64,000 bases of DNA from positions 2,480,001 through 2,544,000 of the forward strand of contig NZ_JAIQDI010000001.1 of assembly GCF_020034665.1 (NCBI RefSeq), read 5' to 3'. This document shows, one piece after another, positions 1 through 64,000 of this stretch (position 1 is its first letter; each line of letters starts with the position of its first letter). This DNA is from Niabella beijingensis. GTDB taxonomy: Bacteria > Bacteroidota > Bacteroidia > Chitinophagales > Chitinophagaceae. The translations under genes were made by a program, and so were the position numbers. The notes under the pieces were generated by a model. The model did not search any database. It was not told the DNA's origin and saw nothing but the letters and a program-made list of their open reading frames with translations.

Positions 1-90
1 ATCTTTTTCCGCTGTTGTTTGTGCCGGTGTATTGTAAGATACCGTTAACAAAAGCCACAGAAACATTATTTGCCCTAGAACCTTTTTCAT
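1..90 (-). CDS. 5' end of a secreted protein (partial)
   Basis: An ATG at 90 (minus strand) opens a frame that stays open to the window edge. Its first 24 or so residues are a clear signal peptide: MKK start, hydrophobic core rich in Leu, Phe and Trp, and a likely cleavage after a Pro-Ala-Gln stretch. It begins 7 bases after the stop of the GH28-like gene and in the same direction, so it is probably the next gene of the same polysaccharide-utilization operon. The mature protein lies outside the window, so its function cannot be read. Confidence 0.7.
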   Translation of the reverse strand, partial: MKKVLGQIMFLWLLLTVSYNTPAQTTAEKD

Positions 91-97
91 ACAGTTA

Positions 98-1522
98 TTA
101 ATTTCCGGTAACCACAATATTTTCTGTAAATGCATTTGCGGTTACGTCCGACTGCAACATGCTGCGGCCTGCCAGTTTTATATTTTCAAATATTATATTG
201 GTGATCCGGTGTGTGGCATCGTATCCTTCCAGCACGGTTTCTGTTCCGCTGCTGATACAATTGGTAAACCGGATATCTGTGATCGTACCCGGGCGATATA
301 CCGGGTTGGAGTTGGATGTTTGTTTTATATAGGCCAACACAAATTTTGTGTTATTGGGCGTTTCATCATAAATGCTGTCAAAGGCAATATTACTGACTGC
401 CGCCCAGTCGGAATGAGGAATGGCCACCGCATAACCGCCCCAGGTCATCTTTGCAAGATCTATATTTTTAAAACTGAGGTTTTTTACCTCGCCTGTTTCC
501 AGGGAAGACCCAATGCGGATGCCCACTCCTACCTGGCTTTTCCAGATCATACAGTTTTGCGCATGGCAATCGGTCAGGGGTTCTTCCCCGTCTTTTGCTG
601 CATTGATTGCATGCCACCCAAAACCATCATCACCCGAACCAATGAAGCACTGACTGAAGTTCACACGGGCACATCCGGACCCAAGGTCCAGCCCATCGTT
701 ATTCTGTCCGAAGCTGAGCAGGTTCAGGTACGACACATCGACGTCCGACGAATTCACCATATCCACCTGCCATCCCAAAGCAGCGTGGCGCACCCCAAAA
801 CCTTTCAGCTCTATATTACTGCTTTTATACACTTTTATAAAATTCCCCGCCACCGGGCTCCGCCGGTCATCGATCAGCCCTCTGCCGATCAGTTTCACAT
901 TGGTCGCATTCTCAATAAGGATCTTTCCATTAAGTACAGCCCCTTCTTCGAGATAATAAGTGGTATTGGACTGGAGGCGGAATTCGCCGTTCTCCGCATT
1001 ATGCAGCCCGCTGTCGAATACAACGGCTCCCGTTTTATACGCACTCAGATCCGGGGCTCCGAAGAGGAACAGCGGTTCCCTTCCGGGGATATCCAGGGCA
1101 TAATTATAATAATCCGGAGCCGTAAAAGTGAGGGTATTTCCTGTTTTCACCGGTTGCAGGCTCAGCCGCACCGGCGACAGCTTGTATTCGGTAAAAGGTG
1201 TTGCACAAACAATTTTGATCTGCGCGCCGGGCCGGTAGGTATAACGGGCAGTGTGCACCACTCTTTTCCCGCCATTCTGATACAGGTCATAACAGGTTTC
1301 CTTTAATACCGGCACCAGTGTATCATTTATATATACCTGGTAGGCGCTACTGTTTACTACAGGCGTATCGATTGTCGCCAAAGGCTGCACTACCGGTCCG
1401 CTGCCGGAAGCCCTCCTGTCCGTTTCCGTCAACCGTTCCTGTACCTTATTGCAGGCGCTTCCGGCAATGGTGGCAATCGCCAGCAGGACGTTGCTTAATA
1501 GATTCAATTGAAGACTGATCAT
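98..1522 (-). CDS. GH28-like right-handed beta-helix glycosidase, exported
   Basis: The 474-residue protein starts with a hydrophobic export signal ending in a possible lipobox (AGSAC near residue 24). An N-terminal beta-rich segment is followed, from about residue 165, by a parallel beta-helix. GH28-type (polygalacturonase and rhamnogalacturonase) motif positions are recognisable: NNDGLD for the usual NTDG, GSGDDG for the DD pair, and VGIRIG where GH28 has RIK. The expected catalytic GHG is not obvious, so the activity may deviate from classical pectinases. It is the fifth gene of the susC-led operon, 21 bases after the 865-residue protein. Export and cleavage of an acidic or substituted glycan backbone is an inference from family and context. 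Confidence 0.7.
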   Translation of the reverse strand: MISLQLNLLSNVLLAIATIAGSACNKVQERLTETDRRASGSGPVVQPLATIDTPVVNSSAYQVYINDTLVPVLKETCYDLYQNGGKRVVHTARYTYRPGAQIKIVCATPFTEYKLSPVRLSLQPVKTGNTLTFTAPDYYNYALDIPGREPLFLFGAPDLSAYKTGAVVFDSGLHNAENGEFRLQSNTTYYLEEGAVLNGKILIENATNVKLIGRGLIDDRRSPVAGNFIKVYKSSNIELKGFGVRHAALGWQVDMVNSSDVDVSYLNLLSFGQNNDGLDLGSGCARVNFSQCFIGSGDDGFGWHAINAAKDGEEPLTDCHAQNCMIWKSQVGVGIRIGSSLETGEVKNLSFKNIDLAKMTWGGYAVAIPHSDWAAVSNIAFDSIYDETPNNTKFVLAYIKQTSNSNPVYRPGTITDIRFTNCISSGTETVLEGYDATHRITNIIFENIKLAGRSMLQSDVTANAFTENIVVTGN

Positions 1523-1543
1523 AATTTTTTTTTAACCGCCTCT

Positions 1544-4141
1544 TTAGCGGTAATCAAAACGATATACCCGGAGCCCGTAGGGTGCAATGCTTATCGCATT
1601 CTTTAATGCAGCAGGAAGACGCTTTCCTTCCGACAGCAATTCTGCATTCCCTGGCGTGATCCTTATGCCGCCTACTGTTGCATTCTGACTCAGGTTCAGA
1701 TCTGTGGTCTGTGTTTCGTCATCGTTATTTAAAAGAAAAAGATAGACTTTCTTTGTGCGCCGATCGATTGCACATAAATAATCGATGTTGGGGTTGTTCA
1801 GTGTTACCAGCTGATCGGTCATCACCAGCTCCGCTTCATTACCATATATTTTTCCCGAACTGAATCCATAGGTTTTATGCGGTCCTACTTTAGGAGCCAG
1901 GAAACCGGCAGGAAAGGAGATCTGCCCGTTTGAGCGCAATGAAAGCTCTGCCATTAAATAATCCGTGATCCACCCGACCTGCCACCAGGCGTGATGCGGG
2001 TAAGGGCCGGCCCCTTTATTCATTGCTGTCCAGTAATAAGACGCTACTCCCGTTGGGGCATCTACAAATGCTTCCCGGCCCAAAGCCGCAGTACGCGCCA
2101 TTTTCAGGAATAGGGAATCCTTTGTAAGCTGGAACATCCGCACAAACAGGCCCGCATGACTGGCCAGTAAAATAGGACCATGGCCATTGGCAGAACCGAT
2201 AATTCCGCCGTGTTCGAAACTGAGCCCGACCTGGCTGATCTGCCAGTCTTCAAGGCTTCGCTGCTCCACCTGCTTTTTATCTGTTGATGGTATGGGATGG
2301 GAGTACACGGAGGTGGTGTACAGTTCCGCCACCTGGATGGCGGCTTGCCGGTAACGGGATGTTTTTGTGATCTCGTACAGATCCAGCAATGCCTGGGCAC
2401 TCTGTCCCGTAGCAAAATCCGGCGCAAAGCGCGTATCACCACATACGCCGAGGAAAAAGCCCTGCTCCACACTGTTCTTTATAAACCAGTCGGCGGCTTT
2501 TATGGCAGCATGCAGAAATTTTTTATCGCCCAGCAATTTGTAGGCCACCAGCAATCCATAGAATGTAGGGCGGTAGTCTTTAAGATCTTCGAACAACGGC
2601 CGGTGGGAGGCATTATCATAAGCCACTTCCCAAAAGCCCTCCGGATGCATCTTTTCCAGCAGCCAGTCGGCGGCCTGCCGCAATTCTTTTTTCAGCGCCG
2701 GCTGATCCGGTTCAAATAAAAGTATATTTCCGATATCCAGCATTAAATAATAAGTGGTTCCTATCGGCTCTGTATAAGGTCCCCATTCTTCTGTGAAGCG
2801 CCGGGATTTGTACAAATAATACTGACCCGCTGCAGCGCCTTTGAAAAAACCGGGGGCTGTATGTTGTTGTGCAAGTTTAAAATTCAGTGCCTCCGGCAGG
2901 CGTTTTTGCAGTAATACCGGATCGCGGGTAAGATGCGCCAGCATCCACATCGCCCCATAGTCTGCATTTTTAACCGCATCTTTCTCCGATTCATAAACAC
3001 CGCCCAGGTATTCCTGTGCACCGATATGCATTCCTTTGTAATCAAATACCCGCCAGCGGGAGGTACTGTCGCTCCTTACATAATGAAAGAGCTTTGAAAT
3101 CCGGTCTGAGAGCGGCTCCTGGCTCTTTTTCAACTGAAGGAACGTATCAAACCGGTAGATATCATTTACCACATGCTGGTATGTCTGGTACCAGTCGCCG
3201 GTCGTAACGGTATACCGGAATTCAAAGGTGACCGTATCACCGGGGTTCAGAAAGGATTTTTTCTGACCCAGCACCGGGTGGTACAAAGTGGGCGTCAGTT
3301 GTCCCTGCCGGTTGATCATCGATAATCCCAGCAACCAGTCGGATTGCGTAAGTTTATTGCCGGCCCAGGGATCACGGCCGGTTCCGGGGGCGGCAGTAAC
3401 CGACAGGGTAACGCCTTCCTTTGTTGTTAAGATCGATGTAAGCGCAGCCGCGGTCCTTTCACGCGCCACAACCGGCAGGGCCGGAACACCATGACCATAA
3501 GCATAGGCATCCACAAAATTGTTGTTGATCCGGTTCCCCTGGAAAATGCCCGGAATGATCGCCCAGCTGAACCGGTCTTTGTCTCCTGTAAACAGCGCAG
3601 GGCTTGCAATAGAATAGTACCCGGCCTTATGTGCCACCAGCTGCAGGGTCACTTTAATATCGTTCTCATTTGCCGGATCCAGTTCCCAGGTGGCTTTCAG
3701 ATCTGCAGGACCGCCCTGCTGGCGGAAAACCAGGCCCTGCTGCGTGATCGCACAGAACGACGGATAAAAAACGGTTGCCGTGCCTTCCCGGTTCAGTGAA
3801 ACAGCAGAAGTTGCTTCCTTCCATTTCGGGATAACGTACCGGTACTCCGGTTCCGGGAATGTGATCGTTTTTCCGGCGGCATCCGTCAGGTTACCGGCTG
3901 CTGTACCCGGCTGATCGGCGGCATACAGCAATGTATACTGCCCCAGTACACCGGGCAGGCGGACCCATTTATTTTCTTTGTATACCTCCAGCTTTTTCAG
4001 CATAAAACCGTCTCCTGTCTTTTGCCATTCCAGGCCTAACCGGCCGTTCTTTAAGCGGTAAGGTGCCTGCTGGCCGCAGATCTCCGTAACCGCACCGGAA
4101 AGCAGTAACAAAAAAAACAGGTATAAAAATCGATGCTTCAT
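1544..4141 (-). CDS. Secreted six-hairpin (alpha/alpha toroid)-like protein, probable glycosidase
   Basis: The 865-residue protein has a clear signal peptide (MKHRFLYLFFLLLLSG). Residues 30-330 are beta-rich. Roughly residues 340-680 are helical repeats with aromatic-rich segments typical of alpha/alpha-barrel glycosidases and lyases (for example EEWGPYTEPIGTTYY, AADWLLEKMHPEGFW, PHHAWWQVGW). A short beta-rich C-terminal region follows. I do not recognise a specific CAZy family, and related Bacteroidota proteins carry unreliable names. Position inside a susCD operon, 11 bases from the DUF5017 gene, supports a role in glycan breakdown. The catalytic residues cannot be assigned by eye. Confidence 0.6.
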   Translation of the reverse strand: MKHRFLYLFFLLLLSGAVTEICGQQAPYRLKNGRLGLEWQKTGDGFMLKKLEVYKENKWVRLPGVLGQYTLLYAADQPGTAAGNLTDAAGKTITFPEPEYRYVIPKWKEATSAVSLNREGTATVFYPSFCAITQQGLVFRQQGGPADLKATWELDPANENDIKVTLQLVAHKAGYYSIASPALFTGDKDRFSWAIIPGIFQGNRINNNFVDAYAYGHGVPALPVVARERTAAALTSILTTKEGVTLSVTAAPGTGRDPWAGNKLTQSDWLLGLSMINRQGQLTPTLYHPVLGQKKSFLNPGDTVTFEFRYTVTTGDWYQTYQHVVNDIYRFDTFLQLKKSQEPLSDRISKLFHYVRSDSTSRWRVFDYKGMHIGAQEYLGGVYESEKDAVKNADYGAMWMLAHLTRDPVLLQKRLPEALNFKLAQQHTAPGFFKGAAAGQYYLYKSRRFTEEWGPYTEPIGTTYYLMLDIGNILLFEPDQPALKKELRQAADWLLEKMHPEGFWEVAYDNASHRPLFEDLKDYRPTFYGLLVAYKLLGDKKFLHAAIKAADWFIKNSVEQGFFLGVCGDTRFAPDFATGQSAQALLDLYEITKTSRYRQAAIQVAELYTTSVYSHPIPSTDKKQVEQRSLEDWQISQVGLSFEHGGIIGSANGHGPILLASHAGLFVRMFQLTKDSLFLKMARTAALGREAFVDAPTGVASYYWTAMNKGAGPYPHHAWWQVGWITDYLMAELSLRSNGQISFPAGFLAPKVGPHKTYGFSSGKIYGNEAELVMTDQLVTLNNPNIDYLCAIDRRTKKVYLFLLNNDDETQTTDLNLSQNATVGGIRITPGNAELLSEGKRLPAALKNAISIAPYGLRVYRFDYR

Positions 4142-4152
4142 GATTCCATTAT

Positions 4153-5058
4153 TTATTCCCCTTCTGGCGCCGTAATGTTCAGGGTGATTTCTTTTACTAC
4201 AGACTGCTGATCCTTTACGTTGGAGTTATTGGCTACAAACACCACCTTATAAGTACCCGGGTTATTGTAAACCGCAACATAATCGTTTAGTTTTTGCGAG
4301 ATGTTTTTTATGGGTTGTCCCTGATCGGGCATTACGCTGTTGGGGTTGAACTGTTTGGTAACTGCCCAGTCATCATCAAGATCCACAAAATTCCTTCCGG
4401 ACAAAAGCTGTACCGACGAAACGGTCCATGCGGAGGATGCGCCGCTAAAATTAAAAGCGGTCCATCCAGCTGTGGCCATGTTTGCCAGCACGGTGTTTTC
4501 ACCGGCTTCATTTATGCTGTTGAGATCGAATGAACGGATCACCCATCTGTTCTGTGTCACTTCTGTTTTTACTGTCTCTGTTTTAAACCGGAAGGCGATG
4601 GAAATTTTTTTATTCCTGGCGGCAAACTCACTCAGGTCAATATCGCCCGAAGGCGTCTGGTCTGCCCCGGTTGACAGCACTGCTTTACCGGTAATGTCTT
4701 CCCAGGTTGCGGAACGGATGCTGGCGGAATCATAGACCCCGCTGAAGTCGGTTGATACCAGCAGTTTTAAAGTGCTTGGATCTGCAATGCCATACTGGGA
4801 AAAGCTTTTGAAATTCAGCTGGATCTTATTGCCTTCTGCAAATGTCCGGTTACGGTATTCATAAACATGCCCGTGTTCGCCGGACCAGTAAACAACATTA
4901 TCAGGATGACCGGTAAAGGTGAACCGTATCGTATCTCCCGCTCTATACGAAGTTTTATCAGCAGTAACTGTAAAGCTATCGAGTGATTCCAGTTCGTACC
5001 TTTTTTTACAGGAAGCAAAAAGGACAAATAATAGTAAAGGGACATATCTTTTTTTCAT
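4153..5058 (-). CDS. DUF5017-family surface lipoprotein (SusE/SusF-like glycan binding)
   Basis: A lipoprotein signal (MKKRYVPLLLFVLFASC) is followed by an Ig-like region with the DUF5017 pattern: SYRAGDTIRFTFTGHPDNV, then a WSGEHGHVYEYRNR stretch. DUF5017 proteins sit next to susCD pairs and are thought to be accessory surface glycan-binding lipoproteins. An upstream ATG at 5082 would overlap the susD stop by 7 bases; I prefer the ATG at 5058 because it gives a canonical MKK signal peptide. It is the third gene of the operon and is probably translated from the susC-led transcript. The ligand is unknown. Confidence 0.78.
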   Translation of the reverse strand: MKKRYVPLLLFVLFASCKKRYELESLDSFTVTADKTSYRAGDTIRFTFTGHPDNVVYWSGEHGHVYEYRNRTFAEGNKIQLNFKSFSQYGIADPSTLKLLVSTDFSGVYDSASIRSATWEDITGKAVLSTGADQTPSGDIDLSEFAARNKKISIAFRFKTETVKTEVTQNRWVIRSFDLNSINEAGENTVLANMATAGWTAFNFSGASSAWTVSSVQLLSGRNFVDLDDDWAVTKQFNPNSVMPDQGQPIKNISQKLNDYVAVYNNPGTYKVVFVANNSNVKDQQSVVKEITLNITAPEGE

Positions 5059-5075
5059 ACACATGCGTTTTGATT

Positions 5076-6644
5076 TTACCATCCTGGGTTTTGTTTGATA
5101 TTGGGGTTCACCGCCATTTCACTATTTGGAATCGGGAATACCACGGCCCGCTCTGTTATCCGCTGTGCCTGTGCAATAGCGGGGTCTTTTAAGGCGGCCG
5201 GCATGCGTGCCTGGTATTCGCTGGCCTGGGCCTGCATTACGGATACGTACACCCCCCAGCGGATAAGGTCGTGTTTCCGGATCCCCTCAAATGCAAACTC
5301 GCGCAGCCGCTCATTCATGATCAGCTCCTGGAAGTCCTGTTGCGACAAGCCCGCAGGGGCATCGGCCTGCACGTCCGGTGTATGTGCATCTTTACCGTAT
5401 CCCCTTCGCCGTACCATATTGAGCGCTTCGTAGGCTGCTGCAGAAGGTCCGCTGTTTAAATAGTTATCGGCCTCTGCAAACATCAGTAAAATATCGGAAT
5501 ACCGTAATAATGGCCAGTTGGTGCCGGTCATGTTCTGGTTCCGGGGAAGGACTAATTCATATTCCCTTCTCCACTTTCCGTTGCTTCTTTCATAGATCTG
5601 GTCTGCGGCCCAGTTGGTCCTTACCACTGTTGTTCCTGTGGTTACAAACCGGAAGGGCGCCACCGTCCAGTCTCTTCGCTGATCCCCTTCAGCATACGCG
5701 TCATATAACTTTGCAGTGGCATGTACATAATCATAGCCGTATCCCGTATCAATATTACCGCAGGTAATGCCGTTGTAGCTTCCGATTGTTCCGCCTTCCT
5801 GTATCTCGCCCTGGCTGGTTCCCTTAAACTCCACTTCCCACAGGTTTTCCTTTGTATCAAAGGCCTCTTTTACGTGGTTGATATAGATCTGTTTGAAATC
5901 GGGGTTCAGGCCATGTACCCCGGATTGCATTACTTTGTCGGCATAGCTTCTGGCATCTGCATATTTGGCCACATCCCTCAATGGGTAACCGGCCATGGTC
6001 AGATAAACCCGTGTCAGCATTCCCTGTACCGTGGTTTTTGTAATACGTGTATTATACCCGTAGTCAGACACAGATTTCACCAGCCCCTCGGCTTCCTTCA
6101 TGTCTTTTACGATCTGCTCATAAATTTCCTTCACGGGGCTGCCTGATAATGGTGTTTCATCAGGATTTTTTGTTGCATGCAGTTTTAGAGGCACCGGACC
6201 ATAATGATCGGTCAGCAAAAAATAATAATACGCTCTCAGAAAAAGGGCCTGCCCCTTTACCTCATTGCGCTTGGCCTCGCTTGCCTGCTGTGCCTTGTCG
6301 ATATTATCCAGCAGCATATTGGCTCTTTCGATACCGGTGTACAGCGCTTCCCAATGCCGGTTGACCTCCAGGGTGGAGGCATCCACAATATTGGCATTCA
6401 TCCCGTTGATCTGATTTTTCATAAAGAACTCATCACTAAAAACCAGGTAGCAGGCCATGCCCTGGCCATAGACCCGGTTATCCCCCAGGCGGTCGTATAC
6501 ACCGGCCAGCGCGGATTCCAGGTCACTTTCCGTATTATAATAATTTACGGGGGATATAAAATCCTGCGGTGTTGTATCCAGGATCTTATTGCAGGCAGTA
6601 GCGGTCAGCGCTATAACCAGAAATATATAAAAACTCCTTTTCAT
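5076..6644 (-). CDS. susD: SusD/RagB family nutrient-binding outer-membrane lipoprotein
   Basis: A lipoprotein signal (MKRSFYIFLVIALTATAC) is followed by a typical SusD architecture of about 520 residues: N-terminal TPR-like helices with the FLRAYYYFLL segment, the central insert, and the C-terminal NERLREFAFEGIRKHDLIRWG motif. SusD forms the lid over the SusC barrel and captures oligosaccharides at the cell surface. An ATG 12 bases upstream (6656) is possible. It follows susC with an 18-base gap. The substrate is not given by sequence alone; neighbouring beta-helix genes suggest a pectin-like or other substituted plant glycan. Confidence 0.92.
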   Translation of the reverse strand: MKRSFYIFLVIALTATACNKILDTTPQDFISPVNYYNTESDLESALAGVYDRLGDNRVYGQGMACYLVFSDEFFMKNQINGMNANIVDASTLEVNRHWEALYTGIERANMLLDNIDKAQQASEAKRNEVKGQALFLRAYYYFLLTDHYGPVPLKLHATKNPDETPLSGSPVKEIYEQIVKDMKEAEGLVKSVSDYGYNTRITKTTVQGMLTRVYLTMAGYPLRDVAKYADARSYADKVMQSGVHGLNPDFKQIYINHVKEAFDTKENLWEVEFKGTSQGEIQEGGTIGSYNGITCGNIDTGYGYDYVHATAKLYDAYAEGDQRRDWTVAPFRFVTTGTTVVRTNWAADQIYERSNGKWRREYELVLPRNQNMTGTNWPLLRYSDILLMFAEADNYLNSGPSAAAYEALNMVRRRGYGKDAHTPDVQADAPAGLSQQDFQELIMNERLREFAFEGIRKHDLIRWGVYVSVMQAQASEYQARMPAALKDPAIAQAQRITERAVVFPIPNSEMAVNPNIKQNPGW

Positions 6645-6662
6645 TGTCAAAAGCATTTATCG

Positions 6663-9600
6663 TTAAAAAGTTACATTCAGACCAAGTGTAATGGTACGCG
6701 CCCTGGGGTAGGGGCTCCAGTCGAACCCCGGCGTAAGCGCAGAATGCCGCACCGAAACCTCGGGATCCAGACCGGAGTAGCTGGTCCAGGTAACAAGGTT
6801 CTGTGCGGAAACGTGCAGCCGGGCGGCTTCTATTTTCCACCTTTTCATCAGGGCCGGCGAAAAATTATAGCCCAGTGAAACGGTCTTTAAACGCATGAAG
6901 GATCCGTCCTCAATATTCCTGCTGGAATACACATTAGGCCCGTAGCCTCCCGCCACCGGCAACAGGCTGGATTGATTATCGGGCGACCAGCGGTTCTCAT
7001 AGGTCTTGTACATGTTCAGATCACGCCTTGCTTCGGCTCCCTCAAAAACAATACGGTTTGCATTCAGCACATCATTCCCGTAAGACCATTGCAAAAACAC
7101 ATTAAGGTCGAACTGCCGGTAACGGAAATTGTTTGAAAATCCACCCAGATGTTTGGGGTTGGGATTGCCGATAATGGTTTGATCATTGGCATCCACAATA
7201 CCGTCTCCGTTTATGTCCTTATATTTGATAAACCCCGGCTTGATGGCGGATCGGGCGCCGCCGTTATTCGGCACTTCGGGCTTCAGCTCATATCCGCCAT
7301 TGGGCAATGCATTGAAATCGCTCAGCTGGTACAGTCCGTCAAAAACATATCCATAGAACAGTGCTACCGGATAACCGGGCAATGCGATATAGGGCAGCGA
7401 ATTATTAAAATTGCCATTCCAGTTGGTGACCCGTGTGATCAGACTGGGCTCATCCCTGTTCAGTTCTTTTATCCGGTTATCATTAAACGCAATATTAAAG
7501 TTGGAGGTCCAGGTGAAATCCTTTGTGCTGATATTGGTCGTATTCAGAGTGAACTCGATCCCTTTATTTACTACCACTCCGATGTTTTTAAAGGCGGTAA
7601 GATAGCCGGTGGAGGTTGGCAGGGAGGCGTTCAATAAAAGATCGGAGGTTCTTTTGTAGTAATAGTCCGCGGTCAAATTGATCCGCTCATCAAACAAGCC
7701 CACATCCAGCCCCAGGTCCAGGTTCGCGGTACGTTCCCATTTGAGGTTTTCATTCCCTACGGTAATCGGCACGGTTCCTTTAAGGTAGGTCCCGTTAAAA
7801 TAGTACCCGCTCCTGGTATTGCCTGTATTGGCAGATACTTCCTGGTCCAGCACACTCAGGTAGGCGAAATCCGTTACCCGGTTATTCCCCGTTACCCCGT
7901 AGGAAAGGCGGAGTTTTGCTGAAGAAAGTTGTTTAACCGATTTCAGGAATTTTTCATTCCCCAGGTTCCATGCAAAGGCCCCCGAAGGAAAATAACCCCA
8001 CCGGTTTTTGGGCGCAAACTTGGATGATCCGTCGCTCCGGAAGGATGCCGTGAACAGGTACCGGGAGTTGAATGTATAGTTAACGCGGCCCAGAAAAGAC
8101 ACCAATGTGGAATAAGATCCGGATGTTGTTTTTGAAAGCACGGTTCCCTGATCCAGGCCTTTTATACCCAGCACTTCATTGGGCAGCAGGATGGATACAA
8201 ATCCGTCCCCCTCTGTGCTGGCACGCTGCATGGTGAAGCCGCCCACCGCATCCAGACGGTGCTTGCTGTTGAACGAACGGTTGAAGGTGATGAGGTTTTC
8301 ATTCAGCAGGTTGCGGATGCGCTGGTTATCGATAGAGCCATTGATCCCGTAGGAAGCCCCGTATACGGTACGCGGGTTCCCTGCTGCTGTTTTTGAATTA
8401 TTAAACCGCTCGAACCGGAGATCTGTTTCCGTCATACCGCCATTTACCCTGAATTTAAAATACTTCAGGAAGGAGTATTCGAGAAAGGCATTTGTAAAAA
8501 ATGATTTATTGATGGCATACATATACATATTGTTGGAGTTGACCACCGGGTTCACTCTCAGGTCGGTATTTCCGGCCACCTCGTCGTCAAAGGGCTGATC
8601 GAGGAAATCGTCGCTCACCCCGGTCCCGGTCACCGGCCGGTAACCCCAGGTACTGTAAAGCAGGTATGATGATGCGTTGCCGGCAGAAGAACTGTTCAGG
8701 TTGTCGCTGGTTAAATTGGCGATCTGCCCGTTCTTAACGGCATAGGTATAATTTGTATTGATCCCCGCCCTGAAGTTTTTGCCGATCCGCTGTTCGATCT
8801 GGAAACGTCCCTGGTAGCGTTTGTACCCGCCGTTGATCACAATTCCTTTCTGATCGAGGTACGAACCACTGAGGGAGTATTTGGTAGCAGCCGTACCGCC
8901 TCTTAAAGAAATACTGTGATTTTGCATAAAGGCGTCCTGCAATACATGATCCTGCCAGTTAACGCCGGGTTCATCCCGGTAAGATTCCAGGGTCTTTCCA
9001 TCCGGGAGGTAGATCTTCTCGGCGGTCGCCCGGTTCAGCTCCAGCTGGTATTTCACGAATTCGTAGGGACTCATAACGGGGATCTGTTTTATCGGATATT
9101 GCATCCCCAGCCAGTTGTTATAAGACACGACAGGCGGACCGGTTTTCCCCTGTTTTGTTTTAATGATGATCACTCCGTTCGCTCCCCGTGCCCCATAGAT
9201 CGCGGTGGAAGAAGCATCCTTCAGTACTTCAATGGATTCGATATCATCCGGGTTCAGCGTATTGTTGTCGGGATTTTCGAGCGGGAAACCATCTACCACA
9301 TACAATGGAGCGTTTGACTGCGTAATGGAGTTTCCTCCGCGGATGGTTATATTACTCATACTTCCCGGCTGGCCGTCATTGGAACCTACCTGCACACCGG
9401 CAACCCTTCCGCCCAGGGCATCTTCAAAAGATACCACCGGTGCTTTTTCCATATCCTTCATATTGACGGAACCTACCGAACCGGTAAGATCCTTCCGTTT
9501 TACTTCTCCATATGCGATCACCACCACATCATCCAGTACCTGGTTGTTGGGTGATAACCGGATCTTATACTGGGTCTCTCCTGTAACAGGAACCGTCTGG

Positions 9601-9842
9601 GTGGTATACCCCACCATCGAAATAACCAGTACATCCTTCTCGCTGATGTTTGAAAGGTGAAAATTTCCTTTGGCATCTGTTATACCCGAAACAGTTTTTC
9701 CCTGTACGATGACGGTAGCTTTCTGCAGCGGATTTCCGTTCTCATCCGTAACAGTACCGGCCACATTTTTTACGGTCTGCGCCAAACAAGTCAGCGGAAA
9801 ACCAATGGCAAACAGGAATGGCAAGATTTTACTTCGTTTCAT
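6663..9842 (-). CDS. susC: SusC/RagA family TonB-dependent outer-membrane transporter
   Basis: About 1059 residues. A signal peptide ending near LAQ is followed by a carboxypeptidase-D-like regulatory domain (about residues 27-105, VAGTVTDENGNPLQKA), then the TonB box/plug (VLDDVVVIAYGEVKRKDLTG, and later GANGVIIIKTKQG), and a 22-strand type barrel ending in Phe. There is no STN domain, so it is not of the type that signals to FecR. It is the first gene of the minus-strand glycan operon. ATG at 9842 is chosen; the codon at 9848 is TTG. The -33/-7 promoter and a 23-bp operator-like element lie immediately upstream. Confidence 0.93.
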   Translation of the reverse strand: MKRSKILPFLFAIGFPLTCLAQTVKNVAGTVTDENGNPLQKATVIVQGKTVSGITDAKGNFHLSNISEKDVLVISMVGYTTQTVPVTGETQYKIRLSPNNQVLDDVVVIAYGEVKRKDLTGSVGSVNMKDMEKAPVVSFEDALGGRVAGVQVGSNDGQPGSMSNITIRGGNSITQSNAPLYVVDGFPLENPDNNTLNPDDIESIEVLKDASSTAIYGARGANGVIIIKTKQGKTGPPVVSYNNWLGMQYPIKQIPVMSPYEFVKYQLELNRATAEKIYLPDGKTLESYRDEPGVNWQDHVLQDAFMQNHSISLRGGTAATKYSLSGSYLDQKGIVINGGYKRYQGRFQIEQRIGKNFRAGINTNYTYAVKNGQIANLTSDNLNSSSAGNASSYLLYSTWGYRPVTGTGVSDDFLDQPFDDEVAGNTDLRVNPVVNSNNMYMYAINKSFFTNAFLEYSFLKYFKFRVNGGMTETDLRFERFNNSKTAAGNPRTVYGASYGINGSIDNQRIRNLLNENLITFNRSFNSKHRLDAVGGFTMQRASTEGDGFVSILLPNEVLGIKGLDQGTVLSKTTSGSYSTLVSFLGRVNYTFNSRYLFTASFRSDGSSKFAPKNRWGYFPSGAFAWNLGNEKFLKSVKQLSSAKLRLSYGVTGNNRVTDFAYLSVLDQEVSANTGNTRSGYYFNGTYLKGTVPITVGNENLKWERTANLDLGLDVGLFDERINLTADYYYKRTSDLLLNASLPTSTGYLTAFKNIGVVVNKGIEFTLNTTNISTKDFTWTSNFNIAFNDNRIKELNRDEPSLITRVTNWNGNFNNSLPYIALPGYPVALFYGYVFDGLYQLSDFNALPNGGYELKPEVPNNGGARSAIKPGFIKYKDINGDGIVDANDQTIIGNPNPKHLGGFSNNFRYRQFDLNVFLQWSYGNDVLNANRIVFEGAEARRDLNMYKTYENRWSPDNQSSLLPVAGGYGPNVYSSRNIEDGSFMRLKTVSLGYNFSPALMKRWKIEAARLHVSAQNLVTWTSYSGLDPEVSVRHSALTPGFDWSPYPRARTITLGLNVTF

Positions 9843-9861
9843 ATGCAATATTCGTATTTTA

Positions 9862-9884
9862 TAGTCTGGTCTGGACTGGTATAT
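9862..9884. promoter_or_regulatory. Operator-like element 1 (CTGGTCTGGACTGGTATA core)
   Basis: A 23-bp sequence starting TAGT with core CTGGTCTGGACTGGTATA is repeated without a mismatch at 12907-12929. It contains a GTC-TG-GAC dyad and resembles the CTGGTCTAGACCA type of site bound by GntR-family regulators. It lies 4 bases downstream of the -7 box of the susC promoter, where a bound protein would cover the transcription start, so repression is the likely mode. The GntR/LacI-type gene beginning at 10054 is the obvious candidate to bind it (inference). Confidence 0.8.
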
Positions 9885-9888
9885 ATAA

Positions 9889-9919
9889 CAAACATAGGGT
9901 TATTTTTCTTTTTCTCAAA
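9889..9919 (-). promoter_or_regulatory. Bacteroidota-type promoter of the susC operon
   Basis: On the minus strand TTTG (9919-9916) is separated by exactly 19 bases from TATGTTTG (9896-9889). This matches the Bacteroidota primary-sigma consensus TTTG-N19-TAnnTTTG at every fixed position. Transcription would begin near 9882, inside the operator element. The same arrangement is seen upstream of the beta-helix gene at 12746. Confidence 0.8.
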
Positions 9920-10007
9920 TTTTTATCCTGACTTTTTTATACTTGTAATAAAATCAGCTTCTTATATATACTTTCCGGTTCGCATGATACCTTTTGTCCA
10001 ATCCTGG

Positions 10008-10038
10008 TTTGGTTTGTTTTGGTTATTACTTACTTTTG
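10008..10038 (+). promoter_or_regulatory. Promoter of the GntR/LacI-type regulator
   Basis: TTTG at 10008-10011, 19 bases, then TACTTTTG at 10031-10038, again matching the Bacteroidota consensus. The predicted start near 10044 leaves only about 10 bases before the ATG at 10054, and rules out the in-frame TTG at 9994 as the start codon because it lies upstream of the promoter. No copy of the operator overlaps this promoter; the nearest one is about 130 bases away. Confidence 0.7.
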
Positions 10039-10053
10039 CCGGAAAGATTTTCT

Positions 10054-11085
10054 ATGAGTGCAGCCGCGGATGCAGGAACAAAACGGGTCAAGAACGAACT
10101 ACATGCCAAACTGAAATACGAGCAATTATCAGAATACATTATCGCACTTATTGAAAGTGATCACCTGCATATCGGGGATCAGATCCCCTCGTTAAAACAA
10201 TTGCAGTTGCAACTCCGGATGAGTAAGGAAACCCTCCTGAAGGGATTGAATCACCTGGTTGAAAAAGGCATTATTGAATCGGTATACCGCAAAGGCTATT
10301 TTGTAAGAAAAAAAGCGATTGATCATAATTTCCGGATATTTCTGCTGCTGGATAAAATGAATATTATGCGGGAGCAGCTTTACCGGAGTTTGTTTGATCA
10401 TTTAAAAGAGCGTGCAGATATTGACATTTATTTTCATCACCACAACTACCAGGTATTTGAAAAACTGATCCGGGAAAACCTGGGAAAATATACACATTAT
10501 GTCATTGCTACTTTTCTTAAAGAGGATGTTGCCCCCATGCTGAACCTGATTCCGGATAAAAAAAGAATCATCATTGATCTTCATGAACAGGGATTAACCG
10601 GCAACTACAGCAGTATTTACCAGGACTTCGGATACGATATCTATCACAGTCTTCTTGAACTGAAAAATGAATTATCGAGATACAAACGGCTCATTCTTGT
10701 AGCACATCCTGAAGCCATTCATGCACGCCTGGTGATTGACGGGTTTTTACGCTATTGTACCGAGACCAAATTTCCATACCTGATCCAATCAGAGATCGAC
10801 GAAAAAAATTTCCAGAAAGGCAATGCTTATGTAACCTTCAGCCGCTATAATACAGATGATGTGGCATTGATAAAGCTGGCCCGTAAAAAGAAGCTGGCCC
10901 TTGGTAAAGATGTAGGACTGATCTCTTACAATGATACTGATGTAAAAGAAATACTGGAGGGAGGCATCACCGTAATATCCACAGATTTTGAAGCCATGGG
11001 CCGGTCCGTTGCGGAAGCGATCCTTGGTGATCAAACAGTATTGAAACGCAATCCCACAAAACTGATCAAAAGAAAATCACTTTAA
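10054..11085 (+). CDS. GntR-type HTH / LacI-type ligand-binding transcriptional regulator
   Basis: 343 residues from ATG 10054. Residues about 20-85 form a GntR winged helix (LSEYIIALIESDHLHIGDQIPS, then the recognition region RMSKETLLKGLNHLVEKGIIE and the wing YRKGYFV). The rest resembles a periplasmic-binding-protein fold of the LacI/GalR type: a dimer with a sugar pocket, including GLISYNDTDVKEIL and STDFEAMGRSVAEAIL near the end. Such hybrid regulators control sugar-utilization operons in Bacteroidota. It is divergent from susC and its stop overlaps that of the convergent beta-helix gene by 4 bases. Two identical operator-like elements upstream of both flanking minus-strand units make it their probable repressor, relieved by a breakdown sugar (inference). 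Confidence 0.85.
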   Translation: MSAAADAGTKRVKNELHAKLKYEQLSEYIIALIESDHLHIGDQIPSLKQLQLQLRMSKETLLKGLNHLVEKGIIESVYRKGYFVRKKAIDHNFRIFLLLDKMNIMREQLYRSLFDHLKERADIDIYFHHHNYQVFEKLIRENLGKYTHYVIATFLKEDVAPMLNLIPDKKRIIIDLHEQGLTGNYSSIYQDFGYDIYHSLLELKNELSRYKRLILVAHPEAIHARLVIDGFLRYCTETKFPYLIQSEIDEKNFQKGNAYVTFSRYNTDDVALIKLARKKKLALGKDVGLISYNDTDVKEILEGGITVISTDFEAMGRSVAEAILGDQTVLKRNPTKLIKRKSL

Positions 11086-12746
11086 TAACTGTTGTTCTTT
11101 TCCCATACAGGTCCGTCAAATATAGCACCGAAATTCTTTCCGTGCTCCCTTGTATTACCCGGGTCTTCCGTCACTTCATTATTCTGTTGCGACAGGCTCC
11201 GAACGGAGGTGAACACAAGGCCCGGCAGCGGCGATTTACTGATCTTGTTGCCATAGATCCCGATATTGCCGAATGCGCCGGCCGGTGGTACCTGCAGTTG
11301 CCCGTTGGCACAAAAAACAGAGAGTACGCCTGGTGGCATTCCCTTATTGGTCTTCTCAAACATACATTCAGAAATGGTATTGTTGCTGATGGTTACATTA
11401 TCCGCAAAGCCGCCTCCCATCCAGTGCAGTTCCGGCGCCACCAGGATCGCATTCATCGCGGTGCCGGTGATCTCATTACTGTAAACCGCACCGTTACTGC
11501 TCTTGATCAAAATGCCTCTCGACCGGTTATGCCCCACTTTATTGTTTCGGATCACAAAACCTTTTCCTGTATGATTGTCGTTGTAAACAATATCACCCAC
11601 GGCTATACTGTCCGGCAATGTTTCCAGCACAATGCGCACGCCCTTCGTATAGCTTGTTTTAAATAAAAGATTGGGATACTTACTGATAACCGCATCCTGT
11701 TCTGCCGCGCCGGGAACAAAAGCAGCCGCACTTACAATTCTTACTTTCCCGCTTTTTACAGCGCTGTATAATACATGCTGCAGCGTATCACCGGTATTAA
11801 AAACCGGGTTGCCTTCACGACTCAGTACATAGATCGCCCTGGCTGCCGTATCGATCCGGCATAAGGGAAAAGAGCGCCCGCAAACAATGATACAGTCATC
11901 ACCGCTGTGCTTTACCTCGCAGTTCTCCACCAGCGGGCCTTTGCCCGCCAGGCTGCTGTGAATGCCATCTGCATTGCTGGAACGCAAGCGCGGAGCCATA
12001 CCCGGCTGCACCGGTCCGCGGTCGACCTTACAACGGTTGTAATGGGTTTCACTGCAGTTCCTTTCAAAAAAAGAAAAGCTGTTGGATCCGTAAACCGTTA
12101 CATCTTCCACTGTGGCCCGCGTACACTGCTCCAGTTGGATGGCATGCGCAGCAGGATTGGTTTTGGAGGATACCACATCCAGCACCACCAGGTCGCCGAT
12201 CTTTTCATTGGCCACCCAGGCCGCATTTTTTACCAGCCGGAACCGGTTAGTGGCAACCTTATCAAAAGAAGTATAATGGCCGGCACCGGTCGTAATGCTG
12301 TTCCGCTTCAACTCCCTCGTAACGGGATCATAAAACTGAACCCGGTCGTTACGTACATGATCCACCGGGTAGCCCGGATCGATCTCCACTTCAAACCAGG
12401 TCCTGGTGCTGTCCATGGCCACGATACTTCCCTGGGTAAAACAAAGCGGATCATAATCCACGGAAAAACCGGAGATCTTTATACCTGTACAATTAAAGAA
12501 CCGGAATGCCAGCTCCTGGGAATTGCAGACGATCTCCGAACCATTTCCCCTGATCTCCACATTCACCAGATCTGTGAACTGATAAGCACCATATTGCGCA
12601 TTATTAAGCAGGTATCTTCCTTTCGGAATATCGATCACCGCCTGACCTTTCTGGGAATCGAGGACAGTCTTCAATTCCGGAAGCTGCTGTGCACCTGAAG
12701 CAGCTGCCAGGATAAGTAACCATACAGATAAAATCACTTTGTACAT
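11082..12746 (-). CDS. Secreted right-handed parallel beta-helix protein, probable glycosidase or lyase
   Basis: 554 residues with a signal peptide (MYKVILSVWLLILAAASGAQQ). Many beta-helix coils carry Asn-ladder features (NNKVGHNRSRGILIKSSNG, SNNTISECMFE). The N-terminal part, with ISGFSVDYDPLCFTQGSI and FEVEIDPGYPVDH, resembles the alpha-1,3-galactosidase-like GH110 group and its relatives; an HSGDDCIIV segment near residue 280 could supply acidic catalytic residues. Family assignment is tentative. It has its own promoter and operator, identical in layout to those of the susC operon, so it is probably co-induced with that locus. Confidence 0.72.
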   Translation of the reverse strand: MYKVILSVWLLILAAASGAQQLPELKTVLDSQKGQAVIDIPKGRYLLNNAQYGAYQFTDLVNVEIRGNGSEIVCNSQELAFRFFNCTGIKISGFSVDYDPLCFTQGSIVAMDSTRTWFEVEIDPGYPVDHVRNDRVQFYDPVTRELKRNSITTGAGHYTSFDKVATNRFRLVKNAAWVANEKIGDLVVLDVVSSKTNPAAHAIQLEQCTRATVEDVTVYGSNSFSFFERNCSETHYNRCKVDRGPVQPGMAPRLRSSNADGIHSSLAGKGPLVENCEVKHSGDDCIIVCGRSFPLCRIDTAARAIYVLSREGNPVFNTGDTLQHVLYSAVKSGKVRIVSAAAFVPGAAEQDAVISKYPNLLFKTSYTKGVRIVLETLPDSIAVGDIVYNDNHTGKGFVIRNNKVGHNRSRGILIKSSNGAVYSNEITGTAMNAILVAPELHWMGGGFADNVTISNNTISECMFEKTNKGMPPGVLSVFCANGQLQVPPAGAFGNIGIYGNKISKSPLPGLVFTSVRSLSQQNNEVTEDPGNTREHGKNFGAIFDGPVWEKNNSY

Positions 12747-12906
12747 ATGCTTGTTGTTAAGGGTTTAAAATTTGACAGACCCGGCTAAAACAGATCGCTT
12801 ATCCCTGCAGTAAAAAAGGGTCCCTTCCTTTGGAAGACAAGGGGTGAAAAACAGCAAACGTTCAGCATTTATTTTCATCAGATCAATCGTTAAATCAAAA
12901 TAAAAT

Positions 12907-12929
12907 TAGTCTGGTCTGGACTGGTATAT
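12907..12929. promoter_or_regulatory. Operator-like element 2 (identical copy)
   Basis: The second exact 23-bp copy of the element at 9862-9884. It lies 5 bases downstream of the -7 box of the beta-helix gene promoter and about 160 bases before its ATG. Identity over all 23 bases, in the same orientation relative to the promoter, is far beyond chance for a 3-kb interval and marks a shared regulon. Confidence 0.8.
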
Positions 12930-12934
12930 TTTTA

Positions 12935-12965
12935 CAAACATAAAAATTTAATTTTTCTTTCCAAA
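12935..12965 (-). promoter_or_regulatory. Bacteroidota-type promoter of the beta-helix gene
   Basis: Minus strand TTTG (12965-12962), 19 bases, TATGTTTG (12942-12935): identical -33 and -7 boxes and spacing to the susC promoter. It leaves a leader of about 180 bases before the ATG at 12746. I saw nothing else of note in the interval up to 13127. Confidence 0.78.
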
Positions 12966-13127
12966 AACTTTTATGCCGAAAAGCAGAATTTCTAAATCCT
13001 GGGCTTATTGTTTTACGAAAGAAAGCGGTGAAAATACAGGCGTCGAAGAATCCTGCAGCATTTTCCGCCGGTTTGCTCAAAATGAACAATCCAAAACAAC
13101 GAATGTTTTCGTATTTTTTGGGGCCTG

Positions 13128-13865
13128 CTAATCGGCAACGGGTATAAAGATCCGTTTATCTTTATCCGCCCAGCGGTCTATCACCACATTCACAGACATG
13201 TGGATAAAATGCAGGCTCCTGTTGCCTTCAGGGGAAAGCTCCCGTTGCCAGAGATAACCGGTGGTTATTCCAACATTCTGATTAAACTGATAGCCGGCGC
13301 CTGCATAAACCCGGTTTCGTTTAAAGGCATTGGCTTTGGGACCAAGAAAGATCTCGTTAAACGCATTGAGAAAGACGGTTTGTGCCGTCACCTTTTTTTT
13401 GTTTAATGGAAGTGTGGCACTCAACCGGTACCGGTACCGCTGATCGGTTGTGTTCTCATCCGTTTTCGGAAAATGAAAAAAGCGCTGTTCAGCCCGCACC
13501 CGGTGGTCCAGGTCAAGTTTTGATATATAATGACTGAACGTATATTGCAGCCATAACCGGAATTCTTCCTGGTTAAGTCCTTTTTCTTTATAGGTTGTAT
13601 AACGGCCCAGACCAACAAAGGCCTGGTTTGTTTCATTGAAATTGTAGCCGGTTCCTCCCTTTATTTCATAATAGTCAATTGTACGGAATTTTTCTATGGA
13701 CCGGGCCTGCAGTTCCAGGTAGGCCATCCATTTGGGGGAAAATTTATACGTTCCGGTAGCTGTAAAAAAACCGGAAAGGTGTTCACTGTTTTGATTCTGA
13801 GCAATGCTGTTCCCGGCACACCCAAGGAGTATTACAGTTAAAAACGCGACAGTTCTTACTAGCAT
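13128..13865 (-). CDS. DUF2490 family outer-membrane beta-barrel protein
   Basis: 245 residues: a signal peptide, then alternating amphipathic strands (ATGTYKFSPKWMAYLELQARS, RVYAGAGYQFNQNVGITTGYLW) that fit a small outer-membrane barrel of the DUF2490 family. The function of the family is unknown. It lies alone, 63 bases downstream of the mnmG stop in the same direction, and could be read through from mnmG. The C-terminus is charged and lacks a final aromatic residue. Confidence 0.8.
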   Translation of the reverse strand: MLVRTVAFLTVILLGCAGNSIAQNQNSEHLSGFFTATGTYKFSPKWMAYLELQARSIEKFRTIDYYEIKGGTGYNFNETNQAFVGLGRYTTYKEKGLNQEEFRLWLQYTFSHYISKLDLDHRVRAEQRFFHFPKTDENTTDQRYRYRLSATLPLNKKKVTAQTVFLNAFNEIFLGPKANAFKRNRVYAGAGYQFNQNVGITTGYLWQRELSPEGNRSLHFIHMSVNVVIDRWADKDKRIFIPVAD

Positions 13866-13928
13866 AAATGATCTGTTGATCCGGAATGAATTTTTAATAA
13901 CAAAAAAACGAGCAGAAAGATCAGCTGA

Positions 13929-15797
13929 TCACCGGCCCATATACACCATCAGGATCTGTATATCACTCGGCTTGATGCCGGAGATCCTGCTGGCCTGGCC
14001 CAGGGTTTGTGGCCGGATACGGTTTAGTTTTTCCTTTGCTTCATTTCCCAGGGAATTAAGGCGGGAATAATCGAATCCCGGAGGGATGGAAAGATGCTCC
14101 ATCTCACTCATCCGGTTCACCAGCTCCTTTTCTTTTTCAATATAGGTTTCATACTTGGTAAGGATGGATGCCTGCTCCAGCTCTTCCTTTGTATAATTTT
14201 TTACCTGTTCTTTGAGAAAAGGTATGGCATCGATCAGGTGTTCCAGCTCCACATCCGGGCGTAATAATATCTTTTCCGCCTTTTGCCTTTCTGTAACAGG
14301 AGAAGAATTCAATGAGGTAAGATAACCGTTGATTTCTTCGGGTCTTAAGGCTATATCTTTCAAAAATGATCTGATATTGGCAACATTATCCATTTTTTGC
14401 CGGACATTATCCATTCTTTCTGAAGACGCCAGTCCTAATTGATGGCTGATCGGCGTCAGTCGTATATCCGCATTGTCCTGGCGAAGCAGGGTACGATACT
14501 CTGCCCTGGAGGTAAACATCCGATACGGTTCCTCGGTACCTTTATTGATCAGGTCATCAATAAGCACCCCGATATAGGCATCACTCCGCTTTAATGTGAA
14601 CGGATCGGCTTCCTTTGTTCCCAGGTGTGCGTTGATACCTGCCATGATTCCCTGACAGGCGGCCTCTTCATAACCCGTGGTTCCATTGATCTGACCCGCA
14701 AAATACAGATTACTTATTATTTTTGTTTCTAATGTGTTTTTAAGCTGCGTTGGGGGGAAATAGTCGTACTCAATCGCATACCCGGGCCGGAAAAACCGGA
14801 CATTTTCAAATCCTGGCACCATCCGTAATGCAGCGTACTGCACATCTTCCGGTAAAGAAGTAGAGAACCCGTTAACATAGATCTCCACGGTATTCCATCC
14901 TTCCGGTTCTACAAAAAGCTGGTGCCGTTCCTTGTCCGCAAAACGATTAATCTTGTCTTCAATACTCGGACAATACCGGGGACCCACCCCGTCGATCCTT
15001 CCGGCATACATCGGACTTCGATCAAATCCTGTCTTCAGCATATCATGTACTTTCTGATCAGTATAGGTGATCCAGCAGCAGCGTTGTTTTTCCGGGTCGA
15101 TCTTGGGAGTATCCGTAAAGGAAAAACCAACGATCGCATCATCCCCATCCTGTACTTCCATTTTGGAATAGTCCAGGCTTCTTCCGTCAACTCTCGGAGG
15201 TGTTCCTGTTTTTAACCGGTCGCTTTCAAACCCCAGGCTTACCAGCTGTTCAGTGATCCCGCTTGCAGCTTTTTCTGCCACGCGCCCACCACCAAACTGT
15301 TTTTCACCGATATGTATAATACCATTCAGAAAAGTTCCATTGGTTAGTACTACAGCTTTCGCCTTTATTTCATGTCCCAGGCCCGTGATCACTCCTGCCG
15401 CCCTCCCATCTTTTACCAACAATCCTTTTACCATATCCTGGTAAAAGTCAAGATTGGGTGTTTGCTCCAATAGTTCCCGCCATTTTGCAGCAAATAACAT
15501 GCGGTCGCTCTGCGCACGGGGGCTCCACATTGCCGGGCCCTTAGAACGGTTAAGCATCCGGAACTGGATCATGGATAAATCCGTAACAATACCCGAATAA
15601 CCGCCTAATGCATCAATTTCACGAACGATCTGTCCTTTTGCGATCCCACCCATTGCAGGATTACAGCTCATTTGTGCAATGGTCTGCATATTCATAGTTA
15701 CCAACAGGGTTTTTGATCCCATATTGGCGGCGGCAGCGGCAGCCTCACAACCGGCATGCCCTGCCCCAACAACAATTACATCATACTCTGGAAACAT
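13929..15797 (-). CDS. mnmG: tRNA uridine-5-carboxymethylaminomethyl modification enzyme MnmG (GidA)
   Basis: 622 residues, full length for the family. FAD-binding Rossmann motif VVGAGHAGCEAA near residue 10, the conserved CNPAMGGIAKGQIVREIDALGG segment, and the C-terminal GidA region with helical domain ending in RISGIKPSDIQILMVYMGR. With MnmE it installs the cmnm5 group on U34 of certain tRNAs, using FAD, NADH and methylene-THF. In many bacteria gidA lies close to the origin; here four parS sites follow immediately upstream and an origin candidate lies 7 kb away. Confidence 0.97.
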   Translation of the reverse strand: MFPEYDVIVVGAGHAGCEAAAAAANMGSKTLLVTMNMQTIAQMSCNPAMGGIAKGQIVREIDALGGYSGIVTDLSMIQFRMLNRSKGPAMWSPRAQSDRMLFAAKWRELLEQTPNLDFYQDMVKGLLVKDGRAAGVITGLGHEIKAKAVVLTNGTFLNGIIHIGEKQFGGGRVAEKAASGITEQLVSLGFESDRLKTGTPPRVDGRSLDYSKMEVQDGDDAIVGFSFTDTPKIDPEKQRCCWITYTDQKVHDMLKTGFDRSPMYAGRIDGVGPRYCPSIEDKINRFADKERHQLFVEPEGWNTVEIYVNGFSTSLPEDVQYAALRMVPGFENVRFFRPGYAIEYDYFPPTQLKNTLETKIISNLYFAGQINGTTGYEEAACQGIMAGINAHLGTKEADPFTLKRSDAYIGVLIDDLINKGTEEPYRMFTSRAEYRTLLRQDNADIRLTPISHQLGLASSERMDNVRQKMDNVANIRSFLKDIALRPEEINGYLTSLNSSPVTERQKAEKILLRPDVELEHLIDAIPFLKEQVKNYTKEELEQASILTKYETYIEKEKELVNRMSEMEHLSIPPGFDYSRLNSLGNEAKEKLNRIRPQTLGQASRISGIKPSDIQILMVYMGR

Positions 15798-15882
15798 GGG
15801 TGCAAAATTACACCATTCCTTTTTATAAGCCTTATTCCGGATACCTTTAACAACGATCAGTAGGAATGCGCTGGAATTTTAT

Positions 15883-15898
15883 TGTTCCACGTGGAACA
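15883..15898. promoter_or_regulatory. parS site 1
   Basis: TGTTCCACGTGGAACA, a perfect 16-bp palindrome; 15 or more positions agree with the widely conserved ParB-binding site (consensus TGTTNCACGTGAAACA or its complement). Confidence 0.9.
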
Positions 15899-16005
15899 AT
15901 AAAATACTAGGCGGGGACAACAGATCAAATAAATACACAAAGGTTGAGTAACACCAATAATTCAATATTTAAAAGAAGAAATTTAAAGTGCTACAAACAA
16001 TCAGC

Positions 16006-16021
16006 TGTTCCACGTGGAACA
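16006..16021. promoter_or_regulatory. parS site 2
   Basis: TGTTCCACGTGGAACA, identical to site 1, 107 bases further on. Confidence 0.9.
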
Positions 16022-16148
16022 CTTCTTTTAATATCTATTACACAGAACCCACTGAAATCCGCGATATCAAACATCTTTCACCTAAAATAACTTATACCGC
16101 TCCAGGCAAACAATTCAACAACTACAATCAAATCCGAATTCAACTCTA

Positions 16149-16164
16149 TGTTCCACGTGAAACT
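16149..16164. promoter_or_regulatory. parS site 3
   Basis: TGTTCCACGTGAAACT, one terminal base away from the canonical site. Confidence 0.85.
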
Positions 16165-16481
16165 GATATGAATATCTTATCATCAAATGCAGGTCCCATC
16201 AAATGAGTAGCACTAATAAAAAAACACTCCCATCATCAACCCAATTTCTGTTAATTGTATTTCGGCCTACTATACTTTCACTCTCAGTTGGCCGATCGGC
16301 TATTCAGGGAACTCTGCAAGAATATTAATTACTAATTGATTCTATAATAAACGAAGCCTCAGCATTGCTGAATCCAATACTGCACCTGTAAATACCATCA
16401 AAAAGTTGTTTAAATGCATTTTCCTGTTTTCATAGCTATCAGCCCGGTTGAATACCCCCCAGCCCTTATCATTTGAATCAC

Positions 16482-16497
16482 TGTTCCACGTGAAACA
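16482..16497. promoter_or_regulatory. parS site 4
   Basis: TGTTCCACGTGAAACA, exact match to the canonical bacterial parS. It ends 3 bases before the stop of ybeY. Confidence 0.92.
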
Positions 16498-16500
16498 CAG

Positions 16501-16941
16501 CTAAAATCCATACCTGATCAGGTATTCATCCTCTTTGCGTCGCATTACCTGTTGTTCTTCAGCTGTTTTATCATTAAATCCGCACAGATGAAGCGCCCCG
16601 TGGAATATTACCCGGTGCAATTCCCTGAAAAAGGGCTCATTCAGCAGTCTGGCGTTCGAGCGGACCGTATCCACACTGATAAATATATCCGCCATCATAG
16701 GTTCTGCCAATTTCTCTCGTAGATCAAAGGTTATAATATCTGTATAATAATCATGCTCCAGGTATTGCCGGTTCACGCGCAAAATCTCATCATCCCCACA
16801 AAAAATATACTGCAACATATCCAGCTCCTGCTTGTTTTCTTTAAATATGAGGCTAATGAACTGTTTCAGTCGTTTCCTCTCTTTAAGTGTTGCTGCTTTC
16901 TGGAAGGAGAATGTTACCTGGGATATCTGTTTCATTATCAT
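16501..16941 (-). CDS. ybeY: Endoribonuclease YbeY (rRNA maturation factor)
   Basis: 146 residues with the zinc-binding signature HRVIFHGALHLCGFND (H-x3-H-x5-D type) near residue 110-125, and the upstream TDIITFDL motif. YbeY is a metal-dependent single-strand endonuclease needed for 16S rRNA 3'-end maturation and 70S quality control. ATG codons at 16941 and 16935 are both possible. It is divergent from feoA, 53 bases apart. Confidence 0.95.
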   Translation of the reverse strand: MIMKQISQVTFSFQKAATLKERKRLKQFISLIFKENKQELDMLQYIFCGDDEILRVNRQYLEHDYYTDIITFDLREKLAEPMMADIFISVDTVRSNARLLNEPFFRELHRVIFHGALHLCGFNDKTAEEQQVMRRKEDEYLIRYGF

Positions 16942-16994
16942 TATTTTTCAAAATTCGTAAATAAAACACAACCTACAATAGTTAGATTTGCAAG

Positions 16995-17237
16995 ATGGAA
17001 CAAGAAAAAGAATTGCTGCTCTCCGATCTCAAACCGGGACAGCGTGCACGAATACAAAAGTTCACAACAGAAGAGATTTTTCTGAAACTGATGGAAATGG
17101 GTTGTCTTCCCGGGGAAGAGATCGAAATAATAAAAGTTGCTCCTTTAAATGATCCCATATCTATATCTGTAGCAGGTTATACCCTCAGCCTTCGCCTGGA
17201 TGAGGCCCGTTTCATTGTTGTACATGATGTAAACTAA
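16995..17237 (+). CDS. feoA: FeoA family small SH3-like protein
   Basis: 80 residues forming a single FeoA/SH3-like domain (LKPGQRARIQKF, LMEMGCLPGEEIEIIKVAPLNDPISISVAGYTLSLR). FeoA helps the FeoB ferrous iron transporter, but no feoB is adjacent; the next gene is nadD, 6 bases downstream. A TAGATTTG -7-like box (16983-16990) ends only 4 bases before the ATG, so the mRNA may be nearly leaderless. Confidence 0.88.
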   Translation: MEQEKELLLSDLKPGQRARIQKFTTEEIFLKLMEMGCLPGEEIEIIKVAPLNDPISISVAGYTLSLRLDEARFIVVHDVN

Positions 17238-17243
17238 GCTCCT

Positions 17244-17816
17244 ATGAACATAGGCCTGTTTTTTGGTTCATTCAATCCCATTCATCACGCACACCTGATC
17301 ATTGCCAATCATCTTCTTAATGAAGAGTTGGTAGAAAAGATCTGGTTCATTGTTTCTCCGCATAACCCGCTAAAAGAAACCGCATCACTTCTTAACGAGA
17401 AGCAGCGTCTTCATCTTACCAGGCTGGCAGTTGACCAGGATACCCGGATGTATGTTTCCGATATTGAGTTTACTCTGCCACGCCCCTCCTATACTTCCGT
17501 AACATTAGCACATCTCACAGAAAAATACCCACAGCATCAGTTCTTTCTTGTATTGGGTGGTGACAGTTTTCAAAATATACAGAAATGGAAGAATTATGAT
17601 TATATATTAAATAATTTTAAAATATTAATATATAACCGCCCAGGTTTTACAATAAATGCCGGTATTTCTGAAAATATAAAGATTGTTGATGCTCCATTGC
17701 TCCAACTCTCGGCCACCGCCATCCGCCAGCTGATCAAAGCAAGAAAATCCGTCCGGTACCTACTACCGGATACAGTAATGGAAGAAATTGAAAAATCCGG
17801 TTACTACCGGAAATAA
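17244..17816 (+). CDS. nadD: Nicotinate-nucleotide adenylyltransferase NadD
   Basis: 190 residues with the nucleotidyltransferase signature [11 protein letters not shown] at the N-terminus and the C-terminal [21 protein letters not shown] segment matching the family ISSTxIR motif. It transfers AMP from ATP to nicotinate mononucleotide, the penultimate step of NAD synthesis. It shares an operon with feoA and its 3' end overlaps the convergent chrA by 13 bases. nadA, the pathway entry enzyme, lies 5 kb away. Confidence 0.95.
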
Positions 17817-19039
17817 CCCAGCAGCAGGCAAAGTAACACCAGCACCGGTGCCGGAAGTTTGGTAAAGATCAGTACTACAGAAGTACCCGCCACCACAAGA
17901 AGATCTGTTATATCAATTCCCGAAGCCTTAAAGATCTCCAGGTCCTTCATAATATACACTGTAGAACCCATCATAATTCCCATCACGGCGGCATTAATCC
18001 CCTCAAGGGAACGATAGATCGCAGAATATTTTTTCAACATATTCCAAATCGGGAAGAAAAAAAGCACCAGCAAAGCGCTGGGTAAAAAAATACCAACCAT
18101 CCCGATAACAGCTCCCAGCACCTGCATGCCCGCACCCATATCCTTTAATGCCAGTCCGCCGGTGTACGATGCGATTGAAAAAACGGGCCCCGGCATGGCA
18201 CGCACCATTCCGATCCCTGTAAGCATCTCTCCTTTATCGATCCTTATTGCATTCGGGTTCTTTATCTTAACCTCATCCGGCCGAACACTATACTGCTCAT
18301 ACATAATCGGCATCAGTACATTTCCTCCCCCGAATACAAGACTCCCCATACGATAATTATTTTCAAACAGGTTCACCGGTTTCCTGTAGGTCCACTCATT
18401 CTTCCGGGCCATTTCACTAAAAATACCTGCAAGCACAAACAGGATAGCAAAAAGCCAGATGTTCCACCACTGGATCTTACCGGGCTTCACCGCAACCTGG
18501 GGAATTCTTTTCTTACTCAGATTGGTAATGATCCCACCCACCACAATCAGCACAGGAACAATAAATGGTCTTCCAAAAAACAAAAATGTAACAAAACCCG
18601 CAATCAGGGCTATCGCCAGCGTAATGGTATTATTTACAGAGTAAGGAAAAGCAGCGACACAGGCATAGATCAAAAATCCCGCGGCCATTGGCACAATAAA
18701 ACGAAAAATATTCAGACTATCTGCCGTATTCAGATAATTTACCAGAAAAGAAAGTCCCCCCATAATCGTACAAGCCGGAAGAATCCATACCAGCAACGTT
18801 AATACAGCAAGTGGAATACCTCCCCTCTTAAACCCAATCAGCGTCAGTGTTTGCGTGGAAGAAGCGCCGGGAAGCAACTGGCAGAAAGCATTATACTCCA
18901 TCAACTCCTTTTCGGTGATATAAGGTGTCTGCTTTACAAAAGTTTTCATCATCATCGCCAGATGCGCCTGAGGTCCGCCAAAAGCTGTTAAGCCATGCAG
19001 CAATACCAGTTTTAAAAAATGTAAATGCCTCAGCAACAT
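17804..19039 (-). CDS. chrA: Chromate transporter family protein ChrA (two fused CHR domains)
   Basis: 411 residues with about ten to twelve hydrophobic segments in two homologous halves. The first half carries [11 protein letters not shown] and the second [11 protein letters not shown] followed by [16 protein letters not shown]. This is the long-chain CHR form. Proteins of the family export chromate in characterised cases, but many members have untested roles, so specificity is by homology only. Confidence 0.9.
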
Positions 19040-19163
19040 TTTCTGTCAATTCAATGATTCAGTTCCTGTAAGTTCCCTGATAAAAATATACAAAAACGAC
19101 CAACGATAAAACTTTCCGTAAAAGTTACTACTTTTAAACAACACAGAAACAAATAATCCGACA

Positions 19164-20069
19164 ATGCTTCGCCTATCAGTGTTTTTTATTCTGTTGCTCC
19201 ATATAGCAGTATCCCATGCACAATCCACCGATAAAAAATTAACCGGGCTTATCCGGAATACAATTCAGGGATTCCACGGTACCATCGGTATCTATGTAAA
19301 AAATCTGAAAACAGGAAAAACCGTTGAAATAAACGCAGACACGATCTTTCCCACTGCAAGCATTGTAAAAGTTCCGATCCTTATCGGCATTATGGATAAA
19401 ATAACAACCGGGGCTTATACCTATGACTCCACCTTTACCTACAGCGATTCTCTTTATTATGCAGGTGAAGACATTCTAGGTGAATTTAAAAATGGCGGCA
19501 GGATCCGTTTACAGAAACTGATGATGCTCATGCTTACCACCAGTGATAACACAGCGAGCCTCTGGCTGCAACAACTTGCGGGCACGGGAACAAGAATCAA
19601 CACCCTGCTGGACAGCCTGGGCTACGCAGCCACAAGAGTAAACTCCAGAACGCCCGGCAGGCGGGCTTTTCAGATCGAGAACGGCTGGGGCCAAACCACT
19701 CCCAGGGACATCGCCAATATCCTGGAAGCCATCTATAAAAATAAAATTTATACAGCTGCTGCCTGTGAGCGCATGCAGCGTTGTCTGGGTCGCAATCTTT
19801 GGGACACGGATGAAGCCCTGTCGCAGGTACCGCCTTATATTGAAGTATTCAGTAAAAACGGCTGCGTAGATGGCAGCCGCAACGAGATCCTCCTGGTAAA
19901 CGCACCAAACCAGCCGTATATCTTCAGCATCTTTACAAAAAATAACAAGGATACCAGCTGGCTTCATGAAAATGAAGCATGGATACTTACCAGAAACTTA
20001 TCCGCGCTTTTATGGCACTATTTTGAACCGAAAGATAAATGGGTAAAACCCGCTTATGCCGGGTTTTAA
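19164..20069 (+). CDS. Class A beta-lactamase-like serine hydrolase
   Basis: 301 residues with a signal peptide (ending HAQS). Penicillin-recognising motifs are present: active-site Ser-x-x-Lys as ASIVK, the SDN loop as TSDNTA, and KNG (FSKNGCVDG) in place of the usual KTG/KSG. In the omega-loop area a WGQTTPRD segment corresponds to the common RDTTTP. The catalytic Glu166 equivalent is probably in the QIENGWGQ segment but cannot be fixed by eye. It may be a true beta-lactamase or a related periplasmic esterase. Its stop overlaps the convergent fabG stop by 4 bases. Confidence 0.85.
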   Translation: MLRLSVFFILLLHIAVSHAQSTDKKLTGLIRNTIQGFHGTIGIYVKNLKTGKTVEINADTIFPTASIVKVPILIGIMDKITTGAYTYDSTFTYSDSLYYAGEDILGEFKNGGRIRLQKLMMLMLTTSDNTASLWLQQLAGTGTRINTLLDSLGYAATRVNSRTPGRRAFQIENGWGQTTPRDIANILEAIYKNKIYTAAACERMQRCLGRNLWDTDEALSQVPPYIEVFSKNGCVDGSRNEILLVNAPNQPYIFSIFTKNNKDTSWLHENEAWILTRNLSALLWHYFEPKDKWVKPAYAGF

Positions 20070-20821
20070 ATATTGAGCCCGCCGCAAACACTGATCGTTT
20101 GCCCGGTAATATACGATCCCATATCAGAAGCAAGAAACAAAGCTGCATTAGCAATATCTTCTGTCTTTGCAAATTTCCCCAATGGGATATCTGTCAGGTA
20201 TTTGGCTGCACTGTCTCCCTCATGTAAATAACTCGTCATATCAGTTTCTACAAAACCCGGTGCAATTGCGTTACACCGGATGTTACGGCTTCCCAGTTCT
20301 TTCGCCATACTTTTTGTAAACCCAATAATACCCGCCTTACTGGCTGCATAACTTGCCTGGCCGGCATTTCCCATTACTCCAATAACCGAACTCATATTGA
20401 TGATGCTACCGGACCTGGCTTTCATCATAGGTTTTATAATCTGTTTGGTCATATAAAAAACACTGTTCAGATTTACCTGAAGCACAGATTCCCATTGCTC
20501 CGGTGTCATACGTAATAACAGATTATCTTTAGAGATCCCCGCATTATTCACACAGATGTCAACCGTTCCGAATTCTTTCAACACTTCTGCAACAAAGGTT
20601 TCACAGGCAGCAAGTTCTCCTGCATTACTTTTCCAGGCCTTGATGCGTATACCTTTGCTGGTCCATTTATTTACCAGTGCATTTGCTTTATCCGTACTGC
20701 TGTCGCTTACATAAGAAAAAGCGACAGCAGCGCCCTGCTCTGCAAATTTTTCAACAATCGCTTCTCCAATTCCGCGCGCCGCACCGGTTACTATGGCAAC
20801 TTTATTCTCCAGTAATTTCAT
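20066..20821 (-). CDS. fabG: 3-oxoacyl-[acyl-carrier-protein] reductase FabG
   Basis: 251-residue short-chain dehydrogenase: cofactor motif TGAARGIG near residue 12, NNAGIS, the catalytic Ser/Tyr/Lys (NMSSVIG and YAASKAG), and PGFVETDM. Length and motifs fit FabG, which reduces beta-ketoacyl-ACP with NADPH in fatty-acid elongation. It is not in a fab cluster here, so a different SDR substrate cannot be excluded, but the overall resemblance to FabG is strong. Confidence 0.9.
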   Translation of the reverse strand: MKLLENKVAIVTGAARGIGEAIVEKFAEQGAAVAFSYVSDSSTDKANALVNKWTSKGIRIKAWKSNAGELAACETFVAEVLKEFGTVDICVNNAGISKDNLLLRMTPEQWESVLQVNLNSVFYMTKQIIKPMMKARSGSIINMSSVIGVMGNAGQASYAASKAGIIGFTKSMAKELGSRNIRCNAIAPGFVETDMTSYLHEGDSAAKYLTDIPLGKFAKTEDIANAALFLASDMGSYITGQTISVCGGLNI

Positions 20822-20898
20822 AAAACAAATGGTTTAACAGCTGCAAATAAAGTTAATTATTTTGTTACAATAAAGTTTAATAAAGAATTGCCAGCAGT

Positions 20899-22095
20899 TC
20901 AACGTTTCTCCAGAAAATAAATCACTCCGTTTTTATCATCGCTAATAAAAAAGGACTTTCTGTTCCACTGCAAAATGTCACAGGGTCTTCCATAGCGCTT
21001 ATTCTCTGTTGTACCCTGCAGGAAACCGGAAACCAGTTCCCTGTAAGCTCCCCCCGGAAGCAATTGCACAATCGCGTTGCCCCGTTGCCTCCATACACTG
21101 GTGCTCCCATGCAGCGCTACCAGAAAAGAATTATTTAAAAGCGGATCATCAAAGCCAGTAACGTATTCAAACCCCAATGGTGCTGAATGGGCCTTAAATC
21201 CATAAGGCGCTACCGGTGGCTTACGTGCAAAATCAGGTCGCCTGACTTTTATAAATTGCGTGTCGGCAATAATTGTTTTCCGGTATTGATAATAATACGG
21301 CCAACCGTAAAACCCGTTTTCCACAACCGTATGAAATAATTCCTCTGGTTTATCCGGCCCCCTGTTATCCCTGCCCATATGCGTTACCCATAAATTGTCA
21401 TTCACCCATTTAATACCGACTGCATTGCGGATCCCCCTGGCGAAAATTCTTTTATTACTTCCGTCCGGATCCATTTCCAATATAACAGCCCGGACATCTT
21501 CCTTCTCCACACATGCATCACAACTGCTGCCAACACTTACATAAATCTTGTCATTTTTAAATACAATACTTCTTGTAAGGTGCCAGCCACCATACTTATA
21601 ACTCAAACCATAATCCGGGAATGTAGCAATTACTACAGGTTCTCCCACAGCCACTGAATCACCCGCATTGTATTTATAATAACTCAGCTTACCGGTCTCG
21701 GCCACATATATATAAGTTTGTCCATTCTTTGTATAAAAGGCAACCTGGTTGGGATTGTGTAAATCCTTTAAAAAAGTAGTGCGCTTTGCAAATGTTTTTG
21801 TATCCGCATTCCACTTATCCAAAACCACTACCCTTCCCTTTTTATTGTCGCTGCGATTGTGCATATCTGTAACAAACAACCTGCCATCCGGGCTCTTTGC
21901 AAAAAAGCGCGGCCGCTCCAATCCTTCTGCTGCTATGCTTATCTGATAGCCTGCCGGTATTCTAAGCGGAAAAGTAAGTCCTTTTGTCAGCGAAATTTTC
22001 TGGCTGGTCCATTCCACCTTTTTTTGTGAAACAGCGGCTAACGGCAGCAATATCCACAAACCTGCAATAGCAATAAAGGAAGAAAGTTTTTTCAT
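20899..22095 (-). CDS. Exported glucose/sorbosone dehydrogenase-like beta-propeller protein
   Basis: 398 residues with a signal peptide (MKKLSSFIAIAGLWILLPLAAVSQ). The body matches the PQQ-type glucose/sorbosone dehydrogenase propeller family: LFVTDMHNRSDNKKGRVVVL, VGSSCDACVEKEDVRAVILEMDPDGSNKRIFARGIRN, and WVTHMGRDNRGPDKPEE. Family members oxidise sugars in the periplasm with PQQ, although many Bacteroidota copies have no demonstrated activity. It lies 16 bases downstream of nadA in the same direction and may be cotranscribed. Confidence 0.83.
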   Translation of the reverse strand: MKKLSSFIAIAGLWILLPLAAVSQKKVEWTSQKISLTKGLTFPLRIPAGYQISIAAEGLERPRFFAKSPDGRLFVTDMHNRSDNKKGRVVVLDKWNADTKTFAKRTTFLKDLHNPNQVAFYTKNGQTYIYVAETGKLSYYKYNAGDSVAVGEPVVIATFPDYGLSYKYGGWHLTRSIVFKNDKIYVSVGSSCDACVEKEDVRAVILEMDPDGSNKRIFARGIRNAVGIKWVNDNLWVTHMGRDNRGPDKPEELFHTVVENGFYGWPYYYQYRKTIIADTQFIKVRRPDFARKPPVAPYGFKAHSAPLGFEYVTGFDDPLLNNSFLVALHGSTSVWRQRGNAIVQLLPGGAYRELVSGFLQGTTENKRYGRPCDILQWNRKSFFISDDKNGVIYFLEKR

Positions 22096-22111
22096 TTAAA
22101 GGTATAAAAGG

Positions 22112-23125
22112 CTACAATCCAGCAGCAGCGCTTATTTCAAGCATCCGGTCAATGGGTTTCTTTGCTGCGAGCCTTAATGACTCATCCATAATAATATCCG
22201 GCATTTCATACTTCATACAGAGATATACTTTTTCAAGCGTATTCCGTTTCATGTGCGGACAGTCATTACAGGCACAGCTGTTGTCCGGCGGGGCAGGTAT
22301 AAAGGTCTTATCCGGACTTGCCTTTTCCATCTGATGGAGGATACCGGTTTCAGTAGCAACAATATATTCCCTGGCACTGTCCTCCCGGGTGTACTTCAGC
22401 AATCCCGTTGTAGAGCCGATATAGTCCGCCATCCGCAGCAGTGGTTCTTCGCATTCCGGATGTGCGATCAGCTTTGCCTCCGGATGCTGATGTTTCAATC
22501 GTGTTATTTTTTCAAGACTGAATATTTCATGTACCATGCAGGCACCATTCCACAACAACATGTTCCTGCCGGTCACTTTGTTGATATACGCGCCCAGGTT
22601 CTTGTCGGGTGCAAAAATGATCTTCTGGTCTTTTGGGAAACTTTCTACAATGATCCGTGCATTGCTGCTGGTAACGATCACATCGCTGAGCGCCTTGATG
22701 CCGGCGCTGCAGTTGATATAGCTTACCACCACATGATCCGGGTGCTGTTCCTTAAATTTCTGGAACAAAGGGGGCGGGCAGCTGTCGCTGAGTGAACATC
22801 CGGCTTTGAAATCCGGGATCACGACTTTCTTTGCCGGGTTCAGTATCTTGGCGGTCTCCGCCATGAAGTGCACGCCGGCAAAAACGATCATGTCTGCGTT
22901 CGTCTTCTGGGCCTCCTGCGCCAGTCCGAGGCTGTCACCGATGTAATCCGCTATGTCCTGAATGTCCGGCTCCTGGTAGTAGTGCGCCAGGATTACGGCG
23001 TTTTTCTCTTTTTTCAATTTTTCAATCTCTGCAAAGAGATCCAGTTGCGGATCTACTTCCACATCCAGGAACCCTTTCAGATCCAGATCATTTTTTGCCG
23101 CTTCAGGAATTTGAACGTCCATCAT
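22112..23125 (-). CDS. nadA: Quinolinate synthase NadA
   Basis: 337 residues. The three cysteine regions expected to bind the 4Fe-4S cluster are visible ([21 protein letters not shown], and the C-terminal [22 protein letters not shown]). [18 protein letters not shown] at the N-terminus is the family signature. It condenses iminoaspartate and DHAP to quinolinate. The start is the ATG at 23125 or 23122. The upstream side opens directly into the origin candidate. Confidence 0.96.
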
Positions 23126-23264
23126 TGAAAAAATTTTGTACCTGCAATGATACGATCAACACAAATAAAAAATCAAAGTTTTTTAAAACAGCCCTTTTTT
23201 CTTTTAATAATATTTATATTAATTAATTATTTAAAATAACCTATTATTATTATGGCTGTGGATT

Positions 23265-23287
23265 CGTGGATAACTCACTTATCCACG
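23265..23287. promoter_or_regulatory. Inverted pair of DnaA boxes
   Basis: CGTGGATAA and TTATCCACG form a perfect 9-bp inverted repeat separated by 5 bases. Each is one base from the TTATCCACA consensus. This tight head-to-head pair is the densest part of the DnaA-box cluster. Confidence 0.75.
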
Positions 23288-23552
23288 AAAATTATTTTTT
23301 TGTGAATCGGGTTTATCCACTGTTTTATAACAGATATTCACATCATGAAGTTACGAATCTTATAGATCATAGCCGTTTTTCAACAAAATTGTGAATTACA
23401 CAATGTTTAAAAAAAACTAAAGACATATTAAATTTACACTATGTTAATATTAGCGGTATAAAATCGCTGCTGTGCACCTGATTTAGAAAAACCGGGTGCA
23501 ATGTCAAAACTTTCAGCCAGTAATACATTTCACATACACGTTCCACGGCCGG

Positions 23553-23561
23553 TTATTCACA
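23553..23561 (+). promoter_or_regulatory. DnaA box (exact TTATNCACA)
   Basis: TTATTCACA matches the consensus at all fixed positions; a near copy, TAATTCACA, follows 12 bases later in the same orientation. Confidence 0.7.
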
Positions 23562-23707
23562 TTGTTTAGCCGTAATTCACAGGGTATTGGGGACAAATAA
23601 TGGTATCCGTGCGACTTATTTTGTATCTAATATTTAAAAACGAATGTATGTAAGCAGTGAAAATTGAACTATCTTTCGCGCCTTAACAGGTGTAAATAAT
23701 GATTTGT

Positions 23708-25861
23708 ATGAAAAAATGGATGGTTCTGCTTATCGGGATCTTAACAATCGGATTTGCAAAGGCTGATGAGGGTATGTGGTTACCACAATTCCTTGAAAAT
23801 CTCAATGAAAAACGCATGCAGCAGCTGGGGATGAAGCTGACTGCAAAAGATATCTATTCCATAAATAAAGGCAGCCTGAAAGATGCGATCGTAAGTTTCG
23901 GGGGGTTCTGTACCGGCGAGGTGGTTTCGGAAAAGGGACTGGTACTTACCAATCATCACTGTGGATTTGAATCCATACAGAAACATTCCACGCTTGACAA
24001 AAATTATATAAGAGATGGATTCTGGGCGCGTAACCAGACGGAGGAACTGCCCAATGCGGGTTTGTATGTAACCTTTATAGTAAGGATCGATGATGTATCC
24101 GCGCAGGTATTAAAAGGTGTAGAGCCCGGTATGATGGAAAATGAGCGGCAGAGCAGGATCGACCGGAATATTAATGAATTAAAGAAAACCACAGTGTTGG
24201 GCGATTTTGAAAACGGGTTTGTAAGTCCGTTTTTTGACGGCAATAAATATTACCTGTTTATAACAGAAACTTTTAATGATGTACGCCTGGTGGGCGCACC
24301 ACCTTCCAGTATCGGCAATTTCGGGCAGGACTCGGATAACTGGATGTGGCCCCGGCATACAGGCGATTTCAGCGTGTTCCGGATCTATGCCGGAAGAAAT
24401 AATAAACCCGCCGCCTATTCACCGGATAATGTACCCTATATTCCCAAAAAAGCGCTTACCATTTCACTCAAGGGAATGAAACAGGATGATTTTACCATGA
24501 TCTTCGGTTTTCCGGGACGTACTACTGAATATCTTCCCAGCGAGGCCGTGCAGCAGATCGTATCCGTAAATGATCCGGCAAAGATAATGGTACGGGACCA
24601 GGCACTGGCTGTTATGAAGCGCTATATGCGTGCTGATGAAGGATTGAAAATAAAATACGCTTCAAAATATGCTGGTATTGCCAATGCATGGAAGAAATGG
24701 CAGGGTGAGGTACTGGGCCTTACCCGGACCGGAGGCGTACAAAAAAAGCTGGATTATGAAGCGGCCTTTACCCAACGGCTGAATGCAGATAATAATTTAA
24801 AAAACCGGTACGGAACTGTTCTTCAGGATCTGAACAGTGCTTATAAGGACATAAAGCCTTTCGGACTTACAAGAGATTATTATCTTGAAACGATCAGTAA
24901 GATCGAATTATTTGTTATCATAAACCGGTTGCGTACGCTGAAAGCTGCCACGGGTAAACCTAATTACGAAAAAGAATATGCTGCAGCCCGGGATAAGCTC
25001 ACTGAACTGTATAAAAATCTCAGCCCCACAGTGGACCGGGATATTTTTGCCGCGTTATTGCCCGTTTACATAGAAAAACAGGATCCGGCCTTTATTGCAC
25101 CTGTGGCAAAACAGCAGTTTGAACAATATGGAAAAAATTACCAGCAATGGGCCGCTGCCCTGTATGGTAATAGTGTTTTTCTGGATTCAGCAAAAGTAAT
25201 GGAAGCGATAAAAACGGACCCATCCGCTCTTTACGCTCTTTTTGATACCGACCCGGCAGCACAGCTGGTTTCCGGTATGGCAGCATTGTATGACACCGGG
25301 ATCACACCAAAGCTCAATGAACTGCAGGCACGTATCAACGGGCTGCAGCGCAGCTATATGCAGGCTCAGATGGAAGTACTGACCGATAAAAAATTTTACC
25401 CGGATGCCAACAGCACCCTGCGGGTGGGTTTTGGAAAAGTTGACGGGTATTATCCCGCAGATGGTATAAAATATGATTATTATACGTATCTGTATGGCGT
25501 TATGGAAAAATATGTACCGGGGGATTATGAATTTGATGTGCCGGAAAAACTGCGGCAATTGTACCGCAAAAAGGATTATGGCCGTTATGGCACAAATGGA
25601 AAAATGCCGGTATGCTTTATTGCATCCAATCATACCACAGGAGGAAACAGCGGCAGTCCTGCGCTGGATGCCCATGGCAACCTGGTAGGGATCAATTTCG
25701 ACCGGGTATGGGAAGGCACCATGAGTGATGTGAATTATGATGCATCCATCTGCCGCAACATCATGGTAGACATCCGTTATGTGTTATTTATTATTGATAA
25801 ATATGCCGGAGCCGGTCATCTGATCAGCGAAATGAAATTAACCGGCGGTTCCGGAAGATAA
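23708..25861 (+). CDS. S46 family dipeptidyl-peptidase, DPP11-like (Asp/Glu-specific)
   Basis: About 717 residues with a signal peptide (MKKWMVLLIGILTIGFAKA). Chymotrypsin-like catalytic elements: TNHHCGF for His, a HTGDFSVF segment for Asp, and GGNSGSPALDAHGNLVGINFDRVWE for Ser. The Arg in NFDRVWE corresponds to the residue that gives DPP11 its preference for acidic P1 residues; DPP7 has Gly there. The enzyme would release dipeptides from oligopeptide N-termini in the periplasm. ATG 23708 is preferred to 23699 because it gives a standard signal peptide. It directly borders the origin candidate. Confidence 0.92.
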   Translation: MKKWMVLLIGILTIGFAKADEGMWLPQFLENLNEKRMQQLGMKLTAKDIYSINKGSLKDAIVSFGGFCTGEVVSEKGLVLTNHHCGFESIQKHSTLDKNYIRDGFWARNQTEELPNAGLYVTFIVRIDDVSAQVLKGVEPGMMENERQSRIDRNINELKKTTVLGDFENGFVSPFFDGNKYYLFITETFNDVRLVGAPPSSIGNFGQDSDNWMWPRHTGDFSVFRIYAGRNNKPAAYSPDNVPYIPKKALTISLKGMKQDDFTMIFGFPGRTTEYLPSEAVQQIVSVNDPAKIMVRDQALAVMKRYMRADEGLKIKYASKYAGIANAWKKWQGEVLGLTRTGGVQKKLDYEAAFTQRLNADNNLKNRYGTVLQDLNSAYKDIKPFGLTRDYYLETISKIELFVIINRLRTLKAATGKPNYEKEYAAARDKLTELYKNLSPTVDRDIFAALLPVYIEKQDPAFIAPVAKQQFEQYGKNYQQWAAALYGNSVFLDSAKVMEAIKTDPSALYALFDTDPAAQLVSGMAALYDTGITPKLNELQARINGLQRSYMQAQMEVLTDKKFYPDANSTLRVGFGKVDGYYPADGIKYDYYTYLYGVMEKYVPGDYEFDVPEKLRQLYRKKDYGRYGTNGKMPVCFIASNHTTGGNSGSPALDAHGNLVGINFDRVWEGTMSDVNYDASICRNIMVDIRYVLFIIDKYAGAGHLISEMKLTGGSGR

Positions 25862-25920
25862 TCCAACGTAAAAATTTGTATATTTAAGTATTCTATTGAT
25901 CCACCTTAAAACTTTTTTTC

Positions 25921-26256
25921 ATGGTAAACAACAAACACATCGCCACTTTTATATTGGGAGCCCTGGCCGGGCTGGCTGCAGGAAAATATACCAGTATGAG
26001 CGAGGAAGAGAAGGAAAAGATGATGAATAACCTGAAGGAAAAAGCAAACAAACTGAAAGACGATGCTTCAAAGTCTGCAGAGCAGGCCAAGGATTATTTT
26101 TCAGAGCTTGCCACAAAGGGAATGGATACACTGAAGGAGCATTTTCCCGGCGCAGAAAAATGGATGAATGACCTTTTTGGAAATAAAGGTGACGAAAATA
26201 AAACGGCAGATACGGGCACAGCAGATACTGCAGAAGGCACAAAACCCGGTGTGTAA
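25921..26256 (+). CDS. YtxH-like small membrane-anchored protein
   Basis: 111 residues: an N-terminal glycine-rich hydrophobic segment (ATFILGALAGLAAGKY) followed by a long charged helix with Lys/Glu/Asp heptads, then a polar Thr/Ala/Glu tail. This matches YtxH-domain proteins, often stress associated, of unknown mechanism. It stands alone and ends before a strong terminator. Confidence 0.78.
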   Translation: MVNNKHIATFILGALAGLAAGKYTSMSEEEKEKMMNNLKEKANKLKDDASKSAEQAKDYFSELATKGMDTLKEHFPGAEKWMNDLFGNKGDENKTADTGTADTAEGTKPGV

Positions 26257-26290
26257 TATTGTAACAGACATTGCTGCCAACGAAATTGAA

Positions 26291-26325
26291 TGTACAGAAG
26301 GATGCATCCTTCTGTACATTTTTAT
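26291..26325 (+). terminator. Intrinsic terminator after the YtxH-like gene
   Basis: A perfect 28-bp palindrome (26291-26318; half-site TGTACAGAAGGATG) followed by a run of five T. Perfect symmetry with no separate loop is unusual; in RNA the central bases would form the loop. Confidence 0.85.
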
Positions 26326-26388
26326 TATAAGTATATTTGAAGGATTTTTGTAATGAACCTTTAATATAATTCATATCGTCTTACCGGT

Positions 26389-27693
26389 ATGCAAAACAAC
26401 CTGTTTAAAAAACTTGGGCAACATTTGTCGGGTCTTTATGGTTTTCTGGCGGGAGATGCCGGCGGCACTACACTTGAGGTCCGTATATTTAATACCATCT
26501 GCCTCCTTGGAATTATCATCTGTGCCTACAATATTCCGTTCAATTTTTATGTAGGACTGGATTTTACCGCCTGGGTTTTTTCAGGGTTAACCCTATTGCT
26601 GTTCCTGCTGTACTATCTTTCCCGGTTCCGGCAACAATACCGCTACAGCATCACCCTTATCTCGGTTCTTTTCATCGGGTTGTTTGTATGGAATTATTTT
26701 TACAGTGATGGGATCAGAGGCGCCAGCCTGCTTTCCTATACCTTGTTATTTTTCCTGCTGATGATTATTGCTCCAAAAAAACAGTATCTTCTCTGGTTCC
26801 TGCTGGTAACTGGTGCCACCTGGGGAAATATGCTGTATGAACTGTATCATCCTGCTTCGGTAAAACAGACCTATACAGATCTTAAGGCCATCATTATCGA
26901 TCATGGATCAACGGTGACCATCAACCTGGTGGTGCTGTTTGCGGGATTGTATTATCTGAAAGAAGCGTACTACCGGGAGCGGAGAAAAACCGCCGCCAGC
27001 ACGAAGGTGCTGAAGGAAATGGACCAGCAAAAAACCAAGCTCTTTTCTGTTTTATCACATGATCTCCGTTCGCCGCTGCATTCGATTTCGGCTTACCTGG
27101 AAATGGTTCAATCAGACACACTTTCGAAAGAAGAGCGCCTGGAAACAGAACGGCTGCTTTCCACCGCGGTGCATCATACACAGGAACTGCTTAATAATAT
27201 GCTTTCCTGGTCGAAGGATCAACTGCGTAAAACGGCGCCGGAACTGCACCGTCAGACTATTGCTTCGGTCATTCAGCCCACATTGGTTTTATTTGAGCCC
27301 GAAGCGCAACGAAAAAAAATAAGATTTACCAGGAACATTGATCCCTCGGTTACCGCACTGATCAACGCGTCTATGCTGCAGATCATTGTTCGTAATCTTA
27401 TGGGCAATGCCATAAAGTTTACCCATCCCGGTGGTCATATCATTATTACCATAACAGGCGATGAAGCGCACGCACTGATTATGATAAAAGATACCGGGCG
27501 GGGAATAAAAAAGGAACTGCGACAACAGCTCTTTTCGCTGAATACCGGTTCTACTTATGGCACGCTTAATGAAAAGGGTGTTGGATTGGGCTTATATCTT
27601 TGTAAAGAATATACCCTGGCTCAGAACGGAAGGATCTGGTTTGAGACCGAAGAAGAAAAGGGAACTACATTTTTTGTACAACTGCCGGTATAG
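26389..27693 (+). CDS. Membrane sensor histidine kinase
   Basis: 434 residues. About six hydrophobic segments occupy residues 30-195 with only short loops, so signals are likely sensed within or at the membrane. A HisKA region follows with phospho-acceptor His in FSVLSHDLRSPLHSISAY (about residue 222), then a complete HATPase_c: NLMGNAIKFTHPGG (N box), IKDTGRGI (G1) and GVGLGLYLCKEY (G2). No response regulator is adjacent, so it is an orphan kinase. The 3' end is 10 bases from that of the convergent NUDIX gene. Confidence 0.93.
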   Translation: MQNNLFKKLGQHLSGLYGFLAGDAGGTTLEVRIFNTICLLGIIICAYNIPFNFYVGLDFTAWVFSGLTLLLFLLYYLSRFRQQYRYSITLISVLFIGLFVWNYFYSDGIRGASLLSYTLLFFLLMIIAPKKQYLLWFLLVTGATWGNMLYELYHPASVKQTYTDLKAIIIDHGSTVTINLVVLFAGLYYLKEAYYRERRKTAASTKVLKEMDQQKTKLFSVLSHDLRSPLHSISAYLEMVQSDTLSKEERLETERLLSTAVHHTQELLNNMLSWSKDQLRKTAPELHRQTIASVIQPTLVLFEPEAQRKKIRFTRNIDPSVTALINASMLQIIVRNLMGNAIKFTHPGGHIIITITGDEAHALIMIKDTGRGIKKELRQQLFSLNTGSTYGTLNEKGVGLGLYLCKEYTLAQNGRIWFETEEEKGTTFFVQLPV

Positions 27694-27703
27694 CGGCTGA
27701 AAA

Positions 27704-28411
27704 CTATAATACATTATTGGGATTCGGAACCAGCTTCAGGATCTTATGCAAATGTTGCTGATAGTTCTTACGGTCCAGCTTGTAAAAATAAGCGCCTTTT
27801 TTAGACCCGGTTTTATCCTTGTCGCGCTGTTTCAGAAGCAGTCCAGTGGAGAGCATTTTACGGCTGAAGTTTCCTTTATCAAAGCTGGTCTCATACACAT
27901 CTTCAAAAAGGCTTTGTAAAAGCGGCAGGGTAAATTTGTCGGGCAGCAGCTCAAACAGGATGGCATGGGAAGTCGCTTTATATTGCAATCTTTTTTTTGC
28001 CATCTTCACCATCTCCTTATGGTCAAAAATAAGATCCGGGAAATCCTTTATCGAAAACCATTCAGCCTGGTAGGCATCGCTCAGCGATTCCCTGTATTTT
28101 TTTATATCGATCAGTGAAAAATAAGCAATCGAAACGGTACGCTCCTGTGTATCCCTGTCCGGGTCGGTAAACGTATAGAACTGCTCCTGGTAAACATCTG
28201 TAAGACCGGTCAATGACACGAGGATACGGCTTGCAGCCTCATCGGCACTTTCATTTTTTGAAATAAAGCCTCCCATCAGACTCCACTTTCCCTTTAGCGG
28301 GGCAAAGGCACGTTTCACCAGCAATATCTTCAGATGGTTTCCATCGTATCCAAACACGATGCAATCCACGGCTACGGTATAACGCGACTGATTACTGTAT
28401 TTTGCTGCCAT
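27704..28411 (-). CDS. NUDIX-fold transcriptional regulator (NrtR/AraR-like), catalytically degenerate
   Basis: 235 residues from ATG 28411 (an upstream ATG at 28447 is less likely). Residues about 10-140 form a NUDIX domain; the rest is a winged helix typical of NrtR-type regulators (FTLPLLQSLFEDVYETSFDKGNF). The NUDIX box is damaged: the core REUxEE is replaced by RILVSL, so hydrolysis is unlikely and the domain probably senses a nucleotide or sugar. Bacteroidota members of this type regulate sugar or NAD genes. The target is unknown; nadA and nadD in the same window are a speculative link. Confidence 0.85.
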   Translation of the reverse strand: MAAKYSNQSRYTVAVDCIVFGYDGNHLKILLVKRAFAPLKGKWSLMGGFISKNESADEAASRILVSLTGLTDVYQEQFYTFTDPDRDTQERTVSIAYFSLIDIKKYRESLSDAYQAEWFSIKDFPDLIFDHKEMVKMAKKRLQYKATSHAILFELLPDKFTLPLLQSLFEDVYETSFDKGNFSRKMLSTGLLLKQRDKDKTGSKKGAYFYKLDRKNYQQHLHKILKLVPNPNNVL

Positions 28412-28497
28412 AAAAAAAGTGTGTTTTTTCGGTGGTATAATTTTCAAAATGACAATTAATAATGTTCCGGAGCAAATGTATGGTTTGTTACAGGAAT

Positions 28498-28528
28498 AAA
28501 AAAAACCCGTTTCAAACGGGTTTTTTTT
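28498..28528. terminator. Bidirectional terminator downstream of rho
   Basis: AAACCCGTTT-C-AAACGGGTTT hairpin flanked by A and T runs of eight. It follows the rho stop by about 20 bases on the minus strand. Confidence 0.85.
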
Positions 28529-28546
28529 ATTTGGGGGGTATGTATT

Positions 28547-30253
28547 TTATGAATTCATGCTTGCGAGGAATTCTTCATTGCTTTTTGTACCCTTCATGCG
28601 GCGGAGTAATTCCGTCATTGCTTCTTCTGTTTTCATATCTGCCAGGTATACGCGCAGCAGGTTCATGCGTTGCAGTACGTCCCGGTCCAGCAGCAGGTCA
28701 TCCCTTCTGGTAGAAGATGCAGTAAGATCAATAGCCGGATAAACCCGCTTATTGGAGAGTCTTCTGTCCAGCTGCAGTTCCATGTTACCGGTTCCTTTAA
28801 ATTCTTCAAAAATCACTTCGTCCATTTTGCTTCCGGTATCGATCAGCGCTGTTGCCAGGATGGTTAAAGAACCGCCGTTCTCGATCTTACGTGCAGCACC
28901 AAAGAATTGTTTGGGTTTTTGCATGGCATTGGCTTCCACACCACCACTCAATACCTTACCGGACGCCGGTGATACGGTATTGTGTGCACGTGCCAGACGT
29001 GTGATGGAATCCAGCAGGATCACTACGTCATGACCGCATTCTACCAGCCGTTTTGCCTTTTGCAATGCAACGGTAGAAACCTTAACGTGTTTCTCCGCAG
29101 GCTCATCAAAAGTAGAAGCGATTACTTCTGCCTTTACGCTGCGCTCCATATCAGTAACCTCTTCCGGGCGTTCATCCACCAGTACTACCATCAGGTAACA
29201 TTCCGGATGGTTTTCGGCAATGGCATTGGCCACTGCCTTTAACAACATGGTCTTACCCGTTTTGGGCTGTGCCACGATCAGTCCGCGCTGTCCTTTACCA
29301 ATGGGAGTAAACAGGTCGATGATCCTTGTAGACAGATCAGAAGGGCGGGTGAACAGGTTTAGTTTTTCGTAGGGGAATAAGGGGGTGAGGTAATCGAACG
29401 GAACACGGTCTCTTACCTCATCCGGTTTTTTACCATTGATGGTATCCACTTTCAGGAGGGCAAAATATTTTTCTCCTTCCTTTGGAGGACGTACGGCACC
29501 ATGAATGGTATCCCCTGTTTTTAAGCCAAATAATTTTATCTGTGACGGAGATACATAAACATCGTCCGGGCTTGAAAGGTAGTTGTAATCTGAAGAGCGA
29601 AGGAATCCATAGCCGTCCGGCATCATTTCCAGCACCCCTTCACTCAGGATAACACCGTCGAACTCCACGTTAAAGGAGGGACTGTTAAAGGAAGTGCTCT
29701 GATCTTTTTTTGATGCGTATACTTTGTTTTCTACAGGGAACTCTGTTTCTTCTGCTACAGGAACTACCGGATTGTCGTACTTTTCGGTAGCCTTCAATGC
29801 CTGCAGAATAAAGGCTTCCGTGGCGGCATCTGTTTTGAAGACGGTTCCGGCACCATCTGTCGGAGCTTCAGTTTCCTCAGCAGCCGGTGCTTCTTTCACA
29901 ACCGGTTCTTCCTGTTCTTTCTTTGCCGGTGCTTTTTTCTTTTTAGGAGCTGCTTTTTTTGCTGCGGCTTTCTTTGCCGGTGCTTTGGTGGCTTTTTCAG
30001 CAGGTTCTTCATCTTTTCCTTCTTCTTCCACAAAAGCCTCTTCTGTTCCGATGGACGTAGTGGCTTTTACAATACGTTTTCTTTTGGGGCGTTCTCCGGA
30101 GGAAGCTTTTGATCCTGTTACAGCCTGACTGTCCAGGATTTTGTAGATCAGATCCTGTTTGTTTAATTTTTTGGCATTAGGGATCTTTAACTGTTCGGCA
30201 ATGTCTAACAGTTCAGGAACGAGCATATCGTTCAATTGTAAAATGTCATACAT
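28547..30253 (-). CDS. rho: Transcription termination factor Rho
   Basis: 568 residues, longer than the 420 of E. coli Rho. An N-terminal Rho_N (SAP-like) region is followed by a Lys/Ala/Glu-rich insertion (about residues 55-140, [15 protein letters not shown] type) usual in Bacteroidota. The RNA-binding domain then includes [13 protein letters not shown], and the ATPase domain has Walker [12 protein letters not shown] and the [13 protein letters not shown] segment. The hexameric helicase releases untranslated RNA from RNA polymerase. It is monocistronic with its own terminator. Confidence 0.97.
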
Positions 30254-30419
30254 AAATGTGCGGGATTAATCAAAAGATTAAATCTTAATGAGATAATTAA
30301 TTTGGTAAAGATTTTAAGTTTTTTGGATTGACAAATGATAATTGATATTATCATTCAGCAGAGATGATCATATGTTATAGGGTCATTTCCGTGACAAAAT
30401 TAGCACCTTTTAACTAAAA

Positions 30420-31508
30420 TCAAAAATTTTTAATAATTATCTCTCCGTTTTGGGTAATTCTTAACGGACTTTCGGGGAAGTCGCTGCTGCTCAAGTACTT
30501 TATGCGATGGCGGGCGGTTGCCGCGGTATCCAGGCGGGGTGTACGGTCGTTTCCGGGTAGCTGGATCGTGGAAATGATCCTCCCCCCGGTGAAGTCCCCG
30601 TTCTTATCCACTGTTATTTTCAGGATGGGCGCCCGGCCCAGCGGTCCGTTAAGACTAATGGAGCCGTAAGTGGCATAATTACCCAGACTATAAGCGATCA
30701 GCTTTTTTTTGTAGAGTTCAATCCCCCGGGTAACGTGGGGGCCGCTGCCCAGTACCAGGTCGGCGCCGGCATCGATACAGGCGCGGGCAAATGCATATAC
30801 ATTGCCCCTGTCCTCACCGTGGTAAAGCTCTTTTTGTTTCTGCACGTGCTCCATCGTTCCCCCCTCTGCACCGCCGTGAAAATAAACGATCACCAGGTCC
30901 GCACTGTCCTTTATGCGTTCGATCAGCCGGGCAACCGGCAAAGGGTGGCTGATGTGGAGGTGCCGCCAGCCAAATCCGGCGGTAACGATACCGTAACGGA
31001 TGCCGTTTTTGGTGATGATCCGGTGGGCCTGGTGGTGTTTGACCCCGGCAAAGCCGATACCGCTTTTTTTCAGCAGCGCCATGGTTTCGTCCAGCCCTTT
31101 GGCACCAAAGTCTCCGGAGTGGTTATTGGCAAGACTCAGGAAATCAAAGCCTGCATCCCTGAAATGCTTTTCAGCACCCGGCGGCATCCTGAAGGCATAG
31201 CAGTTTTTGGGATTGATGCATTTTTTTTCCGGTACAGGAGTGCTGGTGATCACCCCCTCCAGGTTGCCGATCAGGAAATCGCCCGACTTCAATGAGTCTG
31301 CCAGGGGCAGCAGGATGTTCCTTTTAGGCATCCGCAGTGTGTTCGGAAAGTCGGACCCAAGCATCATGTCTCCGACAGCAGTAATGGTAATCAGCCCCTT
31401 CTTCCCGGCAACCACCTCTTTTTGTTCAACAGGTGCTGCCGGCAAAGGATCCGGATCCTTACAGCCGGTGATAAAAAGGCCAGCGGTGATATAAAAAAGC
31501 AGTCGCAT
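30420..31508 (-). CDS. CapA family metallophosphatase-like lipoprotein
   Basis: About 362 residues starting MRLLFYITAGLFITGC, a lipoprotein signal; the longer frame to 31595 adds a leader with no signal peptide sense. The CapA/PgsA fold is marked by ITAVGDMMLGSDFPN, NLEGVIT, FDFLSLANNHSGDFG and YFHGGAEGG, all metal-ligand positions of calcineurin-like phosphoesterases. CapA takes part in poly-gamma-glutamate capsule synthesis elsewhere, but no capB/capC is nearby and the role here is unknown. Confidence 0.88.
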   Translation of the reverse strand: MRLLFYITAGLFITGCKDPDPLPAAPVEQKEVVAGKKGLITITAVGDMMLGSDFPNTLRMPKRNILLPLADSLKSGDFLIGNLEGVITSTPVPEKKCINPKNCYAFRMPPGAEKHFRDAGFDFLSLANNHSGDFGAKGLDETMALLKKSGIGFAGVKHHQAHRIITKNGIRYGIVTAGFGWRHLHISHPLPVARLIERIKDSADLVIVYFHGGAEGGTMEHVQKQKELYHGEDRGNVYAFARACIDAGADLVLGSGPHVTRGIELYKKKLIAYSLGNYATYGSISLNGPLGRAPILKITVDKNGDFTGGRIISTIQLPGNDRTPRLDTAATARHRIKYLSSSDFPESPLRITQNGEIIIKNF

Positions 31509-31636
31509 ATTGAATGTAAAGATAACCAGAAAGGCCGGAGAAACAGATCCCCCGTACCGGGGATATAACTGATGGAAGGAATGATGAAAAAGCATACAGC
31601 TCTTGTGATTATCTTTGCAGCTTAAGAAATAGCAAT

Positions 31637-33076
31637 ATGTTTAACAAAAGGATTAAAATTAAAGAACTCCTGCAACAGGAGCCGGCAGAACAGCAAGTAA
31701 CAGTAATGGGATGGGTACGTACCTTCAGGAATAATCAGTTCATTGCCCTGAATGACGGAACCACCAATACCAATCTGCAGGTAGTGGCCACCCTGGGAGC
31801 ATTTGATGAATCCTTGTTAAAACGGATCACCACATCGGCATCCCTGAAGGTGACCGGCACGGTGGTGCCTTCTGTGGGAAAAGGCCAGAAACTGGAAGTG
31901 AAAGCGGAGTCGATCGAAATCCTGGGTGATTCGGATGCGGAGGCTTATCCGCTGCAGCCTAAGAAACATTCCCTGGAATTCCTGCGGGAAAAAGCGCACC
32001 TGCGGTTCCGTACCAATACCTTCGGGGCTGTTTTTCGTGTAAGGCATGCACTGGCCTTCGCTGTGCACAAGTTTTTTAACGACAAGGGATTTGTTTACCT
32101 GCACACACCAATTATTACCGCCAGCGATGCCGAGGGCGCCGGGGAAATGTTCCGTGTAACGACATTACCCTTTGAAAATACACCCAAAAATGAAGATGGG
32201 TCGATCAATTTTAAGGAAGATTTTTTTGGAAAATCGACAAATTTAACAGTAAGTGGTCAATTAGAAGGAGAATTAGGGGCAACAGCCTTTGGTGAGATCT
32301 ATACGTTTGGCCCTACATTCCGTGCGGAAAACAGCAATACGGCCCGGCATCTGGCCGAGTTCTGGATGATTGAACCGGAGATGGCGTTCTATGACCTGGA
32401 GGATAATGCCAACCTTGCTGAAGAATTTATTAAGTATATTATCCGTTATGCCCTGGAAAACAACCGGGAAGATCTTGATTTTCTTGCCCAGCGCCTGACA
32501 GATGAAGAAAAACAGCTGCCCCAGGATAAACGCAGCGACATGGGATTGATTGAAAAGCTGGAATTTGTACTGAATAACGACTTTCAGCGTCTGTCTTATA
32601 CCGAGGCGATCGAGATCCTGAAGGAAAGTAATCACAACAAGAAAAAGAAATTCCAGTACCCCGTAACCGGCTGGGGCATGGATCTTCAGAGCGAACATGA
32701 GCGTTACCTGGTGGAGAAGCATTTTAAAAAGCCGGTGATACTGATGAACTATCCGGCGTCCATCAAGGCGTTTTATATGCGCATTAATGATGATGGAAAG
32801 ACCGTGGCGGCCATGGATATCCTGGCACCCGGGATCGGAGAGATTGTGGGCGGCTCCCAGCGGGAAGAGCGGCTGGATGTGTTGGTGAAAAAAATGGAAC
32901 AGATGAATATTCCCCAGGAAGAATTGTCCTGGTACCTGGATACCCGCCGCTTTGGTACGGTTCCGCATGCGGGTTTTGGGCTTGGCTTTGAGCGGATGAT
33001 CCAGTTTGTAACCGGAATGAGCAATATCAGGGATGTGATCGCCTTTCCGCGGACGCCCAAAAGCGCCGAGTTTTAA
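31637..33076 (+). CDS. asnS: Asparaginyl-tRNA synthetase
   Basis: 479 residues: an N-terminal OB-fold anticodon-binding domain ([21 protein letters not shown]) and a class II catalytic core with [40 protein letters not shown] (motif 2) and [27 protein letters not shown] (motif 3). It charges tRNA-Asn, whose gene lies 3 kb downstream at 36013. A TATCTTTG -7 box at 31610-31617 predicts a short leader of about 15 bases. Confidence 0.97.
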
Positions 33077-33093
33077 AAAATAAGGGTCAGCAT

Positions 33094-33130
33094 AAAAAAG
33101 GGCAATATTTATTAAATATTGCCCTTTTTT
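33094..33130. terminator. Bidirectional terminator between asnS and the GH10-like gene
   Basis: AAAAAAGGGCAATATTTA and its complement form a long stem separated by very few bases, with A and T runs at the ends. It serves both convergent genes. Confidence 0.87.
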
Positions 33131-33131
33131 A

Positions 33132-34352
33132 TTAATTATCTGGCTTTTTTGGCAGCCAGTTCATTGGAGGGATCTTTGCCGGGATGCGGTAATAATTATT
33201 CCTCAGGGAATCGTTCCATCCGGCCGGGTTCTTATCAAAGCTTTTGCTGTTAAAATACACACTACCCTGGATCCTGGGATTATTTCGCAATATTCTAATC
33301 TGTTGGGGAATCTGGGAAGGTTTTTTCCAGTTGGCATTGGTTTCATAGTAACGGTAAATACCGTGCCCGATATACACGTGGCGGCCGTAGCTGTGCTTTG
33401 CCCACCAGTCCACCATGGTTTCATAAGGGATCAGGTGATCGCCGATCTCCCGGTACAGTTGCGGGGTTACATAGTCGATCCACCCCATTTTCAGCCACAG
33501 CAGGATGTCGGCATAAAGATCATCGTAGTTGGTCATGCCCGCTTTTGTAGGGCTGCCTGCCGGATCCTGTGAGGCATTTCTCCACACGGCAAAGGGGCTG
33601 ATCCCGAACTTGCACCAGGGTTTTATACCTTTTATTGCGATGTCCAGGTTCCTGATCATAGAATCTACATTGCTTCTTCTCCAGTCTGCTTTGCTGAGGG
33701 TGGTTCCGGATTTTTTATACGCATAATCGTCCGGGAACGGTTTGCTACCGATGGGATAAGGATAAAAATAATCGTCCATATGGATGCCGTCAATATCATA
33801 ACGGCGTACAATATCCTTTACCACATCGATCACAAATTGCTGTACCTGTTTATTGGAAGGGTTAAAATAGCGGGTGGTGCCATAGGTAACAAACCAATCC
33901 GGTCTTTTGCGGATCATATTATCTGAAGCGATAGAAGAAGCGCCTATTCTGAATTCTGCCCGGTAAGGATTCAGCCATGCATGAAACTCCATACCCCGTT
34001 TGTGTGTTTCCTGTATCATAAAGGCGAGAGGATCATAAAACGGAACAGGGGCCCTCCCCTGCACACCGGTCAGCCACTGGCTCCAGGGTTCATAAGGCGA
34101 TGGGTAAAACGCGTCGCCGCTGGGCCGTACCTGTGCGATGATCGCATTCATTCCATTGCATTTGTGCAGGTCGAGCTGGCGGATGAATTCCGCCTTTTGC
34201 TCAGCCACCGTGGCCTTCTGCGGCGGCCAGTCGATGCCCAGTACCGTGGCAATCCAAACACCACGGAATTCATATTCGGGCTGCTGTGCAAAGCAGCAAT
34301 TGCAAAGGAATGTAAAAACAAGCCCGGTAAGGATAAAACGGATCGATGTCAT
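33132..34352 (-). CDS. GH10-like (GHL10) family exported glycoside hydrolase
   Basis: 406 residues with a signal peptide (MTSIRFILTGLVFTFLCNCCFAQ). The hallmark EFRGVWIATVLGIDWPPQK opens the TIM-barrel; later come GMEFHAWLNPYRAEF, IDGIHMDDYFYPYP and GWIDYVTPQLYRE. These fit the glycosyl hydrolase-like 10 family, related to bacterial proteins that cleave peptidoglycan-type or other glycans. The DD in HMDDYF and the following acidic residues are candidate catalytic groups. It stands apart from the glycan-use operons and may act on the cell envelope. Confidence 0.87.
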   Translation of the reverse strand: MTSIRFILTGLVFTFLCNCCFAQQPEYEFRGVWIATVLGIDWPPQKATVAEQKAEFIRQLDLHKCNGMNAIIAQVRPSGDAFYPSPYEPWSQWLTGVQGRAPVPFYDPLAFMIQETHKRGMEFHAWLNPYRAEFRIGASSIASDNMIRKRPDWFVTYGTTRYFNPSNKQVQQFVIDVVKDIVRRYDIDGIHMDDYFYPYPIGSKPFPDDYAYKKSGTTLSKADWRRSNVDSMIRNLDIAIKGIKPWCKFGISPFAVWRNASQDPAGSPTKAGMTNYDDLYADILLWLKMGWIDYVTPQLYREIGDHLIPYETMVDWWAKHSYGRHVYIGHGIYRYYETNANWKKPSQIPQQIRILRNNPRIQGSVYFNSKSFDKNPAGWNDSLRNNYYRIPAKIPPMNWLPKKPDN

Positions 34353-34394
34353 AGTCTACAAATGTAGCCCAACCGTCTTTAATAAAAAACCTTG

Positions 34395-34853
34395 TCAGCG
34401 ATGCAACTTATCAAGCATTTTGCTGATCTTCTCCGCTTCTTCCGTGCTTACCGTACCAAAAAATGCTGCAATATTATCATCGGTCTGGTCCAGCAGGGCC
34501 AGCTTTTCCAGTCCCTCCTGTGTGATCACCACATCCACCAGCCGGTGATCTATATGGTTGATGCTTTTTGTGACCATTTTTTTCAGTACCAGGCGATCCA
34601 CAATGCGGCTGGTATCGCTCATTTTATCCATCATCCTTGCCCGTATCTGCAAGGTGGATAAGGGTTTGGGATAACTGCCCCTCAGGATCCGCAGGATGTT
34701 GTATTGCTGTACGGTCACGTCCTCTTTTTTAAAGCCTTCTTTTAAAAAAGCCTGGAGACTGCTGGTGGTATATATAAGATTTAAGGCCAGTCTGTGATAG
34801 CTGCTCTTAAACTGCCGCTGGTTTATTTTTTCCTCAATGGACATAGAACCCAT
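34395..34853 (-). CDS. MarR family transcriptional regulator
   Basis: 152 residues with a winged helix: TVQQYNILRILRGSYPKPLSTLQIRARMMDKMSDTSRIVDRLVLKKMV and the wing DHRLVDVVITQEGLEKL. It is divergent from the aldo/keto reductase at 35040, so that gene is a likely target. ATG at 34853 or 34844. Confidence 0.9.
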   Translation of the reverse strand: MGSMSIEEKINQRQFKSSYHRLALNLIYTTSSLQAFLKEGFKKEDVTVQQYNILRILRGSYPKPLSTLQIRARMMDKMSDTSRIVDRLVLKKMVTKSINHIDHRLVDVVITQEGLEKLALLDQTDDNIAAFFGTVSTEEAEKISKMLDKLHR

Positions 34854-35039
34854 ATTTAGTTTTTTGCTTTTCTGAATAGGTGTTGCATGTATTATTTAAT
34901 ACATTTCTCTTGGTTTACTTTACTCCGGAAATTATAGAAAAAACCGGTACAAACAAACATTTGTGCTGTTTTTTAAAGAAACTTTGCTATTTCTTCAATA
35001 AAGATGGTTTGAACCGGTTTGTTTTGGAAATTTGCTGTT

Positions 35040-35930
35040 ATGGAATATCGTTTTTTAGGCGGCACCGGGTTTTCTGTTTCCGCCATCAGCTTTGGCTGTA
35101 TGTCGTTAACAAACAGCAACAGGAAAGACGGCATGCAGTTGCTCCGGGAAGCCGTTGCGCGCGGAATCAATTTTTTTGATACGGCGGACCTTTATGAAAA
35201 AGGTGACAATGAGCGACTGGTTGGCGAAGCGTTGAAACCCATGCGGAGTAAAATTTTCCTGGCTACAAAAGCAGGCAATCAATGGAGGGCGGATGGCTCC
35301 GGCTGGGACTGGAACCCGCGCCGGGACTATATCTTAGACTGTGCGGAAAAGAGCCTGAAACGGTTGCAGACCGATTATATTGATCTGTACCAACTGCATG
35401 GGGGCACGATTGAGGACAATATCGATGAAACCATTGAAGCGTTTGAATTACTGAAGCAACAGGGAAAGATCCGGTATTATGGCATCAGCAGCATCCGTCC
35501 CAATGTAATCAGCGAGTATGTGAAACGTTCTTCCATTGAATCGGTAATGTTGCAGTACAGCCTGCTTGACCGGCGCCCGGAGGAGGCGGTACTGGGATTA
35601 CTAAAGGAAAAAAATAAAGGAGTTTTAGTAAGAGGTGCACTGGCACAGGGCCTTTTGATCGACAAGCCTGCCCGGGAATACCTGGATCAGCCGGCGGCAT
35701 CGGTGCAGCAGTTGCAGCAGGCGTTGCGCGAGCCGGCAGGCCGTTATCCGCCGGGGCAGCTGGCACTGCAGTATGTGTTGCAAAACCCGGCAGTGACCAC
35801 GGTAGTAGCCGGTGTACGCACAGCCGGACAGTTGCAGGACCTGCTGGAGGCCCTGGAGCCGGTACCGGCAGCAGTTACGGAAAGGCTGGCAGCGGTATTA
35901 CCCCCGCAAAAATATACGCAGCACCGGTAA
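35040..35930 (+). CDS. Aldo/keto reductase
   Basis: 296 residues from ATG 35040 (MEYRFLGGTGFSVS, the classical start). Catalytic tetrad is visible: Asp and Tyr in FFDTADLYEKGDNERLVGEAL, Lys in FLATKAG, His in YQLHGG. NADPH-binding segments near the C-terminus (VVAGVRTAGQL) are present. It reduces carbonyl compounds; the natural substrate is unknown. A MarR gene diverges from it and may regulate it in response to reactive electrophiles (inference). Confidence 0.92.
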   Translation: MEYRFLGGTGFSVSAISFGCMSLTNSNRKDGMQLLREAVARGINFFDTADLYEKGDNERLVGEALKPMRSKIFLATKAGNQWRADGSGWDWNPRRDYILDCAEKSLKRLQTDYIDLYQLHGGTIEDNIDETIEAFELLKQQGKIRYYGISSIRPNVISEYVKRSSIESVMLQYSLLDRRPEEAVLGLLKEKNKGVLVRGALAQGLLIDKPAREYLDQPAASVQQLQQALREPAGRYPPGQLALQYVLQNPAVTTVVAGVRTAGQLQDLLEALEPVPAAVTERLAAVLPPQKYTQHR

Positions 35931-35970
35931 ATTTTTTTTGAATTAATTCCCTTTCAAATAAAAATATCCT

Positions 35971-35978
35971 TATTTTTG
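35971..35978 (+). promoter_or_regulatory. -7 box upstream of tRNA-Asn
   Basis: TATTTTTG fits TAnnTTTG and lies 34 bases before the tRNA. A -33 box is not clear. Confidence 0.55.
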
Positions 35979-36012
35979 CAACCCTTAATAGCGTATGCTG
36001 TTAGGAGCATAT

Positions 36013-36086
36013 TCCTCCTTAGCTCAGTTGGTTAGAGCATCTGACTGTTAATCAGAGGGTCGCTGGTTCAAGTCCAGCAGGGGGAG
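36013..36086 (+). tRNA. tRNA-Asn (GTT anticodon)
   Basis: A 74-nt cloverleaf: acceptor TCCTCCT/AGGGGGA with discriminator G, D arm AGCTCAGTTGGTTAGAGC, anticodon stem-loop CTGACTGTTAATCAG with anticodon GTT, T arm GCTGG-TTCAAGT-CCAGC. CCA is not encoded. It marks the start of a more variable region and is followed by a short terminator hairpin and a tandem repeat. Confidence 0.97.
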
Positions 36087-36105
36087 CTGAAAATCAACTA
36101 TTTAC

Positions 36106-36131
36106 AAGGGTCGCGCTTCGCGGCCCTTTAA
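36106..36131 (+). terminator. Terminator after tRNA-Asn
   Basis: AAGGGTCGCG-CTT-CGCGGCCCTT forms a GC-rich stem with one G-T pair, followed by a short T stretch. Confidence 0.75.
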
Positions 36132-36152
36132 ATTTGCCAGTAATTTGCCAGT
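36131..36152 (+). repeat. Tandem 11-bp repeat AATTTGCCAGT downstream of tRNA-Asn
   Basis: Two exact copies, back to back, 45 bases after the tRNA 3' end. This is a typical place for an integration remnant, but no integrase or distal copy was seen in the window, so it is described only as a repeat. Confidence 0.75.
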
Positions 36153-36338
36153 GGCATATTTAGCAGTGAAGCAAAGAGCTGTTTACACTATAAAGATACC
36201 TAATTTTCCCCGCGATTTGTCATCCCCTTTTTGGCGCTTTTAAATCGATTAAATAGAAATAGTATTCATGGGAATAATTCTGAGGGAATTTTTCAAGGAA
36301 TTATCTATGTATTAGATTTTCGTTTAGTAAATTGATGA

Positions 36339-38651
36339 ATGGGAAAGACGATTATCTTACTTTATAGGATATGCACTTTTGTAATCTATTTTATTTGCAC
36401 AATAGTATCTTCTTTTTGCCAGACAAAATCGGACCGGAATTGGCTGTTAAAAGATGTAAAAGAACTTCCATTGCCACCGGATACCAACCAAGTGCTGGCA
36501 ACTTACCCATTGAGCTATGAGGCACAGGTTATTGCTTACCACAACGAAGATCCTTCAAAAGAAATATATGTACCCGGAATTATAACTGGACGTTATGGAA
36601 ATGGCAAGGTTTTAGTCGTAGGGAGCAATGCCTATCTGGAACCGCCGTTGATTCAAAATCCAAATATTATCCAGTTCTGGAAAAATGTTTTTGATTGGTC
36701 CGGGGCATCCGGTGCCAATGCCGGATTTGAGATGCCTGGATTTGAGCGGGTAGTTACCATGGCCAATACAATGAATGTTTCTGCAGGTAGTCTGGATCCG
36801 CAGCGACTGTCTGATAATAAAGTCATTTTTGTTACCAATGAGCCGGTCGATCAGTCATATGTGCAAAAGCTGGATGCATTTGTACGGGATGGAGGCACCT
36901 TAGTGTATGTATCCTCCCTTTTCGAGTATAATAAAAAGTCAGATGATCACATATTTGCAACAAAAATGGATAGCCTCTTGCTTAATGCTGGGTTGTACCA
37001 TTTGGCAAATCCGATCCATTCAGGATCAACGGATGATACGCTGCGCATTTCAGCGGTCCCCAAGTACCTGATCGTGGATAGTATTCTTTCGAATCTGGCA
37101 AACTACAGGTACTATGATCTGTTTTATCACAAAGGTGCAGAGGTTGTGCCGTTGACGATTTTAAAATTGATCTTTTTTATGGCTCCCAAGAACGCCAAAA
37201 CATATCGGGATCTTTGTGAACTGATAGAAGATCCCGCTAACAAGTATTCCGATACCGCATCACTGAAAAAGCCATTGATAACCGCCTATTGGCCGGACCT
37301 TTTTAAATATCTGAACCGGGTAAACAGAGATTATCTGGCCTATGAAAAGGACTCAACCTACAAAGCAACGACCAATGGAGAATTTCCGGGCACGGTGCCG
37401 GATAATGCTTCGCGGATAACCAGGAAACTGCAGATCAGATTTTCTAATAAATGGAGCGGATTGCCGGAACCGGATAGCTCATTCAGAAGGTTGTACAGTA
37501 CCGGGCTGTATGTAGCCCCGGGTGATATGGTAACGGTTACCCTATCCGATATAAAAGACACCTCTCGGCGGCTAATGGCACAAATTGGAATACATGATGA
37601 TAATGTATCGGATGCAAATGAATATTACAGGAATCCGTTTAACCTGGTAAGGATGTTTAATCTGGATAAGAAAGAATTAATGATCCACTCTCTATATGGG
37701 GGGCTTCTTTATTTCGGGATCCCAGTTTCAGATAAAGGAAGCGTTCTTAATGTTGCGGTTACCGGCGCTGTGGAAGCACCTTTTTTTCAGTTGGGGAAAA
37801 CCACGGACAAACAATGGCTGCAAAAAGTGCGGCAAAACCCGGCTCCCTGGGCCGAACTGGCAACAGATAAAATTATTTTAACCGTTCCCTCGGATAGCAT
37901 TCGCAAACTTGAGCATCCGCAAAAGTTAATGCAGTTTTGGGATGAAGTAATGAACGCCAATGCAGACCTGGCCTTTATTCTGAAAGATCGCCCGCACCCG
38001 GAGCGGATCATTATTGATAATAATGTTAAATGGGGCGCAATGTATACCGTACCGTCAAAGATTGTAGCGCCCAACGACCGTAGTTTAACCAGACTTCTGA
38101 ATGTGCAGCATTTGCGAGACTCTGGAAGCTGGGGACATTTTCACGAACTGGGACATCGGCACCAGTTCGATGGTCTTGATTTTGATGATTTGGGCGAGGT
38201 GACCGTGAATTTGTATACATTGTACGTATATCAAACAATTTTAGGTAAGGATCTTTATCACGCCAGGGACGGGTCCCCGCGGGATAGCATCCTGAAAGCG
38301 ATCAAAGCATACATTGCGGCACCCGATTATGAAACCTGGAAAAGGGATCCGTTTTTACAACTCTTTACACTCTATTATCCGATTATTGACACTTTTGGCT
38401 GGAAGGCGATCAAGAAGTTAAACCGGTCGTTACGGAAACTTTACAATGAACAATATGGCGGCCGAAGCCTGGCACCACTCTACAAAAAAACGGATGATGA
38501 GCGCCGGAACCAGTATTTTGTTTTGCTTTCAAAAGCCATTGGAAGAAACCTGAATGTATATTTTGATACATTAAGGATCCCTGTTTCTGATCGTTCAAAA
38601 CAACAGGTCGCCGATTTGCCGGTCTGGATACCCGATCTGTTCAAAAGATAA
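36339..38651 (+). CDS. M60-like (enhancin-type) metallopeptidase, exported
   Basis: 770 residues with an N-terminal hydrophobic export signal (about residues 5-30). Zinc site HFHELGHRHQFDG (about residue 600) matches HExxH, and GEVTVN about 15 residues further supplies the third ligand typical of the M60/PF13402 family. The N-terminal half resembles the accessory domains of TCAF/SslE-like proteins. M60 enzymes often cleave mucin-type O-glycoproteins. It is the first gene after tRNA-Asn; the FecR/sigma and second susCD genes follow, which suggests acquisition as a host or glycoprotein utilisation locus (inference). Confidence 0.85.
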   Translation: MGKTIILLYRICTFVIYFICTIVSSFCQTKSDRNWLLKDVKELPLPPDTNQVLATYPLSYEAQVIAYHNEDPSKEIYVPGIITGRYGNGKVLVVGSNAYLEPPLIQNPNIIQFWKNVFDWSGASGANAGFEMPGFERVVTMANTMNVSAGSLDPQRLSDNKVIFVTNEPVDQSYVQKLDAFVRDGGTLVYVSSLFEYNKKSDDHIFATKMDSLLLNAGLYHLANPIHSGSTDDTLRISAVPKYLIVDSILSNLANYRYYDLFYHKGAEVVPLTILKLIFFMAPKNAKTYRDLCELIEDPANKYSDTASLKKPLITAYWPDLFKYLNRVNRDYLAYEKDSTYKATTNGEFPGTVPDNASRITRKLQIRFSNKWSGLPEPDSSFRRLYSTGLYVAPGDMVTVTLSDIKDTSRRLMAQIGIHDDNVSDANEYYRNPFNLVRMFNLDKKELMIHSLYGGLLYFGIPVSDKGSVLNVAVTGAVEAPFFQLGKTTDKQWLQKVRQNPAPWAELATDKIILTVPSDSIRKLEHPQKLMQFWDEVMNANADLAFILKDRPHPERIIIDNNVKWGAMYTVPSKIVAPNDRSLTRLLNVQHLRDSGSWGHFHELGHRHQFDGLDFDDLGEVTVNLYTLYVYQTILGKDLYHARDGSPRDSILKAIKAYIAAPDYETWKRDPFLQLFTLYYPIIDTFGWKAIKKLNRSLRKLYNEQYGGRSLAPLYKKTDDERRNQYFVLLSKAIGRNLNVYFDTLRIPVSDRSKQQVADLPVWIPDLFKR

Positions 38652-38662
38652 AATGAAACCAT

Positions 38663-39934
38663 TTAATTTTCCCCGCGAATTTTTATTCTATTCTCTACAA
38701 TGGCCATTTGCTGAGAAGCCTTTGCCACTGGATCACAAAACGCATACCCTTCCCTTGTTTCCCGAACACGGACGCCACTATTACGTAATACAGCAATAAA
38801 GTCTTTAATATTTGCCCTGTAACAGATCACCGTACTGATCTTCTTTTTGGGCAAACAATCCAGGCTCGTGAATTTAAACCCATACCAACGGGCCATGTCT
38901 GCTACAAAATAATCCAGCTGCACATCTTTATACATGCGCTCTGTTCTTCTCCAATTCGTTACGAGATCAATATCGGAAATATTGTAAGTATTTACAGTAT
39001 CCTTCCCTTCCAGTGACTTTGATTTACTATAGTGAGACAGATCCGGACACTCTCTGACGATCCGTTCCCCGTGGCTATTTTCCACCGCCACTTCTCCTGT
39101 TTCCACTGCCAGTAATGTTCCTCTTTTATCTATTTGTGTATTAAAGTGACTACCGGTTGCGATGAATGTAATAGATGGGGTTTTTAGAACCAGAGGAACA
39201 TCTGAACGCTGATCTCCTTCAATATAGATCTCTCCCTTTTCTAATTCTATAAACTGCCCCTTGGAGTTGAGCCGGTCTGGATAAATTTTTATAGTAGTCA
39301 TTGCATTCAGCCGGATACGGGTTCTATCCGGAAGTTCCACTACATATTGCTGCATGTTGTTTGTGCTTATTTGCTGAGCGCCTTCCCTTAAGCTATCTGC
39401 CGTTGCAGAATAAGGCATTGCCTTGTATTGAACAACTCCCGGATGAACAAGCACTGCCATTTTCCCATAACGGCACAACATGCCTTTATAATTGCTATCT
39501 ATAACAAGACGCTGTGTACTGTTCACCTGTAGCAGGCAGTAAAAATCTTTAGTGGGAATATTTCCATTGCCAGAATTATCACATAATATGTTGTTAGAAC
39601 TTTCCTGCCTTTGGTTAAAGACAACTAACATTATAACAACAATAAATATGCTGGCGGCCGCCCAGGATAGGATACGAACCCTCCTGCCCTTTAGTTTTTT
39701 TGCTTGTTTTTCTTTTGCTTTTCGCAATATGGCTGCAGTCAGGGCGGCACTATCCGTTTTTGACTCCCGCAGGTTTACCGGCATTTCTTGTTGTAGCTCT
39801 TCAATAAAATCGACTATTTCTTCATCATCAAACAAATGCCACATCAATCGCAATGTTGCTTCCTCATTATTACTGGCAATGCCGTCCATGTGCTTTTTGA
39901 GCAAGTGTTTAAATAAAATTGATGGTTCTGCCAT
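38663..39934 (-). CDS. FecR family anti-sigma factor
   Basis: 423 residues. A cytosolic N-terminal segment (about 1-80) would bind the sigma factor; one transmembrane helix (ILSWAAASIFIVVIMLVVF, about 86-104) follows; then the periplasmic FecR domain (LPDRTRIRLNAMTTIKIYPDRLN, IEGDQRSDVPLVLKTPSITFIATGSHFN) and a DUF4974-type C-terminal domain. It lies 25 bases downstream of the ECF sigma gene. The nearby SusC at 43175 lacks an STN domain, so it may not be the direct signalling partner. Confidence 0.92.
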   Translation of the reverse strand: MAEPSILFKHLLKKHMDGIASNNEEATLRLMWHLFDDEEIVDFIEELQQEMPVNLRESKTDSAALTAAILRKAKEKQAKKLKGRRVRILSWAAASIFIVVIMLVVFNQRQESSNNILCDNSGNGNIPTKDFYCLLQVNSTQRLVIDSNYKGMLCRYGKMAVLVHPGVVQYKAMPYSATADSLREGAQQISTNNMQQYVVELPDRTRIRLNAMTTIKIYPDRLNSKGQFIELEKGEIYIEGDQRSDVPLVLKTPSITFIATGSHFNTQIDKRGTLLAVETGEVAVENSHGERIVRECPDLSHYSKSKSLEGKDTVNTYNISDIDLVTNWRRTERMYKDVQLDYFVADMARWYGFKFTSLDCLPKKKISTVICYRANIKDFIAVLRNSGVRVRETREGYAFCDPVAKASQQMAIVENRIKIRGEN

Positions 39935-39959
39935 TGTTCGCTTTTTAAAAGTGACAGTA

Positions 39960-40493
39960 TTAAAATAAAAACAGGTGTAAATAATTGCTGACTATTTTCC
40001 GAATCGACTTCCGGGCAATTACCAGCTCATTTCTGATGGTATTGGGAGAACGCCCCAGCACCTCAGCGATTTTTTTTATGGACCAACGTTCTTCCGTACT
40101 CAGAATGTACACCCTCTTTTCTTTAGGGGGTAATTCTTCAATTGCAGCGGCAATGATATTCGTTAGTTCATCTAAGCTGATCTCATCATCCAATGCCCCT
40201 TTATTTTCTGTATCTTCCAGGTACTCTAATGGAACCGGTATATAATGAATCTCTTTCCTCAACCGGTCTACTGTTTTATTATAGGCCACCTTTAAAAGCC
40301 ATGCTTTGGGATGCGCCATGAGCGATACTTTTTCCCGTTGCTCCCATAGTTCCAGGAATACATCCATTTGTATTTCTTCGGCCCAATACCGGTTATGCAC
40401 TACACGAAAAATACGCGCCAACAGCTCATCGCCATAATTGTCAATAATCTGGTGCAGGGCGCTCTCATCTCCTAAGGCAAGACGTTTAAACAT
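39960..40493 (-). CDS. ECF-type RNA polymerase sigma factor
   Basis: 177 residues: region 2 (DELLARIFRVVHNRYWAEEIQMDVFLELWE, with HPKAWLLKVAYNKTVDRLRKE) and region 4 helix-turn-helix (TEERWSIKKIAEVLGRSPNTIRNELVIARKSIRK). Paired with FecR downstream, it probably controls the neighbouring surface-uptake genes in response to a transported ligand. The product of a classical Bacteroidota ECF/FecR cassette. Confidence 0.92.
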   Translation of the reverse strand: MFKRLALGDESALHQIIDNYGDELLARIFRVVHNRYWAEEIQMDVFLELWEQREKVSLMAHPKAWLLKVAYNKTVDRLRKEIHYIPVPLEYLEDTENKGALDDEISLDELTNIIAAAIEELPPKEKRVYILSTEERWSIKKIAEVLGRSPNTIRNELVIARKSIRKIVSNYLHLFLF

Positions 40494-40855
40494 TTTGAAA
40501 AGGTTTAGCCACCAGGTACGCTGGTAATGATCAAAATATTTCAGTTATGGAAAGTAAACAGAGGTTTCGCCTGCAATCTTCTTAAAAAAAAGCTTTTCTT
40601 CAATTAGTCCATTTACTCCCTTTTATACGATTATATATGTAGAGGGTTATTCAAAAAGGAGGTAAATCACAGCACTACTAAGATAACAAAGATTTAAGCA
40701 AAAAAGTCATTTTAGTTAAAAAAATCGGGGGAAAAATAATCTCTCCCGGACAGGAAATCCTTAGCCAGAGCGGGATTCAGAAGTAATGATCTGGTGACAA
40801 TATAACCTGAAGAGAATTGTGTGTTCACAAATTTGCAGTAAACAGTGATAGTTAT
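40494..40855. other. Intergenic region between the sigma factor and the MauE/DoxX-like gene
   Basis: A 360-base divergent promoter region, AT-rich. I see no gene, repeat or clear consensus promoter in it. Confidence 0.6.
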
Positions 40856-41305
40856 ATGAACATAAAAAAACACATAGAAGAGGTTATTTATTTAGTGGCA
40901 ATGTTTTGTTTTTTTTATGAAGGATTATACCTGCTGGTTCGGGTGGAACATTTTGATCTTTGGCTAAAATATTTGCCATTCATGCATGGCGCTCATCGGC
41001 AGGTGAGTTATTTGCTCCCATTAACTGAAATGGCAGTAGCAATATTGATTATTTGGCCAAAAACACGTAATGCGGGATTAATATTGGGTCTTGTTGGATG
41101 TGTATGTTTTGTTGTGTATCTGTTATTAGTCCTGCTTTTTACAGACACATTTGTTTTGCCTTTTCATCGGTACTGGAAATTTATGAAATGGTTTCACAAA
41201 ATGCTCATCATTGTAAGTATGAGCTGGATTTTATTCGGATTGCTTATTGTAAATAAGAACAGAGGTATTTTCAACGAAAAGTATAGAAAGATTGGTCACG
41301 TGTAG
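40856..41305 (+). CDS. MauE/DoxX-like four-helix membrane protein
   Basis: 149 residues from ATG 40856 with four hydrophobic helices (IYLVAMFCFFYEGLYLL, YLLPLTEMAVAILIIW, LILGLVGCVCFVVYLLLVLLF, IIVSMSWILFGLLIV). Small Bacteroidota proteins of this kind are annotated MauE/DoxX-like and often sit beside a small secreted peptide gene, as here. Cysteines in helices 1 and 3 allow a redox role, but no function is shown. The reading frame extends upstream of 40856, but only from non-ATG codons. Confidence 0.7.
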   Translation: MNIKKHIEEVIYLVAMFCFFYEGLYLLVRVEHFDLWLKYLPFMHGAHRQVSYLLPLTEMAVAILIIWPKTRNAGLILGLVGCVCFVVYLLLVLLFTDTFVLPFHRYWKFMKWFHKMLIIVSMSWILFGLLIVNKNRGIFNEKYRKIGHV

Positions 41306-41416
41306 TATTTGCCCGGGTTTTATATAAAAATGCCTGCGCTTCCATTGCAGGACAGGACTAGCCCAAAACCTGTAGAAAAGAGTAGGCGATATTATTAACT
41401 AATAAAATGAACGCCT

Positions 41417-41689
41417 ATGATACGGATTAAATCACTATTCGTAGCATGTGGATTGCTTGCAGTAACCGCAGTTGTTTTTGCTGGTAAACCCAGGTTTGTT
41501 TCAGGATTGTATGCTTATGACGGAAGCCAAACCGTTGAAATAGCTGGATCCTATAACACATCTAACCTGGTAACAACAGGAGGTACGGGAGTACAGCAGG
41601 CAAAGATCACAGACAGGAATGGAAATTCATTTGACCTTTACGCAGATGATATGCATTCCACTCCTCTTTATTCATCACCATCCTGGTAA
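41417..41689 (+). CDS. Small secreted protein (partner of the MauE/DoxX-like protein)
   Basis: 90 residues with a signal peptide (MIRIKSLFVACGLLAVTAVVFAG) and a mature part of about 67 residues rich in Gly, Ser, Thr and Asn. It lacks the Cys pairs seen in some related small Bacteroidota peptides. It follows the MauE/DoxX-like gene by 111 bases in the same direction. No family assigned with confidence. Confidence 0.65.
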   Translation: MIRIKSLFVACGLLAVTAVVFAGKPRFVSGLYAYDGSQTVEIAGSYNTSNLVTTGGTGVQQAKITDRNGNSFDLYADDMHSTPLYSSPSW

Positions 41690-41711
41690 TTGAAATAACA
41701 CAGGAGAAAAG

Positions 41712-41745
41712 AAAAGGGAAACAATCAATTTTTGTTTCCCTTTCT
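41712..41745. terminator. Bidirectional terminator
   Basis: AAAAGGGAAACAA (41712-41724) pairs with TTGTTTCCCTTT (41732-41743), with T-rich and A-rich flanks. It lies between the small secreted protein gene and the convergent susD. Confidence 0.87.
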
Positions 41746-41751
41746 TTATAT

Positions 41752-43164
41752 TTAATAACCTGCGTTTTGATCCAGGTTTGGCCCAGTTTGTAGCTCTGAG
41801 GAAGGTAGCGGGTACACTTGATCCGTTTCTTGCCAGGTGCTTGCTTTTATCGGACCCAGAATCTGGCTGGCGATCCCCCACCGTTTTAAATCAAACCACC
41901 TATGCCCCCACTCTGCAAAGAACTCAATCTGTTTTTCACGGTAAATGGCAGCAAGCATTTCCTCCTTTGTCTCTATCCGCTTATTATCAAGCCCCGCTCT
42001 TGCCCGAATCCGGTTAAGGTCTTCGAGCGCGCCATTCAAATTATTCTTTTCGGCTCTTGCTTCTGCACGAATCAACCATTGTTCGGCAAGTCGCAATGCA
42101 GTGTTACATTCTGTAAACGGAGTAGATGCGGATTGCGCTGCTTTTCCCAGTTTGTATTTATATGGATAGAGATAGGATTGAGATTGATAAGATGTTTGTC
42201 CTGTCCAGTCTCTTAGTCTTAAATCTCCCGTTTCAAACTGCGCCAGCAGTTCTGGTGTAATAACAAAATTGGGCGCTGAAGTTGCCTGCGATGGAAAAGG
42301 AATAAAATTGATTGCTTCCTGATTTGCAAAAAATGGAGATTGCTTCTTATTGGGCTGAATTTGCCAGATAGCTTCTTTGCTTGTGGTTAAAAAAACATCG
42401 TTCAGATTTGCCATTAATGAAAAGAGGCTTGTATTGTTTATTAAGTCCGTGGCCTCTGCTTCCGCATTTGCCCAGTCTTTCTGGTATAAATATACTCTTG
42501 CCAGGAGGGCTTTTGCAACCCACTTTGTGGGTTCAATACGTAACCCTCCTGCGTTATTATAATTATCTGGTAAATAGTTTTGTGCTTCAACAAGATCTTT
42601 AACAATTTGCGTATAAATATTCTCTGTAGACGTTCGGCCGAGCAAGCTGCTTTCCCTGTAGTTAATGGTTGTAACCAGTGGGATAGCTCCAAAATAATTC
42701 GTAAGGTAAAAATTGGTAAAAGCTCTTGCAAATAAGGCGTTGGCCTTCAGTCTGTTCTTTGTTGAATCACTAATGAGGGAACGCTCAAGACCAGCGATCA
42801 CTGCATTGGCTTCATAAATCACGCTAAACGCAGGGCTCCAGAAGGAGGATAAAACCAAGCCATTAGACGCGTTAAGGCTATTCGTCTGAAATTGAACATA
42901 AGATTCCTGTGACGATGTAAAAAGCATGAGTTCATCTGCGCTTAACCCGCAAAAAACGGTAGAACCGGCATTTGCATAGTTAACCCCAGTGGATCCCATT
43001 TTATAGAACATCCCGGCAACGGCCGCCGTTGCATCGTCGGTGTTTTTAAAAACCTGGTCGGTTATTACAAAACCTGTGGAGGGCTTAATCTCTATTAGTT
43101 TTTTGCAACTGGTTAAGGAAATAATGGAGCAAAGAATTGCAATATATATGTAAAGTTTTTTCAT
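41752..43164 (-). CDS. susD: SusD/RagB family outer-membrane lipoprotein (second pair)
   Basis: 470 residues with a lipoprotein signal (MKKLYIYIAILCSIISLTSC). SusD features: NALFARAFTNFYLTNYFGAIPLV and the C-terminal YREKQIEFFAEWGHRWFDLKRWG. It is the lid partner of the SusC encoded 10 bases upstream. Sequence does not show the ligand; a nearby M60 peptidase makes glycoprotein fragments plausible. Confidence 0.92.
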   Translation of the reverse strand: MKKLYIYIAILCSIISLTSCKKLIEIKPSTGFVITDQVFKNTDDATAAVAGMFYKMGSTGVNYANAGSTVFCGLSADELMLFTSSQESYVQFQTNSLNASNGLVLSSFWSPAFSVIYEANAVIAGLERSLISDSTKNRLKANALFARAFTNFYLTNYFGAIPLVTTINYRESSLLGRTSTENIYTQIVKDLVEAQNYLPDNYNNAGGLRIEPTKWVAKALLARVYLYQKDWANAEAEATDLINNTSLFSLMANLNDVFLTTSKEAIWQIQPNKKQSPFFANQEAINFIPFPSQATSAPNFVITPELLAQFETGDLRLRDWTGQTSYQSQSYLYPYKYKLGKAAQSASTPFTECNTALRLAEQWLIRAEARAEKNNLNGALEDLNRIRARAGLDNKRIETKEEMLAAIYREKQIEFFAEWGHRWFDLKRWGIASQILGPIKASTWQETDQVYPLPSSELQTGPNLDQNAGY

Positions 43165-43174
43165 GTTGGATCAT

Positions 43175-46100
43175 TTAAAATTTTGCGGATATACCCAAGT
43201 TTACGACACGCAGCATAGGCATATTGCCAAAGCCTGGAATTTCCGGATCAATGCCTTTGTATCGGGTTAACAGAAATAAGTTTTGCCCCTGTATAAAAAC
43301 AGAACAATTTTTAATCCCTTTGCCGTTAAACAATTTTTCGGGCAAAGTATAGCTAAGGGATAGGTTTTGAAGGCGTATAAAAGAAGCATCTGAATATACT
43401 GCATCTGATGAACCAAAGTTGCTGTAAGAGATATCGCTTCCAGGATTGGTGGTAAACCGGGCCACTGTAGTTATATCCCCCGGGGTTTGCCAGCGCTTCA
43501 ACACGTCTGTAAGTTGATTGGAGATGCCGCCCGCTGCTTTTAATGAGAACAGATCATTTAACTGCCGCTGCTTTCTGAAGTAAAAGGTTAAGTTTATATT
43601 CCAGTTTCTAAAGTTCAGGTTGTTAATAAAGCTTCCGTCAAACTTCGGGCTTAAATCAATAATGTATCGATCATCGGCAGTTTTACCTCTGTAGTCGATG
43701 GTAATTTTGCCATCGCCGGTTTTATCTTCAAAAGTGTATAGACCGGTTTGTGGATCCACTCCAGTATTGTGCAATACTTTAACGATGTTTAAAGATTGAC
43801 CAACTACATACAGCGATGCGTAGGGCGATTGACTGAGGTTGGGATATGCAATTAATTTATTCCTGTTGATACCTATTTGAAAGGAAGAAGCCCATTGCAT
43901 TAGTTTCTTATTGATAATATTTCCCTTTAGCATAAACTCCCAGCCTGTGTTACGCACATTAGCCGGACTATTGGAGGTAACGCTTGTAAAACCGGTAAAA
44001 GCGGGTGTTGGAAAAGGTACGATCTGGTTATCACACCGGTTAGAATACCAGGATGCGGAAAACGAAATCGCATCTTTAAGAAAGCCCAGGTCCAGTGCTA
44101 TCTCTGTCTTTTTATTTACCTGCCAGTGCAAGGTAGAATCCGTATGATTGTTGGGCAACAGCGGCTGTATATTGTTATAAAGAGCGTTAGCATAGGTCCA
44201 CCGGCTTAAATACTGGTTATCGTAAGATGGATCGCTGCCGGTAAGCCCATAGCTGCCCCGCAGTTTTCCATAACTTATAAATGGCATACCGGTATGCATC
44301 CATTTTTCATCGGTAAAGATCCAGGCGCCACCGGCAGAACCGAAGTTTCCAAACCTGTGTCCTGGCCCAAACCTGCTGGAACCATCTCTTCTGAAATTAA
44401 AATTGAAAATGTACCGGTTTTTTAAAATATAGTTCAGCCTGCCAAAGGCAGCAACATATTTATATTGTACTTCTGTGTTGGAAGCGTAAATTGATGGAGC
44501 AGTACCAATATTATCCATTGTGCCATCTTTTACATAACCATAGCCGGACAAAACATTGGACTTGGTATTGTTGGTTTGCAACGAACCTCCAACCAGTGCG
44601 GTTAATTTTCCACTGCCTATAAACCTGCTGTATTCAACCTGCGGCTCTATAATATAGTTTTCAAAAAAGCTATTGCCCAGGTTAGCATTGCCGGTAGGGT
44701 TAGCATCCGGGTTTTGGGAGGCGATGGGTACCTGGGTAAACTGGTCTGTCCTTCCATTACTGTAACCAAGGTTTGCTTTTAAGGTAAGGCCCTGCACCAG
44801 CTGGTAACTAAGCTGTAGTCCATTATTTAAAATATAAGTGTTGCTGTTATAAGGCCGTAGGATGGTGCCAAAGTTGTACAGGTTAGCCAGTGGCCGCCAA
44901 CCGATAAAGTTCAGTTTTCCTTCTTTATTATATACATCTGGTGCATTGGGCGGAATGGTTAAAACAGATGGAAGAAACCGCATATCGCTTAGCGTTTTTG
45001 AAAACAAGGACGTAAGCGAAAGCTTAAACCGGTTATTGACCGAGCTATGATTAATGTTTGCAGAAAGACCGGCTCTTTTATAAGACCCGGTAGATGCAGT
45101 AATGTCTGCCTGGTAATGGTAATTGGCTCCCACGCGAAATGAGGTAAACGCATTGCCTCCGGAAACACTTAATTCAGCATCTATTGTTTTGCCGTTGCCA
45201 CCCCACAGGTATTTTTGCCAATCTGTGTACCGGGTAGTATCCCACTCGGTAAGGTCGGGTGCAGTATTAATATTTACCGCAAGACCATCGTTGGAAAGGG
45301 CTTCCCGCCGCATTGCCAGGTATTGTTCGGTATTCAGCATTTTATTAAACCGCGGTACCTGGCTGTAACCCGTGGTCAGCTTCACGTCAACATCTGTTTT
45401 GCCGTTCTTCCCTTTTTTAGTAGTGATGAGGATAACGCCATTTGCGCCTCGGCTGCCATAAAGCGCAGTAGCATCAGCATCTTTGAGGATTTCGACTGAT
45501 TCTATATCCTGTGGGTTGATGTTGAAAAAAGGGCTTTGTCCATTGGCCGGGCTTTGAATGCCACTTTGTATGGCACCTTTGGAGCCGTACTGGTAGCTAT
45601 CCTGCTGCATAAGGTCCAAAATGGTAAGCGGCACCCCATCTATAACATACAGTGGGTCACTGGTAAACTTATCGTTAATAGAATTGCGCCCGCGTATTTC
45701 TATTTTTACTGGCCCATTGGCATAGCCGCTGGTATTGGTAACTACTACACCGGGCACCATGCCCTGCAAGGCTTGCAGCGGGTTCATTACCGGTTGTTTG
45801 GCAATATCTTCACTGCGCACTACACCAATATTACCTGTGGCCAGGCGCTGGCTGGTAGTACCATAAGCTTGTACTACCACTTTATCCAGCTCGTTGGTGG
45901 CATCTTTAAGGACTATATTAAGCGGGTTATCTTTATTGGCCGTAACTGTTTGGGCTGCATAACCGATGTAACTAATGCGCAGTTTATCTTTTTCCCGCAC
46001 TTCGTTTATAGTAAAAGCTCCGGAAGCATTTGTTACAGTACCTTTTCCGGTGCGCGTATTTGTTACGGAGGCTCCTGAAAGTGGCTCTCCGGCCGTATTA

Positions 46101-46204
46101 CGAATGGTACCGGAAACCGTTAAAGCGGTATTGTTTTGGCTAAAAACAGTGTTTAGGTACATGCATAGGACAGCTGCTACAACAAGCGTTGTTATTTTTT
46201 TCAT
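43175..46204 (-). CDS. susC: SusC/RagA family TonB-dependent transporter (second pair)
   Basis: 1009 residues: signal peptide, carboxypeptidase-D-like domain (LTVSGTIRNTAGEPLSGASV), plug with VVQAYGTTSQRLATGNIG and GSRGANGVILITTKKG, and a barrel ending in Phe. No STN domain. The gene begins a two-gene minus-strand operon. The 580 bases upstream hold two large RNA-like structures (46283-46370 and 46451-46669) that could control it. Confidence 0.93.
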   Translation of the reverse strand: MKKITTLVVAAVLCMYLNTVFSQNNTALTVSGTIRNTAGEPLSGASVTNTRTGKGTVTNASGAFTINEVREKDKLRISYIGYAAQTVTANKDNPLNIVLKDATNELDKVVVQAYGTTSQRLATGNIGVVRSEDIAKQPVMNPLQALQGMVPGVVVTNTSGYANGPVKIEIRGRNSINDKFTSDPLYVIDGVPLTILDLMQQDSYQYGSKGAIQSGIQSPANGQSPFFNINPQDIESVEILKDADATALYGSRGANGVILITTKKGKNGKTDVDVKLTTGYSQVPRFNKMLNTEQYLAMRREALSNDGLAVNINTAPDLTEWDTTRYTDWQKYLWGGNGKTIDAELSVSGGNAFTSFRVGANYHYQADITASTGSYKRAGLSANINHSSVNNRFKLSLTSLFSKTLSDMRFLPSVLTIPPNAPDVYNKEGKLNFIGWRPLANLYNFGTILRPYNSNTYILNNGLQLSYQLVQGLTLKANLGYSNGRTDQFTQVPIASQNPDANPTGNANLGNSFFENYIIEPQVEYSRFIGSGKLTALVGGSLQTNNTKSNVLSGYGYVKDGTMDNIGTAPSIYASNTEVQYKYVAAFGRLNYILKNRYIFNFNFRRDGSSRFGPGHRFGNFGSAGGAWIFTDEKWMHTGMPFISYGKLRGSYGLTGSDPSYDNQYLSRWTYANALYNNIQPLLPNNHTDSTLHWQVNKKTEIALDLGFLKDAISFSASWYSNRCDNQIVPFPTPAFTGFTSVTSNSPANVRNTGWEFMLKGNIINKKLMQWASSFQIGINRNKLIAYPNLSQSPYASLYVVGQSLNIVKVLHNTGVDPQTGLYTFEDKTGDGKITIDYRGKTADDRYIIDLSPKFDGSFINNLNFRNWNINLTFYFRKQRQLNDLFSLKAAGGISNQLTDVLKRWQTPGDITTVARFTTNPGSDISYSNFGSSDAVYSDASFIRLQNLSLSYTLPEKLFNGKGIKNCSVFIQGQNLFLLTRYKGIDPEIPGFGNMPMLRVVNLGISAKF

Positions 46205-46282
46205 ACTGCATCGCGTTTAAGAGTTAAAATAACTCTCATGGGCATTAACCCGGATGCAGTACGGAGCGGTGATATAGTGGCA

Positions 46283-46370
46283 GTGTAATGTTTAAGCGCC
46301 CCGGCAGCCGGGACGGCGATGGGCATGAGAACCCCACCGCCGTTTTAAACCACGGCTGCCGTTATTACAC
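46283..46370 (-). promoter_or_regulatory. Large proximal stem structure upstream of susC
   Basis: A nested inverted repeat: outer stem GTGTAAT/ATTACAC (46283-46289 with 46364-46370), middle CGGCAGCCG/CGGCTGCCG (46302-46310 with 46353-46361), inner ACGGCG/CGCCGT (46313-46318 with 46338-46343) continuing through one mismatch into TGGG/CCCA. That mismatch is A-C on the plus strand but becomes a G-U pair in minus-strand RNA, so the structure is better as RNA of the susC strand. It ends about 80 bases before the start codon and is therefore a candidate 5' leader element. I do not recognise a known riboswitch class. Confidence 0.65.
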
Positions 46371-46450
46371 AGGTATTTTAGGCTTACAGGCAAAAAGAAC
46401 CCTGTACGCTATTGCATTAGCAAGAATGAAATAATATGATGTTGTGGCGC

Positions 46451-46669
46451 TCATCCGTTTTGGGTCGGATGAGTCTCGTCATTTATGCGGATCGGAATAG
46501 GAAAAATATGGGCCTTCCCAACCTACAACTCTTAGTGACAGCCAAGGAAGTAGGAAAATTTTACGGCAAGGCCCATATCTATTCTATTGATGCAAATGTA
46601 CACAATAGTAGACATGGGATACCTCACCGTCTCGCTTCCTTGGCTGTCATACTTCGAGTTACGAGACTC
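46451..46669 (-). ncRNA. Distal structured RNA with competing stems
   Basis: Nested pairings: A 46471-46479 with 46661-46669 (9 bp), C 46536-46550 with 46635-46649 (15 bp), and hairpin D 46572-46618 (CCCATATCTA / CTATTG against CAATAG / TAGACATGGG). A different 11-bp pairing B (46506-46516 with 46568-46578, ATATGGGCCTT) uses the same CCCATAT as D and crosses C, so B and D/C cannot all form without a pseudoknot. Hairpin E lies at 46451-46472. The one mismatch in D becomes G-U in minus-strand RNA. It looks like a structured leader or small RNA with two states. No reverse transcriptase is nearby. Confidence 0.6.
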
Positions 46670-46788
46670 TTTCAGTTATATGTTAATACAACTACTTAAT
46701 ATCCGTTATTGTAAAAATAACTAATGAGAATCTCATTGCCAAATATTTTGAATAATTTTTAGGACAAAAATGTTTTTCCCTTTAATCT

Positions 46789-47352
46789 GTGAAAAAGGGA
46801 GAATCAAAAGAATACAAAGACTTCATTAGTAGTAGGGTTTCAGACCTATTAGAACATTCTGGTCTCGAAATTGAAGGCTTTTCTGAATATCTGCATATAT
46901 CTACCAGTCACATGTACGCCCTTTTAAACGGAACAAGGGAGCTTACAGAAGAAATTGCCAATCGAATTGGCTCCGCATTTAATATAACCGGCGCAAACAT
47001 TCTTCGGGCAAACTATAGAATTCCTAAGAAATTGGAAAAATCCAAAGAGCTGAATAATTTTTATGATAAAAATAAATCAGTAAAATCTTATTTCCGAAAC
47101 ACCAGACTTGAAAGAAAGGACTCGTATTTTATAGAGAGCGAAATACGTAATTCAAATTTACTAGATCAACCAACATACATTTGGGAACTGAAAGAGTATT
47201 GTGAATCCAAGGGAAGGAAGTATAGTAGCAAGCAGCTTTCTCAGATTCTAAACTATATGGTTATTAGAAAAATCCTTAAAAAGAGAAAAAAACCTCTGAA
47301 GCTGCGTGATGGTGAGTATGGGAATAGAATGGTTGATGTGTTTTATAAATAA
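46789..47352 (+). CDS. XRE-like helix-turn-helix protein
   Basis: 187 residues from a GTG at 46789. Residues about 10-68 form a lambda-repressor-type HTH (SGLEIEGFSEYLHISTSHMYALLNGTRELTEEIANRIGSAFNI). The basic C-terminal half (SKQLSQILNYMVIRKILKKRKK) resembles a winged helix. The GTG lies in the loop of a hairpin formed by TCCCTTT (46777-46783) and AAAGGGA (46794-46800). It is divergent from susC and convergent with the minus-strand gene run that starts at 47426. A regulator of either neighbour is possible. Confidence 0.7.
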   Translation: MKKGESKEYKDFISSRVSDLLEHSGLEIEGFSEYLHISTSHMYALLNGTRELTEEIANRIGSAFNITGANILRANYRIPKKLEKSKELNNFYDKNKSVKSYFRNTRLERKDSYFIESEIRNSNLLDQPTYIWELKEYCESKGRKYSSKQLSQILNYMVIRKILKKRKKPLKLRDGEYGNRMVDVFYK

Positions 47353-47425
47353 CTGGAGCTATGTGGGCACGACGGATGGTTTGCTAGCGGCGTTATTTTT
47401 AATAAATTATTAATCTTTTTTATAC

Positions 47426-48364
47426 TCAATTAATTTTCATTCCGTAGCCATTATTGTCCTTCAGATATTGTTTTAACTCTGGATGAAGCCTCACCACCTC
47501 TTTATCGATATATTCCTGGATAAATGGCGCTACTTCATATTGACAGTTTTCCGGCGGCTCCTTCCCGCTATCCAGATAATCTATCATATCGGACGATGAA
47601 ATTAAAGTAGCATCCACCATTATAATCAGTACCAAAAAGAAAGTTGTTATGTATGACGTTCGGATATAAACATTTTTTAAATAGGCATCCACATTTTCAT
47701 CTCCTGGACGGATTATATTGATTGCTGAAAATTGCTGACCGTTGTTGTGAACGTAATTATTTAGCTTCTGTCGTAACTGTTCCCAATAATTCTGGAGATT
47801 GTAGGCGGCAAGTATTTCATTAATGCCGCTATGTTGTGCCAAAAAAATCATATAGTTTTCATAGCTCAATGTTCTTTTTTTTATCGCCCAGGGTAGTTCC
47901 GACACTTTATTGCTCAGCCAGGCAGCTACGGCTTTTTCATCATCAGTTAAATCGGGATTGATACGCATCTTTGAAAAGGATTCTAAAAGCTTGTCTGCAT
48001 CGGTCAGGTCAACATCCTGCAGGTCTGTTTCAACAAACGGTTTACGCTGATCAATAACACGACGAATATAAACGAACATAACCAAGTCATCCCTTAATTT
48101 CCGTATCAGGGTATTGGCATCCGCAAAGCTGCCTATCGAACAACACAGTTTAATACTTTGTAAAGTCTGCACCGCATTATCAAGCAAACAGGTATTAAAA
48201 TAGTGTATGCCATCATCCGTAAAAAATGAAATAATTCTGCCGTTATAATCTATTAAATTGGACAAGTCGTCTAAGAAAGCTGTACTCTTATCGAAATCCG
48301 CAACAAATTTTTTATAATTTTCGGTATCACCTATTTGCATTTCAGAGAAAAAATCAGATTCCAT
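47426..48364 (-). CDS. Uncharacterised helical protein with one transmembrane-like segment
   Basis: 312 residues. Mostly alpha-helical (LDNAVQTLQSIKLCCSIGSFADANTLIRKLRDDLVMFVYIRRVI) with a hydrophobic stretch near residue 235 (YITTFFLVLIIMVDATLISS). Between them is LNNYVHNNG, reminiscent of DUF5677/HEPN-like helical proteins, but the spacing from the preceding Arg is not canonical. I do not recognise it. It is the last gene of the minus-strand run in the island. Confidence 0.6.
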   Translation of the reverse strand: MESDFFSEMQIGDTENYKKFVADFDKSTAFLDDLSNLIDYNGRIISFFTDDGIHYFNTCLLDNAVQTLQSIKLCCSIGSFADANTLIRKLRDDLVMFVYIRRVIDQRKPFVETDLQDVDLTDADKLLESFSKMRINPDLTDDEKAVAAWLSNKVSELPWAIKKRTLSYENYMIFLAQHSGINEILAAYNLQNYWEQLRQKLNNYVHNNGQQFSAINIIRPGDENVDAYLKNVYIRTSYITTFFLVLIIMVDATLISSSDMIDYLDSGKEPPENCQYEVAPFIQEYIDKEVVRLHPELKQYLKDNNGYGMKIN

Positions 48365-48428
48365 ATTTTACATTCTTTATATATTTCAAGAGCCCAAGCT
48401 TACTTCTCAAATTCAACCAATAATTTAG

Positions 48429-49106
48429 TTACTCCTGTCTAAATAGCTTATATAGTTCTTCAAGAGGTTGTTCCCATTCATTCTTGAAATCGAGCCGATC
48501 GCGCTTTAGCATGTCGTTTGAATATACAGTTTTGAAATAGGTAATTTTGCTCGCTGTATCACGGTAGCCATAAGCCTGCCCTTCTTTAAATTGGAACTCT
48601 ATTTTATCAACTTCGTCTGAGATTTTGTCGGTAACACGAACAGGGCCTAACATATCAGAAAACATTATTCCTTCAGAGCCTGCCTGAAAAGCCGGCTTTT
48701 CTGCATTTAGGATTCTTTGGGCAAATCTTTCGCAAAAATGTCCGGTATAAATCCTCACCCATTTATTCCAGCCCAAATTTCTAAAGAAACTATTCGGTGG
48801 AATGCCCCCATTTGAAGTGTCAACGGCAATTAAAATTAAACCATCGGTAGTTCTGTGAATCATTCCTATGCTGACATAAGGTTGTTCTTGAGTAGGCACT
48901 TTCTCACAATAAAAATTAAGTTTTGCACCTTTAAATTCTTCGTAAGTCTTTACCCATTTTTCCCTACTGATTTTTGCTTTCTTAAGCTTTTTCATTTTAA
49001 CGGAAATCGCGCCCTTAGCTTTCGGCATGGCAATTTCAATAGATTCTCGAAAGAGTTCAGACACTTCACTTAGTGTTAATGTTTCAACCGCAATTCTATT
49101 GTTCAT
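48429..49106 (-). CDS. Uncharacterised protein
   Basis: 225 residues from ATG 49106 (an upstream ATG at 49184 adds a basic tail). The N-terminal third is Lys-rich (VKMKKLKKAKISREKW); the rest has a mixed fold with IYTGHFCERFAQRIL and IEFQFKEGQAYGYRDT. Nothing matches a family I can name. It lies 64 bases upstream of the previous gene in transcription order, with AT-rich codons like its neighbours. Confidence 0.55.
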   Translation of the reverse strand: MNNRIAVETLTLSEVSELFRESIEIAMPKAKGAISVKMKKLKKAKISREKWVKTYEEFKGAKLNFYCEKVPTQEQPYVSIGMIHRTTDGLILIAVDTSNGGIPPNSFFRNLGWNKWVRIYTGHFCERFAQRILNAEKPAFQAGSEGIMFSDMLGPVRVTDKISDEVDKIEFQFKEGQAYGYRDTASKITYFKTVYSNDMLKRDRLDFKNEWEQPLEELYKLFRQE

Positions 49107-49192
49107 TTGATTTGATTGGTTATAGTAACAGCGTTGCTTTTTAATTGAGTTTCTACTCCGCTGTCTTCTGCTTATTATCTTCAACCCCTAAT

Positions 49193-49411
49193 CTACTCAT
49201 TAAATACCCAAAAGAGATCCTTACCCGCCTCGGGAGTAGAAGGGGCAAATTTTACTGGCTCTATTAACGGGTAAAAAATACAGGCTCCTTCAGCCAGTAT
49301 AACCCAAAAACCAACATCGCCCCTGAACGCTCCAAAATCAGCACTTCTCGCGTCAGGATACGCCGCATAAATTTTCGTCAAGGGTTTGTCCTTATTTTCT
49401 ATGAGATTCAT
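49193..49411 (-). CDS. Small uncharacterised protein
   Basis: 72 residues, soluble, with aromatic residues near the C-terminus (GFWVILAEGACIFYPLIEPVKF). Starts at a clear ATG. It precedes the 48429 gene by 86 bases in the same direction. Function unknown. Confidence 0.5.
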   Translation of the reverse strand: MNLIENKDKPLTKIYAAYPDARSADFGAFRGDVGFWVILAEGACIFYPLIEPVKFAPSTPEAGKDLFWVFNE

Positions 49412-49568
49412 ACGCGTGGATTAGGTAAATAAAAATCAGCAGCAAGCCTTACCGTCAGGAGAAATTCAATTACTCTGTATAACTCATTTGAATTACATTT
49501 ACCTAGTTCTCTATGGAATGAAGAAAATAAAGTGATATTATACATACAATTGATTATATGATGCGAGT

Positions 49569-50345
49569 TTAATAAAGAGTATTTATGATTTTCATTGCAT
49601 TTTCATATGCAATTGTTTTATCAGTAAATTTCTTTTTGTAAAAATAAAAAAGGGCTATTTGTTGTCTGGGCAATTCTAAAAATATAAAATCATCCATGTG
49701 ATGGAAAAAGTGAAAGGCATTATTAGTTGTCTTAAATACGATTAGAGAATTAATGGCCTTCAACTTACTTTTAAGCAAAAGACGTTTTTGCGATCGCCTA
49801 ATTTCAGTTATTGTCTTTTTGGGTGAATAATCTACCAATTTTCTTAAGACAGACAAGGGGAAATCTGCCAAGTATGAGATATATCCCAAATTTTTCGATG
49901 CCCTAAATCTTCTCCGAGCATTCAGTATTTGAAATTTGTAATCAATTATTTCTAACCATAGAATAACGTTTTCGAGTTCTTCTACAGTAAATGGCTGCTT
50001 TTTAACATTTCTATTTTTGAAACTGGCCTGGACATACTTTTCTAAAGAATTTAAGATATCAGAATTGCATACGAGACACGCAGGAATAGTTGTTTTTATG
50101 TATGCTTGGTCGAGTCCATTAATATCAGTTGTGAAAAACTTGCTAGGTGCATTCTCAAAAACCCAGCGAGGTAATACGTGTTCCTTTGTCAAATTCTCTG
50201 ACGATCCGCAAAACACGCATATATCTGGAATATTTTGCTTTTTTCCATCTCTGGATATATACTTTTTGTCAAGGCTTTCAATGATGCCTTTAGCATTATT
50301 TCTGAGTCCTACTCTTAATACCATCCCTTTGCGCTCAAACGTCAT
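49569..50345 (-). CDS. HNH-type endonuclease-like protein
   Basis: 258 residues. A zinc-ribbon/HNH-like cluster is visible: CVFCGSSENLTKEHVLPRWVF (first Cys pair, then the EH metal site) followed about 50 residues later by CLVCN. This is the treble-clef HNH layout (CxxC, His, CxxC). It could be the nuclease effector of a defence module. The C-terminal half is helical and unassigned. Followed on its 3' side by a 157-base gap. Confidence 0.65.
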   Translation of the reverse strand: MTFERKGMVLRVGLRNNAKGIIESLDKKYISRDGKKQNIPDICVFCGSSENLTKEHVLPRWVFENAPSKFFTTDINGLDQAYIKTTIPACLVCNSDILNSLEKYVQASFKNRNVKKQPFTVEELENVILWLEIIDYKFQILNARRRFRASKNLGYISYLADFPLSVLRKLVDYSPKKTITEIRRSQKRLLLKSKLKAINSLIVFKTTNNAFHFFHHMDDFIFLELPRQQIALFYFYKKKFTDKTIAYENAMKIINTLY

Positions 50346-50380
50346 GCGTGAAAATAAATTTACTAGTGAGAGAAAAGATG

Positions 50381-51478
50381 CTATTCATACCTGATTCTAA
50401 TCTTTAATCGTTTTTTGGACTGATTCCCCTCTTTGTTTCCAATTCGAGTGTTGAACTCCTGCAATGAAGTGATTGATGCTTGCGAAATTGTTTCCTGTTT
50501 TTTTATCAAACTTTTTAAAACGACAATCAAATTAACCGTTACGCCAAAGAGCTGTCGCAGTTGCGATACTCTACTATCAAATCTGTCTTCTTTCGAAACA
50601 TTAATAGCCGTAAAAAGTCCATCTGTCTTTTTCAGCCAATTATTGGAACGCTTTGTCTCTTCAAAGTCAGAGAAACTTAATATATCAAATCTTCTACTAG
50701 CATTTTGAATTGGCCTTAACATCGTTTCTCCTATTGCGTTTTGCCAATCCCTATATATCCAGCAATACTCTCTGGAGATTTCACTAATTGATGCATATCT
50801 CAATTGCTGGATAGTTTCTTTACTAATAGAAGCTTGACTTGTTTTAGAGCAAATCAAATCTAATATTTCCCTGATTAGCTCCAATTGAATAGGCTCGTCA
50901 AGCTCGCTTACTGCTGCTTTTATATTTGTCGGGATATGCTTGAAAACAATTTCCTCTATTTTTACTCCAACCAAGGCTCGTTCACTATCTGGTAATTTAA
51001 CTTGGTTAAGCTTATAAAGTTTTGAAAGCTCGTCAAGTATTGATACTTCTACATGTGAACCATCAGCCAATATTCTTTGAAAAGATTTAATCGCTATTTG
51101 AATAGTATTATGTTGTTTTATTTTGAACCCTGACAAATAGGACTGTTCCTTTTTTGCGGCTTCCAACCATCCTAATACTGCACATAGTCTGTATGTCGTG
51201 CTTTCAAACTTATATTTAAAAAAGCCATTTTCTGGTGCATTCGGCAATAAATAAACGCCCTTGAATTCCAGAATTTCTTTTAACCTCCAGGCAAGTTGTT
51301 CCAAAGAAAGAATCAAAGGGTTTGCATACTTTTTAATTGTGTCAGACTTCTCTTTTCTTTTTGCTTTTCTTTCGAAAAACTTGTTGATAAAAATAACGGC
51401 TATGGCTATTAAGGCGCTTAATATTGCTGCCAGCAATGTGGCTTGCGGTTGAGTTAGATTGTTTATGAAATTTTGCAT
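50381..51478 (-). CDS. Membrane-anchored uncharacterised protein
   Basis: 365 residues. One N-terminal hydrophobic helix (LLAAILSALIAIAVIFI) followed by a very basic patch (FERKAKRKEKSDTIKKY), so the long helical body is probably cytosolic. Internal segments such as RELIREILDLICSK-like helices give no family. It lies 35 bases upstream of the HNH-like gene in transcription order and may be cotranscribed with it, which suggests a two-gene unit of a membrane sensor and a nuclease (inference). Confidence 0.58.
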   Translation of the reverse strand: MQNFINNLTQPQATLLAAILSALIAIAVIFINKFFERKAKRKEKSDTIKKYANPLILSLEQLAWRLKEILEFKGVYLLPNAPENGFFKYKFESTTYRLCAVLGWLEAAKKEQSYLSGFKIKQHNTIQIAIKSFQRILADGSHVEVSILDELSKLYKLNQVKLPDSERALVGVKIEEIVFKHIPTNIKAAVSELDEPIQLELIREILDLICSKTSQASISKETIQQLRYASISEISREYCWIYRDWQNAIGETMLRPIQNASRRFDILSFSDFEETKRSNNWLKKTDGLFTAINVSKEDRFDSRVSQLRQLFGVTVNLIVVLKSLIKKQETISQASITSLQEFNTRIGNKEGNQSKKRLKIRIRYE

Positions 51479-51537
51479 TAAGTTATTGGGATTTTATTGT
51501 GCGATATTGGCAAGCGGAAGTGTGTCTTTTTTCAGGA

Positions 51538-52593
51538 TTATTCAGATCGGGGTATAGGTAAGGTATGAGCCGACTCAATAATCTCTCTTAAAGCCAGTGG
51601 ATATAAGCGGTTATAAAAATCGGGGTTCACTAGCCAGTTGTCAGAAACATATACCATTGAGTGGCAAATAAATTGTACTATTTCAATTGCAGAAAAGCAA
51701 CCAAGTGTTTCTTTCAGGAGTTTGAAATGACTTGAAGCAACTGAGAAAACTACAATTGTGCTATTCTTAAATGGATGCACAATATAATTAACAGGATGTT
51801 TAAAATATTTCCTTTTGTACTTTATGGTTAATTCTCCATTATAGGAGAGAAATATGGGGATCGAGCTGCTTAGTTCTACAACATACGATCTAATGTTTTT
51901 GTCCTTATTATGTTTTATATCTTCCCATATTTGGTTTTTAAATTTTGAAATACGGAAAATTTCCTTTTTTCGATCTTTTAAATCTTTTTGATAGTGCTCC
52001 TGTATTAGATCAGGGAACCACATCTTTTCCAAATCAATACCCAAATCTGCGAAGACTTCCGAATATTTATTTCCAAATATGTTTTCAAACTTACTATGCT
52101 TCTTTTCAACTGCACGATTCATGGCTGTCACTGTTTTTTTGACAGCTACATCCCAAAAAACCTGATGATAGCAAACATTTTTATAAATCAAGAAACGCAA
52201 CTCTTGCTCAAATTCGATAGATTCTTTCCTTTCGTACTCAAATAAGTTTTCATGCTCTTTACAAAAACCAGGAAAAGTAAAGGCCCTGTTTACCCCTACT
52301 TCCATTAATTCAACTTTAATTTTCTTTAAGTCAACATTAGGGGCTATCAAATGACCAGCACTCGCAATTTTTCTTAATATAGATTCTTGGAACAGATGGG
52401 ACATGACCGCTTTTTTCCGACAGTATTTTACTGAGCACTTGCGGGTATCATTTACTCTGTGCAAATTGATACTGTTACTGAATACCAGAGCTTTGATTTC
52501 CGAAGAAGAGAAGGTAATTGAGTTGTAATCGTTATAGGCTGAGTTAATAAGCTCATTAAAAAAGTAAGCGAAATCGTTTTCCTCATTCTTCAT
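51538..52593 (-). CDS. Zinc-binding treble-clef-like protein
   Basis: 351 residues. Residues about 50-125 contain KCSVKYCRKKAVMSHLFQES and, after a spacer, GFCKEHENLF: a C-x4-C...H...C-x2-H pattern resembling HNH/treble-clef fingers. The remainder is mixed alpha/beta with no family I can name. It starts 53 bases after the stop of the ABC ATPase gene, in the same direction, so it may belong to that operon as an additional effector. Confidence 0.6.
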   Translation of the reverse strand: MKNEENDFAYFFNELINSAYNDYNSITFSSSEIKALVFSNSINLHRVNDTRKCSVKYCRKKAVMSHLFQESILRKIASAGHLIAPNVDLKKIKVELMEVGVNRAFTFPGFCKEHENLFEYERKESIEFEQELRFLIYKNVCYHQVFWDVAVKKTVTAMNRAVEKKHSKFENIFGNKYSEVFADLGIDLEKMWFPDLIQEHYQKDLKDRKKEIFRISKFKNQIWEDIKHNKDKNIRSYVVELSSSIPIFLSYNGELTIKYKRKYFKHPVNYIVHPFKNSTIVVFSVASSHFKLLKETLGCFSAIEIVQFICHSMVYVSDNWLVNPDFYNRLYPLALREIIESAHTLPIPRSE

Positions 52594-52646
52594 AACGTTT
52601 AAGTAGTTTGTTTACGCTTTTAGACTAATAAAGCAGATGAGAATTA

Positions 52647-54392
52647 TTATTCCTTATCATAATCTAAATCTATCTTGATTCCCAGCAGCTTTGATTCTTC
52701 GGATTCATCAGTAAGCTCCAGAATAATATTGTCAGAAATAATCCTGTTATATTCTTCTTCACCCATTTCAATTTTTACAGAATCGAGCGTATTTTGATTG
52801 GCTGAAATGATATATTGAAGATTATTTTCTATTGTCTTTTTATTCGCTACATTAAAGAGTGAGGCTTGTTGCCTGGAATCTATTTCTGATAACAGACGGC
52901 TATCATGAAAAATAAACTCCATTTTGTGATGATGTTTTGCAAGTAGCAGGGTCCAATCAAAGCAAAAGATTTTGACGTCATTAACCCCGTCTCCTTTATC
53001 ATCATCAATTTTTGCTCTTATTTCAAATCTATTTTTATTTACCCCTTCATTGCTTTTAACCTCAATTCCCGCCCTTTTATGCTCGTAGAACTCTTCTGCC
53101 AGGGATTTGAAGATTAGAATATTGTTCTCAAGTAAAAGGCGGTTGCTTTCCAGGTAGTTCGAGGTTTTGGTATTTTCTAAACTAAACTCTCTTTTTAACT
53201 CTTCCGACTTGGTTTTATACTCTTGCTTTAGTTGACGATACTTTTCAATACTGTCAAGCTTTATTTTTAGTTCTTTCAACTGATCGTTCATCTTAGTAAA
53301 CTCATCTAAAGCACTTTTACTATTCAAATATTCAAGTCTGGCATCTTTCAGCTTCCCCAATCGCTTAGAGTTCGCGACTATTTCAGAAAGTTTTTTCTCG
53401 AAACTCAATTTTTCTTTCAATAAACGTTGGGATCTATTATCCAGTATTTTTTTATTAAACCCCTCAACATCGGCCAACTGTTTTATAACAGCATCTGGCA
53501 GGCTGACCATTGCCTCTTTGTACAACTGTTCGATACGCTTCTTGGGAATATCGGGGGTGATATTTAAACTTTTTTCAATATTGGAAAGTGCTATTTTAAT
53601 GGTTGCCGCTTTATTATCAAGTGCTTTAATTTGCAATTTTAATTCATCGGCCTCTCTCACTACTTCGTGATAATCTTCTGCTACCTCAAATTTTGATAGG
53701 GCTTGTTCAAGCTTTTGAGTTTTCACTTTTAAATCGACTACATCAATTTCAAAGTCATCATCTTCATTCTGTTCAAAAAAAGACTTTATAATCGTATCTT
53801 TTTCAAATGCTCTCCGCATGTCCTCAATCTTATCAAACTCATCTTTTAAGTTAAATTTCTTAAAAACAAGTGAAACATCAAGTCCTAACAGAAAGGCATT
53901 GTTAATAACCTTTTGAAATTCTTGCTCTTCAGGAATAAAATTGTCGAAGGAGTTGTAGCTGGCTTTTCGAGGGCGAAGGAACCGTGGTAACAATGAACGA
54001 AAGGTCAGGTACTTTGTATTCTCTGGAATTTCGAAAACCCTTGAAGAAAGAAAGTCTGTATATTCTTTGAGCGTTTTCTCTTCATTATTTAAATAAATTA
54101 TTCCTTGATTATTACACTTGCGTGTAGCGGTAAATAAAATATCACTAAGTTCGAACTGCAATGTAAATTCCCAGTCATTCAGTTTTGCTTCAAACTCAGG
54201 GTTCTTTTGCGAGCCCAAGCAAAAATTAATTAAGGCAATAGACAATGATTTCCCAACGCTATTGTAAGTGTCCTTTTTATTTTTTGTATAGTCATTGTTA
54301 TGCCTTTTCCCCACAATAAGGGAAAGGCCTATCCTGTTAAATTCAATTGTTTTGAACCCAGGATTATTTGCTGATAGTTTTATTAACCGCAT
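52647..54392 (-). CDS. ABC-three-component (ABC-3C) system ATPase, DUF2326 type
   Basis: 581 residues. An SMC-like ATPase: Walker A near residues 40-52 (SVGKSLSIALINF, preceded by a loop with GKRHNNDYTKN), long coiled coil from about 190 to 440, and C-terminal HKMEFIFHDSRLLSEID as Walker B-like/DUF2326 segment. It overlaps the small middle-component gene by 29 bases. ABC-3C ATPases are predicted to sense invading nucleic acid and activate the effector component, from comparative genomics of conflict systems. Confidence 0.85.
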   Translation of the reverse strand: MRLIKLSANNPGFKTIEFNRIGLSLIVGKRHNNDYTKNKKDTYNSVGKSLSIALINFCLGSQKNPEFEAKLNDWEFTLQFELSDILFTATRKCNNQGIIYLNNEEKTLKEYTDFLSSRVFEIPENTKYLTFRSLLPRFLRPRKASYNSFDNFIPEEQEFQKVINNAFLLGLDVSLVFKKFNLKDEFDKIEDMRRAFEKDTIIKSFFEQNEDDDFEIDVVDLKVKTQKLEQALSKFEVAEDYHEVVREADELKLQIKALDNKAATIKIALSNIEKSLNITPDIPKKRIEQLYKEAMVSLPDAVIKQLADVEGFNKKILDNRSQRLLKEKLSFEKKLSEIVANSKRLGKLKDARLEYLNSKSALDEFTKMNDQLKELKIKLDSIEKYRQLKQEYKTKSEELKREFSLENTKTSNYLESNRLLLENNILIFKSLAEEFYEHKRAGIEVKSNEGVNKNRFEIRAKIDDDKGDGVNDVKIFCFDWTLLLAKHHHKMEFIFHDSRLLSEIDSRQQASLFNVANKKTIENNLQYIISANQNTLDSVKIEMGEEEYNRIISDNIILELTDESEESKLLGIKIDLDYDKE

Positions 54393-54630
54393 TATAAATT
54401 AGTCCTTCAGAATTAATATCAATAGCTCCAATAATAAATAAATAATTTAAAGCTAAAACAACATTGTCAAAACCATGATACGAAAAAGCCTTTTTTGTTT
54501 CATTTTGCTTGCCAACTTTAAACCAAAGCTGATCAACCGATTTGGGCCCATCATTTAGGTATTTCAAAAGGTATGCTCCCAGCCCAATTAAAGATTCTGA
54601 TATTCTAATATGCTTTGATGGTAGAATCAT
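54364..54630 (-). CDS. ABC-3C system small middle component (MC6-like)
   Basis: 88 residues resembling a small winged helix (LIGLGAYLLKYLNDGPKSVDQLWF, FDNVVLALNYLFIIGAIDINSEGLIYN). Small linkers of this kind couple the ATPase to the effector in ABC-3C systems. It overlaps both neighbours (4 bases upstream, 29 downstream), so the three genes are translated as a unit. Confidence 0.8.
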   Translation of the reverse strand: MILPSKHIRISESLIGLGAYLLKYLNDGPKSVDQLWFKVGKQNETKKAFSYHGFDNVVLALNYLFIIGAIDINSEGLIYNAVNKTISK

Positions 54631-55586
54631 TGAAACAAAGTTTGTTGTTGTTTTAGAGGAGGCTCTTCAAAAATATCACAATAGCTAAAAAAGTAAGCCA
54701 TTAGAACAAACACAGCATCCTGGTAAACCTTCCCTTGTTTAGGATAAGCCTTTTTTGCAATATCAAAAAAGATTAAATCATTTTTACTATCTGAATCTGG
54801 GATTTCCTGTATAGCGTCTTTATATAATTTCGAAAATGTATTCTTGAGATCATCCTTAGCAAAGGTGCTGTTTACTTTAAAAAAATCTTTAAGAGCTCCA
54901 TCTTGATAAGAACCATAACGCAGAAATGTTGCTGCCGGTGAGCTCAGGGAATTAAATACTATTTTTTCTTCAAAGTCTGGATTTACTGGGAAAGTCTCGG
55001 GTGATACGCCGTCTTTTAAACTTATTAAGTACTCGATAACTTCATTAAGATTTGATACATTTAAGTTTATATCTTCTGCTGTGGGGATTTTACCAAGTAC
55101 ATCTTCAATATTATTGTGCGGTAATTTTAAAAAGATATCTTCTAAATGTTGACTTAAAAATGGCTTGCATTTTACGCCGACATGATTTTCTTCTATTTTT
55201 GTTAATTCCGGATGTAAGGAGGGATATGTGCCTTGATACTTATCATTTAATACAAAATTAAATTCTAAAATTGGCGTTACTGTGGCATTCCAGTATGCGT
55301 ATAGGCCATTGAAATCGGTCACAAGCTTTTCAATCGTATCCTTTTCTTTGTGTGAAAGATTTTCCGGAGCATATACTTGATAATACTGCCCTGTCGATTT
55401 GATAAATCCATCATTTTTTCTATCACCAAATTGCCCCTGTGGTTTAATTTGAATGAAATCAATATTATGCAGCCGCATTATTTTTGAGAAGAAGTCTTCA
55501 TAACTTTGCCCATTTCTTTTGTAAATCTCCAATTGAAATAGCTTTCGAGCAATATATAGATCATCAGCAGTTAGGATTACAAACAT
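54627..55586 (-). CDS. ABC-3C system effector with C-terminal component domain
   Basis: 319 residues. The N-terminal part has a restriction-endonuclease-like pattern (SYEDFFSKIM for an acidic residue, FGDRKNDGF, then QYYQVYAPE), although the usual Lys of a Q-x-K site is absent. The C-terminal part (FLRYGSYQDGALKDFF, KRAYPKQGKVYQDAVFVLMAYFF-like) corresponds to the CTD shared by ABC-3C effectors. First gene of the operon. Whether the nuclease site is active is uncertain. Confidence 0.78.
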   Translation of the reverse strand: MFVILTADDLYIARKLFQLEIYKRNGQSYEDFFSKIMRLHNIDFIQIKPQGQFGDRKNDGFIKSTGQYYQVYAPENLSHKEKDTIEKLVTDFNGLYAYWNATVTPILEFNFVLNDKYQGTYPSLHPELTKIEENHVGVKCKPFLSQHLEDIFLKLPHNNIEDVLGKIPTAEDINLNVSNLNEVIEYLISLKDGVSPETFPVNPDFEEKIVFNSLSSPAATFLRYGSYQDGALKDFFKVNSTFAKDDLKNTFSKLYKDAIQEIPDSDSKNDLIFFDIAKKAYPKQGKVYQDAVFVLMAYFFSYCDIFEEPPLKQQQTLFQ

Positions 55587-55612
55587 TGCAGTTAATTTAG
55601 AATATATAAAAT

Positions 55613-55756
55613 TTAAACATACGCCAATTCTTTCTTTACCTCCATTACACTGGCATTTCTTAAATATTCATTTACCGACACAGTTAAATTTGGGGCCAGT
55701 TGATCGCCTCCTGTGAAAATTTTAATATGAATAGCCAGCTTGCTATCACTTCTCAT
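55613..55756 (-). CDS. Possible small ORF upstream of the ABC-3C operon
   Basis: An ATG at 55756 opens a 47-codon frame (start MRSDSKLAIHIKIFTGG) that stops 27 bases before the ABC-3C operon. Composition is protein-like, but no family is recognised and it could be chance or a gene fragment. Confidence 0.35.
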   Translation of the reverse strand: MRSDSKLAIHIKIFTGGDQLAPNLTVSVNEYLRNASVMEVKKELAYV

Positions 55757-56138
55757 CAATCAACAAGAGACATAACACTACTAAAATACTTAGTTTTAAT
55801 GAAAACCAGCGTGACAAGTCATTCATTCTTGTATTTTATTTTTTAAACCGCTGTATATACTCTTCCTCCTGCTCAAAGGCATTACACTGCCCTTAAATGT
55901 AACTCCATATTATCTAAATCCTCACCATGTACCGTGCTCGCATCCAGTCAGTCGATCCGATAAACCGTAGGGATAATTATTTTTGACATATTTTTTGCCG
56001 TAAGCTTGTCATTCTCACATTAAGAGTTGATTATAAATAGGTTATATAAATAAACGGCAAACTCCGTTGCAACCGATTCTTCCCATTCAAATGTAAAATG
56101 GCATTAGGCTGGACTTGTAGTTCTCAGCTTATAGCGAT
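55757..56138. other. Gene-free interval between the ABC-3C and AbiE modules
   Basis: About 380 AT-rich bases with no convincing ORF, repeat or terminator. The base composition matches the island rather than the core. Confidence 0.6.
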
Positions 56139-57095
56139 TTACATAAGATGTATGTAATTGGCAATGCGCTCTAAAATTTCTGAAAGAGAAGGCTGGCCTT
56201 TGTAGTAAAGATCCTGGGAAGATTGGTACCGCAGTTCAAGGCTGGCCCGGATCAGGGTATTGGTAAGCAAAAATGCTTCGTTTTCTTTGGCCGGTATTTC
56301 CAGGTCAGGCTTTGGAAACCGCCTTTTTTTGTGTTCCTGGTATGCATCTGTTCCCAAAAAATCAATTACAGACTGCTGGCCCAGTAAGCAATAAATGTCA
56401 TAATACTGCCGCATGTAGTTGTTGCTGGCTTTCCCGGTTGCTTGTTCTACCCGGTATTTGGTGGCAATGGTCTGCAACTTTTCAACAAAGGTGTATCGTG
56501 GGTCGTAGCAAATGATTTCCTTTGCCCGGTTGTCCTTCATGGGAAAGGCTGCCAGGCTTTTAGCCTTTTCATAGGCCCAGGATGTTATTGTTACCGGTTT
56601 GTTGGGCATTACGGTATCATACCCGGCTTCCAGTAAAATGCCATCTTTAATGCCCTGGCGGGTTGCCGTCAACTGGTGATAAAACAATCGGATACCGCCA
56701 CTATTATAGTTTTTTGTATTGTCGTATTCGGTGTCGCGCGTTACCTTAATTATTCCAGGTATGTTTATTTCTGTTGCCAGTTGGTCGTAATACTCCTTTT
56801 TCTTTTGAGAATTAGCTGGTTTATCGTTTTTTGGATTTTCGTTGATGCCTAATACTGCTGGCGGATCAATATGGATATCTATATCTTCAGAAAAGCGGTC
56901 AATGATTCCATACGCTTTGGATAAAGAGGTTCCTCCTTTCAACTGAAAGCTATATCCCTGTTTTTTTAGCCCGTACAGGCTGTGCATTATCCAGTAATCT
57001 TTTTCAATAAGTGTATCCAGTATTCCGCTTTCATCCTGTAGTATCCGGAGCAGGTCACCAAAATCATTATGTTCGTGCAGGTATATTTCTTTCAT
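56139..57095 (-). CDS. AbiEii-type nucleotidyltransferase toxin
   Basis: 318 residues. The nucleotidyltransferase signature is intact: LKGGTSLSKAYGIIDRFSEDIDIHID (GG, R-x-S, D-x-D) near residues 37-62, and YDPRYTFVEKLQTIATKYRV further on. AbiEii enzymes modify tRNA or other targets and block phage growth; AbiEi neutralises them. It starts 3 bases after the antitoxin stop. Confidence 0.9.
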   Translation of the reverse strand: MKEIYLHEHNDFGDLLRILQDESGILDTLIEKDYWIMHSLYGLKKQGYSFQLKGGTSLSKAYGIIDRFSEDIDIHIDPPAVLGINENPKNDKPANSQKKKEYYDQLATEINIPGIIKVTRDTEYDNTKNYNSGGIRLFYHQLTATRQGIKDGILLEAGYDTVMPNKPVTITSWAYEKAKSLAAFPMKDNRAKEIICYDPRYTFVEKLQTIATKYRVEQATGKASNNYMRQYYDIYCLLGQQSVIDFLGTDAYQEHKKRRFPKPDLEIPAKENEAFLLTNTLIRASLELRYQSSQDLYYKGQPSLSEILERIANYIHLM

Positions 57096-57098
57096 AGC

Positions 57099-57671
57099 TT
57101 ATGCCAACAAAGGATTAAAAAATTTGACGGTAGCAACCTTTCCAAACCGGTTCACCAATGCTTTAAGCCGGCGCGCATCCATGCCTTTTGTTTTTTCTTT
57201 TACTTTCTCCAGCACAACATCACGATCCTCTGCCAGTTCGTTTATGTTATTTACAAGGTCCACCAACAGAAACTCATCTGTTACTTTCAGCGGTACATAA
57301 GGCTTGCGAACAAAATTAAAAACACGGTTTCCCAATTTAAATTGCCCATGACGTTTCGTATTATATACCCTTTTAGCATTGTATAGTTGAGTGGTTCCCA
57401 CACCCAGGGTATTGTAGTCGTTATAGGAGGTAAGAAGAAAGTTTGTATCTTTTAAAAAGGACGTTATCAGCTCTTTATCATTGGCCGGTGCTTTGCCAAA
57501 CACGGTCTGTTTAGGCACATAATAAAGTCCTCCGGAAAGTTTTTCCAGGGTTCCGTCTGTTACCAGTTGTTGCAAATGCCGGTCTACAGATTTAGACCAT
57601 TTCTCTAAATCCCGCCGCCGGTATACCTCACCCGGCCTTAAATTTCTTTTTAAAGCCTGTAACTTACTCAT
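57099..57671 (-). CDS. AbiEi-type antitoxin and repressor (DUF6088-like)
   Basis: 190 residues from ATG 57671. N-terminal winged helix (VYRRRDLEKWSKSVDRHLQQLVTDGTLEKLSGGLYYVPK) and a C-terminal antitoxin domain. It is transcribed first and probably represses its own promoter. The -7 box TACCTTTG ends 4 bases before the ATG, so the transcript seems leaderless. Confidence 0.88.
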   Translation of the reverse strand: MSKLQALKRNLRPGEVYRRRDLEKWSKSVDRHLQQLVTDGTLEKLSGGLYYVPKQTVFGKAPANDKELITSFLKDTNFLLTSYNDYNTLGVGTTQLYNAKRVYNTKRHGQFKLGNRVFNFVRKPYVPLKVTDEFLLVDLVNNINELAEDRDVVLEKVKEKTKGMDARRLKALVNRFGKVATVKFFNPLLA

Positions 57672-57675
57672 AATG

Positions 57676-57706
57676 CAAAGGTACAAATAAAGGAAAATGT
57701 ATGAAA
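57676..57706 (-). promoter_or_regulatory. Promoter of the AbiE operon
   Basis: Minus strand TTTC (57706-57703), 19 bases, TACCTTTG (57683-57676). The start would fall at about the ATG of the antitoxin, implying a leaderless mRNA. Confidence 0.6.
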
Positions 57707-57960
57707 AATAATTAAAAATTCATGCAAATATTGTCATATAAAATTTATTCTCAGTGTGTTATATTATATTCAATAAATGTCAATAAGCAGGCAGTTACTC
57801 AAAAGCCTAATTTGGAAGGGATAGGGACCTCTTAAGAGGATATTTCTTGCTGAGTATCTAATATGTTGAGTAAAAAAAGGCCTGCCTTTGAAAAAGCTGG
57901 CCGTTGCTAACCTATGAAAAACACCAGTTCTAAGATACAAAAAATCAAAGAACACGAGTG

Positions 57961-58638
57961 CTACTTTTGTTTTAGCACGTTTAAATCAGAAAAGAAGCCC
58001 TCGGTTCCAACATCCACCCATAGTCCGATGGCTCCAGTCGCCCCTGGCCCAAGCTTCGGGTCGTTTACCACAAGAGTGGGCTGCTTGCTGCCATTAAGAA
58101 ACAGTCGGGCCTGCTCACCCGTCACCTCAATACGCATCGTGATCCACTGATTTAACGCCATATCAGCATAGGATTCATACCGCTCTGGTGATTCCTTGCG
58201 CAACCGGTCAAATTTGTAATCCGGATAGGCATAATACTGTACGGAATGGTTCCTGCGCACCTGATCATCGGCTCTTCCATTTGTGGGTCTTAGATATATG
58301 CTCTCGTATCTTGTATTGCTGTCATTAATATGGAAGGCAATGCCGATGAAGCCTCTTGCAAATTCTGGTGCGTTGGGGAGCAGCCTGCTAAGCACTTTCA
58401 CTTCGATAGTGCCGTTTTTGAAATGAACACCGGTTAACCTGGCAAAGGTCGGCTCATCCACAGCTTTTATGGATGAATCTTTAACAACCCTTACAGCATC
58501 CTTGCCCATTATTTTTACCTTAGAAACGGAAATCTTATTCACTGTCAGCGTATACTGCCCCAGCTTAACGGATTGTGCAAACAGCTCCAAGGAGCTAAAT
58601 AATAAAGTAAGAACCAACCCCGAAATTAGCTTTTCCAT
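57961..58638 (-). CDS. Exported LamG/DUF1080-like concanavalin-fold protein
   Basis: 225 residues from ATG 58638 with a signal peptide (MEKLISGLVLTLLFSSLELFAQS). Beta-sandwich segments (FKNGTIEVKVLSRLLP, WITMRIEVTGEQARLFLNG, GATGAIGLWVDVGTEGFFSDLNV) match the 3-keto-disaccharide hydrolase/DUF1080 and LamG fold. A carbohydrate-binding or hydrolytic role is possible. It begins 19 bases after the oxidoreductase gene. Confidence 0.72.
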   Translation of the reverse strand: MEKLISGLVLTLLFSSLELFAQSVKLGQYTLTVNKISVSKVKIMGKDAVRVVKDSSIKAVDEPTFARLTGVHFKNGTIEVKVLSRLLPNAPEFARGFIGIAFHINDSNTRYESIYLRPTNGRADDQVRRNHSVQYYAYPDYKFDRLRKESPERYESYADMALNQWITMRIEVTGEQARLFLNGSKQPTLVVNDPKLGPGATGAIGLWVDVGTEGFFSDLNVLKQK

Positions 58639-58657
58639 GATTTTATTTTTAACCGGG

Positions 58658-59308
58658 TTATAGAACACTTTTTGCTTCTGATGCTGTTACCGTTTTACCT
58701 AACGCACCAAATTCGTGAAGATCACCAAATACCTCAATGCGCATGGACTGATCAAGTCCTCCAACACGAACCGGATCAAAGCCTGTATCAAGGATCAATT
58801 GCTCCACCAGGCCATCAATACTGGAATCATCTGTAGCATAAAAAAGGACGGATCTTTCGGGCGATTGAAACGCAGTATTAGCCAATGACGCCGCACCCAA
58901 GGTTCCGAGGGCTTTTGCGAGCTTTGCATTACGGGGAAGCGAAGCTGCATTAATTTTGCCTGCTGATTCGTTTTGTGCAATAATTTTTTTAAACCCGCCA
59001 TTTTCATCAGGCGCAATGGGATTGGAGAGATCCACAATGATTTTGTCTTCTAAATCCCCTGCATATTGCTTTATAAATCCTGCAATGGAGCCAAAAGGAA
59101 TCGAAAGAGCCACAATATCAGCCTCTTTTACGGCAGCCGGTATTTCTTCCGGCCTGGCTGAAACGCCCCATTGTGCTGAAAGTTCTTTGGCTTTTGCTAT
59201 GTTTCTGTCCGCAGCAATAAAGGAGCGATTGGACTTTGCCAGGTTAGCCGCTACTACCTGTCCGATATTGCCCAAGCCTATTATGGCTACTTTAGATATT
59301 GTTGTCAT
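58658..59308 (-). CDS. NADP-dependent F420-type/coenzyme oxidoreductase-like protein
   Basis: 216 residues from ATG 59308. A Rossmann motif VAIIGLGNIGQVVAANLAKS and VDLSNPIAPDENGGF are typical of the NADP oxidoreductase coenzyme F420-dependent family, which in this phylum reduces other substrates. Follows the Crp/Fnr gene in the same direction, which may regulate it. Confidence 0.78.
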   Translation of the reverse strand: MTTISKVAIIGLGNIGQVVAANLAKSNRSFIAADRNIAKAKELSAQWGVSARPEEIPAAVKEADIVALSIPFGSIAGFIKQYAGDLEDKIIVDLSNPIAPDENGGFKKIIAQNESAGKINAASLPRNAKLAKALGTLGAASLANTAFQSPERSVLFYATDDSSIDGLVEQLILDTGFDPVRVGGLDQSMRIEVFGDLHEFGALGKTVTASEAKSVL

Positions 59309-59412
59309 ACTGTTTCTTTTTTTGAATAATACAATGAATTTAACATGGCAAATTTCAGCACGAACAGACCATCGCTCCAATGACCTCCATCAAGAAACAG
59401 TATTGATCTAGT

Positions 59413-60021
59413 TTAAGACTTTTTCTTCGCCATCTTATTCCGCAACCGGCTTAAAAACTCTGGCGTAATGCCTAAAAAGGAAGCGATCTGCGTTTGTGAC
59501 AAGCGGTTGGACAGGTGCGCGTATACCTGCATAAAGGAAAGATAACGTTCCTCAGCGGTGGAGCTAATGTTCTGCAAAAGGCGATTTTGCAGCGTGACAT
59601 AGCTGTTTTCTATGAGCACCCGGAAGATCCGGTCAAATTTGGGTGCCTGGGTATAAAGCAAAATCAGGTTGTCATAATTGATCTGTAAAAGCATAGTGTC
59701 TTCCAGGGCGTCGATATTTAATGCCGATGGTTTTCTGCCATGAAAGCTGCCAATATCTACCGTCCACCAATTTTCTGCAGCAAACTGGATAATATGTGTG
59801 TTCCCTTTATCGTCAATTTTATACATCCGCAAGCATCCCCTAACAACAAAGCTAAATTCATTGCATACATTTCCTTCCTGGAGCACATATTGCCTTTTGC
59901 GATACAGCCGCGGTTTGAAAAGCGAAGTAACTAGGTTGGTTTCCTCTGCATTTAAAGGGATCAATGCATTAAAATAGTTAATTAGCGGCTCTGCGGAAGC
60001 TTGTATTAAGTTCTCTTTCAT
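59413..60021 (-). CDS. Crp/Fnr family cyclic-nucleotide-binding regulator
   Basis: 202 residues with a cNMP-binding beta-roll (RKRQYVLQEGNVCNEFSFVVRGCLRMYKI) and a C-terminal HTH-like end (RLSQTQIASFLGITPEFLSRLRNKMAKKK). No Cys cluster for an iron-sulfur sensor. In Bacteroidota such regulators often control a neighbouring oxidoreductase. Confidence 0.87.
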   Translation of the reverse strand: MKENLIQASAEPLINYFNALIPLNAEETNLVTSLFKPRLYRKRQYVLQEGNVCNEFSFVVRGCLRMYKIDDKGNTHIIQFAAENWWTVDIGSFHGRKPSALNIDALEDTMLLQINYDNLILLYTQAPKFDRIFRVLIENSYVTLQNRLLQNISSTAEERYLSFMQVYAHLSNRLSQTQIASFLGITPEFLSRLRNKMAKKKS

Positions 60022-60325
60022 TTAACCGGGATGTAATTTCTATGCCAAATTTAGGGCTGTCAGTGTAAAAAATATCCGAAAAGGAAAAAGGTTCTCTCTC
60101 AAAACCAGCTATGGGCTAAATAACCTCGCACTGGTTTCTGCCTGGTACCAAAGACGATGCATTAAATAAAATTTTACTGAATAGCTATTTGTGATCAATA
60201 ACTTTTTGCAATTGCCGCGCGCCGGACCGCAGTTTGTCCGCTTCCTGATTTATAGGGCCCTGTTTTTCAATCGGTCAAGGTTCTTTTATCGCTCTGTACT
60301 TTTGCAATAACCGTTGCAGCAGATG

Positions 60326-60445
60326 CTATGCCGCCGTAGCTTCTAGCGATGGATAAAGGGCGCTAAATAAGTCGGCTACGAGGTCTGCGGGTGATTCTGC
60401 TATCTGCGTTGCAGCTTTGCCGACAACACTTTTCTGAACAGGCAT
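60326..60445 (-). CDS. Possible 39-residue ORF
   Basis: Starts at an ATG at 60445 and ends in TAG; alanine and serine rich (QIAESPADLVADLFSALY), possibly a gene remnant. No family. Low support. Confidence 0.25.
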   Translation of the reverse strand: MPVQKSVVGKAATQIAESPADLVADLFSALYPSLEATAA

Positions 60446-60451
60446 TACGAT

Positions 60452-60562
60452 TTAACTGAAATCCACTTTCAGCAGCACAAATATTATCAATGCTATAATC
60501 CATAATATATCAAGAATAAGGAAGAAAATAAGCGTATTGTATACGGTAAATATCTTTTTCAT
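60452..60562 (-). CDS. Small hydrophobic protein
   Basis: 36 residues from ATG 60562: a basic MKK start and one long membrane helix (LIFFLILDILWIIALIIFVLL). A single-pass small membrane protein is plausible, possibly stress related like its neighbours, but a chance ORF is not excluded. Confidence 0.4.
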   Translation of the reverse strand: MKKIFTVYNTLIFFLILDILWIIALIIFVLLKVDFS

Positions 60563-60593
60563 ACATTAAAATGCTTTTTATCATCTGATAGTT

Positions 60594-60650
60594 CAAGTCC
60601 GATTTCAATAGTGCTGTTTCCAAAAAATCCCGTTGTTCATCAGTAATATT
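60594..60650 (-). pseudogene. Decayed fragment of an AraC-type regulator gene
   Basis: The minus-strand translation NITDEQRDFLETALLKSDL aligns with NITNEQREFLKIALLKSGL of the intact AraC-type gene at 63486 (14 of 19 identical). The frame upstream hits a stop at 60663-60665 and the downstream sequence diverges, so this is a relic of a second copy. Confidence 0.7.
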
Positions 60651-60916
60651 AAATGACCGCACTCAATTCTATTTTCCGCCTTTTGCTATCTTATGCTGGA
60701 TTCCTTTTACGCGGCTATACTATAAATCCACAGTAAATAAACGAGCCCACAACTACCAGAATAAAGCTCCGGCAATACCAACAATTATTGTAATGATCCG
60801 GGATAAAATTCCCATAGGGTTCATATTTAGCTAATGAAAAGTAATAAACACCTGACGAAATAAAATATTCACAAATGAGAGGCGACCAGTTGCAATATAC
60901 ATTGCAGTAATTAACG

Positions 60917-61147
60917 TTATTCTTTCTGCTTTATGTTTTCCACGTTATGTTTACAAAGCCACTCATCAAATTTATCAGCATGCGGAGCTGCATTGTAATG
61001 AATGATGGTTGTATCTAATAGCATAATGGTAAAAATGTTTCCGGAACGGATAAACTTTTTTAAACTCTTGCCCGAATGCGCAAAATCATTGAACATCACT
61101 GTATTGCTCTTTGAATTTGAAAATTGATTAGTCATAAAAAAAACCAT
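60917..61147 (-). CDS. Small uncharacterised protein
   Basis: 76 residues (or 72 from the ATG at 61135). Basic and polar with a short hydrophobic segment (IFTIMLLDTTIIHY). No family recognised. Isolated between the gene-poor stretch and the cupin gene. Confidence 0.4.
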   Translation of the reverse strand: MVFFMTNQFSNSKSNTVMFNDFAHSGKSLKKFIRSGNIFTIMLLDTTIIHYNAAPHADKFDEWLCKHNVENIKQKE

Positions 61148-61348
61148 TAGTGTTTCATAATCTTTTCAATACCTAAGAAATGAATCCATTAATCCCAACC
61201 AGAACGTAACCAAGCTTGTTTCTGCTTTACATACATATATTTGGAGCAATGAAATAAAAATGATCTCCTCCTTTCCACTTCAATATCACCTGATCTTCAT
61301 TGCTGTAGCGCCAGGTCATCTGCCGCTACAAGCAGCCTGAATGAGCGT

Positions 61349-61711
61349 CTATTGTTCATAGCCACTCTTGATGATTGTTGAAATCATTTTAAAACGTTCA
61401 TTCGCTTTTATAGTATTCCGGGAATGGGCCGGAATGATTATGGATTGACCGGTTTGCAGCAAGCTTGAATTGCCATCGATCAGTACTTCAGCCCTTCCAT
61501 CTATTATCTGAATAAAAGTATCAAAGGGAGATGTTTTTTCAGACAGCGCCTCTCCGGAATCAAATGAAACAGCGCTGACGTTTCCGGTTGTTTTTCGAAT
61601 AATTGTTTTGATGACAACCGAATTGGGAATATATTCCAATATTTCGACAATAATGAAGACCTTAGCTTTTTCTATTTCCGGATTTTCCAATGCTAGAGAG
61701 TTTAATACCAA
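61349..61711 (-). CDS. Cupin-domain protein
   Basis: About 120 residues. Cupin-like beta-barrel segments (FIQIIDGRAEVLIDGNSSLLQTGQSIIIPAHSRNTIKANERF). The frame has no ATG anywhere; TTG at 61711 or 61690 would have to start it. Close Bacteroidota relatives begin near the EKAKVF segment, so the first residues are uncertain. Metal ligands of classical cupins are incomplete. Confidence 0.7.
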   Translation of the reverse strand: MVLNSLALENPEIEKAKVFIIVEILEYIPNSVVIKTIIRKTTGNVSAVSFDSGEALSEKTSPFDTFIQIIDGRAEVLIDGNSSLLQTGQSIIIPAHSRNTIKANERFKMISTIIKSGYEQ

Positions 61712-61819
61712 TAAATTTAATAAAAATGACAGGGGGGTTAAGACCTGCCATTTTTTTTCACGTATCTCAACGTGTTACAATAATGGGTGTTTTATTGTAT
61801 ATGGATAACACAGGATGGT

Positions 61820-62044
61820 TTATAATTTAGAGAGGTTCCCCTTTGCAATGATTCCCATTACCTCTTCCGGCTTTTTATCAAGTCTTGCAGAAACTCTTTT
61901 AACAAGTTCTGTTTCCTTTCCTGTTTCGTACTTAAGATCATCCGTTGTCAGTTGTGGAAATTTAGTTTTAAGATTTTTAGATTGTACAGACCAATCCCCC
62001 GTAATTTTAAAGCTTTTATTTGCTTTGTCGTTCATTGTATTCAT
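61820..62044 (-). CDS. CsbD-like stress protein
   Basis: 74 residues from ATG 62044. A CsbD-like pattern: KITGDWSVQSKNLKTKFPQLTTDDLKYETGKETELVKRV followed by RLDKKPEEV. Family members are small general-stress proteins. Confidence 0.75.
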   Translation of the reverse strand: MNTMNDKANKSFKITGDWSVQSKNLKTKFPQLTTDDLKYETGKETELVKRVSARLDKKPEEVMGIIAKGNLSKL

Positions 62045-62332
62045 TTTAGAAATTTTATTTTGTGAAAGAATTTTCACAAATCAAAGGTGCAGTTATTTAT
62101 ACGGCAGGTTATTACACACTTGTTCTAAAAAGTTACATCATTCACAGGTAATGGCTTCGGAGAGACTTAATAAAATCATTTATTGTTGCTATCAGAAACG
62201 TTCCTGTGCCGGATCTTTTATAAAAGGACAGTAGGTAGATTGCACTTACCTGGCTATAAGCTAAAAAATCAATGAACAGATAAATTTGGCCGCTCATCAT
62301 CAACGCCGATTTTTATCGGATACATCTATAAT

Positions 62333-63055
62333 TCAATCAGCGATTTCCGGAACGATGAAAAAAGGTTTTTTAAATAATAGAATAAACCGGGTGCCTTTTA
62401 GTAATTCTGATTCTACTTTTACCTTTACGTGATTAGAAATCAGTATATCGTAAGCAACTGCCAGTCCTAACCCCAGTCCTCCTGGTCTTTTTGTAAAAAA
62501 CGGACTGAAAATGTTCTTCAGATCATCTTTAGAAATACCGCAGCCATTATCCTCTATTTGTATTATATATCCCTCATCAATTGTTTTTGTCAAAAGACTT
62601 AATTTGCCATTATCTGTGGGCATAGCATCAATTGCGTTGATGATAATATTGGTAATGGCGAGGCACATCTGAGACCTGTTAAGTATAATTGCACAGCGCT
62701 GTTTGTCGTAATTTTTATTTACTTTAATCTGCTTTAATAGAATCCTGTCGGCAGTGAGGGCCAGTGCCTCATCTAATAACTTATAAACGGCATTATATTG
62801 TTCGGTTGGTTCATCTGTATCCCGGAAATTAAGTAAATTTTTTAGGAGGCCATCAATCCTTTCCGAGCTCCGGTCAATAATATTCAGAAAGGGAATCAAT
62901 CGGTCATCAGAAATTCCCGATTTTAAAATATGCAGCGATAGATTGATATTCGTCAATGGGTTCCGGATCTCATGTGCCAATACAGAAATAAACCGTTTAG
63001 GAATGGTTTGTTCCCCCAATGCGGTTGAGGCATTATCCTCAATTGCTGATTTCAT
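62333..63055 (-). CDS. Cytosolic-type sensor histidine kinase
   Basis: 240 residues from ATG 63055. HisKA with SVLAHEIRNPLTNINLSLHIL (His about residue 28) and an intact HATPase_c: NIIINAIDAMP, IEDNGCGIS, FFTKRPGGLGLGLAVAYDIL. No transmembrane or sensor domain; it may use the membrane protein encoded just upstream (63105) as its anchor or sensor. No response regulator is adjacent. Confidence 0.87.
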   Translation of the reverse strand: MKSAIEDNASTALGEQTIPKRFISVLAHEIRNPLTNINLSLHILKSGISDDRLIPFLNIIDRSSERIDGLLKNLLNFRDTDEPTEQYNAVYKLLDEALALTADRILLKQIKVNKNYDKQRCAIILNRSQMCLAITNIIINAIDAMPTDNGKLSLLTKTIDEGYIIQIEDNGCGISKDDLKNIFSPFFTKRPGGLGLGLAVAYDILISNHVKVKVESELLKGTRFILLFKKPFFIVPEIAD

Positions 63056-63104
63056 TTTTTTAAATTTATATAAATTACTTTTTATTGGTTCAGACAATAC
63101 TGCG

Positions 63105-63392
63105 TTACCGGATGAACTGCATGTTTTTATGATAGTCCAGGACTGTGTGCAGGAGTTTGATTTTATTGGAAATTTTATCCTTTAAGGCATGGTGAAATCT
63201 GATCATCTTTAATTCAACAAGAGCTGATTCGTAATCTTTTATCGCCGCTTCAAAGAGACCTGCATTTTCATTTCTTCTCGCTTCCCTTAAAATTGGGATG
63301 TTATTCTTTCGAAACAAAAAAGAACGAATTAACACAAAACCAATGGGTAATGACATAACAATGATGATTAAATAGCAACAAAACAAATACAC
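63105..63392 (-). CDS. Small membrane-anchored protein next to the histidine kinase
   Basis: 95 residues starting from GTG 63392 (ATG 63356 would drop half of the helix). One N-terminal transmembrane helix (YLFCCYLIIIVMSLPIGFVLI) followed by a helical region (ARRNENAGLFEAAIKDYESALVELK) that resembles a TPR unit. It precedes the kinase by 49 bases or less, so the pair is likely a functional unit. Confidence 0.65.
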   Translation of the reverse strand: MYLFCCYLIIIVMSLPIGFVLIRSFLFRKNNIPILREARRNENAGLFEAAIKDYESALVELKMIRFHHALKDKISNKIKLLHTVLDYHKNMQFIR

Positions 63393-63485
63393 GCAAATAT
63401 CGCTTTATTAAATATCCTATCTCTTACAGCTATTTGCGAAAAGGTTATATAATTCACACATAACCAAATTAAAGAAAATCGTCCG

Positions 63486-64000
63486 CTATAAGTTATCCAG
63501 CATCGACCGCCGTTTATCCTTGAGCTGCTTAAAATGAGAGGGGGTAAGTCCTGTCACCTTTTTGAATTGATTAGACAGATGGGCCACGCTGCTATAATGC
63601 ATCAGATAAGCAATTTCAGTAAGCTTTAGCTCGTTATATACCAGTAATTCTTTTACACGCTCAATTTTATGCGCAATAAAGAATTTTTCGATTGTTATCC
63701 CCTGCACCTCGGAGAAAAGATTAGCCAGGTAGGTATAATTGTAATGCAGCTTATCGCTTAAGTAGCCGGAGAGATTAACAGCCAAGGGGTCTTCTGAATA
63801 ATGAACCAGTTCAATAATGGCATTTTTTATTTTTTGAATCAGTACGCTTTTTTTATCATCCATAAGTTCAAGCCCCGATTTCAATAGCGCTATCTTCAAA
63901 AACTCACGTTGTTCATTGGTGATATTTTCGATAACCTCTATCTCTCCCAACTCTATTAATGCGTAATGCAACCCCAATTTAACAAGTTCATCCTTCACCA
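63486..64000 (-). CDS. AraC-type transcriptional regulator (5' end beyond the window)
   Basis: C-terminal AraC HTH: LANLFSEVQGITIEKFFIAHKIERVKELLVYNELKLTEIAYLMHYSSVAHLSNQFKKVTGLTPSHFKQLK. The visible N-terminal part (KLGLHYALIELGEIEVIENITNEQREFL) matches proteins that begin with an HMA-like metal-binding segment before this region, so the real start is very likely outside the window; the GTG at 63998 is not trusted. A decayed second copy of part of it lies at 60594. Confidence 0.87.
   Translation of the reverse strand, partial: VKDELVKLGLHYALIELGEIEVIENITNEQREFLKIALLKSGLELMDDKKSVLIQKIKNAIIELVHYSEDPLAVNLSGYLSDKLHYNYTYLANLFSEVQGITIEKFFIAHKIERVKELLVYNELKLTEIAYLMHYSSVAHLSNQFKKVTGLTPSHFKQLKDKRRSMLDNL

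Follow-up and report, generated by a model that had tools for sequence, protein, structure and literature searches.

A candidate chromosomal replication origin upstream of nadA in Niabella beijingensis

Where does the chromosome of Niabella beijingensis begin to replicate, and could it be in a short gap beside nadA? A preliminary description of this locus had proposed so, and we followed it up in a stretch of 64,000 nucleotides (hereafter the window, C1:2480001-2544000) and in related genomes. The genome that carries the window (G000) comprises 6,589,346 bases in three contigs; we treat the two large ones, C1 (3.83 Mb) and C2 (2.75 Mb), as the chromosome, joining the end of C1 to the start of C2, a join that is assumed, as suggested by the signs of the skew. 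The position of the gap, the switch in composition and the conserved elements described below were computed here. We consider it very probable that the gap, 23126-23698, is the chromosomal origin, oriC: the skew switch, parS, a far dif-like site, DnaA boxes and a conserved unwinding module agree with the original proposal.

The gap and its DnaA boxes

The gap is 573 bp long and gene-free, and its flanking genes are divergent, as previously described, with nadA on the minus strand at one side and a gene for a Dpp7-like peptidase on the plus strand at the other (we take Dpp7 to belong to peptidase family S46). An Rfam scan of 13000-34000 found no RNA. The neighbourhood contains the following features, among them mnmG/gidA, which does lie just beyond the parS cluster, where it had been placed:

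13929-15797, minus strand: mnmG/gidA, within 10 kb of the gap
15883-16497, no strand assigned: parS cluster of four copies (starts 15883, 16006, 16149 and 16482), the sole such cluster in the genome
22112-23125, minus strand: nadA, quinolinate synthase (462.8 bits with the NCBIfam NadA model, cut-off 294), the core-linked gene in relatives
23126-23698, no strand assigned: candidate oriC, intergenic between the divergent nadA and Dpp7-like (S46) peptidase genes
23699-25861, plus strand: Dpp7-like (S46) peptidase gene (662 bits, below the model cut-off of 1200), a neighbour that varies among relatives

At least seven DnaA-box-like 9-mers had been claimed for the gap, and seven sites indeed lie within one mismatch of TTATNCACA, against a mean of 1.32 in shuffled sequences, of which 1 in 2000 reached seven. 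Four 9-mers lie within one mismatch of TTATCCACA, a number seen in 0 of 2000 shuffles, and six relaxed boxes, T[TA]AT[CT]CAC, compare with 0.14 expected from the shuffle mean (again 0 of 2000). Elsewhere in the genome, no 560-bp interval with more than two relaxed boxes was found in 780 kb of sequence (about 12% of the genome, the window excluded), nor does the window contain a second box cluster comparable to that of the gap. The perfect head-to-head pair reported earlier is exact on both sides (23265-23273 and 23279-23287, with 5 bp between), an exact TTATTCACA is present at 23553-23561 as stated, and the AT-rich stretches are real: AT content is 70% over the whole gap and reaches 88% in the 50-bp intervals starting at 23180 and 23210. 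The elements of the gap are:

23180-23240, no strand assigned: candidate DNA unwinding element, AT-rich, adjoining the DnaA-trios on the nadA side
23257-23265, minus strand: DnaA box GAATCCACA, the closer to the trios, two mismatches from TTATCCACA
23265-23273, minus strand: DnaA box TTATCCACG, distal box of the core and left half of the head-to-head pair
23279-23287, plus strand: DnaA box TTATCCACG, right half of the head-to-head pair, kept only partly by relatives
23313-23321, plus strand: DnaA box TTATCCACT
23334-23342, plus strand: DnaA-box-like ATATTCACA
23390-23398, minus strand: DnaA-box-like TAATTCACA
23553-23561, plus strand: DnaA box TTATTCACA, a site mostly kept across the genus alignment
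23573-23581, plus strand: DnaA-box-like TAATTCACA, a site likewise mostly kept across the genus alignment

Skew, parS and dif around the circle

GC skew, which the preliminary description had put forward as a check, was sampled in 40 stretches of 20 kb (39 used, one overlapping the window being dropped) plus the window. On C1, skew is negative in each of the 15 stretches to the left of the window and positive in each of the nine to its right; on C2, it is positive in 9/9 stretches from 1 to 1.55 Mb and negative in 4/4 from 2.15 Mb, with a mid-zone of -0.026 at 1.75 Mb and +0.018 at 1.95 Mb. Under the assumed join there is thus one sign switch each way, and the switch from minus to plus falls at the gap, an outcome that favours the original proposal. 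Over a continuous stretch of 104 kb, the change point that fits best is at window coordinate 23580, though the raw cumulative minimum of the same stretch lies at 76652, beyond the window; inside the window, skew is -0.089 left of 23400 and -0.004 to its right, near zero and not positive. We attribute the raw minimum to a low-GC island with minus-strand genes, from about 47 kb of the window onward, because the best change point is at 23580 and the stretches far to either side keep their signs. The island distorts the local skew. It occupies 47000-64000 of the window, where GC is low (0.33-0.45 per 2 kb) and genes are mostly on the minus strand; it looks like a defence or mobile island, with Pfam matches in four of the nine proteins scanned (ABC-3C CTD10, DUF2326 and AbiEii among them).

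The skew of third codon positions, in 28 frames picked out of 73, is negative in all eight genes from mnmG to nadA (13929-23125), two of which are on the plus strand, and positive in 8/10 genes of 23699-38651. The direction of genes alone therefore does not account for the step. Further out the picture is mixed, with negative values in four of six genes on the left and three of four on the right (38663-46204).

Skew was also sampled in relatives. In the single-contig genome G008 the sign changes from the stretch at 3.32 Mb to the one at 3.42 Mb, nadA being at 3.377 Mb, and changes back between 1.00 and 1.25 Mb, where a dif-like site lies (1.07 Mb); a single stretch to the right of nadA is at -0.002. 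With two stretches per side in 10 further genomes, eight step up across nadA by 0.06-0.13, and the step is contrary in G115 (-0.099) and, slightly, in G170 (-0.021). The sampled stretches of G020 gave no clear skew pattern. At a finer scale, a step in the direction of an origin within about 5 kb is seen in 63 of the 70 loci with enough flank (among the best 80 of 586), a count confounded by gene direction. G115 stands apart: at C1:5.8-6.3 Mb of its assembly it has an exact core beside nadA, yet its skew runs the wrong way, exact parS is absent and the dif-like match is weak, for which an inversion, a misassembly or unusual biology are suggested options.

The parS cluster said to lie 7 kb away is there, with four sites at 15883-16497. 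Two of the four are perfect TGTTCCACGTGGAACA, all good parS sites of the genome are within 7.3 kb of the gap, and the only other place within two mismatches is a poor site at C2:1851459. Exact TGTTYCACGTGRAACA occurs in 9 of 14 genomes, at 16 sites that are all at most 10 kb from nadA (in G000 and eight of the 13 others); exact parS was not found in the remaining five (G004, G020, G085, G170 and G115).

A dif-like sequence, TATAATTTATATTATGTTAA, occurs exactly and once each in 11 of the 14 genomes, and compared with the corresponding segment of E. coli dif in the available excerpt of PMC3025954 it has two differences in 20 positions. In G000 it is found at C2:1690627, which places it 0.459 of the circle away from the gap with the contigs joined as assumed and 0.363 with the alternative join; there is also a one-mismatch match at C1:1982043. 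The distance between the dif-like site and nadA is 0.43-0.49 of the circle in 9 of the 11 single-contig genomes having a site, a count that includes G136 and G144 by sites with one and two mismatches, respectively. The two other sites are off the opposite position, at 0.31 (G049) and 0.22 (G085) of the circle, and G115, the twelfth single-contig genome of the comparison, lacks a usable dif-like site. A first dif pattern gave 30 matches against 49 for its reversed control, and so did no better than the control, and only the candidate also resembling E. coli dif was kept; a second one gave 34 matches within two mismatches in the 14 genomes and 22 with the reversed control, whose mismatch levels were not given.

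An unwinding core that accompanies nadA

According to the available excerpt of PMC8287927, a basal unwinding system (BUS) consists of one or more DnaA boxes, a spacer of at most 16 bp and three or more trios whose middle base is A. All these elements are present at 23240-23273, where the nadA strand reads two abutting DnaA boxes, a spacer, four DnaA-trios and then AT-rich DNA:

23240-23273, minus strand: core resembling a basal unwinding system (two DnaA boxes, spacer and DnaA-trios), with one match in the genome
23253-23256, minus strand: spacer GCCA, 4 nt
23241-23252, minus strand: four DnaA-trios, TAA TAA TAA TAG (trios as defined in the excerpt of PMC8287927)

In an alignment of 15 gaps (14 from the 17 same-genus genomes, the window's included, and one from another genus), the sequence kept on the reverse strand is, with some variation, TTATCCAC-N-AATYCACA-NNNN-TAATARTAATAG. 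The earlier emphasis on the head-to-head pair must accordingly be shifted: the pair is exact, but what is conserved is the box pair with its trios.

To follow the core outside the genus we used the closest relatives of nadA in public genomes, that is the best 80 of 586 confirmed loci minus three with too little upstream sequence; many of these 77 loci are titled Chitinophagaceae, and some only Bacteroidetes or Sphingobacteriales. Among the best 80, nadA identity is 92-93% to four Niabella records and 83% to N. ginsengisoli. A strict expression of the core matches within 1 kb upstream of nadA in 58/77 loci, against three matches in the remaining 709,956 bases of these loci, and the other 19 loci have degenerate cores on reading. 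With a weight matrix trained on 53 loci, each training row being left out in turn when scored, the nadA upstream region of every one of the 77 loci scores higher than any of 2,323 background segments (5.3 bits for the lowest locus, 0.5 for the highest background).

Allowing three mismatches, the core pattern is found in 76 of 147 family genomes, once in each (the reversed pattern gave one match), and has no match at that threshold in the other 71. In 69 of the 76 the match sits 38-171 bp from the aligned nadA start, on the nadA strand, and these placements cover 53 genera; distances fall in two classes, 38-73 bp and 117-171 bp. As for the other seven, nadA is on a different contig in three genomes and was not found in four (G048, G145, G159 and G163), where the origin may have outlived its partner gene. 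The constant partner of the core is nadA rather than the peptidase, since an S46 gene is a neighbour within 3.5 kb in just 36 of 100 loci (by tblastn, some genomes being counted twice). Outside the family, in a class-wide search with three mismatches and four family rows set aside, the core was rare, being found in 4 of 154 genomes, and the reversed control gave a single match.

A distant dnaA, alternative readings and known origins

The preliminary description also stated that dnaA is absent, which is true of the window only: the genome carries it at C2:379409-380797 (520 bits, cut-off 343.9), and with the assumed join about 1.71 Mb separate it from the gap. In 11 single-contig genomes dnaA and nadA are 0.74-3.0 Mb apart, and in G006 they share a contig at a distance of about 1.6 Mb. 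The gap thus lacks the adjacency to dnaA that is usual, and not required, for oriC. One could then argue that its boxes form a DnaA-titrating or regulatory site, either similar to datA, which titrates DnaA, or a DnaA-controlled nadA promoter, and that the true origin is elsewhere, for example beside dnaA; the fixed position of the core 5' of nadA is what one would expect of a promoter element. We find this very unlikely. The 20 kb around dnaA contain two relaxed boxes, 17 kb apart, with one ATATCCACA in the 400 bp upstream of the gene, and skew does not change sign there (it is positive in the stretch that starts at C2:370001 and in the sampled stretches on either side), whereas skew, parS and dif put the origin at the gap. 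Moreover, DnaA-trios next to AT-rich DNA are expected of an origin and not of a titration site, and the core is retained in the four genomes where nadA was not found.

Skew reflects long-term history, and both the step and the boxes could also be the remains of a former or minor origin, the active one having moved nearby, within some 50 kb. Locally the picture is indeed blurred by the low-GC island (47-64 kb) and by a raw minimum that falls at 76652. Still, the core is intact, strongly conserved and the single match in its genome, and the window offers no other comparable cluster of boxes; we give this possibility even less weight than a titration site. Our reading remains that the gap is oriC.

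By analogy with other bacteria, DnaA binding, strand opening and helicase loading would then occur in the gap. DnaA from the distant gene would bind the box cluster, and the abutting boxes (23257-23273) would guide it onto the DnaA-trios (23241-23252) of the nadA strand. There it would stretch this strand and open the AT-rich DNA toward nadA, probably including the promoter or leader of the gene. Helicases would load and two forks depart, one through nadA, parS and mnmG and the other through the S46 gene, to meet near the dif-like site at C2:1690627.

The module resembles the BUS of Bacillus subtilis (DnaA-boxes #6/#7 and DnaA-trios), as far as the excerpt of PMC8287927 describes it, in its tandem boxes, a spacer of at most 16 bp, three or more A-centred trios and an AT-rich neighbour, and differs in being placed just upstream of nadA rather than next to dnaA. 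The trios here read TAA and TAG, while the consensus in that excerpt is 3'-GAT-5', that is TAG. The E. coli origin, which lies between gidA and mioC (excerpt of PMC10225481), is likewise apart from dnaA (excerpt of PMC8287927), and gidA/mnmG is within 10 kb of our gap; in contrast, the neighbour here is nadA, and the module is clear whereas the BUS score of E. coli is relatively weak according to the same excerpt of PMC8287927. Origins predicted by DoriC and Ori-Finder rely on the same features, namely skew minimum, DnaA boxes, trios and dif, in the portion of PMC10225481 available. We found no earlier report of an oriC on the nadA side in Chitinophagaceae or Niabella in the openly licensed literature searched. 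The kind of origin is therefore already known, and what is new to the papers searched is its family-wide, nadA-anchored place apart from dnaA.

Chitinophagaceae, a large family, would thereby gain an origin anchored on sequence, the core upstream of nadA. The assemblies of G008 and G144 start at dnaA (bases 468 and 25), 1.3 and 0.7 Mb from the predicted origin, so that any growth rate from read depth, study of strand bias or genome rotation based on dnaA as the start of replication would go astray in these two genomes. The gap is also a small origin candidate on which replicating plasmids could be built, and it naturally raises the question of what keeps an origin beside one gene once it has separated from dnaA. 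A speculative answer, which we consider improbable, is that a coupling between origin opening and NAD synthesis holds the module upstream of nadA, and that initiation responds to NAD supply. DnaA on the core might gate nadA transcription or, alternatively, transcription through the AT-rich element might help or hinder opening.

Two minor observations can be added. Just upstream of nadA, at 23143-23153, TGCAATGATAC is near-invariant across the genus alignment; reversed, it resembles what we take to be the Bacteroidota -7 promoter element, and from its sequence it may be a promoter element or a regulator site. Further along the window, at 28547-30253, Rho is 568 aa long, and the 413-position model covers its residues 4-566, which leaves about 150 extra residues.
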